The notes under the pieces: model-generated | What the model was told of the DNA's origin: nothing | The model's input: only the letters and a program-made list of their open reading frames with translations | Database searches by the model: none | Translations under genes and position numbers: made by a program | NCBI RefSeq assembly: GCF_024713975.1 | Contig: NC_091100.1 | Coordinates: 23,263,501 to 23,327,500 of the forward strand | Length of the DNA stretch: 64,000 nt | Direction of reading: 5' to 3' | DNA from: Paralichthys olivaceus | Taxonomy: Eukaryota > Chordata > Actinopteri > Pleuronectiformes > Paralichthyidae | In this document: piece by piece, positions 1 through 64,000 of the stretch | Layout: the number at the start of each line of letters is the position of its first letter | Position numbering within the stretch: position 1 is the first letter of the stretch

Positions 1-6
1 TGATAG

Positions 7-882
7 GCTCAGGCAAAAGATAAAGCCAGGTCCTATGAGTTCAGGAGTGAAGCAGTGCGAGGGATGCACATCACCTATCCAGCTCCAGAACCCATAGTCA
101 CCCCCAGAGCGAGAGAGGGCCTGAGAGCTGTCGTTCCCACCATCTTCCCACCCAGCACTGTCAACCGTGGAGAAAGTATACGCGTTCGCCCGCCAGAACT
201 TAGCATCCGTGAGCACCAGCAGCCGTCCCTTCAACAATCAAGTGCTCAAGGACTCATCCACGCACCCAAAAAAAGAGGCCCGAAGCCTAAGCCCCGCTTT
301 AAGGACAGTGGCTGCAGCCCTGCGGCCTCCGAGCCCCACAAGAGGAGTGCAGAAGAGCAGGTGAGCCACGGCCCTCACAAACTGGCTAAGTACCACGGGG
401 CAGAAGAGATGAGGCTGTTCAAAGTGTCACACAGATATCCAGAGAATCACGGTCACAGCCATAAACACCACCACCGACACCACCATCATCATCATCATCA
501 CCACCAACACAACAAGGAACTCTCTGGTGGAAGCTCTTACAAACAGCTCTACTCAGACCGTAGCCTGCATCCTCACAGGATGGACACAGACACACACAGA
601 ACAAAGGAGGGACCCAGCTACCTGGCACCTGCACAATTCAAGCACCAGTCCAAGATGAGCCAGAGCCTGAGTCGTCCTGCTGAGCTTCCATTCATGGAAA
701 AGCCTTACTTCTTGGACAGGCCTTCGCCGACCCGGCTCGATGACGACCTGGACGAAGTGTCATGGAGGCCCTCCCTCGGCAGCGTGGAAAAGGTCCTGGT
801 GACAGACGTGACCACCAACTTCTTAACTGTCACAATCAAGGAGAGCAGCACATCTAAAGGCTTCTTCAAAGACAAAAGATGA
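7..882 (+). CDS. cbx8: Chromobox protein 8 (Polycomb), last exon, 5' part outside window
   Basis: This is the final coding exon of a Polycomb CBX protein, a subunit of canonical PRC1 that binds H3K27me3 in the nucleus and represses transcription. A 3' splice site (AG at 5-6) precedes an open frame reading AQAKDKARSYEFRSEAVRG, which matches the region just after the chromodomain of CBX8. Then come a basic KKRGPKPKPR segment, a histidine tract (about positions 460 to 513) and the C-terminal Pc box, SVEKVLVTDVTTNFLTVTIK, ending in GFFKDKR. The ending GFFK-x-KR is typical of CBX8 rather than CBX4 or CBX6. About 291 residues are encoded here; the chromodomain exons lie to the left of the window. 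The stop is TGA at 880-882. Which teleost paralogue (a or b) cannot be told from this fragment. The His tract is longer than I recall in mammalian CBX8 and recalls the one in CBX4. Confidence 0.92.
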   Translation, partial: AQAKDKARSYEFRSEAVRGMHITYPAPEPIVTPRAREGLRAVVPTIFPPSTVNRGESIRVRPPELSIREHQQPSLQQSSAQGLIHAPKKRGPKPKPRFKDSGCSPAASEPHKRSAEEQVSHGPHKLAKYHGAEEMRLFKVSHRYPENHGHSHKHHHRHHHHHHHHHQHNKELSGGSSYKQLYSDRSLHPHRMDTDTHRTKEGPSYLAPAQFKHQSKMSQSLSRPAELPFMEKPYFLDRPSPTRLDDDLDEVSWRPSLGSVEKVLVTDVTTNFLTVTIKESSTSKGFFKDKR

Positions 883-1698
883 TTCTTTGACTGCTTTTTT
901 TTTTTTTACACCGTGAGGCTTTGTTTCTTTGATTTTCATAAGCATCATTCGGATGTCATTATTAAGCAAAGCATTTTTGTATGTAATGTTTAAAAGCAAA
1001 TAACATAATTTGCTGATGGTGGTAATGCACCTTGAAGTTGGTTGCTACCCACCAACAAACCGAACAAAAAAAGGAGAGGAAGTAAATAATGTTCATATGT
1101 GTATATATTACAAAGTCTGACATCTATTTAATGTATCGACCAAATCAAATGAAGTCCATTTTACTTCATGCATTGGTTAACATGAGTGAGTTACATGTTT
1201 CCTTTGCAGCAGCTGGCTACTTTCTGTACAGAGCTTGTGAATTTTACTATTTTGCAAATATAACTAACTAGAATGTATTTTTTTTCACTCTTATCTTTCA
1301 GCCTGATGTAAGTAATCTGTGAGAAGTGAGGCCTGGATTTTAAATCCAGTCTGTGGATTAAACATTTCTCGATAATTTGAACTGATTAGACTGAAGTTAC
1401 CTTGTTCAATTTCCTAAGGTTTATATTTAATTAAAAAAAATTGTATTAAGCACTTTGAATTCTAAAGTATTAAGAAATAATCCGTTTTTATTTGTTTGTG
1501 TTTAAAGACCGTTTGTAATGTCCCCCTAACATTTCTAATTGTGAACTAAATTTATTCACCCAACAGACACTTTAAGTTTTTTCCCCAAGTCTCATATTTA
1601 CTACATTATATTTTGAATTTCATAGAAAACCTTCGTGGAGCATTGATGTGATATGAAAATTACAAAGTTGGTGTCATTTTGCTTTTTAGACGCTTTTC

Positions 1699-1704
1699 AA
1701 TAAA
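1699..1704 (+). terminator. cbx8: Poly(A) signal of cbx8
   Basis: AATAAA occurs about 820 bases after the cbx8 stop codon, in an AT-rich 3' UTR (883 onward). It is the first canonical hexamer that is followed by a T-rich and GT-rich stretch (1705 to 1745), as expected of a cleavage site. Confidence 0.6.
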
Positions 1705-1749
1705 AACTTTGGATTCTCGCTTCTCGTTGTGCTCACATTTTTTTGTGTC

Positions 1750-3944
1750 TCTGTTCCTGCGCCGTCGGCCTTTAAAGCCTTAAAAGAAATGATGAGTTTT
1801 ATCCATCGCTGATGCCGCCAGGCCTCTAGGCCTCCACCCAAACCAACAGTTGTTTTGTCTTTAAATTTTAATTTCATGAAATCCTGTAATAGGAAAATAC
1901 GCTGTTGTTAGATAAACTAAAATAAAGCCCCCGCTGTTTGAGCGGTGGGAGTGAGAGGCCTCAGGCTTGATGAAAAAAAAAACATGGAAATGAAATGAGT
2001 TGAAACGAAGGCCCGCAACTAAACAGCCCATAGTCCTGCTGACAAGAACCTGTTTCATTTGAGTGTGTTTATTGCAGCTCGTGTCCGATCCTCACAGGCC
2101 TCAAATAGAAACAATCTGCTCTCCACCGTCATGGGGCCATAATCATTCTGTTCTGTGTATTCAGCGTCTATTCTTCCAGAAACGCGTTCATCGTATCCAT
2201 TAATTTAACCCAGGATCTTTAATTCGAGATGAAAATAGGCTGCGCACAAAAATCAATGTCACTTATACCCTGCATCTGTAACCTGAGCAGGTTTGCACTG
2301 GTCGTCCCTGCAATGGGATTTTAAAATGCATTCAAGTTTCACCTTTTATTTGTCATGTGTAAGTTAACACAGGGTCAAGATGGGTCAGCAATTAAATCAA
2401 ATAAAGTCAAAAGAGCTCGATAGAAAAACCAGTCAAATACAACGGGCCCATGAGTTCAGGAGCCCGGTGGTTAAAAGTGTTCTTCAGGCTGGTGGTGCGT
2501 GCAGCCCTGATCCCGAGTCAGCGACAACAGTGTATGTGCTGGAAGCTGCGGTCCGGAATGAGGCTGGTGCGGTATATGTCCTGGATGACCGCGAGCCTGG
2601 GCGCACATCACTTCCCGTACCAGACTGGGATGCAGCCGCTAGAGGTCCGTAAGGATGCCGGTGTTCAAACCAAATGTCACCTGTCTCACCTCTCTTATTA
2701 TTCAGGAACACCGGTCGATTCCCCCTGATCTGCCACTTACTGCTCTTCCATATTTGATTCTCTCTGACACACCAGGGCCCACAGGCTTGAAAGAGCCTTT
2801 AAATAAACAATTGAGTTCAGCATCTTCAATTCTGAAAAATGAGAGAAATGAAACGCTTCCTGTGCTTCAGTCTTTTTAATGGCAGACCTGATCCTGCTCT
2901 CTACTGATGAGTAAATCTGAAGTGATACACAAGCAGATAGAAGCACCAGGATGATCCACTCTTTTTTTTAGATTAAGCCTTTGACGTGTGGAAATGAGGC
3001 TCAACATTCATATAATAAATTATAATGAGTTGAATATGCTTTTCATCTATTAATAGAAAAGAGGTAATAGAACAAATAAAATAAAACAGCATCACCTTTG
3101 TTACCCAGATTGAAGGCACTTGTGCATTCTGATTTATTTGTAATTGTATTCACTGTTCATTCATTATGTTAGTGATACATGATATACAATTTAGAGAATA
3201 CATGTTGAAACTACTGGAAACAGCAAACTACACTGCTGCTATACAGTGAGGTTATATAAGCACAAAGCATTCATTCTGCACATGGTCGTTTCTTTTAAGG
3301 AGAAGGAGAGAGTCTCTCTGTTCTGTTTGTCAAGAGTTTTCAGTGACGCCATTGTTGAGTCCATGTTGTCACTACTGGTCCTTTACTGTGAAGAGAGAAA
3401 GTGACAGTTCAAAATAATGAGAAATGATCAGGGAAAGACACACATATATAAATACAGGATAAGGACAAGATAAATCAAAGTACTGTCTCCATCAGTTGTA
3501 GACACATTTGAAAGGAGTTATTATAAATAGGACTCATGCTCATTATTATGAAGATGAATTTATTAATGTTCCCTATTACATTAATGAGAAGCTGTTTCAA
3601 TGACACCATTGAATTAAATGAGCTGTTGTTGATTTTTGCAAAGATTGATTTAGCTTCAATGTTGATGTCTATTCACGATATTGAATAATTATTATTTAAA
3701 ACTTGTTTGTGCTTTGAATGATTTAAACAAGAAAAGTTCAAAGATATTACATGATGTGAGCATGAGTCTGAACAAGACAGGTTTCTGTGGTGTGGCACTG
3801 TTGGGCTTAAAACAAAAACATTAATCTAATTTAATGAAAATGGATGGTTGGGTTGTCATGTTTGAACATTTTTCATATATGGACACTGTGCATTTTGGGG
3901 TTTGAAGTGCTTGTCCCGAATTGCAGCGACCTTTGTCATCATCC
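1750..3944. other. Intergenic spacer between cbx8 and c17orf67 3' ends
   Basis: These two genes converge here. The stretch is mostly AT-rich and without convincing coding exons on either strand. The only island of different composition is a GC-richer block at about 2450 to 2660, listed separately as a likely LINE remnant. Confidence 0.6.
2484..2711 (-). repeat. Probable LINE ORF2 3' remnant
   Basis: Read on the minus strand, this GC-richer block contains GCATCCCAGTCTGGTACGGG followed shortly by CATCCAGGACATATACCGCA. Both resemble, from memory, the conserved 3' end of reverse transcriptase ORFs in common teleost LINEs. Open frames on both strands here are short and look like relics. It could instead be another old repeat; no full element or terminal structure is visible. 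Confidence 0.35.
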
Positions 3945-5017
3945 TCAAACGGGGTATCCGTAGTTCCTGTCACAGCGAGGGGGGCAGTGAGGATTGAGCC
4001 AGTACTCCATGTTGGTCTCCTGGGCCCTCTGATCCAGAGCCTGCATGTGCAGCAGATGCTCCTGCATGGGGACAGATGTGCATGGTTGAATAAAGACAAG
4101 GGCAAAGACAGAATGAAAATACCCTGAAAGAAACAAGAGCATGGCTGAAGAGCATGGATCCGGTTTGTTACTAAACATTTGCACAAATGAAAATGAATAC
4201 TGAGCGGGAGAATCACAGAGTCAAAGTAAAACTGCTGACTTGGAGCTATGTGTCGCTCTGCAGTCATTGTCACCATGGCAGCACAACCAAAGTGAAATTA
4301 CAGAGATGACTGGAGCTAAACATGTTTGGACTTGAACAATGATGAACGGCTGCACTCATCACAGTGAACACAATCAGGTCAGAGCAGGACAACCAAGTAT
4401 AGTGATGACACCCTTGAATTAAATGAGGTGGCTCAGATCAGCATTCAATAAAGACACATTATCAGATTTTTTTATCATTAGAGGGGAAAGGTCAAGTTTT
4501 AGTTTGAGGCTGTGAGTTCATCTCCACAATGACACACTTAATGATAAATGAAACAACATGCAACTAATGCAGCTCCACAATACCCATGGTGCATAGCAGA
4601 TATCATTTAAAATATAATATCAAATTATTAATGGGAAGATTTGATCTTTTAAAGCTGTTCTGTGACTGTTCACTATCTTTATGTTTATTAAAAGGACTTT
4701 TACTAAAATACATTTTACTGACTTAATTATGTATTATTCATTTTTTATTTGTCCTCTGACTTTTTTGTCATGTTGCTCTGACCATTTGTTGATCTGATAT
4801 GGATTTTAATTTTCATAACTGTAACTCAGAGAGTTACTCATTTAGAATTAAGTCCAAAATAAATTAGAACAAAAAATATATATATATATTATAATATATA
4901 TATATATATATGTATATATAATAAGCAACATAGAACACAATAATGTTCTTATAATTTGTCATGTATCATAACTTGCTAAGAAAGCTTGCTAATAACCTTT
5001 TCTACAGCTCCTCAACA

Positions 5018-5079
<62 letters not shown>

Positions 5080-5644
5080 TATATATGAATCTACACCTTA
5101 TATAAGATATCTGTGCTCTTTGCTCTGAATGAACCTTACCCTCATTGGCTCATCAGGGTGGCCGGCCTTCATTGGCCGATCCTGCCTCTTGCTGCGGAGC
5201 AGCTGCTTAGCAAAGCTCTCCTTGATGATAGGATTGGCATCTGAGGTAGAGAGACAGATAAGAGTTCGACAAAGAGATAAAGTATTTGCTCATACGTCTT
5301 GTGATACACACATCCAATAGTGCTGGGGAGGAAGATTCAATAGAGTTGACAAACTTAACATAAAATTGATAAAATTGTGTGTGTGTTGGCAGTTTCTTCT
5401 ATTTTTACTTCCTCTTTACAAGACCTCTGACTTATTTAGTTTTTGCTGCAAACACAACAGCCGTTTGCTTGGCAGCTGGATATTGGCTAATCAGGATAAC
5501 ATTCCTCTCAGTGGAGGCTGTGTACAGACCCATGAATAAACCTCCTCTTTCCACTATCTGCTGCTGGTGGGCTGTGGCTAACCTGATCTGTTTAGCTTGT
5601 CCATGTGAGGCTGTTTATACCAAGGCCAGAGGGAGCTGCTCTAA

Positions 5645-5681
<37 letters not shown>

Positions 5682-5687
5682 TCACAT

Positions 5688-5735
<48 letters not shown>

Positions 5736-6534
5736 GCCTCTGCAGAACGGGGACTCTCTTTCTCTGTCTCCCTCTCTCTAAACCCAGGCCTGTATTTGGA
5801 AGCATGGTATTTGGTGGAAGGTAACAAAGTGCCCATTCATCCTCCTCACTCCCCGGGGAGTCGGGCCTGTGCAGCACGTGACCCCAGTGAGCAGTGGGCT
5901 GCCTCGCTCTCCCTCTCCTGCCAGAGGGAGCTGCTGTTGAAATGAACCCAGATACAGGCCAGAGCTGACCCAGGCCCTCACAGCAACGTGGCAAAACATA
6001 TAACTCAGTCTCCAGCTGTCTCATTAAGAAAGACGAGTCACTGTGAAGATCTGTGCAGTTTCAATTTGTGTCCAAAGCCAGAATGCTGGCATGTTGATAA
6101 TCAGTCAGTTTTCAGCATGCATTCTTGCAGCTAACAAAAAAGTTATCAAGTATACATGAGATTGTAATGGCTGTAATGTAATATTGGTGCAAAACAATAG
6201 ACCTAAATGCAGCAATCGTTAAAGTAAAATTATCAATGAAACACAATCTCATATATATATAAATATATAAATGTAACTATGATATATTAGCCATGCAATA
6301 AAAGAAAGACACACTGAATTAATGCAACATTATTCTAAATGGGAGCATGCAGTTACTCTCATTATTTACTATTCCTCTTGGTTGTTTTCTGACCTAACAG
6401 ACTACAATGCACCGACTCTGCTCTGCACTACAGATCATCATGACAGCATGTTGTTCTCGTCGGGCAGAGAGTTTCCTACCTGTGTAAGTGGTCAGCAGGA
6501 CCAGGCAGAGCAAAAACACCACCAGCTTCTTCAT
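3945..6534 (-). CDS. c17orf67: C17orf67-like small secreted protein, 3 exons, 90 aa
   Basis: Three minus-strand exons join in phase: 6480-6534, 5140-5240 and 3945-4061, giving 90 residues. Exon 1 is a signal peptide (MKKLVVFLLCLVLLTTYT). Exon 2 encodes a linker with a RSKR-QDRP dibasic site at residues 34 to 41. Exon 3 ends in YWLNPHCPPRCDRNYGYPV and a TGA stop. The conserved DEPMRE junction and the WLNPHC-x-x-x-CDRN-x-x-x-PV ending fit the vertebrate C17orf67 family, whose function is not established. Splice sites are GT-AG (donors gtagga and gtaagg; acceptors cctcag and atgcag). In human the gene sits beside DGKE and TRIM25, as it does here. I infer a secreted, possibly processed peptide with two cysteines. 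Extra non-coding 5' exons could lie to the right of 6534. The 3' end was not assigned. Confidence 0.85.
4876..4921. repeat. (AT)n microsatellite
   Basis: Imperfect TA dinucleotide run within the second intron of the C17orf67-like gene. Confidence 0.9.
5018..5091. repeat. (AT)n microsatellite
   Basis: About 74 bases of almost perfect alternating AT, about 50 bases from the exon 2 donor of the C17orf67-like gene on the intron side. Confidence 0.95.
5648..5733. repeat. (TC)n followed by (CA)n microsatellite
   Basis: A CT-dinucleotide run passes into a roughly 45-base CA run. It lies in the first intron of the C17orf67-like gene and causes several spurious low-complexity open frames on both strands. 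Confidence 0.95.
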
Positions 6535-7147
6535 TTTCTACACTTGTTTTTCCTGCTTGAGCTTTCTCTGTACTGAGGTCCTGACCAGAGTCCAGTGGGG
6601 GTGAAGGGGAAAATTCTCCTCCTCCTCCTCCTCTTCCTCCTGCTCCTCCTGCACGTCACCCACAAGCTGTCCCATATACCTGCTCTTGTTACTGAGGAGA
6701 TATTTACAATAAACAGCCATCAGTGACAATGAATCTAACTCACATATCTGTAATTTATCTAGATCTACGTAAACCTCTAAAGTTTCAAAGTGGCTCTCAA
6801 ACGTTCTGGTTCATCTCCACAATCTGAAAAAAAACATCTTTAACAATCATAAAGCAACAATGGGGAAACAAAAAGAGATTGAGTTCTAATAAAGGTCAGA
6901 ATTATCGCGTCACCAAACTCCTCACATATATCATTTCGACTTACTCCATATCTTTCCTCTGGTCATCCCTCTGCTGTGGCTCTGTGTTTCTCCTGGGGGC
7001 CCATCCCCGAATTTGAGAACCACTAACCTAATGTGAGGTTGGTTGAAGCGGTGAGCATGCTGTCCACTAGATGGCAGTGTAAACATACCGTTGTGAAGGC
7101 AGTTTAAAAAATGCCTTTGGCTATAACAACAAAGACTAATGTCAAAC

Positions 7148-7201
7148 TTGGTGATGATGATGGTGATGATGATGATGATGATGATGATGCTGATGATGAT
7201 A
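7148..7201. repeat. (GAT)n trinucleotide repeat
   Basis: Imperfect GAT run with a few substitutions, in the spacer between the C17orf67-like gene and dgke. Confidence 0.9.
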
Positions 7202-7512
7202 ACGTGCGTTACAAAGTAAAATGTGGATGTGGGGGCTTTATCTACATAGAAACCAAATGACACTATATCTTAACGTTTGCTGCTTAAGAACTATTCTTTT
7301 TTAATCTGCCAGTTGGAGACCTTCTGCTTTATGAGAATACAACGACCGAGCTGCCTCTCTGACACTAATGGGCCAACAAATAAAATCTAGGAAACAGCCT
7401 TTAAAAAGTGAGTAGTCAATACAGAACATAAGAAAGAATTGAAATAGAGAAAGCACTTCATTTGTGGTGAGTTACCTCATAAACCATTCTACTAACACTA
7501 CCAACACTATAT

Positions 7513-7562
7513 ATCAGAATCAGATTCAGAAGTACTTTATTAATCCCCGTAGGGAAATTACA
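7513..7562 (-). repeat. LINE 3' tail (L2/Maui type)
   Basis: On the minus strand this reads TTTCCCTACGGGGATTAATAAAGTACTTCTGA followed by a TTCTGAT-type end. This is the 3' tail common to fish L2-like LINEs. The same tail in the opposite orientation is at 29756 to 29796. Confidence 0.6.
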
Positions 7563-9099
7563 ATTTAAAATGCCAGCATTATGTTCTTATTGTTCCTATT
7601 ATTAAAACCATAGAACATGACTAAATACCATATGATATACAGTACAGTGGGAGGAAGGGAGACAGACCATTTGAGGCCTCTGCCAGTTAACATTTCACAA
7701 AATTAGAAAACACAAAATAAACGTGCAGAACACTACGAACTAATAACAACATAATGTGAATTAAAACAGTAAATAATAAGAATGACAGCATCCAGATTAA
7801 AGCTAACGTGTTCCACAGTCTGTGTTAATATGTATCTGTCAGGTATAAATGTATACATTTATCTCGTGGTAATGGATTGGCTGCCTGCCAGTGACATGGA
7901 GGGCAGACGTCACAGTGCGTCATTCTTTCCGTTTCCGCATCTCCCCTCGCCCCGTGCACCAGCGTGCGTGTGTCCCGTGCCTTCGTGCGGACTTTAGTGA
8001 TCACTGAGCTTCTTCTTATCTGCGGCTTCAGACGCTTTTATTCCCTCATGCCATCATTATGGAATCGCGATGTAGCTCACGACGCATGCGCACTGGAGTC
8101 TGTACGTCAAGCGTTTATAATCCGAGATGATAAATAATAATGAGGTTTCATCTGTATTTACTTCCGTGTTCGCTGAGCGCGTTGGGCCCTCTCTGGTCTC
8201 CACAGTGGTTTTCATTTTCCAATTTTATTACAGTGACTATTTGCTCAAGCTATGTTTGATATTATGAGTTATATTGATAGTTATTTATTTAAAATATAAT
8301 CTTGAAAAATGAGAAGTGTCCTTGTATTAGTGGTGGAAAGTAAGTTAAGTACATTTACTTAAAGCAGGCTACTTGTACTTTATTTGAGTTTTATTTGAGA
8401 TTTTTGTGATTTAAATCTTTTTTAAATAATTAAACAAACCTAATGTGTCTTAGTTCACAATGTATTATACATATTACATATATGTTATATGTATATTAGA
8501 TGCATATTAGTTTTATATTCCAGTAGTTATTATTCCACAGCATTATTGTGCACTTGTGAAATGAAGTTTAATGTTATGGATTCACTTGTTTCATTATCAT
8601 TTAAAATACTTTCATCAGTATTTCGTTTTCATAAGAAATGCACTGTTGTTGTGTTGGTGTTTATGAAATGAAGACAGGAGAAGAATATAACTACATGTTT
8701 TAAGGAGCTTCAGCAAACGTGTTATTCACAGTATAACATGGAGGACGCTACCAACCAAGAGAAGAGGCTTACACTGGTAAAAAACAGAAACCAGTGTGGC
8801 CCTGAGGTCCCTCAGGGGTTTTAATCTGAACACAGAGAGTCAGAACTTGGTTTTTATTTCCCATGAATCATCATGACTCCTCAGATGGACCTCAGCGAAG
8901 TAAAGGAATCAGAGCAGGGGCTGTAGTCACGTGGGTTCACTGCTGTGCGGATGTGCCTGTCCTCTGTGTGGCCACCCATCTCGACGTGTAAACACTCTCT
9001 GAAGAAGCTACGTTAGCGAGTAGCTCCTGTGTTCAGCTCCACGTCGTCTCCTCTGCGCACCGAGCATCAGCCCTCAGTGTCCTGCAGGTGTGTGTCAAC

Positions 9100-9198
9100 A
9101 TGGAGGAGCCGTGCTGTGCGTCCTGTGTGCGGCCGCTGGTGTCTACAGAGCCCTCCTCCTCCTCCTCTTCCTCCTCCTCACAGCTCTCCTCTCGTTAG
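9100..9198 (+). CDS. Upstream ORF in dgke 5' leader, 32 aa
   Basis: An ATG in good context (A at -3, G at +4) opens a 32-codon frame, MEEPCCASCVRPLVSTEP then a serine run, closed by TAG at 9196-9198. It is in the same frame as dgke and stops 24 bases before the dgke start. If the leader begins upstream of it, it would be met first by scanning ribosomes and could lower dgke translation. The transcription start is not visible, so its presence in the mRNA is inferred. Confidence 0.4.
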   Translation: MEEPCCASCVRPLVSTEPSSSSSSSSSQLSSR

Positions 9199-9222
9199 CA
9201 TCCTCACCGTACAGCAGCAGCG

Positions 9223-12200
9223 ATGCACAGGGAGGGCGACGAGGCGCAGGAAGACTGCGGCTCCCGGGAGGAGTGGACGCTGCTCTTCTGGACCTCTCTG
9301 GCCGTCATCGTCCCGGTCGTCATCACGCTGTGGTGCAGCGCCCAGCGCTCCAAGCGGAAGACGCACATGAAGGATTTCTTCCGCAAGAGCAAGCACGGCT
9401 GGCACTACACCGACCTGTTCACCAAGCCCACCTACTGCTGCGTCTGCTCCCAGCACATCCTGCACGGGGCTTTCTGCGACTCCTGCGGCGTGTGCGCCGA
9501 CGAGCAGTGCCTGCGCCGGGCCGACCGGAGCCTGTCCTGCAAGGAGATCATGGGCCCCTGCGTCCCCGACGGAGCCATGGAGCACCGCTGGGTGCGCGGA
9601 AATGTGCCCCTCGCTAGTTACTGTGCTGCGTGCAAGCAGCAGTGTGGAACCCAGCCGAAGCTCTGCGACCTCAGGTACAGATGTTGGTGCTGCAGCTGTG
9701 CTCTCAGTGGCGGAGTTAAAGGGGCCACAACTTACACAGAGGGGGCAGTTTTATGTCTAACATCCTTCACAATTCCAGATTTGGTAAGTGCACATTTAAA
9801 GTAGCAGAGTGTAGGATTCAGTGACATCTAGTGGTAGAGTAGCAGATGGAAACCACCTGAAACCCCCTCCCTTCACCCCTACCTTTCTAAAGCCATTTTC
9901 AGACATGAGCTGGGGGGGGGGGGGGGGGGTTCCAGACTTTCTCTGGAGGTTGTCTCTCCACCAGGCCTCCTAGTTTAAAGTCAGTAGAAATCCAGGAGAA
10001 GTTGATGTGTGGACACAGCAGGGGATCCCCCGCTGGATTTAACCAAGAGCAAGTGTGGGGTTGGAACAAGCAAAATGAAAAGAACAGAAAGAAAACATAT
10101 ATCTCCAGGTGAAAAAGCAGTGACACACACGAAGAAGATACCGACAAAGATTTCTCGAGAGTTTGTGGTGATAAGAGATAAGAACAACAGTGTCTGGGTG
10201 CTGTAAACATGATCAGGTGATCTCTGCAGCTGAGTTAATACATCACTTCCTGTGTCTGTCTGCCGCACCATGCTGCTCCGTCTCTCGCCTGAATAACGTG
10301 GAGGATTTGTTGCTGTTGTGAACACGTCTGTTCAGAAAACCTCCCGCTGTGTTGTGCATGTGTGAAAGGCAAGGTCATGTCTAAAAATGGCTTCAGTGAC
10401 AGCACTGACAATGACATACTTGTAGAATACAATCTGAAAAATAATTAAGTTCCCTGAATGAAAGGCTTCTGTTTGTAATGCTGCACAACCACCTTTCATG
10501 GGATTGTGTCATTAATTTGCTCTAATGGACTGCTGCTCTCTGTGGAGGCAGCCACAAGCTGGTATAATCTGTCAGATAAATCCCTTTAATCCTAACAGTG
10601 ACCCTCTCACACCGCCCACCTCTAGAGGTCGAAGGTCAGAGACAGACCAGCACCCCTGCGGCTGGTTAAGACTCAGACTCTTGCTCCTTTTCAGCAGGAA
10701 GTGCTTTTGTGTATTTTCTTTCTTCTCTGACAGATTGTCGCTCTGTCCCTCCTTCAGGTGTGTGTGGTGTCAGACCACGGTGCACGACGACTGCATGGAC
10801 AGCCTGGTGGATGCAGACCTGTGTGACCTGGGCGAGTTTCACAGCCTGATCATCCCTCCTCACTACCTCTACCATGTCAACAAACTCCGCCGCAGGCACC
10901 CGGACGAGTACAGCAAGGTGCTGGAGAAGTGACGGGGAACCTCAGCGTGCCAATGCTGTGAGTGTTGTGCGATTTGTCACCAGAGCTGTTATAAGCAACG
11001 TGGGTGTTGTTTGCTTGTGTTTCCGTAGCTGGCGTCTTCCTGCGGCAGTGGCTGGACTCCAGTGTTGGTCTTGGCTAACACACGTAGCGGTAACAACATG
11101 GGGGAAGCTCTGCTGGGAGAATTTCGCTCCATCCTTAACCCAGTGCAGGTCAGTCTTTAGCTTGTGCAGCTTTTTCATATGTCTGCACTTAACATGAGTG
11201 AAACTTGTATTTCCTCTCATCATCATGTCTCCAGGTGTTTGACCTCTCTGAGCTGTCTCCTTCGAAAGCCCTCCAGTTGTGCACCCTGCTGCCCCCTGGC
11301 AGCGTCCGGGTGCTGGTGTGTGGAGGTGATGGCACGGTGGGCTGGGTGCTGGATGCCATCGATACCATGAAGCTAAAGGTGAGACGGGGCTAACAAGTAT
11401 TCACGTGGATTCTCGTAATTACCGCAGGGTTCAAGTGCCAGTGTGAACTTCAAGCATGTGGATGTTTATGAACACACCTGGTGGTGTGTGGGACACACTC
11501 CAGACGTTTTCAGACATGAACTCTGGAGAATGTCTGCATAATACTTTATATAATTCACATCTTAACAAAGCAGCAGGAGATTCTCCAGTCAGCCCTTATC
11601 ACCTGAAGCACTCCAACCTTGTTATCTTACCAAGTTTCTCTCTGCCGGCATCTTCTGCATGTATGGATCCTCTTTTTTTTTTCATCCTGAGATATTCGTA
11701 TTCTTTTTCAGTATTGTGTCTTTCATGTGTTAGAAACATCATCAACAAGCCCACTCGCTCACTGGGATACCTCTAGACATGGGCTCATTCAGACATTGTC
11801 CAGGGGCCTGGCAGGAAAACTCCAGGGAAAGTGCGGAGCTTCTGACTTGACCATTAGTGTCCACACATACAGCCCCTCTGGAGAGTGTCAGAGTTCAGTT
11901 CATGTCTGAAAACAGCTTCAGTGTCTGCTATGTATCACCACTTCTCTGCAAAGTGAATAATAAACCTGCTGCTCCTTTGTTTTCTTATGTCAGGGCCAAG
12001 ACCAGTTTATCCCAAGGGTGACCATCCTGCCACTGGGGACAGGAAATGATCTTTCCAACACTCTGGGCTGGGGCGCTGGTTATGCTGGAGAGATCCCTGT
12101 GGAACAGGTTCTCCGTAACATCCTTGATGCGGAGGTGGTCAAAATGGACAGGTGGGGGCTGTTCTAGTGCTTTCAGTGCTGTGCTGTTGGGACAGGTGTT

Positions 12201-14000
12201 TAATTCTAAGTCTCTGTGTTTTAAAATGCAGTGTAAAGAAGCCATGGAGGATCTTATGTTACATCAACTGCTTTAGAGTTGTCTACAGTGATTACATTTG
12301 TAGTGTTAAAATCTCTTATAAAATCCATTTGAATTTGAAGGAGCCTCAGAGCACATACACTGAAGATTTGCTGCATATACATTCTATGTGACTGTACGCT
12401 TAGTTTGTGGATACATATTCTACACTTTTGTCCTGGAATTTATTTTTTGGGGTCCAGTGGAATGTTCAGCATTTAGACATAATGCATTTATAGAATTACA
12501 TATGTATATAATACAGTTACTGGCAGGGACGATGTGTTTTTATCTGTTTGTATCTTGTTTTTCTTTTGTTCTAATTACCGACATAATGGTTTTCAGATGG
12601 AAAGTGCAGGTGGCTTCAAAAGGCCTCTACTTTCGTAAACCTAAGGTGAGTCTGATCTCTGCCAACATTTTATTATACGTAGAGGCAGACCGATGCTGAT
12701 ATCGATATTAGTGATTAAAAAAGAAATAAAAAGAGGGCGTCCTGTTTTTTGCATTAGTTCAGACTGGACAAACTAAACACCTTTTGAGTTTTCATGACAA
12801 TTAAAGGCTACCACAGGATCTTTTTCATGTTTGGAAGGAGAGAGTGAGGTGAGGGGTGTTCAGCTGCAACATGCAACTTCAACACTAGATATCACAACAT
12901 TCTACACACTGTACCTTTAAAGACTCAGATTGGTTGGTCTTTATTAGACAGCTGATAAACTGGTTGGGCTCTAATGTCACTGAAGCTTTGAGTTGGGGTT
13001 TGCAGTGCAATAGAAGACAGGTGATCCACTGACACACTTAGTACTACTTGTAGTAAGACATTCCCTTCATGCGTCCCTCAGGTTCTGTCCATGAACAACT
13101 ACTTCTCTGTGGGACCCGACGCTCTGATGGCTCTAAACTTTCACACACACCGAGAGAAAACGCCCTCCTTCTTCTCCAGCCGCATCATCAACAAGGTCTG
13201 AACCACCTCATTTGAACATGCGCAAATTATTTTTCTCCTGTATTTAAATTTGAATATGAGCACAAGGTACAGACTGAGAATATGCCACCTGTCTGTATTA
13301 ATGTCTGCGCCTCTCTTTCCTCAGGCTGTATATTTCCTGTATGGCACCAAAGACTGTTTAGTGCAGGAATGTAAGGATCTGGATAAGAGGATTGAGGTAC
13401 ATTTGCCTTGTTCATGTGCTGAAGCTTCATTCTTAATCTGTGTTTTCACTCTTGGCTGAGAATATCTTACAACACTGTTACTTAAGAAGTGGTTTTGTCA
13501 TTGTTTGACTTGTTTGTCAAATGTTTATGTGTGTGTTCTTCATGTAGTTGGAGTTGGATGGGGAGAGGGTGCCGCTGCCCAGTCTGGAGGGCATCATCGT
13601 CTGTAACATTGGCTACTGGGGTGGGGGCTGCAGACTCTGGGAGGGTATGGGGGATGAACCGTGCCCCCCTACAAGGTGAGATTACTGTATAGTGTGAAAG
13701 TCTTTACAGGTTTTAGTCATAAAAATTTCAAATGACCATCAGAGACAAGAATTAACCTCCAGTTATTGCTAAGATGCTTCTATTCTTACTGAAGTGGCTG
13801 CATTAAGTGCTCCATGTTACCATGGCAACCAAGAGTGCGCAGCAGGGTTGTTTCCTGTCTCTTCCTGCAGACTGGATGATGGCCTGCTGGAGGTGGTGGG
13901 CGTGTTTGGCTCCTTCCACTGTGCTCAGATCCAGGTCAAGCTGGCCAACCCTGTGCGGCTGGGACAAGCCCACACTGTCAGGGTAAGGCAACAATACGCG

Positions 14001-14060
<60 letters not shown>

Positions 14061-15568
14061 GCTGGCTGCAGTATTTCCTGTTTAGTGGGTATGGAGGAAG
14101 ACAATGGTGGTGTCAAATTGGTTTTCACTGCCATCTGCTTCCTCACAGCACTTGGGAATCTAATTTGGACTAATCTGATTAAGTGTATACTACTGAGCTC
14201 CTGCACGGGCTCATAGTCTTTGCTTGGTTTGACACCGATCTAAACTCTTTATGTCACATGAGCTCTGTTGGTAAAAGTCCATCCTCACGCACTAAAAAGT
14301 GCAGTTAAAGCAATTATAAGTGAGAGATTACTGCTGCCATTTATTATTACCACTGTAAATATGATGACCGTGTTTAAGGAGAGGATGGTTGTCACTGCCA
14401 CGTGAGTGTGACTGTAACAACCACAGTGAGTATAACAAGGAGAGGATAGAGGAAGTAATTTTACTGGTATTTCAATACTTTACACTGGGAAAGATTGATG
14501 TCACAAGTGGGGAACATAAAGTGTTGCATGAGAGAACTGTTTCACATTGATAATTATGAGCAAAAATGCTCTTCAAGCCTTTAATACTAATGGAATTAGA
14601 AATGTCATGTAAATGACTCTATTACTTATGACCTAAAACCCTCTGAATATTCTGTCTCAGTTAGATTCATTGATAGACACCAAACAACGTCAGACAATTC
14701 TTTCTTGTATAAACAGCACACTGCCTTGATGAAGGTCAGTTTCAGGAGTCATTACCATGACAAATGTCTCAAACATAATTAGAGGGGAGGATTTTGTGTT
14801 TAATTTTAGCCCAGTGCTGAGAGGCAAAATCCAGGGCAGCAGTTTGTGAATTAAAACACTTTTGAACCATTTGTTCATTTTTATCAAATAGATTTGTATC
14901 AGTCCTGTGTTAATTCTCTAGAGCTACTTCAGAATGATTCCATGTCATCAGTGAGTCATTCTAAAATATACAGTTCTATAATATACTGTCACTTCTTATT
15001 GTTCGTTTGCTGGACCTTGTGTGCAGAGCTTTTTATAAACAGTATATGGTGCAGAGTGAAGTTACAAAACCTTGTGTGCATCCTACCTGGTTTATCTGTC
15101 ATGACGATTTTAAAGTCTTTTAAAGTTTTTCCTAAAATTGTAATTGATCCCACACTGGGGAAATGCACTTGTTACAGTAGAAGGACACATTAAACAGCTG
15201 TTCATGGTATGGTTTATCTGGTGTTTGAATGATTTCTGCTGTTATTTAATACCTAATGGTTATTTCAGAGGTCTGTTGAGCAATGACACAATCTTCACAC
15301 TCCAAACACGTAATGATGTGGTATACTGTGTGTCTTACCTCTTTAGCTGGTTCTCAAGAGCTCCAAGATGCCCATGCAGGTGGATGGAGAGCCATGGGCC
15401 CAGGGCCCCTGCACCATCACCATCACCCATAAGACCCAGGCTCTCATGCTGTATCACAGCGGCGAGCAGACGGACGATGACGACGACGAATCTAGCTCCT
15501 CCGAGGCAGAGAGCCCCACCCCTCATGACTCGCCCCGGCCTCCGGGGCCAGCCTCCGCTCGTGCATGA
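9223..15568 (+). CDS. dgke: Diacylglycerol kinase epsilon, 11 coding exons, 576 aa
   Basis: DGK epsilon phosphorylates diacylglycerol to phosphatidic acid, with known preference for arachidonoyl species, at membranes. Exons: 9223-9674, 10758-10917, 11029-11148, 11235-11378, 11994-12151, 12597-12645, 13082-13195, 13325-13396, 13548-13675, 13871-13982 and 15347-15568. All join in phase with GT-AG sites. Visible parts in order: a hydrophobic membrane segment near residues 18 to 38, two C1 zinc fingers (about 59 to 107 and 121 to 175), the catalytic DAGKc domain with [11 protein letters not shown] at 274 to 284 and [11 protein letters not shown] after it, then the accessory domain with [19 protein letters not shown] and the [12 protein letters not shown] block. 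The length is close to the human protein (567 residues as I recall). The tail is acidic and serine-rich ([13 protein letters not shown]). Exon 2 uses a weak donor (AAG|gtgctg); reading through it adds VLEK and a stop. Neighbours match human 17q22. Confidence 0.96.
9889..10394. mobile_element. Non-autonomous DNA element with TTTTCAGACATG ends
   Basis: The left end reads AAAGCCATTTTCAGACATGA and the right end, reversed, GCCATTTTTAGACATGACC, giving inverted ends about 500 bases apart inside dgke intron 1. A related pair of ends lies in dgke intron 4 (11507 to 11922). No transposase is present. Target duplications are not clear. Confidence 0.5.
9912..9929. repeat. Homopolymer G18
   Basis: Eighteen consecutive Gs just inside the left end of the intron 1 element of dgke. 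Such runs are unstable and prone to sequencing error. Confidence 0.95.
11507..11922. mobile_element. Second copy of TTTTCAGACATG-ended element
   Basis: Inverted ends GTTTTCAGACATGAACT (left) and GTTTTCAGACATGAACTGAA (right, reversed) bracket about 415 bases in dgke intron 4. The interior has TCCAGG and TCCACACAT motifs also seen in the intron 1 copy. Confidence 0.5.
12745..12918. mobile_element. MITE fragment, family also at 38312-38659
   Basis: In dgke intron 6. The stretch CAGACTGGACAAACT through CAGCTGCAACATGCAA is nearly identical in order and content to 38505-38625. The right end, CACACTGTACCTTTAAA, is the typical terminus of this family. It looks like one half of the longer element. 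Confidence 0.6.
14003..14059. repeat. (CA)n microsatellite next to dgke exon 10 donor
   Basis: A CA run of about 55 bases starts about 20 bases after the exon 10 donor (gtaagg at 13983) in dgke intron 10. Confidence 0.95.
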
Positions 15569-16932
15569 CCCACACCGAACATCACGTGATCTGAAGCTCT
15601 TCTTATTTTAAGTTTTTGTCTTCTGTCTTCAGCCCAGTTTCTATTAATCCATCTTCTCCAAGGGCACTTACTTGTCCCCCTCTAAGATCTTAAAAGCTTT
15701 ATCCTCAAGTCATGTTGATGAGAATAGATGTTGTTTCCTGTGTCGTCATTTCAGATCTTTTCAGAGAGATTGCAGGGTTTAGAAAGATTTGTTTGTACAT
15801 GGGCCTGTGTGAGTGGTTTTCCAGTCTTTTCCATCCACACTCCACTTATCCTATAACCCAGAGCTCAGGCAGTTCCTCTCCACAGGGGCAGTCAGGAGGA
15901 GGTGAATGTTACGGAGTAATATTGCCGTTTATTTGCACTGATCCCTTGTGCCATAGATATGTATAGTCAGCTATACTCTATTTATTATACAGTATTTACC
16001 ATTGAATGCCCAGTGCAGTACTGCAGGTATCAGTGAGCCGTTTTTAACAACTTATCCAGGTTGAATTGACAAATCCCCCTCAAAGCCATGTGGAATTCAT
16101 CAGCAGGTGATGGTAAACAGCAGTACTGTTACGTGGAGGTTTTGCTGGAGTTAGCCTACATGCAAGTTATTGTACATTAATCATAATTTGTTACACAAAT
16201 AAGCACAAACAACACACAGATATTCTACATGCACATGATCAGTGTTCCAGTGGGTGATGAGATTAAACTTCACAAAACTTCTGTTAAATTCGACAGATGG
16301 TCAATGTTTTTTTAGTGTCTCCTGCATTTGCCACCTAGGGTAAGGCTTTGAAATGTGTCTGCAGGATAAAACGTTTTTTAAATCTGGAGCAATGGCTCTG
16401 TTCCACCCGTAATGGGTCAATCACTGGACATCCACCTTAGTTTGTTTACTTCATGATGCACTGTCTCAAGTAGCTCTCACCAAACTGCTGGATTACACTT
16501 CAGTTTTCAAACTATATCTCGCTTTCCTGTAAGAGCCACAGCAAACAGGCCCTTGTTGGGGTTTAATTTGAAAGTACTGCCAAGTAACTACTGTTCAGAG
16601 GATCCTCTTAGCCTCCATGTAAAAGCTTCTCCGCCTGTTGACAAACTGTATTTTATGTTTTTGCACTGACTTTACACTGCTTAGAACGTAGGCACATACA
16701 CAAAACCATACTGCTGACCTTATGTTGCTGCCGATAGTGATAACTGCTGATGAGATTATGCTGTGTCATGTTGTCTTACATTATCCAAGTCGCACTCTTG
16801 TATTTCGTTATTTGTGTTTTAAAAAATAGTCACCACAAGGTAGTGGATTGTTTCAGCATTTTTTGTAGAGCGGTGGAGTAGAGTTGAGTCTTAGAATCAA
16901 ACCTTGACACTTCACTATTATTACGCTGTTTG

Positions 16933-17304
16933 TAGGGCTGCACAATATATCTCAAATTTACTGTCATCGCAATATCAACATGCGCGATATGCGTATCGCA
17001 AAAGACTGCTTGAACTGTGAGCAGAGGGAGGGTCAGTAAATCACTGACAGAGCTGGTAAAAATGTTTTTTTATGGTCCAAACATGTATGAAAAGACAGGG
17101 ATCATCCCTGTAAGTGGACTTAGTGGTGCTGTGCATGGCTGTGGCCAGGCTATGGTATGGTAATGGTAATATTAATGCTTTGAATCTTTTTCAGTGTCTG
17201 CATAGGTTACTCACTGTATGAGGTCTGTGTTAGCAGCGAACACAAAGCAGAAAGACTTAAACATGCATTTGTTTATTTATTGCAAGTCATATTGTGCAGC
17301 CCTA
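16933..17304. mobile_element. MITE with TAGGGCTGCACAATAT inverted ends
   Basis: The left end TAGGGCTGCACAATAT and right end ATATTGTGCAGCCCTA are perfect inverted repeats 372 bases apart. The interior has the ATCGCAATATCAACATGCGC segment common in fish copies of this family. It sits in the region where the dgke 3' UTR is expected. Flanking duplications are imperfect. Confidence 0.7.
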
Positions 17305-18739
17305 CTTGTTTTACTTCTCTGTGTTGTTCGTATGACAAAGCTCTACTTGTTAAGTTTTATTGTTTGCATTTGTCCTGTATTCCACATAATGTGTTTCGGT
17401 TTGTAAAACAGCCGTCCTGTAAGGAAAATAATTTTGCCATTCAAGGTGATCCTGTGTTTTGCAGAATGCCTGTTGCTCACAGCCATATGAGGAATGTTTC
17501 AGTGTAATGTTGGTTTGTGTTTCTGAGGAACCTGGAGCCAACCTGCTGCTCATTAGGCTGAACAGGGATCAGTTATTAGCCGCGTGATGCCTATGCTTTT
17601 AGAATATGCACCTCTTAAACAGGTAACCAAGTCCCGGTGTCATCACCCTCAGTTTGTTTGGTGAATGTCTTCTCGCTCACAGACACCAGTTTCACCTCTT
17701 ACCTGATCATCCATGTTTACCAGATGTGTTTGTGATGTGTTATGTTGAATTGAATTTGCTTAAATGTAACTGAGGTTTGTTGGCAGGTTATTAGCCACAC
17801 CAACATTATGGCTCGAACTGAAAACACTGTTTTAGAGTGAAATATCTCAATAACTGCAGAACCACGTGTAAGCACCAATATTTATACTCAAATGCAAACA
17901 ATCTGCATGTAAGTATAGATAATGGTGGTCCTTGGAAATTGAATCCTTATGGTGTTGTTGATCCTGAGAATTAGTTTTGCTTTTCAAACTCTTACGAGTT
18001 CACGATCCTCAAATTTTCTCAGTGTCAGCTGTAGTGTGACACTGATGCTAGATAGCATACTAACAATGCAAAATATTAGCATAGTACATCCTTACTTTGC
18101 ACATGTCACATGACAGCGACACGCTAACTGTCCAGCTTTCAGCTCAAATCAGAGATGGGCCCAAATACAGTGGTTCATAAAGTACAGCTTAAAATTGCTC
18201 AAATAATTTGTTTGTTTGTAATGTGAAGTGGGTTGTAATGGTTATTAACCTGGATAGAATTATCCTTAACTTTGCAGTTCCCTCAGATTTACAGAGAGCT
18301 TTATTATCTTTCCCACAACTTAGCTGTTTTGGTTAAATCTCACTACTCTTAATAGTCTTTGTTTCCAGCTGTTACCGCTGTACACGCTTTAAGTAATAAC
18401 ATGGCCGCACTGGCAGAATTTATAGCAGCTACATCAACAGCACCATCCAACAAATGTGTTTTCTGATCCATAATGACGACAATGGTTGCTAGTGTGGCTA
18501 ATAACTGTCTGTTTGATATTATTTGTTAAACCTTATTGGCAGATAACATTTTCTATTTTTGTAGACTCAATTTGGCAAAACTCTGTGGGCTTCTGCATTC
18601 AAAATTCAGTTTATACTCACATTTTACTTGGTTGTGCATATATCAACATGTGTTCATTATTATTAAAAACTTTGTGTATGATTTAGGGGGATCTATTAAC
18701 AATGAAATATGACATTAACAACTATGTTTTCTGAAGTGT

Positions 18740-18803
18740 AAAAAAATTGTTGCCTATGCCCTCACCAATAGATGCCACTAAATCCTGCTCAACGAACCTT
18801 TAA
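18740..18803. mobile_element. MITE terminal fragment
   Basis: ACCAATAGATGCCACTAAATCCTGC followed by GAACCTTTAA matches the end type of the family at 38312 to 38659 (there GGTTCAGTGTGTAGATTTAG and GATCTATTGGCAG, reversed). Only the terminus is present. Confidence 0.4.
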
Positions 18804-19388
18804 TATATTTGAATGTTTACTTTGTAACTGTTAAATATCTAAAATAAGAGAATCTACAGGCTGATGAGAATGTGTAGAAAACATTTCATGATTTCATGTG
18901 TGCTATGACATGGCCTCATGAAGAGTAACGTGACCTCTACTAAACACAAATGAAAGTCCAGAGACAGTGTCTGGGAAATGAGACGCTTTTATTGCTAACA
19001 ATCATGTAAATCATAGATGTTTACAAAGATGGTATAAGAGTGTTTACTGAATTTGCTCAATCACAGATTTTGAACTGAATGTAATGAAGCAGTCTTTTGA
19101 GTTTGAAGACATTCCCATAAATATTTTCATATATAAGCCATGTGTGTCTGTGTTTTCATTAAATCAGATTTAAAGCCATCACATTGTTAGAATATGCTAC
19201 TCAACCTCTAACACTATATGTATATTTAACTTCACACAGAAAAAAAAACCAAACATACAACACAAAGCATAAAAGACATTAATCACAAAGGACAAAAAGA
19301 GAAAAAAGCCAGACTTTACAGAAATGATCTATTCTACAGCATTACAGCATATACTAATTAATCATTCAGTAAATAAAAAATAAAGCAT

Positions 19389-19871
19389 ATGGCGAGGAAT
19401 AGTGAGAATGGGTATCACGCAAAATTTGGGGTGTCCTTGGGGAAACTTAAGGTGCCTATAAATTGGTCCCCCAGTGCTCTCAGATCTTTCATGAAAACCT
19501 TTTCGCTGTGTTCCGAAGCCTCTCAAGATGTATCCCTGAAACCAGTTCCATTAGAGAAACAAGGATCACTGGTAGCTTTCCATTCGCTGAGTATTATTCT
19601 CTTTGCAGCTAACGTACCAAACATGAGGGTCTGTTGCACAGTATGTGGCAGTGCAGGAGAAGCTACAGAGCAGACAAACAACCACTGCGTCAGGTTCAAT
19701 AGTATTTTAGAATACTATTTAAAAATATGCTGCCAAGAGGGAACAATCTTAGGACAAGACCAAAAGGTGTGTCGTAGAAGATTTACATCTGTCACATACA
19801 TCAGATACATTAGGATACATTATAGACATGTTTTCTTTGGAATAATGTATCTAGGCATGACTTTCAATTGA
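19389..19871 (-). repeat. LINE (L1-like) ORF2 C-terminal fragment
   Basis: Read on the minus strand with stops and frame changes, the segment gives a SDVCDRCKS motif followed by a LFVCSVASPALPHTVQQTL and LAAKRIILSEWK pattern. This order (a Cys-x2-Cys motif, a tryptophan/helix region, then AK-x-x-I-x-x-x-WK) is the usual C-terminus of L1-type ORF2. The long plus-strand open frame over it has no recognisable similarity and is taken as its shadow. Confidence 0.5.
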
Positions 19872-19959
19872 ATTAACTGCAGCCTGGCATTAATTGAGCC
19901 CTAACGGATCCTCTCCATCGCCTCCCTCAACATCTTGTCGGTCAACTCATGATTCATGC

Positions 19960-20055
19960 ATCTTGATGGAAAAATATCTTATACATTTAGGAAACTGATT
20001 TGTATAAGTGTGATATTTGGTGCAGCTTGGGGACTGTTGGGCCTTGGTGGGGGTA
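19960..20055 (+). repeat. Partial copy of dispersed repeat (GGCCTTGGTGGAGGTA family)
   Basis: The text from TCTTGATGGAAAAATATC through GTTGGGCCTTGGTGGGGGTA matches the 3' half of copies at 26158-26487 and 56798-57150. Confidence 0.55.
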
Positions 20056-20288
20056 CACTATAGTGTAGTAGTATACAAACTAGAATAGCAAACAGTATAG
20101 TGACTATACTGTGTGGTTTGTTAAAGTAAGAAACAATTGGATCCAAAAAGCTGCAAATTGGACTTTGATTTCAACTACCACACTATATCAATCATCATGA
20201 ATGAATTAAATAAATACACCATGTTCCCACACAACAATCATCTCTCTCCATTATGTGAAGTAAAGCTTATAGAGCACTTTGTTTAAAC

Positions 20289-21074
20289 CACACGTTCTCA
20301 ACCATGTGTGGGCCTTGAGCGCCCTCTACAGGGCCGTGAAATGTTTTTTTATTTGATACTCGTGGGCCGCGACGGTCGCATACGTCATCAGCTTGAGACG
20401 CCCAGTGGACAGGTGAGCTAATGCTAACAGCTAATCGCTACATAATAGTGTTTGGAGTGATGGAAAAGTTCGACTTAACCCAACGCTACTAACACCAGAA
20501 AACCTCCCAGGTACAGCCCGGATGTGATTTCACACGAGGCGCTGAAGCCTTCCAAGCTAAAGCGGCATCTTGAGACCAGACACCCAACTCACCATGCCGG
20601 GAAGCCAGTCGACTTCTTCCAAAGGAAATGGACTCCAAACACAGAAAAGGTCTATGATCTCTTTGATTTCAAACTCCAAACTGTGCATTGAAAACCAGCT
20701 GCTTGGTCCTTGTTTGCTGTGGCTAATGAATCATACTGTTGGGTTGTACTTCATCAGATACTGTCAGTTCATATGAATATAGGATGTTGTGTGTTGCAGG
20801 TTTACATACACTTTTGTACAATAAATCCCTCTGGGCAGAGATATTGTTTTTTTGGCTTCTGTCACACCCATTTCATTTTTAAAGAACTGTGTTTGATGGC
20901 TTTTTTTCTGTAAAACAGGGAGTGGCTTTGATGTACATATTTACTACAATTAAGATATAACAAAGACTAGAATCAATTAGCCAAAAATAATAAGGTATAT
21001 ATGTGTTAATGGGCCCTGGATAACTACATGTATGAAAAGGTGGGCCTTAAAGTGAAAAAGGTTGACAACCCCTG
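20289..21074 (+). mobile_element. hAT-type DNA transposon remnant with BED-finger fragment
   Basis: The terminal repeats are CACACGTTCTCAACC on the left and, reversed, CAGGGGTTGTCAACC on the right. They are flanked by 8-base duplications GTTTAAAC (20281-20288) and GTTTAAGC (21075-21082), which differ at one base. Inside, the plus strand reads ALKPSKLKRHLETRHP and KPVDFFQRK in one frame, the BED zinc-finger C-terminal motif of hAT transposases. The rest of the transposase is deleted. It lies about 200 bases downstream of the stop of the left trim25-type gene on the other strand. Confidence 0.75.
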
Positions 21075-21281
21075 GTTTAAGCATTACATCAGTATCAATC
21101 CCTGTTGTCTGAATCAGTGAGTAATTTCCACATTTCTATGCTACAGCGAGGGAACGTGAGATGTGAGTACTACGACTGCAGAAGCAAATACATCTGCTGC
21201 TGCATCTAGTTAGACTGTTCATGGCGTGTAGTTGATTTCTCAGAAGGGGGATTGCTGTCGGGATCATCCTTCTCGGTGAAA

Positions 21282-24200
21282 TCAGATCAGGTCTGGCTTG
21301 TTTCCATCTGCAGATCCGGGTTGGTTTTTGTCTTCATCTGAAGAAAAATGTACAAATACTTTTGTAGTTTGCAGATCAAATCAATCTCACCAGATTCGAG
21401 TGTTCAAGAAATGTTTTCACTAAAAGTAAATCTAATTCTAAAGTTTAATTCTAGCACCAACACAAAAACTGAAATAAACCAAAAAAAATTAAAGCAACCC
21501 TAAATACTCACTGTCCAGATTTTTGTATGACAGGGTTAATTCCATATTTGATTGTACTGTATATCAGTGACAGCTGATTAATGTGCATGATTAAAAGATA
21601 ACATTTGTGAAATCAATTCTCCATAGAAAGTTTTCTAAAGAATATAAAGGTATTTTTAAGCTGCTTGCAGCTTTGACGTCCGATGTCGGGGTGGTGCAGG
21701 TGTTGTTTATGATCTTTGGATTCTTGATGAGCAGACCGTTCTACTGTGTGTATGGATCATGCACATGTACGTGTTGGACATGGGGTCTACTTCCTGAAAT
21801 AGTACTGCTTTGTAAATGGAGAACAAGATGCTGTGCTACATTTCAACTAGAGCGGCAACTGATGGAAAGAGAACAAGATCAGCTGGAGAGCAAGATCAGC
21901 TAGGTAACAATGTCAGAAAACAGTCTGTGGTGGGGTTGATTGATACATTGTCAGTGAACATACAGTAAATGTACTTGTGCCCAAGACTAGAGCTCCATCC
22001 TTACTCTCTCCTTTCCACAAGTGGACAGAGAGTGTGTTCGATCTGATTACGCCAGACCACATTCAGAGATCTATGTTCGGTCTCAGGACACCATTAAGCA
22101 AAAACTCTAATTTTTAAATCAAGCAAGGGCTACGTCACTGAAATATCTAGGGGGCGCTAGTGAGGCATCTTGGTACACCCGGGCCAAACAACCTCCTCAG
22201 ATTACACATAAACCTGATGCATTTGCTACATTTTACAGTGTGGTCATGTGAGCCCACCTTAGTTAAAATAAAAAAGGAAAGACAAAATATCTCAGGGAAG
22301 CTCCTTAAAACAGCTTTGTGATACTGAGAGTGACAAAGGTTGTGTTGGTTGTGTTCTCGAATCTTGGCAAATGAACGTTGCATCTCGTCTATAAGTCGTA
22401 ATGTAAACACTATAAATGCAGACTCTGCAGATCCAGGCTCTTGGCACAGACAACAGCAGCATCTGGACTCCACCAGGCAGCAGAGGTTTTGTAAACTGAA
22501 ATCTAAAGGCAAGTATACCAACTAACCCTCGGCCAATGGACTGTGCAAACTGTTTCAATAATTGTATTGTTTGCTTTAATGTATTCAGTCAAGACTTACA
22601 CTGTGTGAGTTAATTAAGCAAACTGAAACTAGTTGAATGTATCAGGATAACAAGCAAGAAGTTAAGAGTAAAGTGTACCCTCCTGTTATTTTTTCAGTGT
22701 AGTTGGTGTCTACCTGGTTTCTCACTGGGTTGAGGTGCAGCCGAAAAATCCAACTCCAACAGGTTTTCCATGGAATGGGCTTGCATCCTTTTCCCCGTCG
22801 TGTTTCGAGGTTTTCTGGTTCGGTCTGAAGGAGAAAAAAAGCAAAGTTTGTCTTACAGCTAGAGTATTTCTGTATAGCTTCATTTATTCATAAAAAAAAA
22901 CATGCAACAATAAATGACAAAGCAGCAGTTGTCAGGTATTTGAAAATAGATAAAAAGAACATGAGAATTTGTGCCCGAGCAGTCATTGACACTCCTCAAA
23001 CTCATCCTGGCTCTGATTGGTGGTTTAGACCAGGGAGCATTGAATTCTTCAAAATTGCATTACAAGCTGTAGGTGTAAGATCCTTTCTAATATTATCCAC
23101 CTCATGTACTGTCAGATCATCATATTTCAGCAGATAGGACAACAGATTTTTGTTAAGCTCCCCTCTTCCCCTTTAAAGTTTAGAAACAGTCACAAAGACG
23201 GTGTGGGTGTGGCTTCATCGGATTTGTCACCTGTCAGCACACCTCGATTCAGTTACTAAAATGATCAGTTAACGAAGAGTCATATTTTTTTCCAACTAAG
23301 CCCCACAAACTGCAAACCAGTGACAAATACTGTCAGGTGATGGATTCCACATGTAGTTAAGATGTGGTTACATCAATGAGAGATGTGTATAATAGAGGAT
23401 AAGGGTGCATGACCACAAAACTAGAATGGCACTCAGTGGAGTACCTCGGCCAAGGCCCAACAGTCCTTGTCCCCAGTCCCATTATGAAACCACTTTTAAA
23501 TTTACTACATCTAGATTTTGATGTGGATCTGCACCAAATTGGAAGCTCTTATAAATATCAGTACCCTCAACATGTCTGATTTTGTTTTAGATCAAGATCA
23601 ATTAATTATTATTGAGGAAAATGTTGAATTGAATGGGTTCTTCCCTGACCCACAGCACATCCTCCCACCAGGTTCTGTATTGGGTGTATAATTGCAGGTT
23701 TTTATCTGACTTACTTGTCTTTTGATGTTGATTTTGCGGAGCCCAGTTATAGCCTGTTGACATGCCATGTCCATACTGGGGTGAACTCCAGCCTGAGGGT
23801 GAGCCCATGTAGTTATAGCGAGGTACAGGATATGACGGGAATATGGGGTTGTGGGGCCTGGGAGGCTCTGGTGGAACTGAAACAAAACAGTCATTTTTTA
23901 CACTACAGGACATGATGCCCCCGAGCTTTAGTGGTCACAGTTATGGTGTATAGCTGCTTTTTAAATAGCAAAGACATTCTCTTTAATGTTTAAGTGCTGT
24001 ACATGATAAGACACATTTTTTCCTGTGATTTCATAACCGCCTCTGCATACAAATTTGAATTTAGATTTCTTTCTACAGTTCAGAGATGGAGATATCAGAA
24101 TTCTGGCTGGGGACTTAACCTTTGAATTGATGTCCATATTAACCACATGGCACTAAGTCACCCACATGCAGCAATACTGGGAAATAATTCGATTCATTAT

Positions 24201-27200
24201 TTTTATAATATTATTTGTACTTTCACAATGAACCTCCAAGTATAAAATGTCCCACTGAAAGTGTAACTTTTCTCTTTTCCCTCACCTGGTTTAATGATTG
24301 GTAGTCTGGCCTCAACAGGCTGTTTGAGGATCTCTGTCAGATGAAACTTCAATGCTCCAGCGAAGGTCTGAGTTAAAGTCACCTTCCTGGAGTCCAGGCT
24401 GACTCGAGGCTCATGAGGCTCAAACTTTACAACCTTTGGCAAGTCAAATGAAGCCTAAGAGGAGAAAGGTAATCAAGTTGTGCACAACATGACTGTGGCA
24501 GGTGTGAACAGCATGCCCTGCTCTTCTTTTTGATGGCACCACTGGGGGGTCAAAATCAAACCAGTTCAAATTATAGCTACAATGAACAATTCATTTCAAC
24601 TTTCTCAATTTACTGATGTGCTGATGAAAAGTAAATAGTGAAGTTTATTATGTCACCTGCAGAAATTTCAGGGTTTGGGAGCGACTCAGCTGACAGCTGA
24701 AATCTTCTTTGGCTTTTTTCATCTGTGCAGCGTTGTCAGTTAACTTCTTCATGAAATCCTCTAGTTTTGCCTGACCAATCTCCAGCTCGCGCTCCACCTG
24801 ATTTTGGGCCTTGCATTCCTCTTGTTCCAACATTTCCCGCATCTGCTGATACACAGCTGTCAATGCCTTCCTTTTTTTGGCTGCAGCATTCTTGGGCAAG
24901 GAAACAGAGACAAGCAAACAGATGGAAAGACAAACTGACATTATTGGGGATAACAATGCCTCTGATACAGACAAAAATACCACATCAGACATCAGGGAGT
25001 ACACAGATCTGTTCTGATCCAATACCAAGTCTTTAGAGTGTATTAGTTACACCCAGATAAAGCTGCAAGTTTCTTTTCCCAGAAATCACTTCTTCACTAC
25101 GGTGACGTGTAACATATGCATGATTATACTGCGATGAAATCGAATGCGACGCAAGTTTAATAAACGCCCTGCGTGATTCACACTGCGGGATCCTTTGTGT
25201 TTATTTGCGTTAATCGTGCAAACCGCATCACTTGAATGAATGTTGTTTCCAGCGCTACCTGAGGCTGACCAGTGACCGGTTTGATCACCCTTTAACTCGG
25301 GTCAGTGCCAGGACTGAGTCCGGTTAGTTTCATTCTCAGCTCTCACAGGTCTCAGCGACACGAAAGTTCAAATATTTCGACTCCAGTGTTGGACGTGAAT
25401 GATACGATACGCAAGATATTTCATACTCATGTCTAATCGCATCTTTGCATTGATTTTGTATGTAATCACAACACATGACAAATTCTCATCACATTTGGTG
25501 TAAATGTGTATTGCTTGATTTCTTTTATTTATCTGTTCTTTCTCAGTTTTGACTAACTAGATACAAATAAGGTTCTATGGCATTCCTTCTCTGTATTGTT
25601 GTTCAAAGGTTTTAACCTGAGCCAAGCCAACAATGACAGCATCACTTCCATACAGGGTGAATAGCATGCAGCTGTTAAAATGTGTTCTATAAGTTTTGAT
25701 AGTTTTATGTAATGCACTGGTATTGGAACAGAACTCAGTATCAGGAAGGTAAAAATCTCTGGACATCATCACCATTTTTCCATTTGAAACAAATAACTCA
25801 TTTGTTTCCTCTCGGTGAGGTAGTGAGTAAAAATTACCTTCAGCTTGCTGTGCATTTTGTTCGTCTGAGACAAAACAGTCTCAGTTGTCTTGATCTTCCC
25901 GTCCAGCAAACCCAACTTGTCCATGAGTTCAGACTGCAGAGACAGAAATAAAACCTTTCAGGTAGAGTCCTTCTATGTAAATAAACAATGCTGAAGATTT
26001 AAAGATCCTGTTCAGGGTAGCATTAGATATGCTAATGATTATGTGGGTAACTGGATAATACAATTTGAATAAATGAATAGTGACATAATTGTTTAGTATT
26101 ATAATCCTGAATGACTCAAAGATAAGGAACTGATTTCTCTCTTGTATTGTCCATGTACCCCTGTCCGACTCCGTCTGTTGGTTGGTTGGTTTGGTTTGTA
26201 AGCAAGATTACACAAAAACAATAAAAGATTATCACAAAACATAGTGGAAGGATGTGGTATGGGTCAGGAAAGAACTCGTTAGATTTCTGGTGTGGATCCG
26301 GAACAGGGGGAAGATCCAGGATTTACAATTCACTCTCTTTAACATTGCAAGATAGGGTTTTTTTTTTTTAACATTTCACCATTTTCTCAGGGAATAATTC
26401 ATGGATCTAGAATTGATGAAAAACATCAGGCACATTGGACTCTTGGGCCTTGGTGGAGGTATGCCCTCTACTGAGTGCCATTCTAGTGTTGAGTTTAGAT
26501 TTTAATGTTCTAGTTGTTAGTTACTCATTTCCTTAACATATAGATTAGTTTGAGCTGGTAGACACCTTTATGCACTAGTTTGAAATTTGGAAATAACATA
26601 AAAAACCGAAATAGTGAATATCTGTATTTGAACCCTTATGGTCAAACCAGCCACCCCTAAATTAGGAGTGTATTCTGGAAATTATTAACACGTTAAGTAG
26701 AAAATATGTTAGTTGTGTCCCTTATGAATGAAACTTTCTAAAATGTGAGGAATTTATTTTATTCATTTTGATTTTAGGTTAAATAATATAATTGATACAT
26801 ATGATTTAAAAATAACCAACTTCATAATCAACCATTTGTGGAGTGTAATGTAGAGTTTTTCCAAATTAAAAGGAGCAAATTTGGAGCACGAAATGACTTG
26901 ATTTCTAACTATCCTGTAAAATCAAATCTGACAGTGACAGAGATTGTAATTCAACACTGCTCTGACTGTATACATTCTTAAATGTAGCTTTTCACTGTAT
27001 CAATGAGGAGAAAGCAAAGCACATCATGAGTCTGATTCAACTCCAAATTTCAGCAGGCAGCATCTACTAAGTTTAATAATTAACACGCTCTATCTGGTAA
27101 GTGAACAGAGCCAAGTGTTCGTCAGACTCAGGGCCACTGGCCCCGTGGTGAAATCTGACTGGCTCCTTAAGTGCACCTGTCCTGTCAATAGTCTTTTTAA

Positions 27201-28035
27201 AGTGCTCTTCTGAAGAACACATTTGCTCGAAGAAGGAACAATTTTCAAAATGATGTGTGGCTTCAATCAAAGCTATAGAGCTTACAATAAACAAAGAAGA
27301 AATTAAATATGCATCTTACTGGATCAGGAATTGTGCACTGTTGTTGGACGGATAATTAGACCCTGTTTAAATTGTGCCCCCCCCCCAGACTCTGAGTGAC
27401 AAGGTGACGCAGACCTCTTTGAGCTGCCTCTGCTCCTCAGGAGAAGTGAAGGAGCAGCCTTTGTGGTCTTTCTGGAGACAGAGGCTGCAGATGGGGCGGA
27501 CGTGCTGGCTGCAGAAGAGCTCCATCAGCTTGTGGTGGTCCGGGCAGAAGCGCTCCGACAGGTCCCCGACTGGCTCAATCAGCTGGTGGGGACGGAACAC
27601 CGGGTTCTCCCGGTGAGGACGCAGGTGCTCCTCACAGAAAGAGGCCATGCAGGTGAGGCAGGTGTGGGCCGCCTCTGCATCCATACAAGTGTCACAACGT
27701 ATGACTGCATCTTCATTGGCCTCTTTCTCGGTCTCCTTCTCGGTCTCTTTCTCCTCTGCTGGCAGGCCCACCTCGCTCCGGACCAACCTCAGGTTTAAGG
27801 TCTCCACCACGGTGCTGAGGACCGTGTTTTTCTTCAGCTCGGGTTTGGTGGGGAAGAGGGTCCGACACTGGGGACACCTGTAGATCTCCGTCCAGGTGGA
27901 GAGCAGGCAGCTCTGGCAGAAGTTGTGTCCGCAGGGGATGGTCACCGGACAGTCAAAGGGGCTGAGACAGATGCTGCAGGTCAGCTCATCCTCCAGACTC
28001 ATGAGAGACAAGTCACACTGCTCCACCGCGGCCAT
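21282..28035 (-). CDS. trim25: TRIM25-type RING/B-box/coiled-coil protein lacking SPRY, 482 aa
   Basis: TRIM25 proteins are RING E3 ubiquitin ligases of antiviral RIG-I signalling. Minus-strand exons: 27415-28035, 25838-25933, 24657-24890, 24286-24454, 23715-23876, 22714-22824 and 21282-21337. All phases agree. RING Cys/His residues are at 20 to 57, B-boxes at about 115 to 200, coiled coil at 208 to 317, then a conserved block ending in KQPVEARLPIIKPV. Exon 5 (residues 374 to 427) is rich in Pro, Tyr, Gly and Ser (SYPVPRYNYMGSP, TGYNWAPQ). The last exon ends DGNKPDLI and TGA, and no PRY/SPRY exon follows before dgke. The first exon is almost identical to that of the neighbouring copy. An acceptor-like tttctccctgcag lies 18 bases before the ATG, so a non-coding first exon is likely. 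The product could be a regulator or a decoy ligase; that is inference. It could also be an early pseudogene, but no internal stop or frameshift is seen. Confidence 0.85.
23421..23600 (-). repeat. Partial dispersed repeat, minus orientation
   Basis: Begins CTAGAATGGCACTCAGTGGAGTACCTCGGCCAAGGCCCAACAGT read in short segments, the reverse of the 3' end of the family seen at 26158-26487. It lies in the intron before exon 6 of the left trim25-type gene. Confidence 0.55.
26158..26487 (+). repeat. Dispersed teleost repeat, near-complete copy
   Basis: It runs from a GTTGGTTGGTTGGTTTG-like start, through GGTATGGGTCAGGAAAGAAC and TGTGGATCCGGA, to CTACTGAGTGCCATTCTAGT. The same order of blocks occurs at 56798-57150. 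It lies in intron 1 of the left trim25-type gene, antisense to it. No coding capacity. Confidence 0.65.
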
Positions 28036-28075
28036 GACGACAGTCCACAGCCGCTGCAGGGAGAAACGAAACTTA
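27407..28075 (-). repeat. Near-identical 669-bp segment, left copy (pairs with 40516-41184)
   Basis: This covers the whole RING/B-box exon, about 40 bases before the ATG and 8 bases past the donor. It matches 40516-41184 without gaps at 664 of 669 bases by hand count. Outside these limits the two loci cannot be aligned by eye. Confidence 0.9.
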
Positions 28076-29169
28076 TGAGTGTGTTTAGAATCAACACCAC
28101 GCCCTTTTTATATGCTCACATAAACGCAGTAATTCTTGTTACTGATCCACACAAGGCAACGTAATCGTCTCATGATATTTTTCCCCGGTAGTAGGGAACA
28201 CTTTACTGTCCACATCATGGAGAACCGTCGTGTAATTAAAGATTATAATTAGCATTAGAAATCTGATAAATGAGCAGCAAGATTTCACAACAACATCCCG
28301 TAAAATCCCCAATTTCGCATTATTAAAAAAGGCACACGTAGTAATTCAGGTGTCCATTAATACTGTATCTTCAAAAACGATCCAGTGAGTTATCCAAGTT
28401 TTAAAAGAACAGTTTGTTATTGACATTAACATATCTATTCCTGGAACTCTCACTTACCTTTAGTGCTAATGCAGATCACTCCACCTCATAGGTACACAGT
28501 AGTCAGGCAGTCAGCAGGCACCATAGATTGGATATCTTGTGACTACTGACCACAGTCTGTGCTACTGACCAAACCTGTGTAGGCGTGTCTGTCTGTTACG
28601 CAAACACTTCCAGATTAAAGACCAGCCCATATTGTCCAATAGGGAAAAAGAAGCAGTGTCAAGTTTAGGGTTAGATTAAGGTTAAGGTAGAGGTTAGGGT
28701 GTAGGGTAGTAGTGGTTGTATTAGAGTCTAAGTCCCTAGGAAATGGGAAATGGTCTGTATTTATAGAACTCTTTTATAGTCTTGATGACCACTCAAATCC
28801 CTTTTTCCATCACACATTCATGCATCCATACAGCAACCCTCCGCAGCACTTTATCAGACATCACTCACACACTGCCAATGCTGTTGTAGTACATATTATA
28901 TTATGATCATGTTTGTAGGAAATTCCCACACGAGTTGAAGTACACACTTTTATTTTGAAAAGTGCGGATCGCCACTTCCTTCGTGACGGCTGTTTTGTTC
29001 CTTAGCTATTGTGGAATTCATGTTAATTTGTTCTTTCGTAGTTATGTCAGCAAAGAGGTTGCGTATTATATTAAGTGTATGTGGGGTAAAATAGTAGAGT
29101 ATTGCCGGAAGTAGTGCGGGCGTTTTATTTTGAAAACTTTACCGTGCTTCCGCGAGAATCACTTCCTCT
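28076..29169. other. Upstream region of left trim25-type gene
   Basis: The promoter and any non-coding first exon of the minus-strand gene at 21282-28035 should be here. I see no clear TATA box or interferon element. A degenerate GGTTAGGG-like stretch at about 28664 to 28712 is noted but not called. Confidence 0.4.
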
Positions 29170-29800
29170 TTGCTTCAGCCTTTCCTTGAGGAGGTGTTGA
29201 TCATACAGTATTCACATGAAAGACACTGTGAACACGTTGTCTCCACGTTTCCAGATGCTGTGGTTGTGATAAATCGTTGGGAGATACTGAATACCTTGGA
29301 GTGTGTCTTTGTCTCACTCACAACACAACGCAGGGTTAGAGACACTGAACCAACACAGCTGTCAGGGACAATGTGGTGATGGAGAGGAGAACTTTGTCCA
29401 AAGTAAGGACAATATTGGACTTTCCGCCACACCCTCTCCATAATGTCTTGATTAGCCTCTGCAGCTCGTTCAGTGGCAGACTCATCCACCCACGCTGCTC
29501 GACAGAACGCCACAGGAAATCATTCCTGCCTGTGGCTGTCAAATTGTGTAATGACAACATGTGAATAAGCTTAAACATGTATACTGTGTATTCTTTAACT
29601 TACATTCATGTACAAATGTAAATCTATACATACCTGGGTTTTATTTCTACATATGTATATCTTTTATTTTCATTTTAGTCTTACCTGACTTTTTTATCAC
29701 TATGTTCATACCTGCTTTTGCTCTTTAACCTCTTCTCAGGAGCTCTGTGACGTTTGAATTTCCCTACGGGTATTAATAAAGTACTTCTGATTCTGATAAA
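29170..29800 (+). repeat. LINE 3' end (L2/Maui type)
   Basis: The plus strand encodes FSGRLIHPRCSTERHRKSFL then VAVKLCNDNM, the typical C-terminus of fish L2-like reverse transcriptase ORFs. About 200 bases later comes the tail TTTCCCTACGGGTATTAATAAAGTACTTCTGATTCTGAT. The element is truncated at its 5' end. Confidence 0.65.
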
Positions 29801-30725
29801 GTATTTAAATATAAAGAGCTCATTCTAGGGTAAAGAAAACAATTTGTACAATTTAGGTCATTACACAAACTTATTTTATATTCAATTTCCCTTTAAGGGT
29901 CCAGTCAAAACATTCACAAAAATAACACTAATAGAAACCTACTGCTTGTGACTCATGCAATTCGGAAGAATCCAACGCTTCTATTTCTAAACCACAAATA
30001 AAAGCCAGGTGGCATTTCTCCAAACCCTGTTTTTCTGGTTGCTGCGATTACTTGCCTCCTCTGAGGTGTATGAGTGGTAAATGGAGGGGGGGAGGAGGCT
30101 TTGGAGACGGTGTAGGAGGGGCCTGGATGTTGTATCTGTTGTCTACTTTCCTGCTGTTGGAAAGTATTAATACACTTTGAATAAACAGACATGCAGCACT
30201 CTGTAGCAGCGATGGCTCAGGCTCTACAACAGCAACAACTGATTCTCCAATTTTGGGTTTTGTGTTCTGAGTTGAATTCCACTGAACTTTGAATAAACAG
30301 GCTAACAGCTCTCTGTGCAGCAGCTTCAGAGTCCTGCAGCTGGCCTTTATGCTGCAGCTCAATTACTGCAGGTCCCTTTTTCAGTTTCAGAAGGAAACCT
30401 GCAGCCAGCATCACTACAGGCCAAACAGTCCATTACAAACAGACAGGTTTAGAACAGACACTGCTCCAGTTCATTCAAATTCTCATGTCTCCTCCACTCC
30501 TCCTCTCTATCATCAGTACAGGTGGTTTTATATAAACCACGGTAGGTTTACACACGAGGAGCCCCGATTTCAGATATTTTGTTGCACACTACTTAAACTG
30601 ATCATTTCGGTGAATCACATTTTTTTGACTGAACATTCATGTTGACTGTAGATACGGAGCAAAACATACTTCCTAAAATGTTGTAGTGATCCTTAAATCA
30701 CTTAATAAAAAGGAAAAGACCATCT
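29801..30725. repeat. Repeat-rich spacer with internal duplicated motif
   Basis: At 29801 to 29925 is a MITE-like scrap (AAATATAAAG, TTCTAGGGTAAAGAAAACAA). Further right, the motif CTTTGAATAAACAG followed by a GCAGC-bearing stretch occurs twice, near 30172 and 30285, about 113 bases apart. This suggests a short tandem duplication in an old element. No coding exon is seen. Confidence 0.4.
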
Positions 30726-30741
30726 TAGAGAGAAAAGAACA

Positions 30742-30747
30742 TTTATT
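30742..30747 (-). terminator. trim25: Possible poly(A) signal of trim25 (right copy)
   Basis: TTTATT on the plus strand, AATAAA on the minus strand, about 3.1 kb past the stop at 33878. The intervening 30750 to 33877 has no exons and is taken as a long 3' UTR. Nearer signals may also be used. Confidence 0.35.
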
Positions 30748-33700
30748 CATTTGTAACACAAATTTTAATAAAAGTAAATATGCAATTCAATTTTTGCATT
30801 TTAAGACATAACTATATTTAATCCGACTCCTGTTGGTCCACTTAATCAAATCAGCACAAATATGATTTGTTGTCAATGAACCTGGACTTAACATTTACCC
30901 GTTTCACAGACAGCGAGCACAGGGAAATTAAACATACAAGGATTACAGAAAGGCTGATTCAGTGTCGACTCAAAGTGTGTGCTATTTAAAGTCATGTCCA
31001 GTACACTCGAACACACGCTGCAAACATAAGCCCCTCGATTCTGCTGAGCCCCAACAACCATGTTATATTGTTTAAGCTTGGTCCTACGTGTCAACACAAT
31101 AGGAGTTGAGGACTCAGTACAATGTGGTAAAGCTCTTCATAGGTTGTCAAGGCTATCTGTACCATTGTGAAGTCATGCTACAGCAAACAGTACAGTGAGT
31201 CATGGAGCCTTTAATGTGGGCAAGTGACCCAACAAATAAAGGTCCATACCTCACAGATCTTTTCGATTGACCAACAGTGAACTGACTGATTCATTACAGT
31301 GGCCATCATATCTGAACCTTGGCTCACTTATCAGTTCAATAACTCTGGACAATTCAAACGTCTGTACCTATTTAGTGCAGAGAAGTTAGTACTTGGCTGA
31401 ACCATGTTCAAACCTTACTGTTCAAGTGCTGCAGTAATGCTGTGTATGTAGATGTCTCCTGCTGATACCACTTGTACTTTCACATCATTTAGCATCAACA
31501 GGATGAACGAGCTTTGATTTTAAGTGATCTGTGTGCACACTGGCCAAACACTTGTGACACATCAGACAACGAGCCACTAAATGTCACCAGTGTTTCAGGA
31601 CACACTTTTAATCGGCCAGGGTAAACTTTGTCTACATCCATGATACTATGTTTGTTTAAACACAGCACTTTTCAAACTAAAACAATCTCTGTCCACAAGC
31701 GTTTTGGCCCCAGCATCAGTTTTACTCTCCATCCATGCCAACATGCCTGTAAACGCATATCACGTTACCACTCGTGTACACTTGGCATGTATGTGCAGGT
31801 TTACACAGGAATTGCTTCAATAACAACTTCTCTCCGATGCATGTAAGCAGACGTCCGACTGTGAACTGGAGAATTTCACTGCACATCAGCTGTTAGCAGC
31901 AACAACAGTCACCAACAGTTATAATTGATTATCCATGTTGCATTCTACATTGGTAGCTGATGCTGGTTATTTCTCATGGAAGGGGGTTGTGTGATAGGAG
32001 ACCGACACATCAGCGAAGGCTACATCATGCGCGAAAGCCCCGATCAGCAAGCGGTTGTGAGAGTCTCCACTTCCACCCATCCAAATTAAAACACCATGCT
32101 GGAGTTTTGAAACTAACACAGGGCCAGCAACATTTCCAAACTTGTGTTTTGGCAGCTTTAACACTAGAGCAGTGTGGAAGCCAGATGTATCCATAACAGA
32201 GTTGAGGCGTTTTCAAACAACATAGTAGTATGGATGAAGCCTTTAAATAAACCCCCCAAACATGTCAGCCCTGTGAATCTGAGCATCTTACCACCTCCCT
32301 GCCACATAAAGAAAAGCCAACAGCATTCTGATGTGCCTACCACAAATCAGTTTAGCACTTTATTTCCATAGAGTATACATCCCAAGTTTAAATCTGAACA
32401 AGGACCATTGCTGAACATCCCCTCCTCTCTCATTATTTCTTAAATCAAACTCCACCAATGAAAGGAACCTGCCATTAAAACAAATGAAACCCACAGGAAA
32501 GAGAGACTGTCAGGACATAAAACCAGAGCCTATGTGACTTCTGGTCTCATCAACCAAACAAGTCAGAGTTGAAGAGGTGGGCAGATAGAGCTGGGTCATA
32601 CAATATATCCACAACACATCTTAACTTTAACTAAATGGGTACGATGAAAAAAAAAAAAAAAGAGATGAAAATCAACCACTTTGATATGCTGCCTTTAGAT
32701 GGCTTGGGTACATTGGTTCTCATCACAGAACCAGCCTTTTCTATCCAGTCACATGAAAGACCTATGGAAGACATGCTCACAAATAGAGTCTAACACACAT
32801 GCTGTGCTGCTTTCAGTTGACAGAATCAATACATGAGTGCTCTTTCAGAAGAAGCTGAAAGTGTCAGCAAAGATAGTGAAAGCCACAGCAAAAACATTAC
32901 CTAACATGCAGGATTTGTAAGTATTTTTACTGACAAGATTTAACCTTTATTATTATTTCCTATTTTGCAGTCCACATAGATCTTTGTCATTTTCACAAAC
33001 TGAATCCTTACAGTCAATAGAAAAGACTCAAAATATCGACTGATAGGAAAAAGAGTGTCATAAAACCCAGACCTAGAACTTAAATTGCCTCAGTCCAAAA
33101 CTATGGTACTTCTTTCACCTGCAGACTTAATTCCACAACACTGGACTGACATGTGTGATGAATTCAGTTCTCTATTCATCACCACTCTACAGTGTATAAT
33201 AACTAGTCAGCACTGTTGACACAGGACACAAACACACTGTACAGCAGGTGCACAGTAAGTTGTGTGTTCTGTTATACTAGTAGGAAACACTTAAGTGCAT
33301 TAGTCACCTGGGACTCAGGACATGCAAGTTATACTGAATCAATCTGATGTATCTTAACCCGACAAAGACAGACACTCTGCCAGTTTAGAACCAAAACTTC
33401 AGCTGGTGTAGCTTTTGGTAACAGCTAATGACTTCAGCTATGGTATGCTATTGACTCCACACATCCACTTGAGTTGTGATACTCCAAGTTCTGTACACTA
33501 ATATTTGTAGAGTAACCACAAGCATATATTCCTGTATTTCCTTCATTGGAAGCAGAGCTAACCACAGTGTGTAATAAGAGTGAAGCTAATCATCCTGTAA
33601 CCTTAAAATCACCCAAAGAATACAATGTCTCAATGGTTCGACTTTTAAGTTCGGACGCTTTTGAAGCTTGTCGGCCTCTTACATTTGCTTTCTCTAATAT

Positions 33701-33781
33701 TTACTTTAACATACATTTATATACAAACCTTTTAACGAAATTATTGTAATATTCATATTTATCAGTGACATCAAGGGGCTG

Positions 33782-33857
<76 letters not shown>
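33782..33857. repeat. (TG)n microsatellite, 76 bp, in trim25 3' UTR
   Basis: A perfect TG run begins about 20 bases beyond the trim25 stop codon. In the transcript it reads (CA)38, the class of sequence bound by hnRNP L. Confidence 0.95.
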
Positions 33858-33858
<1 letters not shown>

Positions 33859-33877
33859 TGATATGACAATATGCTCC

Positions 33878-36800
33878 TCATGCCTGCATCTTGCACAAAG
33901 AAATAGATGAACCACTGGAGAACATCCAGAAAGCTGGATACACTGCTTCAGCAAAAGGGAACTCAAATGAGTAGAAGGGATATGCCCTGTCTGCCACATT
34001 GTAGAATGTAGCCCTGCCCCCCTCCCAATCTAACAGCACACCTACGCGCTTTGGACTGGGATTGCTCAGCACGGTTTCCTGGCTGTTATGCCAAGCAGAC
34101 AGCTTGACGTTAAACCACTCAACACACCAGGACTGGGCGTTGCGGCCCAGGCGACTGGCGGGACCTTTACGGTCAATGCTGCTGTAAGCCAAGCCTATGC
34201 CGATGAAGTTGTTGCAGCTCAGTCGGACTTCCCAGTAGTGGCGCCCTCCCAAGAAACCCTTGGAGGTGAGTACTTGGGAGCAGACGACAAAACGTTGAGG
34301 GCAGTTGGGGTAGTTTGCTTGGTCATCTGACACAGAGGCCTTAGTAAATGCCTCACTCAGCGTGATGCGTTTGTGGGCGGTCTTTGGATCCAGCATGAGT
34401 GCCTCGGCATCTAAAAAGAAAGAAAAAAATAAAACATTCAACCATCAAATAAGGTTGCTACTGCCAAATGACAGAAAGATACCTACTACATTCATAAACT
34501 TACATTTCAGAAGCTCAGTTCTTTTTTCGGCACATGCAAGGTTTGCAGGAATGCTTGAAGTATCTACACCAGATGAAGACAAAAATTCAGTTGTTTTAGA
34601 ATAATCACCTTGCAGTTACAAAGTTACAATCAAAACATTTCCATTTGAAAATGCATCAACTCTGCTACAGATACACTCTACTGGAGTTGCTAAAATGGAG
34701 AAGTTTGAAAACCCTGCGGCTGCGATTTAGTCTTGACGAGGGGTCTTTTCGTCTATGAATGTACAACTTTTCTGAAAAGCCTTTCGAGTTGTCATCAAAA
34801 CTAGAAAATGTTCCATATAAATACAGAACATTTGCCATATGCGTTTTCAGCCATGTTAGTAGGTAACGTAGAAGTATAGATATAGCCTTAGACTTCTTTC
34901 ATATGTGACTGACCTTTGACCACCATAATCTAATCTGTCCGAGTGAATATATCTACCAAATGTTGAAGTTGGTGGGCCTAATTCTGCATGAAGCCACAAA
35001 TACAGTATATCAGGATGTGCAGATAGAAGTGAGATCAGCAGACCTCACACTCTCATCTCTGAAGCTAGAGGCTCAAGGTTATTTTAGCCACTATCATTAT
35101 TAGTAGCATAACACACTCAAATCTCAAGACAGATTTCTTGGCAGTGGGTTGCATTGTGGTTAATGTGAGTACCAGCTTTTCACAAGGATAATAAATGATG
35201 TCCAGTTCTACTGCTTTAATTTTGATCCTTCATCAACTTCCATCATGAGTTCAAAGTTCATAAGAACTCAACGGAAGTCGGTGGAGAATTTTTTTTTGCA
35301 AAAAAACTAAAGAAAATACAAATGCCATCTCCAGATGCTACTATTGATGTGTTTTTATTCAGTGTAGAGGGTGTCTACCTGGTTTCTGATTGGGTTGTGG
35401 ACGTCCTTTGGCTTTCCCACCAAACTCCCCGGACAGATTTTCAGTCGAATGGGTAAAATCTTCAGTGGATTGAGCTTTTTTGGTTTGTTCTGAAGCAGAC
35501 AAAAAAAGTTGTCTTCTAGTGCAGGTGAATGTATTTTCAGAGCTGTTAATGGCTCTGAATACTTGGGTTTCAAAGGTGGAGTATTTGTTTATGGCAGTGG
35601 TCACCAACCTATCGATCTTCACTGTCAATCCCTGTAAGTCTCTGGACTCACTGGCTGCGGTTGCGCCGCAGACCAGATGTGTGTCAGATGTCTGTTGTTC
35701 ACACAGATAGACTGCTACCGGCAGCAGAGCTGCTAGTTTATCACCTGCATTTCCTTTAATTCGAGTTGGATTATGTACTAAACTGTAAATGTCAGGACAA
35801 TACAGTATAAAGACCTGCATCTTCTGGTCTGTCCATAACAATCCAAGCCCCATTAGAACAAATTAATGGATTTAGAAAGTAAAACGCTGGAGCCTTTAAT
35901 AGAAATTGTAAAAATAATAAATATGACCGTCCTAAGTGGGTTTTTTGGAAGATATAAGGGTGCTAGATCTCGGCTTATGTTTAGAATTAAAAATTGATCT
36001 TGGGCTCGAAAAGGTTGGTGACCACTTTAGCTTCAATTATTCATGAAGAAAATAACAGTCAAGGTTAAAGTAAAAAAATAAATAAATAAATAAGAATATT
36101 TGTGTTTTGAGATCTTGAATTAACTTCCCTCTATTACACTTCAAAACAAAAGCATTACAACCTTCATGGACATGTTTATTTTCTTTGTACGAATTAGTAG
36201 GTGTAGCTAACGAACTAGTTTCTGAGTTCATCTCATCTATCAGTCAGTTAAAAGAACTTTTTCTTACTTGAAGGCTTCTTCTTAGGGCCTGCTTTAGGCT
36301 GTGAACTTGGATCTTGACTTGGGGACTTGGGGCGTCCTAGAGGCTCTAACAGAAGAAGAGAAAGAGCTTAATGAAAGTGCATTTTGTTTTTGAACCATCA
36401 GTTGTCTTGTGTCATACAACTCTTGACACCCATCATAGAATATGTGCTGGGAAGATGAACATGCCAGGTTCCTTGAAAGGTCCCAGGGGGAGAGATGAAA
36501 ACCCTGAGGCAGAAGCTGTTCTAGTACCTGAAATTATGAGAGAACAGTGTCAATATGACTGTCTTTCACTTTATTTGTGTCCAAATGGCTTTAAACAGCT
36601 ACCCTGATATCCAACCCCCACACAATTGGTCCAATTTTAGGAACTAGTGACTGTGCTTTTGTAGATTAAAAAAAAAATTGTCACTGCACATCCCAGGGTT
36701 CTCAGTAAAACACCCACCAACTTTGACTTTGGTTGGATGAGCGGTTGTTGACTAAATTAAATTGGAGATGGACACATTTCTGAACCTGTCAAATTATAAA

Positions 36801-39800
36801 TATCTAACAAACAATACGATTGTTTCGATTAAATTAATGTCAGTGTTAATTTCTGCAACTAAGCTGTACACAACTGAGTTCAGTCTACTTTCTAAATGCA
36901 ACTGCATACGTACCTGGTTTAATCACTTGCAGTCTGGCCTCAACAGGCTGTTTAAACAGCTCGGTCAGGTGCTCCTTTAAGGTCACAGCAAAGGCCTCGC
37001 TGGCTATCACCTTCTTGGAGTCCAGGCTAATTCGAGGGGTGTAAGGGTCAAAGTTCACAGCTGCAGGCAGGTTAAATGACACCTGTGAGAAGAAGAACAC
37101 AATGTGGTTTTCTTTGATGGTCCAAGCTTTTCTTCAAATTGGACAAGATGAAGCTATATTATTTTATAGTGTGGAAAATGGCCTGGGTTGGAATTCATAC
37201 ACGCAACAATATATGAAACTGAGGGTTTCCTTCAGCTGTTTGACAAAATGTCTGTACAATGGGGTCTGCCACTATCTATGGAGTTTGTCTTTTACACATT
37301 AAAGAATGCAGCAGATTTTCCATTCAGTCGCATTCACAATAACAAGAATCTAAGGTGAGTAGGAAGTAGGATAGAGGAAGTAGGCAGGATTTCATGAATC
37401 TATTCTGCAGCAGAAATCACAAGCTTTTGCTCACAGCATATCAACAGGCGTCGGTCCTCATCACCAAAAATAATGTGTACAGATAGTGTGTTAGAGGAGA
37501 AGAAAGGTTCCTTTTATTGTTTTATCTGGAGCAACAACTGGCAGTTTATGGTCAGACTCATCATATATATTAGTCTGAAATTGGCTACTCTGCACTTTTG
37601 TAACTTTAAGTACGTACTGATTAGGGCTTGGTATCGGCACTGATTGCACAACTTAATTTGATTCAGATTCACAAGATATTGATATGTCACTATTTTCGGA
37701 ATTTGTGATAAATGGTATTATTGTCATCATTTTCAAATAATTTATGCGTGTGTGTAAACTCCACCTCACTCTGTCTGAGGAGTCTGGGAGCACATATACA
37801 AATTCACGCTTACTCCTGTTTTTTCATGTGATGGCCTATACAATGACAATTTAAAAAAAAGAAATTAATAATAAATAAAAACGGTCAGGAGCCCTAGGTA
37901 ACACATAGCAGTGTGTGGGCATCATGTTGGCTTTCACTGTCATTGTCTGGTATGCAGCTGTGTGGATCGTCTCACCTGCAAGAAGGCCATTGTTTGCGAC
38001 CGACTAAGCAGACTGTTGATAGAATCTTTAGCCATGCCCATTTTCTCGATGTTCTCAGTGAACTTCTTCATGAGAACTTTCAATTTGGTTTCACCAGTCT
38101 CCACCTCTCGATCCACTGCATTCAGAGCAATGTTCTCCTCTTGAGTCAACATGTCGTGCATCTGTTGATACTCGACTGCCAAAGCTTTCTTCCTGTTGGC
38201 TGCTGAGACCTAGAGAGGACCAAGATAGGATTCATGAACAGATCAGTAAGAAAGGAGGTCAAAACAGTGGTCAGACAAATTGAGGGGAATGCATATTCCA
38301 TATTTTTAATTAAAAGGTTCAGTGTGTAGATTTAGGTGAAAGGGATCTATTGGCAGAAATTGAATATAAAATAATCTGAATGTTGTTGTTTTTTTTTACC
38401 ATAGAATGAACCCTGTATATAAATACTTACATATATATAATATTTACATTGGGAGCGGGTCCTCTCTATGGAGGCCGCCATGTTTTTTCTTGTTTTTTTA
38501 CAGTAGCCCAGACTGGACAAACTGACCATCTTTTGAGTTTTGATGACAACTGAAAGCTACCACAGGTTCTCTGTCATGTTTGGAAGGGGAGGGTGAGGTG
38601 AGGGGTATTCAGCTGCAACATGCAAATACACCTCTAGCTTCGACACATTGCCCCTTTATGTGAGAAGAGTCATCAAACTCATGTTTATAGTTTTATATTA
38701 CTGTAGATGCAATAACTCCTGAGAAGAAACCAGGTCGCTTCTGCGCTTAATATTTACAGGCCTATTTCAAATCTCACAATCATAGACAAGGTTATGGAGA
38801 AAGTGGTAAAAAAGCCAGATCTATAACTACTTGAACACAAATGTTTTTTGTTAATACCACATTACTGAAACTTTAATACTCCAATACTTACTCTTTTTAG
38901 TAGTAAAAATACTTCCATTTGGGAACCAAGACAGAAGGTTGCAACTTGGTGCCTACATAGAGTCTCGAGCATTTAAGACTTTAACCCATGCTAACAATCT
39001 GTTATTTTGAATACAGATCTTAATTTCTGTGACCACATAAAAGCTTAAATGAAATCTGTATTTGGACATCTCAAAACCATAGCTAAGGTTAGAGCTTTTG
39101 TGGCTAAACAGACATATAGAGTAATCATGCCTTTTTATGCTCCAGACTTTACATTGCAATGCTCTTCTCACTTCCCAAAACCACCACGAGAAAGCTGCAA
39201 CTGATTCAGACTGTTGTTGCTATTGTTCTGCATAAAACAAAAGAGAGCATATTACTCAAATGTTCAGGTCTGTTCGCTGGCCTCCAGTTAACTACAGGTC
39301 TGAATCTACAAGTCTTAATCAAAAGACATTAAATGCTCAGGGCCCTGAGCTCTGTTCCTGAAATAGTAGCTGTTTATAGGCCTAAAAGGTGTCTCAGACC
39401 TGCAGGAGCTGGTCAGCTAGAGTTAAATAGGGGAATGTTGCATGAGGAATATGCTGCCTCCTGCTGGAACAAGCTCCCAATGGCTATCAAGTCTGCCCCA
39501 AGCATGTCCTGCTTTAAAAAGGTTGTCAAACAAAGCTCTATTTTCCAATCAAAATCACCTAACTCTGTACATAAATTATACATTATCTGCTTTATCATTG
39601 GGTCTTTTTTGTAATGTTTTACAACTTTTAACGTTTTTTAAGCTTCTGTTTTGTCCTTTTATGCTTCTTTTATTTCTTTTAAAGTACATTGAATGAAAGA
39701 ATCTGAATATTTTTTTTAAAGAGAAATGTTAAGAAATGTTAGCTTTTTTTATTCAAAGTATAACAAACTTACTAAATTTAACTTGCAAAAACTTGCTGAA

Positions 39801-41144
39801 CAGAGGTGTTTGGTCAACAAAGAATTTCACCAAGATAAAATATAGTCTATAGTTAAACAAATACTGGAGTTTTGAAGGTAACAAACATACATTATTTGTT
39901 AACAGCCCTTTAAAAGGTAATCAAGTTGAATAAAATCTGACAGCATTTGCTTTAGAAACAAAGACAATGTAACTATCCACTCTTTTGGACAATAAGGATG
40001 AATTTTTACAGGTAACTGTTTGTAAAATATGGGGCCAGTAAATTTCAAAACAAACTTACCTTCAACATATCCTCCATGTCCCTCATTTTAACTGTAATGG
40101 TCTCAGTGTGCAAAATCTTTGCATCAAGGAAAGCCAACTTGTCCCTCAGGTCCGACTACAAACAGAAAAACATTATATATTTATTTGACCCACAAATACA
40201 GTTCAAAGTGTCACTTTCTACTCATGGATTATTAGGTTCAGCACAAACTTTATAGTGTTAACTGAGTTGTCAATTTTCAGAATGTGGGTTTTGCTTTAAA
40301 AAGGGACTAGAATATTATTCGATATGAGAAATTTTGAGTGAGGCAGATACTTGCAACAAGTTGACCTGATTTCCTTCAATTTTGTGAGCTCAACAAGCTT
40401 AACTTTATCGAATCAAAATGTGTGTGTATATGGGCTATACATATCAAATCTGTTGAAGGATGGATTAAGGTAGGTAGAGTGGTCCTTTAAACTCCCCACG
40501 GGGACAGTGAGACACACGCAGACCTCTTTGAGCTGCCTCTGCTCCTCAGGAGAAGTGAAGGAGCAGCCTTTGTGGACTTGCTGGAGACAGAGGCTGCAGA
40601 TGGGGCGGACGTGCTGGCTGCAGAAGAGCTCCATCAGCTTGTGGTGGTCCGGGCAGATGCGCTCCGACAGGTCCCCGACTGGCTCAATCAGCTGGTGGGG
40701 ACGGAACACCGGGTTCTCCCGGTGAGGACGCAGGTGCTCCTCGCAGAAAGAGGCCATGCAGGTGAGGCAGGTGTGGGCCGCCTCTGCATCCATACAAGTG
40801 TCACAACGTATGACTGCATCTTCATTGGCCTCTTTCTCGGTCTCCTTCTCGGTCTCTTTCTTCTCTGCTGGCAGGCCCACCTCGCTCCGGACCAACCTCA
40901 GGTTTAAGGTCTCCACCACGGTGCTGAGGACCGTGTTTTTCTTCAGCTCGGGTTTGGTGGGGAAGAGGGTCCGACACTGGGGACACCTGTAGATCTCCGT
41001 CCAGGTGGAGAGCAGGCAGCTCTGGCAGAAGTTGTGTCCGCAGGGGATGGTCACCGGACAGTCAAAGGGGCTGAGACAGATGCTGCAGGTCAGCTCATCC
41101 TCCAGACTCATGAGAGACAAGTCACACTGCTCCACCGCGGCCAT
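33878..41144 (-). CDS. trim25: E3 ubiquitin ligase TRIM25, full length, 613 aa
   Basis: This copy has the complete TRIM25 layout. Minus-strand exons: 40524-41144, 40060-40155, 37976-38209, 36914-37082, 36268-36345, 35379-35489 and 33878-34410. All phases agree. RING is at residues 20 to 57 (CSIC, CGHNFC, CPQC), B-boxes about 115 to 200, coiled coil 208 to 317, a basic linker, then PRY/SPRY about 440 to 613 with SRLGRNAQSWCVEWFN, LSAWHN and YPAFWMFSSG, which match human TRIM25 closely. The family ubiquitinates RIG-I and binds RNA; it is interferon-induced in vertebrates and cytosolic. The linker KAGPKKKPSKQTKK has seven lysines, recalling the RNA-binding 7K motif of the human protein. Length is near the human 630 residues. 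The B-box has Val where the left copy has Asp (LCLQQVHKGC), beside a likely zinc-binding His. Intron 2 carries a LINE remnant and a MITE. Confidence 0.95.
38312..38659. mobile_element. MITE, near-complete copy in trim25 intron 2
   Basis: The left end GGTTCAGTGTGTAGATTTAGG and the reversed right end GGGGCAATGTGTCGAAG form imperfect inverted termini about 350 bases apart. The interior includes GAGGCCGCCATGTTTTTT and CAGCTGCAACATGCAA. A partial copy is in dgke intron 6. Confidence 0.65.
38730..39715 (+). repeat. LINE ORF2 remnant in trim25 intron 2
   Basis: The plus strand has RPISNLTIIDKVMEKVV near 38757, a reverse transcriptase palm motif, and further on KRCLRPAGAGQLELNR and CWNKLPMAIKSAPS, the C-terminal signature of CR1/L2/Rex-type LINEs. 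It ends with a simple GAATGAAAGAATCTGAATA tail near 39705. Several stops and frameshifts show it is dead. It is antisense to trim25. Confidence 0.65.
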
Positions 41145-41184
41145 GACGACAGTCCACAGCCGCTGCAGGGAGAAACGAAACTTA
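40516..41184 (-). repeat. Near-identical 669-bp segment, right copy
   Basis: Partner of 27407-28075. Five substitutions separate the two, of which four alter the protein (Glu/Lys, Phe/Ile, Lys/Gln, Asp/Val) and one is silent. No gaps. Confidence 0.9.
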
Positions 41185-41197
41185 ACTTGAGGAGCGA

Positions 41198-41209
41198 GAA
41201 AACGAAAGT
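41198..41209 (+). promoter_or_regulatory. Possible IRF/ISRE-type site upstream of trim25
   Basis: GAAAACGAAAGT fits the IRF consensus GAAANNGAAA and lies 54 bases upstream of the trim25 start codon, just beyond the segment shared by the two copies. The left copy lacks it. Interferon induction of TRIM25 is known in vertebrates. If the ATG exon is preceded by an intron, this site would be intronic. Confidence 0.35.
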
Positions 41210-42067
41210 AAAGACGCTCAAATTCAAATATAATCTGAGTAACGACTGCTTCTTTTTAGCTCGGTGCATTTTTACAAACAACAGTGTTCAATGTCGACAA
41301 ACATTCAGCGCGACGTCGAGACCGGCGTTCAATTAGTTATTTACACATTCGAATACACGGAACTCAGCGAGTCCAAAGCCACGGTGTATTTATAATGAAT
41401 GTCCCACGATGGTCTTTACCTTTATTTCTCAGATGTGCAGCGGGTCCAGGAGAAACAGTCCACAACAAGCTACTGACGTTGCTTCCAACCAGCTGCGCGA
41501 AATGAGACGGTGGATTTCAGCGGTGCCAAGCGCAATGACGCAGCAGCAATATGGAGCAGTCACACCCATTCACTCTGGGTTGTGTGTGGGGGAAGTACCT
41601 TATTTATTATTATTAAAAGGTTTTATCATTGCTATTATTCATCGCCTGAAAGATATTTTATATTACGAGTCAAATGATATATAAATGATCTAATTATACC
41701 AGATATTATGTCTGCAGAAGTGGCTAACCCCTTTTCCTGGTTGGGTGGTTTCTTCCAAAATGTTTGAGGAACAGAGATGATGCCTCTATCAGCCAACATG
41801 CCTGCCACTTTTAAAGTGGTAGTTCACAGAAAAATAAAAAATCCCCCATTATCTACTCACTTTTATATACAGTCTACTCACATGTGTAATGGGGTCAATC
41901 CTTAATAAAAAGGTTAAGTTAAAACAGGATATTTTTAGCGGTGTTATTTCCCCAGTTATGCTTATGTTATTTTAGATATAAAAACACAGCTCTAATTTAC
42001 CTGACAGGACGGCGATGCCTATAGGATGCGGGGAGTCGGCGAAGGTTATTTAAGGACGCCGTAGTCG

Positions 42068-42102
<35 letters not shown>

Positions 42103-42810
42103 CTGCTGGTCCGGTGAGGTGGTGTAGCGTGCGCGCAGCAGGTGTGGACGCGAATTGTTTGTTGCGAGGCCAGCGTACAGCCGCGTGTGTGTGTGTGTGT
42201 CGCCACCATAGACTGTATATAAAGACACTTTTGGAGTTGCAGGTGTAAACAGTGTTGCAGTCAAATCCAATGCAATTGAAGTCAATGGGCTTCAAATGTA
42301 AAAAACAACAAAAAAGTTGCATTTGAATAATGGGGCTTTGCTTGGGCCCCCATGGCAAAAGCCTCCTTTGCCTACTCTGTTGCAACGCACTTGGTTTTAC
42401 AATAATCCCCCCAAACGTTTTTGAACACACTATACCAGTTAAAACGTTTATGCATATTGAATTAACATATTTATGGAAACTTCTGAAACAATTTTAGGAC
42501 TAATAGTAAAGAAGTAATATTTTATTTGCCAATACTTGATTTGGGGTGTTTGGATGGTTAATGAGCTGAAACTAAAATATTAAATTCATTTCAACGCAAA
42601 AATTTCAATGATAACCTTTTAGAATATCTCCAACTGTTTATTTTTATTCTTTAATTTCAGCAACACTAGGACTGTGCATTATGTACATTTACGTAAAAGC
42701 TAAAAAAATTAGGTGGTATAAAACCTTTTTGCCTGTGGTGTATTTTCCACCACGGATGCACTTGACATAGTGCAGAATGCAAAGAGAGACACACTTCAGG
42801 TTGTATTTCT
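41210..42810. other. Spacer between trim25 and rasal3
   Basis: The trim25 promoter is expected in the left part (41200 to 41550, CpG-containing). At 42067 to 42100 is a TC run and at 42184 to 42200 a TG run. A block from about 42204 (CCATAGACTGTATATAAAGA) to 42420 looks like a common fish repeat. No exon was recognised. Confidence 0.45.
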
Positions 42811-42816
42811 TTTATT
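42811..42816 (-). terminator. rasal3: Poly(A) signal of rasal3
   Basis: TTTATT on the plus strand (AATAAA in the transcript) lies about 230 bases past the rasal3 stop, giving a short 3' UTR. Confidence 0.6.
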
Positions 42817-43046
42817 TATCAGAAAAACTCAAACAGCTGTAGCTTACATACAGTAAAAGCTGAAATGCAGAGAAATTCAGTAGGTTTAATTTTATCCTTA
42901 GTCAGAGTTTGCCCACTCACACCCTTTTTGAATATCTTTATAGAATTAACTTACATCTCATCAGGAAATCAAAATTGCGACTTTTCTACATGAACTCTAT
43001 ATACTGCATGTATTTATACAAAACTGCGAAACTAAGCTATCTGGGT

Positions 43047-46000
43047 TCAGTTGCTGTTGATGTGTGGCTTTTCAGGATGCTGAATGTTGTTTTGGCCGCT
43101 GTTAGAGGCCTCGCTGAGCTGTTGAAGGTTCCTGACCATGCCTGCAAACTGTTCTTCCTGTGAGCACATAGAAAACAGACATCAATATGATTTATTCATC
43201 TCATGCAAACACTATATAAGCAACTGTACTGCTGTGTACTGTCAATGAAGGGGTCTCTGCCACTGTACGTCTGTTGTAAATAAGCTGCAGGGCGGCTAAC
43301 CCAACATGAACTGATGGAAACTGATTTCTGAGTTTTAAATGAATGGGTGAATAGTCTTGACAGAAGGAAAGTCGCCTTCCCAGAATATTTACAGGAAGTC
43401 ACTGAAACTTAGAGCCTTCTCTCTACAGGTCGGTTAATCTACATTTATTTGTCATTACCTTCCATACTGTCCAAACTGATGTTTCATGGGAGACAAAATG
43501 TACAATTATTTGCCTTCAATTTTGTGTTTAATGTTTCAATTCAAATGATCTTCACCTTAAAGCTGCAAAAATGTCAGCTTCAAGATGAACTGATAAAATG
43601 TGAGTTGGGAGGTGGACTCCTCCTTTAACAAAACTGTAGTAATGAATTTCACTTCATCCCTGCTTGTTGATAATTGGTTGTCTCTTATTTTCTTACCAGT
43701 ACGTTCATTCGCTCAGCGGCTGCAACAGCGACATTCAGCTTCCTCTCATCTTCCTCTCTTTCTTCCTCAATCACACCCAGCCTGTGACACACAGAGACAG
43801 AAGAAGGGATGCATTTAAACAAAAATAGAAACACTTCAGGTACATATGTTATGAAAGTGTTTACTCTTAATTAGTAATAACAATTCACAGACTGAATACA
43901 CATAGACACACCAGAGTGATAACAGATAAACTACACACTGAATGTTTTCATAATGAAATCAAATATTATAAACTAGAATGTTTTTTCCAGACTCACATAA
44001 ACATGTTTTGTTCGGCCACCATGTGAACCATCAGCTGTCGCCAGCACCGTGGTATAAAAATTCTACTATGCTACAATTTAAACAAAAACAAAACTTTCAA
44101 AGTAAACTTTGTTTTTTGCCTCGCAGTTACACACCATGCCAATAGGGGGTGTTGCTACCCCCTCAGCACCACACTTCCATTGTACTTGATACACACATAA
44201 ATGCAGACAAAATAAAATAATATATTTTGCACTGAATTCATGCTGACATATGGAGCATGCGCATTACAGTTGTATACTCAATGTTACCTGAAGGTGGCGC
44301 TGGCAAGCTGCTCCTCTCGCTCCACCAACAGATTCCGGAGCTCTTTCAACTCGACCTGCAGCATTGCATTCTGGTCCTGGCTCTGGCTGATGAAGTCCTC
44401 CAGGCGCTTTGCCATGTCCAGCTCTCGCTCTGTCACCAGATCTATCCCCAGACGAAGCTCTGACAGCTCTTGATCGTGCTGGTGTGTCAATCACAAATTG
44501 GTATTTTACGAAATGTGGTCATAAAATAATACAATATAAGAACAACCAGCATAAGGTCAGTTAAAGTGAGTTGCAGGTTATTCATACCCTGTCGAGTAAG
44601 TTTAACTCCTCATTCCCAGCCTTTATCTCACTTGATTCTTTGTTGTGGCTGTTTTTGATCCAGGGAACAGGTGCGGGTGTACGTTTGACACTGGCACTCT
44701 GACAGAAAATGAGAGATTGTCAACATGATCTAATAAAACAAGCAAAGTTATACTATCTCTGTGTTAACATAAATATGAAAAATATACATATTATTGATTT
44801 TATATCGATATAGCCTCCTAGAAAAAGTATCTGAGCACATGATCTGCTGGGCGCTGCAGTTTGGTTCACAGTTCCTCTTTGTACTCACAGTATTAGGGCA
44901 AGAGATAAGTGGCTGGTTAGCCTCCAGCTCCTGATCATGCTCAGAAATCGGCAGAGCTTCAGAACTGGTCTGCCTCTTCAAGACATGTTTTGCATGACCG
45001 GGACGTCGGTGAGGGGCACTCTGAGTTCTGGCGACTGGCTTCCTCTCTCTTGCATTCCTCGGAGTCCTACCATCATTTTTGAATACAAGAACAAAGGTAT
45101 TCAGTATTAAAAAAATTTTTTATTTTTATCAAATTGCATTTGGAAAATCTGCTGATCATGTTAGCAGGTTAAACCACCCAATAAGGTAGACTTACCACAA
45201 GCTATGAGATTGTGAAACAATATTATATTCTCCTAAAGAAGCCACAAGTCTGTATATCAACTAAATTTCAAGTATGTGTGTTAATCCCAAAGAAGTACTA
45301 CACTATCTGGAAAGTGTAATCACTATGTCTCTGACTGGTTAGGGTTGAGGTTTTTTCTGTCTCCAAAAACGTTTTTCCTGTGAATCAAATGTTTTATGGT
45401 CTCGATTTATCTCATAGCTAAGAGAGAAAATTAATTGAAATTTACTTCTGGAACCAGAGCTGTTCTAAACGTGGCTGGTCACTATCTCTATCTGTATTGT
45501 GCATGATTGTATTTGTGTATTTTAACTGAGTGGAGGATTCCTTCCAGTCAGTGTCATCTACTAATACTGCGACAGAGGCATTTTGCCAAAGAGAAAGAAA
45601 GAGATTTATTACCATAAAACATAGCTGGTGGGTCAGTCCAAATAATGCTTTATGACCATTGATATTCAAAAGCAAAAATAAAACGTCAGGGGTATCATAC
45701 CCTTCTCGTAGGCCTTTGGAGTCCGAAGGGAGGTGCTGGGTGGATGACTGGTGGGGGCTGTACTTGTCCAAGTCTTTAGGGGGGACATACACCGGCTTGG
45801 CTTTTCCCATTTGGCTGCAAGAAAGAGCAAGCTTCAGTAAATGTATCATAACCATGTTCAAATTGGTAATTCCTCACATGTTGTAGGTCTGTTTAAGTCT
45901 GTCCATACCTATTGACTATGATCCGAGGTGCTTCAGACCCCAGCGACTCTGTTATCTGGTTCAGAATCATTGGCAGAGGGTGCAGCTTGTCGATTGTGTC

Positions 46001-49000
46001 CTGAGGAGGAAATAATGTTAGACCCCATCCAAAGAAAGTCATTCAACATGTCAGCAGTATCTTGATATGGATAAGAAAACAATTATTATCGAAAGCTGTA
46101 CATTCAAACGTCAATAAGAATTAACAAACTGTGCCTGACTGCAGGAGCCATGAATCAGGATCGGGAAATACGTTTTGATAACATAATCATTTTAACAAGA
46201 TTAATTCGGCCAGCTATAGACAGCAGAAGGCTCATCCACTGAGTCATATATTTTTAATATTTTTGAATGGGTCTCAGAATATCCTCTGTGTATAGTGATA
46301 TTTTGTCTATAACGCCCTTCATTCTATATCAAGGTAATTGACGGATGTTTAAGAGCAATGGCCAGAGTCTGATAAGTTACAGCTCTGTGTGTGTCTACTA
46401 TGACCGCCCCTTTTTAGTCTACCTTGAAGTGTGGCTTTTTTCAATGTGGTCAGACAACATGTACAAATGTGTTATTTTCTAGCATAAGCAGACCCTAAGG
46501 AAGCACAGCAGCTGAGCCAGACGTTATTGAGGTTACAGTAAACAAAGCATGGCTCAAGGACTCAAGACACTAGACAACACAGAATTCTAAAATAGTCTAG
46601 AAAATATTTATCTGAATGCTTTGCCTTAAAAAGTCTTAAGTAGGTTAAAACATTATGCACTATATATTGTATAGACACATTTAGGTAGGTCTTGAATACG
46701 TTAATGTTAATTTTGCTACTTCTATAGCACTTTAATAATGAGAATAGCCGTAGTTCAGCGATCATTTGAAAAATGTTTTGGTGGCATTAATAGTTTGTAA
46801 TGTCTCTTTGTTTTGTAGGTCTTTCTCAGTAATACAGATATTAGCACACTGTAATAAAGCTACAAACAAGACCAAATGGAATTATAACTATGATACCTAC
46901 AGTCTCTGCCTGTAGTTTGAAAGATAACTTGACGTCTTAAGGGTTATTCTCTACATCTACTCAACCCTATCTTCAATTGTGAGAAAGTGTAATTCTGGCT
47001 CTCTGATATTGCTTCATATCTGTCATACTTTACTTGACATAAGTCTTACATTTCATTCATTATGGTCTCAAACAGTCTTAAATTTAACTTATATAAACTA
47101 TGAGCAAATAGTTTGCTGTTGCACAAGCTTCAACTTTGGGTAGATGATTAATACTTAGGGCGTATGAACAGACCAAAGGAGTCCCACTGGTTTTCCATCC
47201 TACCTGGTCCCTCTGATAGATGATGTCTACTAACAGGCCATGGAGCACGGCCAGGCGCAGAGGCAGATCCACATAGCCGTCAAAAGAAGTCATCGGGATT
47301 TCATTGACCTGACTTGACACTGTTTGTAGAAAACTCCTCATTCCATTCCAGTGTTGCTGCAAGAATTCATTCATAAAAAGCATGTACTCTTCCTTATCAC
47401 CAAACCTGAAACAGAATGAAAGGTTTCATTTACTTAAACTCCACCTCAGGTTAAGTATCAGTTGTCAATTTAGAAAATGTATTTTTCATCTTTTCACAAG
47501 ATGTTTTTGCTCAAGTATTGTATTAGACTTCCAGTCCAGGTGAAAGGCTACTCACAAGGTGAAGTTGGCCAAATTCTGGATGACTTTGGCAGTTAAGGTG
47601 AGGGTACGCAGGGTGTTTGGCTCTGGATAAGGCTGCGTCAGACCAAAAAGAGAAGGACTGAGGATAGCAGGGCATAAGAAGCGAAGGAAGAGGGAAGCAG
47701 AGATAAGACGCTGGCCGATCTCTGGTCTGCCCTGGTCTTCGCACAGCTCCACCCAGCTGGAGAAGATCTTGTTTAACTCTTCAGGAAAGGTTCTGAGGGC
47801 AGGAAACATGTGAAACATCAGCCCACTGAATTCTGCTCAAACATTACTGCTGGCCTAAACATTCATCATTTGTTTTTCTCTGACTTTTCCATGATGAGCT
47901 GAGCTCTGATCTCACCCATGGATCTCAATAATCTTCATCGCCACCTCCTCACAGGCCTCCCTCAAGTGTTTCTGATTGTTTGACAGATCAGAGGCGGGGC
48001 ATTTACGAGGATCGACTTCACAGTTCTCCACCGAGTCATAAAGACGGGTGATAAAGTCTCCTGTAGTGAAAAAGAAAATTGCAGAGTTTGCTAAAAAGAG
48101 AGAAACTGAGAGAGACCAGGACCAGATGTGTACCATCACATTTGAGCTCTCTCAGACTGGATGTTATGATGAAAATAATAATAATAATCTTCAATTGATA
48201 CTACCTAGTGTATCAATGAGGTACTTCTGGCCAACAAGCTTCATATATTCATCAATGGCTTTAGTGGCCAGTGTGTTCTCTCTGAAGATCAGTGCCTCCC
48301 TCTCTCCAAGACGCTCCACCTCTGCACCACCCAAGTCAATAAGGAACTCCTGAAACATGCATTCAGTTAAGAAAAGTTATTATTCCTTATTATTATAATC
48401 ATTTCTTCTTATTGGGTTATTTCAGATTGTGTTTAATGATATTTTCCCTATGTGAGGCTTTAAAATTGTGATTTCTTTAGCTCATTATTCACCTTGGCCT
48501 TGCCAATACTTTGCAGTACATGGACCAGCGCTCCTGCCAGCTCTTCCTTCTCCTTGACATTCAGAAGTGGCTCCAGACTTCTGCACATTTCCACATAATC
48601 CACTGTCACATACTCTGCAAACTCTTTGTATTTCTCCATGGGCAACACCTTCAAATTCTGGAAACGGGATTTTATACGTAGTGACGCCTGTGGTCCCAGG
48701 AGGTCTTTCGTCCCTGCTGTGCCTGAGGCCTTGTATGGAGTGATTGGATACCATTTCTCCTGAAAGGTCCTCCCTTGGATATCGGCTAAAGGTATAGCCA
48801 CACTGCCCAGTGGGTGCAGGCTTGACTCCTCTCTGGAGTGACGCTTTTTCTTGGGGTCATCCTCACGGAAGAGGTGCAAGGTGATTTGAGAGACAAAGGG
48901 CAGGTTGTCAAGCTCAAAAAATTCACCCCAGAATAGTTGACACCCTCCAACCACACCTCCACTGGCCCCCTGGCCTCCTGAGGACCCATAGGAGCTGTCC

Positions 49001-51501
49001 CCTGCTAGGCTGGAGCGGTTCATTGGCTTGCCAACAGCTCGACTGCTGGTGCGGGCAAACAAGGTCCCATCTAGGTGTACCTCACAGTAATAACGCCTTT
49101 TGGGTGGCAGATCCTTGGCTTCATTTATCCACAGACTCAGGGAGTTCTCTGTGCGTTCAATGTTATCCTGTGAATATTGATAAACTTAGATGCTTTATTC
49201 GAATTTTGATTTGCCATGAAACATTTTAACAACAGATGTTTAGTTCCTACCTTATTGGGCTGGGCAGCCCGTCTCAGGTCCTCAATCCAACGATCACGTT
49301 CAGCAGCTGAGGAGCAGCCAAAACAGTGGGTGCTCTCAGAGTTTATCACCTGTAAGTATATTAAACCAGAAGGAGCCTGTTACTGTTTTTCTTTTGTTGA
49401 CACAGGCACCATATGATTCTCGCTAAGGAACCTGAAGGAACAAACACAAGTCAAGGTTTACCTCAAAGCAGTACTTCTCCCCCAGAATGGAGCTGTGGAC
49501 TGGCCTGATGACAGTGCTGGTGTCTGCGCTCAGATCTAGAGTCCCCATGGCATTGACTGGAATTGACACAGACTCCCGGGAACTATAATGCCTTAAATAA
49601 GAGCAAAGATTTTGCCATAGTAAAAATTATAAAATGTTAAGTGTCAAATATTATTTGTTGAAGATGAATGTCGTTTATTTTTGACAGACTGCTGGTATCA
49701 TGAAAGGTTACATGAGGAGATGAGATAAATATATGCTGCTAGATAAGAATCTGTGTAATTAAAATAAATGCCTTGTAGACATTATATTGATTTCCATGAT
49801 GTTTTGAACACTATCCACAATATCCATTGTGCCCAGAGGATGAAGTCTATGCATTTTGTTTATCCCCTGGCTTCTCCTCTTCGATTTTTTAAATTATTCA
49901 ATACTTAGATAAGACAAAATTAAACTAGAATTATGAACATGTTAATGCTGTGGTTGTGAGCATGCTGACATTAGCATTTAGCGCAGCCCCTCAGAGATGC
50001 CAAATCTAATATTGTGGAGTACACAGGAAGTATCAGTACTTGTGGACTGTACTGTGTTTTGCTTTACAGAAACAGTGTAGTTTACCTGCTTCCTTTGTTT
50101 AGCCCCGATGAGTTTAGTTGGCTGTTGCTATTCCTCTTGGCCTTGTTCTCCAGACGTCTCTTGATCAGTGCCTGAGGGTGAAGAAGGCAAGCATGGTGTT
50201 TGAGGGCAATTATATATAATATCAACAGGAAAAGTGGGGCTAGCAGAAGGATTGTTATCTGTTAAAATACTCACCCTCACACCACCATCTTGGTTCTTTG
50301 GTCGTGGGCCACCTGACAGGCCCCCATGGTCAGGACTGCATTCTAAGAGTCAGGCCAAAAGAAACCAAGCTTATTTTCACACCTATGCTTTTGCAATATC
50401 TCCTCACCATTTCTGTTTGAGGTTAGTCGTCAACATTTTGTCTTTTTACACTAATTTTCTGTATTTTTTTTGTTTGACACCACCTGTCTTCAAACCCTTT
50501 ACCCAGAACTCATGACTGCTTCAACTTCACTGGCAGTACACGCCTGTGCTTCAACAGATGAAAGATTAAACCTTCAAATGATTAGCCAAGACTATTATAT
50601 TAGCAAATACAAACAGATAAGCCCTTACAGGATGTGGTTTTCAGGCAGGGCTGCAACAGATTGACTAAAGTCTACTAAAGTCTATTGCAATATAGACCCT
50701 TAACTTGCAAACATTCGTATGTGAAAAGCTATTTAGAACTATGCAGATGATAAAATTAAAAAACAAATCATATTCTGCCCGATTTGTAGTTTCAGTATTG
50801 CTATTTTTTAATCCTTCAGTTATTAGGGAAAAACATCTTTAAACTCAAAAGTTAACAACATGAAAAATAATGTCTTACCCAGTGACCCACCACAGACAAA
50901 CCAGCGTCTGAATCCCATCATTTAGTCTGCAGGTGTCACACAGTGTTGCTATTTTGATCTCTGTCTGTGCAACATTGCCCTCTTCTCTTCATTAACATCT
51001 GTTGATGGTGACAGCGAGCACCAGCCAAGCAGTCAAAATTTAATAACAGACACTGACTGTGCCTTCTCTCTCTCTCTCGCTCTCTCTTTGAAAGCTCTCA
51101 TTGGACTGGTAGAACACATGGGCGAGATGCTATCTTCCCCAAAAAACGTAGAGGAAACAATTTGACGCATAAACATCAGCTATTTCCTCTGTCTGCAGAA
51201 CCATTAGTGTGGACATGATGTCAGAAGCTGTTATGGCAATAATGTTTGTTCAGTTTCCTGGTGGTTTTACTGATGTTTCACAGCATTTTTATTTAATACA
51301 CATATTTGTTCTATATTTTGCTTAGTTTATATAAATGGGGGATGGGGAGATTATGTGTCTCAGCTGGGGGGGGGTGCAGGTATTACTCATGTTGTGAGGA
51401 GAAATCCGTTTACACAGTAACATAATGGGGAATTTTCTTATAAGTACTATTCAGTTCAGGCTAGGTTAGAAGATGGTTAGCGTTAGTCATTACATTGACT
51501 T

Positions 51502-51542
<41 letters not shown>

Positions 51543-51655
51543 GTGCGTGTGCACTTGCGTGTGTGTATGAACCTGTGTCGATATCTGCAAGGTTCTGCAT
51601 GCTTTGGTTGGACAGGCAGCTGCTGACACGGTTTCGAGTCCACATCGTTGGCTGA

Positions 51656-51694
<39 letters not shown>

Positions 51695-54202
51695 ATAAAT
51701 CTTTGTGCTTTTTTCAGCTGGAAGAGTTACCTTGAGTTCACATTTTTAAGTTAAGTTAGTTGTACCTCCTCCTCCGGGGATATGAGAATTTGTCCATCTT
51801 CAAGGTTACAGTTGCTGATGTCCCAGATGGGGACCTCTTGAGGTGGGGCCCATTGTAGTCGTGGCAGTTCAGTAGGTACAGCCTTTCCCGCATCTGCCAC
51901 ACAAGAGCACAAGAACACTCATACTAATATTCTATACTATTCTACACTAATGCACAGCTTACAATGAGACATGACTCGGCTGTAAGTGCTTTATTCATAA
52001 AATATAAATGCATACTAAACATATTCTACAAAATAGATAATAAAAGAATAGTTTCCCTTCCTTTGGAGAACCAACTGTATCCTTAATATCCTATATAATA
52101 TATGGACATTGCAGGAGCCTAATTGGAGGCACATGCTGGCTCTTGTTTCTTTTATTTTTGGTAATTATATTATCTCCTACAGCACTTGGTCACTCCCATT
52201 TGTTGCCCTCCTTGGGCTTTAGATGATATCGCTCTCATGACACACCAGGATGAGTTGCGCACATCCTGTGGTGTCTCTGTAGTTTTGTCTTTACTTATCA
52301 TCATGGTGCTTCAAGTTTACTGTGGACATGATCTTTGGCCAGGGGTGTTGCATTGAAGCTGGTCAGACATTTGCTGGGGTTTGTAATGTCACTAGATAAA
52401 AGGTCATTCAGCCTCTGAATCTGCTGACTGAGAAAACTCCTTTTTTTCAAACTATTTTACTAGTAGACAAAAAATATGGAAATATGAAAAAGCAAAGAGT
52501 TCGGTATGGGGAGCCACAGGCCTCTGTGCCACTAAAGTGCAGTTGGTATAAGAACAAATAATACTTATTACTTAATACTAAAACAGCTGCCTTCTATGCA
52601 GAGCAGTTTCCTTTAGCTCATTTTTGTAAATCTGTAGGTGCTTGTGGGGAAAGGCATGTTTTTCTACATTATTGGTTTTGACTTTTTTGTGAAAGGTGAT
52701 AGTTTTGGTCCTTGTTATGTTCACCATGAATATGTGACAGTACTGCTAAAATGATCTAGAGAGACCAGATTGTCTGTATAAAACACAAAAATAATGTATT
52801 TTGGTTTGTTTTGCTCATTATTGTCACATTAAATATCAGGGGAATGTGGTAAAAGAATCATATCCACAAATAGTTTCTTGATGTTAACACTGATCCAGAT
52901 TCTTTTGTGCCTTCAAATTCAGATTGGTTGTCAGATGTGATCACACTGTCTCTCCAACATATTGAATGACCAAAACTAAACATTCTGCAGAAAACGTTTT
53001 TAAGATGCCATTTGAAAAAAAAAAGTTGTCAAGCTCTAATCCATTGAAAGGTTAATCCAATTATTTTATTTATATTTTTCATTAAAATGATGAAATCTGC
53101 TCTTTTGCTTAGTTTTCCATTTGTCACCAATTTGAACATACATGCTGCATTGCTAATAATTATATTCCACACGCACTTTCCAGAATTCAACCCAGAGATT
53201 TTACAGATAATGTTCCGTTGTGGTCTTTTATCTACTTTTCAGACTCTATGTTCTTGTTTAATGTTGTCTTGTGTTTGTCAGCTTCTCTTTTATTCACTTC
53301 GTCTAATAAGACACTTGATGGAAGTCACATATACCTCACCTATTCGACTGTGTCACTGATACTACATACAAAACCACATGGGCCAACCATTTTGATTAGT
53401 GAAAACATACGTTGCCTTGTGCATCTTAAACACTGGTATGCACCTATTCTCATATTTTGTTCATAATATAAATATGCGTTATTATAAAAAAGAAAATAAT
53501 TCCCAACTCCCATGCTTATCGCAAACATGAAATCGAAAGACTGTGTAATACTTTAAGAATAAGTTGAGTATGTATGTCATTACCATGGAGTAATGCCGGG
53601 TTGCTGCTCCGACTTTGCAGCTTGGGCCTCTTGAGCTTCTGGGAAACAGTCCTCAGGTACTTTTTAAAGAGTGCCCCTCCGCCTGCCTTCTGTGAAGGGT
53701 CTGTAGAGGAGACTGCCGAGGCCTCTGCGGCAGCTGAGCACGAAGCTGCGTTGGCTGAGCCAGCTGCGCTGGAGGACAGGGCTGCAAACAGGGACCCCGG
53801 AGGCTCAGACAGGGCCCTTCTGAAGGGGTTCTTTCTGGTTCCACTGGCACCTTTATCCGGCTTGGCTACCTCTCCACCTTTCCCTCCAGATGAATTTTTA
53901 TCTCCAGGGTCCTCGCTCAGGGCCTTGCGCCAGTTCTGCATCTTGCTCCATTTGTTAGAGGAGGCCTTCTGGATCTTGTCGATTGTAGATGTAGAAGAAG
54001 CTGCTTCTCCTTCTCCTTGTTCTTTCACATCATCAAGCGTCCCTTTGGAGCCGGTTTGCCAACTGTATGTATTGAGGGTGTCGGTGGTGTCAGATATTTG
54101 TCCTGGTGGAGGCTCCACAGCAGATTCCTTCTCCTTCTCTGGTGATCCATGCTCCTTTGGTTGTTGAGCTGCAGGCTCTGAATCTTTCTCCTCAGTGCCC
54201 AT
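43047..54202 (-). CDS. rasal3: RAS protein activator-like 3 (RasGAP), 18 coding exons, about 1164 aa
   Basis: RASAL3 is a SynGAP-family RasGAP that stimulates GTP hydrolysis by Ras, mainly in blood cells. Minus-strand exons: 53584-54202, 51766-51893, 51573-51651, 50275-50342, 50086-50171, 49462-49591, 49251-49349, 48493-49167, 48205-48349, 47916-48060, 47556-47792, 47204-47405, 45909-46000, 45701-45814, 44889-45066, 44588-44698, 44288-44478, 43697-43781 and a last one at 43047-43157; phases agree throughout. Order of parts: a long disordered N-terminus with LNTYSWQTG, a PH domain ending [15 protein letters not shown], a C2 domain ([13 protein letters not shown]), a RasGAP domain with the arginine-finger motif [16 protein letters not shown], the [11 protein letters not shown] segment and the [16 protein letters not shown] block, then a basic tail and a C-terminal coiled coil (44288-44478, 43697-43781). 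CEVDP-x-KCPAS and the PH end match RASAL3 better than DAB2IP, RASAL2 or SYNGAP1. The C2 exon has a Gly/Ser-rich insert. Counting the last exon there are 19 coding segments. Confidence 0.92.
50879..50921 (-). CDS. rasal3: Putative alternative first exon of rasal3
   Basis: Inside a rasal3 intron, the minus strand has ATGATGGGATTCAGACGC and so on, encoding [14 protein letters not shown] plus one base, followed by a good donor (gtaaga). Its phase fits the exon at 50275-50342 exactly. It cannot be an internal exon, because reading in from a CAG just upstream gives TAA at once. A transcript starting here would lack the first 275 residues but keep the PH, C2 and GAP domains. The TC-rich stretch at about 51065 to 51090 may be part of its promoter. 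There is no transcript evidence in the window. Confidence 0.45.
51504..51567. repeat. (TG)n microsatellite beside rasal3 exon 3 donor
   Basis: TG run with a few GC steps, immediately past the donor of the exon at 51573-51651 in transcript direction, where it reads CA. Confidence 0.95.
51660..51695. repeat. (CA)n microsatellite beside rasal3 exon 3 acceptor
   Basis: CA run that reads (TG)n in the rasal3 transcript and ends a few bases before the acceptor ttttcag of the exon at 51573-51651. Confidence 0.95.
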
Positions 54203-57200
54203 GTCAGATTAGGGTGTGTGAGTAAAATGTTCTCTTCTCTCAAAGATGCATCAAACAAAATTCAAATACCTTCTCAGGAGATGTGTTTCTGATTTACCAC
54301 TAACTTGGAGATTGCTGTCCGTGTTAAGGAAGATAAAAAAAATTGTGCCTGCACCAGCTCAGTCTCTCTGCTTCTCTCGTTTCCTGTCTTGCAGAATGTT
54401 ATCCGGCAACAAAACGCGACTACTCTCTGTGGTTGCTTTGCTGCAACGCTCAACTCTTCTTACCCATGAACCGTTTGCTTCCTCATAAAATGATAGAGAA
54501 GAAATCTGTTGTTCTCTACTATTTATGTTTTCATTTTATACTTCCCTTCTTTCTCACTTCCTGTTCTGTTGTATAGAAATTATTCCCCCACTTTCACCTC
54601 AGAGGAATGCTGTTCTTCTAGCAGTTATTATTTGTTGCAGTATGAGTGTGAGAAGTCTTATTTCATTTATCAAGATACTTACTGATTAACAGAATTTCAT
54701 TACTCAATTATTAAAAAAGTATTGTGTTTAATTAGGATGACTTAATCTTTAGGGAGACATCTCTTTTTGTAAAGCAGTCTGACAGTATCCATGTGTCATC
54801 AGCTACCTGTGTGAGTATAGACTGTTGACTGTTAATATCAGTTTCCTGTCACACCGAGGTTGCACTTCCTGCTGAGTTCGGTTTTTCAGACTCTGAAAAC
54901 CACATCCTGCGTTCAGGCTGGTCTCTGCTCAGCTGCAGGAGATCTCTGCGTCCCAGTGGGGCGGGATGTACACACAAATGTTAGTAGGTGCCTGATGGTA
55001 AAATATAAGTGGACAGTGGGTTACTGATGTGACTGTAGCACTGTGCATATAAAAAATAGTCTCTGCACATTCAGGTGCATGAACAGGACTGTTAACTACT
55101 TATTTCAACTGAGCCTGATCTCATTCCTTCTTTAAGCTACTTCAATATGCTTCAGTTGATTTACTACTAACGTTTCTGCAAACATTCATACATGCATTAA
55201 TCCTTTCTAAAGAATCGGTTGTATAAGGCTTCAGGATGTCAGATTTGTGTCTTGTTTAACCGAGGCCCTCTGCTGGCTGTGTTTTGATATATTCTATGGT
55301 TATGGAAATGAGTGCACATAAAGGAAATTCAGCCCCAGTTATGAAAGATGCTGACTGATCTAGGCTGTTTTTTGTTCAACTGTGGAAAGAAATTGTGAGT
55401 TCATTGTGAAGTAGCCCTGCCAACTCTAACATAAGAATGTTCTCATGTTATGTACTTGGAACACAGAAGATTTAAGATGTGGCCTTGATTCATCTTTTTA
55501 AAAGATCATTAAAATTGTTTGCTTTGCTTTATTTAATTCAGTTGTTAATCTTATGAATATAATTGTGATTATCTTATTACGCTGGCTCCAAATAATGCGC
55601 TCTAATGAAGCCATGTTGTTGTGTATAACCTCATCTTTGTAACGTATCTTTGTAAAATGGTTGTTATTTTACCCCATCAAATGCACATTTGCTGCATTTG
55701 GGTGTCTATCTTTATGCCCGTGCCTGTGTATAACATTGTGAAAGAGTCTACTTCAACCCAAACTATGATCGTTTCCTGAAACTAAACAAATTGTTTCGTT
55801 GACTAAACTTAAACAAACTACAACTGAAACGTGAGAAACCACTGACGCATTACTTTCAACAGTTCATTGCACGCTCAGATTTCAATGAGTTGTAACTGCA
55901 GCTATTGCCCATTAGAGGTCACTGCACATCCATTGAAAATGTTGTCAAGCCATTTAGTAGACCTTAACTTTTACTTTTCAAACAATATTTTAAGTGATCT
56001 AGTCTCCAGTTATGGAGCCAATGTGGCATATCACTATGTACCTCAGATGCATGATCAATGGACCACATGCTCTTGATCACACTCTGCACAGCTGATCAGA
56101 CAAAGTATCAGCAGTGGTCTCCTGTTTTCACTCCTGCTGGTTTTGAATCTAGGACATCACAGTTACCCAGTATTTGCCTTCAGCCTGGCGAGCCCACTAC
56201 ACACCCCACTTAATGGTGTCTTTGTTCGGTTCTCACTCAATGAAGGTGACGATCGTACGCTGATCCACTAAACAACGCACAACATCATGACCTTTTGCAG
56301 TGACCTGGATTTAACCAAAGCGGCTGTATTCACTGCTGCATCCTGTTTTCATGTTTAAACAGGGAATGGTGTATTACTTGTGGATTCAAGGGAATCCAAT
56401 TCAATGGACCATATTCTCTATAAACAAATTCCCCAGCTCATCATAATATGAAAGCTCAATAACATGTGTTTGTATTTTGAGGGTAACTGTATTTCTTTCA
56501 CATTTGCTGTGGGGACAGACCTTGTTGTAAGCCATGAATTCAACTAGCGTGCCCTCTGAAACACAATCGCCTTAATGCTATCATCCACCGCCATCAGTGC
56601 TAAACCTCTTACATCATTAGGATGTGAGTGTATTTAACTCTGAGAACTAAACAGAAGCTTATATATAGGCCACAGATTGGTTCGGACATATTTGTGCAAA
56701 AACAAATAAACACTCATGTACATAACATATGAGCTGGAAAGATCATTTGTCAAGAACCACTTATTTAGGTTTATTAAAATGTGTTTTTCACTTTACTACC
56801 TCCACCAAGGAGGTTATTCCTCCACCCCTGTTCATTTGTTGTTTGTTGATTTGTTTGTTTTATTTGGCAGGATTTCGCAAAAACGGATTAACATGAAGTT
56901 TAGAAGAAGAAGAATGCAGTGCAGGTCAGGAGATAACCAATGCAATCTGGTTAAAGGGGCAGATCCAGGATCTTATTCTATTTTTGACTGACTTTCCCAC
57001 AGATTAATTCAGAGATCTTGATGAAAAAGATCAGACACATTTAGGGGACTGATATCTATTAGTGTGAGCAATTTGGTGCAGCTCAGTTAAATTTAAGGGG
57101 AGTGGTTGGCCTTAGTGAAGGGTATGCGCTCTACTGAAAACCATTCTAGTATCAGTATCTTTGTTTGTTGGGGTTAATGCAAGTTAACCTACACCTTAAC

Positions 57201-59585
57201 ATTTCAAATTGAAACTGTTTAAACTGTACAATAGAGGTCTTGTGTTTCAGGTTATCGGGCCTTGTTTTGTTCACAAGATCAGTACTTGCATGCAAAGCTC
57301 ATTTTACATGTCAGGGATACATTAGGCTAACTATCAGGTTCTAACAGCAGTACGATTGATTACCTGTGCCCTATAATGGCTCACACTGTCTCCATTTACG
57401 CAAGATGTTTGGGGGTTTGGCACCTTGCACTCTTGAGGATATGAAACCAGAGACACACCACTGTCCTTTTAAGTAGGAGAGCCTTTGGTGTAACCCTGTG
57501 CTACATTAGGTTATAGGTATTTAAAGCTTTAGTCAAGACCAATGCAAATAAGGGTGGAAAATGTTTAAATAATTCTTTTTTTTACAAATACAGTTTAGTA
57601 ATTGTGGGGAGTAATGCTGCCTTCAAATGGTACTAAATGCAACTCCTGGTGGTCTCTCCACCATTGACACACCTCACTGATGTGCATGTGGGTCTTCAGC
57701 TTATCATTATTTCTTTATCTTCTTTGGGTTAGTTATATACAGTATATTCAATATGTTTACTCACATATACCATTACTGGCAATAACTCCTCCATTTTAAT
57801 TGTCATTGCTGCTCCCTTCATCTCTATCCAAATGTATTCTATGTAGAAATACTTTAAACATTGACACACCTTTCCATTATGCTAAAAAACATTTCCCTCT
57901 TATTTGGCTAACAGGTTTCTATGGTTTTCGGTAGTTTCTCCTACTCTCTGGGAGAACGATTGTGGGTATAACTTCCTGTTAGCATAGGGCTGTTTAGTTG
58001 AACCAGAACATACAGCTGTAAGGAGATAGCAGAATTTGACTAAAGGTGTATTCAATTGACATATCTTACCCGACCATTAACCTACCATCCAATGGAAAAA
58101 CTTCCATGGCCTCTGTCATGTCAGAAAACATCTGCCAAAATGCCACAACTTATAAACTCAGAAAATTCCTACTGAGGTTGTAAATACCAAAGAACTCTCT
58201 TCATGACCACGACTCTATATAGAGGCAGCAAAGTAAACTGTTAAAGCCACTGTATGATGTCTTCTGTGGCTCTGAGGGAGCATCCTTACATCTGAGGACG
58301 ATGTCTTCAGGGGTGATTTCCCCCATACCTAAGCTCAATTCAATATATCACAATTTCTGATGCTTCAATTTGGTCTTTTCAAAATTGGTCTTGTATGGGT
58401 CTCCCATCTTAAGGGAAGTACAATATAACATTGCTGTAGATGTATTTTAAAGCCTGTGCACAGTCCATCCATGCAGCTGTTTTCTGATTCGACCTCTCCT
58501 CAGGACTGGGCGGGATTACTTGTTGACCTGTCATTGTTTTTTTGTTGTATTTATTTTTAACTTTTTTAACTTTTATTAAACCGTTCAACATTCAGCAATA
58601 CATGTCCGGGACAAACACAGCACACACAGCCAGGAGATGAGGTCTCACAAAAACCTCAATCTGGGATCATATATACATTCAAGGTGCTATCCTATTTTTA
58701 CAGCACAGAATTAGTCTCTGTTCTGTTGTTTCTTACTGGAACAACCTGAAAATGTAAGTAATATTAAGGTTAAGGAAGTGACTTTCAAAAGGATTAATCA
58801 ATTTTATGCCTCTTTTTTTTTTTTTTAAAAGACACATAAACATCATAAATGTGTGTTATTTCTGTCATCTGGCTCCAGAAGATAATTGTCTTTTTTTTTG
58901 GTCTCATCTCCACTAATTTTGCTTTTGGCAAGATATTTGTTTTATTTCCTGGCATATTGACTCTAATTTCTCTCCAACAAATCAAAGTAATACTATATAA
59001 TTATTTTGACTATGACACTTGATAAATCATATATTCACAAATCTAAATATTGTAATAAGTCAATGATGATTATTTTTTAAAATGAATCCAAATCAATGTA
59101 TTGACCAGTCATTTTTCTTAATAGTAATTAGAGTTGTGCAACATTATAAATTACCACTATACTCCCCCATGACTAGGTCTAATAATCAATCAATAACCAA
59201 ATACCCATGTGTGTGTGCGCAGAGGCTTTGAATAAGCAGGATGAGTTCAAACTATCCCCATTTACTGTTCATGCTGATAGTGTATGTATCTGTTGTCCAT
59301 TGCAACATATTTAGCTTCTGCTGACAGTAAGGCATCTGTTACCTCAGGCACATTAGACACACAACACTTCACTGGAAACATGTGCCAATCATCTGGTTTC
59401 CTTTCAAAACTAACTGTAAATTAGATTTGCTCTGCGTCATGTATGACTGCACCGGAATTCACAGGAAATGGTTTGAAACAGATCAATACTAGCAGCGATG
59501 TGATGTCTATAGGCGTGCTTTGACATGATTCATATGATTGCTCACTGTCCTCTGGTGCTCGTCCGTCTTCACTGAGCAGATGTGG
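54203..59585. other. Gene-poor spacer between rasal3 and sec14l1
   Basis: Both flanking genes are transcribed away from it, so their promoters lie at its ends. No coding exon was recognised on either strand. It is AT-rich and holds one near-complete dispersed repeat (56798 to 57150). The rasal3 leader begins just right of 54202; its start is unknown. Confidence 0.5.
56798..57150 (+). repeat. Dispersed teleost repeat, near-complete copy
   Basis: It runs from CCTCCACCAAGGAGGTTAT through GGGGCAGATCCAGGA and ATGAAAAAGATCAGACAC to GCGCTCTACTGAAAACCATTCTAGT-like text. It matches the copy at 26158-26487 block by block. Confidence 0.65.
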
Positions 59586-60040
59586 TCAGTGAACGCAGCA
59601 CTGCGCTGCTCCGAGAGGTGGAAAAAAACTGAGCTGGGGGAGGAGCGATGGCGTCACAGGCTCGATGACCCAGGGAGAGAGGAGGAGGAGGAGGAGGTGA
59701 CAGGCAGAGGGACTCAGTCCTCCTCCGGCGACGCTGCTCCTCGGTGTGTGTTCGTGATCACACGGTGCACGGCTCTGGATATTCCGGTTATCGCTCTCAC
59801 TGTCCCTCTCATCGCCGGGCTGTGAGGCTTCTCCGACGGTTAGCTTTGTAGCCACATGGCCAGCTATCACAGCGACGCTAACTGTTGTTAGCAAGCTGGC
59901 TTCAGCTCAACACACGGACCCGGCGAAGTGAAGAGCCGAGGAGGTGAAATGGCCAGAGTTCCCTCGGATAGCTCTTTCAGAAGACACGGCGACTAAGCAG
60001 ACGGAACAGCTCCACATTTCTTTAGTGGTCCCAGTCATCG
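59586..60040 (+). other. sec14l1: sec14l1 promoter region and non-coding first exon
   Basis: A CpG-rich block ends in CCAGTCATCG followed by a strong donor, gtaagc, at 60041. The coding exon downstream has its own acceptor and only a short leader, so a non-coding first exon of this kind is expected. The transcription start is not visible; the left edge is approximate. Confidence 0.5.
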
Positions 60041-61181
60041 GTAAGCACTATGTATTAGATTTATGTCGACTTAACAGCGATCTGTAAAGTTAGCGCTAGC
60101 ATGCTGGCTAGTCTCTGCTAGCCACTGTTGTGTAAGCTAACGTTAACAAGTCGGCGTGGCAAATGTTACTCACCAGGTGATTGTGGTGAAACAACAACAC
60201 CAAGCTGTTGAGTTGTAGCTAGAAACACAACACCTGCTGACGTGTGTGATATTCTCCAGCTCAGTCAAAACATCCTGCTCCGTGGAAACCACACCAGAAA
60301 AGACCAAAACAATTGCTAGAAATGACAGCATTCAAAACATTAGCTGACAGATACCGGGTCCAGTGGGAAGCGTGGTTATCTAACACGGACATTATGCATG
60401 GACGTCGGAGAGGATAATCAGATGTGGTACTTCTGTAGCTGGAGCCAATCACTTAGACCTGGCGAGACACAGAAAGAGAAGCTGAATGGTGTGTTTGAAA
60501 CTGTCACCCTGAGTCTCTTGTTGAAGTAATTGTTTTTGCTTTGACGTTGCTGACAGATCCTGAAGCATGGCGGTAATTATGTGTTAGATATGTGTTGTTT
60601 AGTTATTAACACTGTGGCGACCTGTCTGTGTGTTGTCTGTCTGTCTATACAGCCCGGTTATTATTAGTGCGCCTGCCCTGATCCCTCTGAAAGTAGTGCT
60701 GTGCCGGGACGGCAGCTCACACCCCTCCCTGCAGCTGTGTTCCTACAGCTTAGCAGTGGTTAGAAGCATGTATCAGCATGCTGCCAGGAGATGAAGTTCA
60801 AGCCAGGGTGTTTGCTTCATGAAAACATTTGAAGAGCATTTGTCCTTTTCAGCTGGCACCTTTCAAATGACCAGAAGATTCCTTTCATTCAGTTTTCTGC
60901 TCAGATGCTTAAGCATGTCAAATCATCATTACATGAAGCGACTTGTGACCTGAGCTTCTGCAGTGACTGTAGTTTAGTTCAATGAATCCCCAGTAGTTTG
61001 TAGTGAAAGGCCCTTTGCAGTGGTACAGTCTCTGATAAATGAGCAGGCAATACTGCATCCAACGATCATTGAGCCCCCCCCCCCTCAATTTATTTCAAAA
61101 ATACCTGGGATCATGGATCATAACTCTTTCTTTTCTTATTGATTTATTCTTCAGGTTGTTGGTGTTACTCTAATCCCCATC

Positions 61182-61244
61182 ATGGTGCAGAAGTACCAGT
61201 CACCCGTGCGGGTGTACAAGCATCCCTTTGAGCTGGTGATGGCG
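61182..61244 (+). CDS. sec14l1: SEC14-like protein 1, first coding exon
   Basis: SEC14L1 is a PRELI/MSF1, CRAL-TRIO and GOLD-domain lipid-binding protein; the human protein has been linked to RIG-I regulation and choline transport. This exon begins after the acceptor ttcttcag at 61147-61154, has 27 leader bases, and encodes MVQKYQSPVRVYKHPFELVM plus Ala before the donor gtaagt. That is the exact start of the PRELI/MSF1 domain in the family, with one difference from human that I recall (His for Tyr). All later exons lie to the right of the window. Confidence 0.88.
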
Positions 61245-64000
61245 GTAAGTGTCTCTACCTGTACGCGGGTCAGCCATGTATTGCACGCCGTAGATTATCA
61301 AACAACAGTTATTATCTGCTAATGGTCAATTCAGTTATAATCGAATGGTATCTCTGCTAGCATCCTTATCACAGATGCAGAGTTATGTAATGCTGGTGGG
61401 TGGGTGCTTCAGAGGTCACCATCAGAGGGTAGTCATTGAATTACACACCTTGCTTTTCATTTGCTCACATAATCAAAATGCTGTTGCTGAAGCTAGACTG
61501 CAATGCAGGCAGTTCACTTCCAATGTTTGTGCATCACCATTACACTGAGAGTGCTCTGAGCAGTTCTGTCAGCATAAATTTCGAATCAAATAAAACAGCC
61601 ATCACAACTAATGTGTTGAATTATTGCAACAGAGTTGGAGCTGATTTAGTGTGAACAGTGAACACACTGACAGTATCCTCATACTGGCAAGTGAACTACT
61701 TGCTAGAGTGAGGTTGTTCTTCTTCAACATACACCACGCTCGTATGTCATGTGGGTTACTCTTCACACACCCTGTCATGTGTTTTTAACACCCCAAGTTC
61801 CAGATAGTTGTTTTCTTTAAATGGACATCGGTTTTATACAACAGCACAGAAGAAGAAGACAGTTGCACTGACCCCATCTAGTTCCTGTCATCTTGAGGTT
61901 TAAGATGTCTTCAATGTTAACTGCAGTGTTGAGCCGTCATGCTGTACATCTGCACACTCAGCATCTGAATATACAGCACAACTGGGCTGTTATGTCAGAG
62001 GTTCCATCGCAGACCTGGAGGTGGTAGTCCATTTGCAGCGTAAAGAATTCAGTGGCTACCATGGCTTTTAGCAAACGACCGCCGTGTGCATGTTTTTGTT
62101 CACTTTCAGGCACGAGTGCCCATGTTGAGTGCAGGGAGTGTGGATTTGAATGTAGCTCTCATTTTGCTTTGTGTTTCTGGTGCCATCTATGCTTTCTGTA
62201 TGTGCATTTTTCTTGTGTTAATTTTCCTTTTATTTTATGTGCAACTTTCAGTTAGTCTTTACCCTTGTGATGCCGGGCTGAGGGAGGTTGGATATCAGAG
62301 AAGATGCACTCACTAAAAGCTTCAGAAACGGCACATAGAAAGCATTAAGCAACTGATTCTCTGCTGGGTCACGTCTGTGAGTTTTCTTTTTACCAGTGTT
62401 TGAAAAAGAAACTATAGCGTACTACACTGGGACCTATAATCAGGTCACACAGTGGAAAATGGTTTACTCAGCAATGATTTGACCTCAGCTGCTTATTGTC
62501 AGTAATGTGGTGTTAGTGCATGCCTGCAGAGTCTTGGCCTTATTATACAACTGTCTATTTTAGCCTAACATTTGAACTAGCCAGAGGTGCATTATTTCTG
62601 AGCTGTTTCTTTTTCTGCAGTGTTTTCCTGCTTCACTTGTTTAAATGACATCAGATGAGGAAATTACATGGGAATTACTTTCTTTTTACAGTACAGGTGC
62701 TATTTTCCTTAAATGGAAACCAGCTTTCTACGCCAGCCTGAAGGAGGAAGCAGGAAGACTAAATCTCCTTAGCAAAGACTGGATTGAGCAACGGGCAAAC
62801 CGATGGCTATAAATAGAGGGCTGGTGCCTACACCTGGGTCTACACATGTAGGCAAAGTGGGGAATAGTTATAATACCAAATCAGACCAAATCAGACCTGC
62901 ATGGGACATGGTTACTTTTGAGAAAACTACTGGAGTAGCTCTGGGTGCTTTTAAACTAGGACAGCAACAATACGGTGTCTGTTAGTTTTTGTTAAAAAAA
63001 AAAAAGGCTTAGCTAGTATTGTATGACATTATGGGTGGGACACGAGCAACATGATCAGAATCTATTGTAAAAAAAAAAAAGACATCTCAGTTTGTTTGAA
63101 GCTGGATATCGTGCCTTCACATTATTTCCCCTTTTTGTGACTTTCCTCTGCAGTGAGTATTTTTGCAGACACTGCAGAGCAGAGTTAATGGTGTGTCACA
63201 ACACTTGCTGCCTCTTTCTATTGAAAATGCAGTGAAATCTCTTCCCTCTCGCTTCCTCTAAAGCAGGCCTGTCATCCTTGTAGCATAGTAGTGTAACAAC
63301 ATCCTGCGTACTGTTTCTTTTGTGTTTCAGGACCACTTGTACTTTTCAATATGTATAAGGGGTATATATTGTGCAATCACAGCTAGTCATTATGTAGAGT
63401 AGTTCAAAAGAAATGCACATGGCTATATGTTTAGTCCAACCATGTTATTCCTCTCTGCAGTGCCTCTGTCAGTGGCGTCTGAGATATCTACCAGCAATGG
63501 CTTCTCCCTTTAGTCTGTTGGGGGATTATATTTGACATTTGCTTTGAGGAATTTGGTTGTCTCTCTCTACTTGACTCTGTTGTTTGGATACTGTCAGTTC
63601 TTTTAAATACCAATTTACTCTGGTGAGGGTTAAATCCAAGGCTCTACATTCCTCTGTTAAAGCCTTTAAATGCATTCCTTTTGTCTAGATGAAATACAGC
63701 CTCTCCTCACTTGGCCTCAAAGTGCCACTCGGCTCACTGACAGGTGCTATCAAAGTATTTCAACCTCTGGCTAAAACTGCGGTGGCTTGCATGTAAGGCT
63801 ACATGAAGCGGCCTGGATCTCAGTACCCCCTCAGCTGTTTTTTATTCTGCAGTGTTAATTGTACCCAGAATTGAAAATGGTAGTATCTGTATTGTTGGTG
63901 TTGATAGCTTTTTGGCAGATTTGACACTCTTCTTGTGAATTGGCAGTAATTGGTTACGTGAAGAGCTTTGCAACACTAATGAAGAGTTGTGCAAGTAATC
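61245..64000 (+). other. sec14l1: Intron of sec14l1
   Basis: No second coding exon of sec14l1 (expected to start near AAYERRFPTCPL) was found up to the window end. Two poly-A stretches (62994 to 63005, 63068 to 63080) are present. The open frames at 62052 to 62316 have no recognisable similarity. Confidence 0.6.

Follow-up and report, generated by a model that had tools for sequence, protein, structure and literature searches.

We find that two tandem trim25 genes in a fish genome share a nearly identical RING and B-box exon (664 of 669 bases, 99.3%, with no gaps), and that their other exons are strongly diverged. With a probability of roughly 0.8, we attribute this pattern to a recent gene conversion, limited by homology, through which old tandem trim25 paralogues came to share the RING/B-box exon. 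The analysis covered a window of 64,000 nucleotides (positions 23263501-23327500 of contig C8) in a genome of 588 Mb in 25 contigs, and followed up a first-pass annotation that had proposed exon-limited conversion at this locus.

Results

Both genes lie on the minus strand. Gene B, the 40-kb copy, is modeled as exon 1 with the RING and B-box (40524-41144), exon 2 of 96 bases (40060-40155), exon 3 of 234 bases with the coiled-coil region (37976-38209), the linker exons 4 and 5 of 169 and 111 bases (36914-37082 and 35379-35489), and exon 6 with PRY/SPRY and the stop codon (33878-34410). The spliced model encodes a complete 587-residue TRIM25 in which Pfam recognizes the RING and B-box of exon 1 and the PRY and SPRY of exon 6, and its best solved relative in the PDB is human TRIM25 (4cfg, E=2.4e-114). 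Gene A, the 27-kb copy on the side of a neighboring kinase gene, has the corresponding exon 1 of 207 codons (27415-28035), in which Pfam likewise finds the RING and B-box, followed by exon 2 (25838-25933), exon 3 (24657-24890) and the linker exons 4 (24286-24454) and 5 (22714-22824). Exon 1 of gene A alone matches human TRIM25 first (4cfg, E=3.1e-46), and exons 2-5 alone have no TRIM match in the PDB at E 0.01. Both genes are trim25, a fish antiviral ubiquitin-ligase gene. The interval originally assigned to the conversion, 27407-41184, does take in exon 1 of gene A but omits the other exons of that gene, which lie at 22714-25933.

The kinase gene is recognized by DAGK_cat and DAGK_acc domains on the plus strand at ~11.3-14.0 kb, tail to tail with gene A. 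From its position we infer that this diacylglycerol kinase is of the epsilon type (DGKE); linkage of TRIM25 to DGKE is described in fish and human (PMC10300353). Membership of the finTRIM family was considered and rejected, as the linker exons here are 169 and 111 bases long, and those that precede B30.2 in zebrafish finTRIM measure 154 and 60 bases (PMC2657112). Beyond the kinase gene, an open frame at 10-879 encodes a CBX7_C polycomb motif and a long histidine run.

The two genes are not equivalent at their 3' ends. A tblastn search of the window with the gene B SPRY returned nothing credible besides itself (next match E=2.3), Pfam identified no domain at E 0.01 in the three minus-strand frames of 11001-22700, and in a genome-wide PRY search, in which the best 150 of 157 candidates were scored, the gene B PRY was the sole one in this window. 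By these searches gene A is without a detectable PRY/SPRY exon, and the pair does not consist of two equal full-length genes with diverged binding regions, as had been supposed. Beyond exon 5, gene A could either read through to a stop after GRHQLH or splice to a predicted short last coding exon (21282-21337, minus strand), a candidate that has the right splice phase and ends in a stop. Around the exon 5 donor, the two genes are 86.5% alike along 52 bases (22684-22735 in gene A, 35350-35400 in gene B); this similarity reaches ~30 bases into intron 5, where the position of an in-frame stop is common to both, and in gene B this stop is overlapped by an AATAAA. Together, the common stop position and the gene B AATAAA suggest a SPRY-less isoform, which may be older than the duplication and may now be the sole product of gene A. 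The region 20500-22760 of gene A contains no AATAAA and two ATTAAA. If gene A is expressed, it probably yields a TRIM25 without SPRY, which would modify the complete protein, compete with it or act on other partners.

The near-identical block occupies 27407-28075 in gene A and 40516-41184 in gene B, both on the minus strand. The first-pass annotation had described a gap-free match of 664/669 bases with edges about 8 bases past the donor and about 40 bases before the ATG, and these figures proved exact: the 5' edge precedes the ATG (28035 in A, 41144 in B) by 40 bases, and coding exon 1 (621 bases, 616 of them identical) ends at 27415 and 40524, 8 bases short of the 3' edge. This identity is not due to chance. 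In 10,000 permutations the GENECONV-like score never exceeded 164, compared with 596 for the block (P<1e-4), and the longest identical run never exceeded 89 bases, compared with the 282 observed. When the whole genome was searched at the DNA level with block A and its flanks, the best 40 of 69 candidates being scored, no third full copy was found; these 40 matches comprised blocks A and B, one 101-base match on C21 at 77% and 37 hits on a dispersed repeat. The repeat lies in intron 1 of gene A (27206-27381; 78% match elsewhere over query positions 32-207), starts ~25 bases past block A and holds all 37 matches within its first ~80 bases. A search for relatives in viral contigs produced 14 stretches that fit a pattern, none of which encoded a relative.

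Outside the block the picture is entirely different. As noted before, exons 2-5 have exactly the same lengths in the two genes (96, 234, 169 and 111 bases) and are strongly diverged, with ungapped identities of 59/96, 155/234, 121/169 and 50/111 (45-72%); the exon 5 proteins align only with gaps despite equal exon length, so that the value of 45% understates the similarity of this exon. Without exon 1, an alignment of the two proteins over 207 columns shows 50% identity. Exon 1 has a silent divergence of 0.008 (one silent change among 134 silent sites), and exons 2, 3, 4 and 5 have values of 1.17, 1.41, 0.75 and 0.90. The divergence of exons 2-5 excludes a uniform recent duplication of the whole gene, in agreement with the earlier assessment. 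Exons 2-4 look constrained in this pair because their dN (0.27-0.44) is below silent divergence; the exon 5 value of 1.05 is unreliable owing to the gapped alignment. For flanks of 60, 120, 250 and 500 bases on each side of the block, 22-174 of 300 dinucleotide shuffles reached the observed alignment score, the lowest count (22/300) belonging to the 250 bases downstream. The scores of introns 1-3 (43, 32 and 29) were below the best of 40 shuffles (46, 50 and 45), and that of intron 4 (48) was slightly above it (45). Thus, little or no homology appears to be left in the flanks and introns outside the block. Separately, a pair of 144-base repeats that are 85% identical, one in the kinase gene region (12745-12888) and one in intron 2 of gene B (38494-38637), is probably a dispersed element.

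A gene conversion tract is characterized by sharp edges next to diverged flanks and by an identity that greatly exceeds that of the remaining gene, also at silent sites. The block shows both features, and together with the permutation result they support the proposed exon-limited conversion between the tandem genes. We suggest that an old tandem duplication gave rise to the two trim25 genes and that a double-strand break in exon 1 of one copy was later repaired from the other, ~13 kb away and in the same orientation. Repair would have copied the sole long stretch that still aligned, with the tract ending close to the exon edges, and the conversion would be recent, or recurrent with a recent last event. 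Since homology stops at the block edges, a repair tract would have had no room to extend, and the restriction to one exon needs no selection. As a result, the catalytic module would be identical in origin in both genes but preceded by different upstream sequence, and followed in gene B by the coiled coil and SPRY and in gene A by a diverged coiled coil with no SPRY found. Conversion between exons that would otherwise be perhaps 70-77% identical is inefficient, and it follows that the event was a rare one unless the exon had been kept similar by earlier conversions.

Five differences separate the two exons 1, reading from A to B as E95K, a silent change at C134, F163I, K189Q and D190V. None falls inside the RING match (residues 20-57). 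The first 322 bases of the block are identical and all five differences are confined to the last 347 of 669 (P=0.038), a clustering that hints, weakly, at more than one event. Human TRIM25 and TRIM paralogues polarize the five differences inconsistently, and we therefore name no donor. So few differences in 669 bases imply that the event was recent; if fish sequence changes at several substitutions per billion sites per year, the conversion would have an age on the scale of a million years.

These differences also bear on whether sameness of the module has been selected. Four of the five alter the protein, and the data thus do not support a present constraint that keeps the two modules the same. 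The first-pass annotation had suggested that conversion could preserve common E2 use or heterodimer activity; with the differences predominantly nonsynonymous, the data do not support this idea, and the loss of homology explains the exon limit by itself. A more far-reaching reading is ongoing, selected concerted evolution, in which an identical RING/B-box is supplied to a full TRIM25 and to a SPRY-less TRIM25 under a separate promoter, as an effector and modulator pair whose catalytic part is unable to drift apart. We regard this as unlikely, if still worth considering.

A doubtful alternative is that the RING exon was lost in A or B and replaced by an inserted copy of the other gene's exon together with its splice edges. 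The block does resemble a self-contained cassette of acceptor-like pyrimidine-rich sequence, exon and donor, with little or no homology beyond it. Yet such an event needs both a prior loss and an insertion that ends no more than ~40 bases from the coding exon on either side and also fits in place, orientation and phase. The genes agree in the order, lengths and phases of their exons, and exon 1 accordingly occupies the position expected of its own homologue. By eye we found no target-site duplication, and a tblastn search of the window detected no remnant of an older RING exon (next match E=0.28).

That a single exon sequence was written into both places during assembly or polishing is quite improbable. 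The dispersed repeats beside the block in intron 1 of gene A could have invited such a fault, with gap-filling copying a known exon, but the two copies differ by five scattered substitutions with no gaps and an intact frame in both, their flanks differ, the gene B flanks match only themselves in the genome, and the window contains no N. A collapse, which the initial reading had named together with misassembly as the main artefact, would delete a copy and not yield a hybrid with boundaries at exon edges. Exon insertion and an assembly fault, both of low probability, would require more coincidences than conversion.

The RING exons of neighboring TRIM genes in three other clusters (L039 on C15, L040/L041 on C22 and L042 on C16) are at most 77% identical among the listed stretches of at least 100 bases, indicating that exons of this kind do not stay frozen by nature. 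That the exon DNA was held by extreme purifying selection, without exchange since the duplication, is close to untenable: the zinc ligands of the RING and B-box are constrained, but the identity extends to silent sites, the 40 untranslated bases and non-consensus intronic bases on the donor side, most of the differences alter amino acids, and the RING exons of other TRIM neighbors in this genome are less conserved. The clusters compared were four, these three and a family on C5, drawn from 132 PRY matches in the genome. The PRY-bearing C5 family (L001, L004, L005 and L043-L045) is 97-99% identical over kilobases and its copies contain repeats of ~137-156 bases; it looks like a recent whole duplication, with identity over kilobases and not over one exon.

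The sequence upstream of the block differs between the genes. In gene A, the motif TATAAAAA (28105-28112, minus strand), which we take to be a TATA-like box, lies ~30 bases 5' of the block and is a possible candidate for a promoter of its own. In gene B, a pattern scan identified TTTCGTTTTCTC (41196-41207, minus strand), presumably an interferon-response-like element, 11 bases 5' of the block and outside it. At its 5' edge the block has a pyrimidine-rich stretch and CTGCAG, which together look like an acceptor. An upstream non-coding exon may precede the block, with the acceptor-like start speaking for it and the TATA-like box of gene A against it.

Between 20001 and 48000, the only 500-base bin with GC above 0.48 and a CpG observed/expected ratio above 0.6 is 41001-41500 (ratio 0.92), which covers a portion of exon 1 of gene B together with sequence 5' of it. 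In species without functional PRDM9, recombination is described as concentrating at promoter-like features (PMC5519329), and promoter-like hotspots could favor exon 1, depending on PRDM9. A search for the PRDM9 SSXRD domain returned no match, and the controls were likewise without a match. GC-biased conversion was also considered. Exon 1 has a GC3 of 0.80, above that of exons 2-5 (0.33-0.72), but the four of ten other TRIM matches compared had values of 0.79 (L022), 0.74 (L033), 0.63 (L026) and 0.57 (L027), the stretches of L026 and L027 extending into the coiled coil; L031, L023, L024, L028, L029 and L037 were dropped because the wrong strand had been taken. With GC3 as high as 0.79 elsewhere, the value in exon 1 is not special, and we rejected this candidate.

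Discussion

Exon-limited conversion is known from Mx genes and conversion of a 5' part from IFIT1, and the trim25 pair, read as conversion, is therefore a further case. In mammals other than rodents, conversion between MxA and MxB is largely limited to a region in the catalytic part, and in human coding exon 2 is homogenized (PMC4687636). The resemblance is close, since both systems involve neighboring interferon-induced paralogues with exon-limited conversion in the catalytic part; however, the Mx pattern recurs across many species whereas the trim25 pattern comes from one genome, and here the converted exon encodes the RING and B-box of a ubiquitin ligase and one partner is without a SPRY. 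The same study weighs tolerated against favored conversion (PMC4687636). In cat and ferret, the 5' parts of IFIT1 and IFIT1B are 97-98% identical and the 3' parts 62-63% (PMC4887208). The IFIT1/IFIT1B boundary falls within the gene sequence at a structural pivot, unlike the trim25 block, both of whose boundaries are at exon edges.

Within the TRIM family, one breakpoint in young primate TRIM genes is placed between the RING and B-box2 (PMC3228819), and for the rodent Trim5 clusters the choice between conversion and repeated duplication is left undecided (PMC6677749). Zebrafish trim25like and other class V TRIMs have lost their C-terminal domain (PMC3137616); trim25like thus resembles gene A as a trim25 relative without this domain, a likeness by domain content. 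None of the titles and abstract openings screened on TRIM and trim25 conversion, for the most part outside subscription journals, reports gene conversion in trim25.

If the exon exchange recurs in fish with a trim25 pair, whole-gene trim25 trees would be misleading there. The pair would then also be a natural chimera, with the same RING and B-boxes joined to different coiled coils, with and without a SPRY, and would allow a direct test of which part sets the antiviral target of TRIM25.

A trim25 pair as such is already known in other fish, as a TRIM25a/TRIM25b pair has been described in stickleback on the chromosome group of DGK (PMC10300353). The stickleback arrangement is like the one reported here, with the pair next to DGK, whereas in lumpfish TRIM25b is placed on another chromosome and complete domains are stated for TRIM25a only. 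The available sections of that paper do not mention trim25 conversion, and their sole use of the term is in the title of a reference on TLR1. The lumpfish TRIM25a and TRIM25b have near-consecutive Ensembl gene numbers and yet are assigned there to different chromosomes (PMC10300353).
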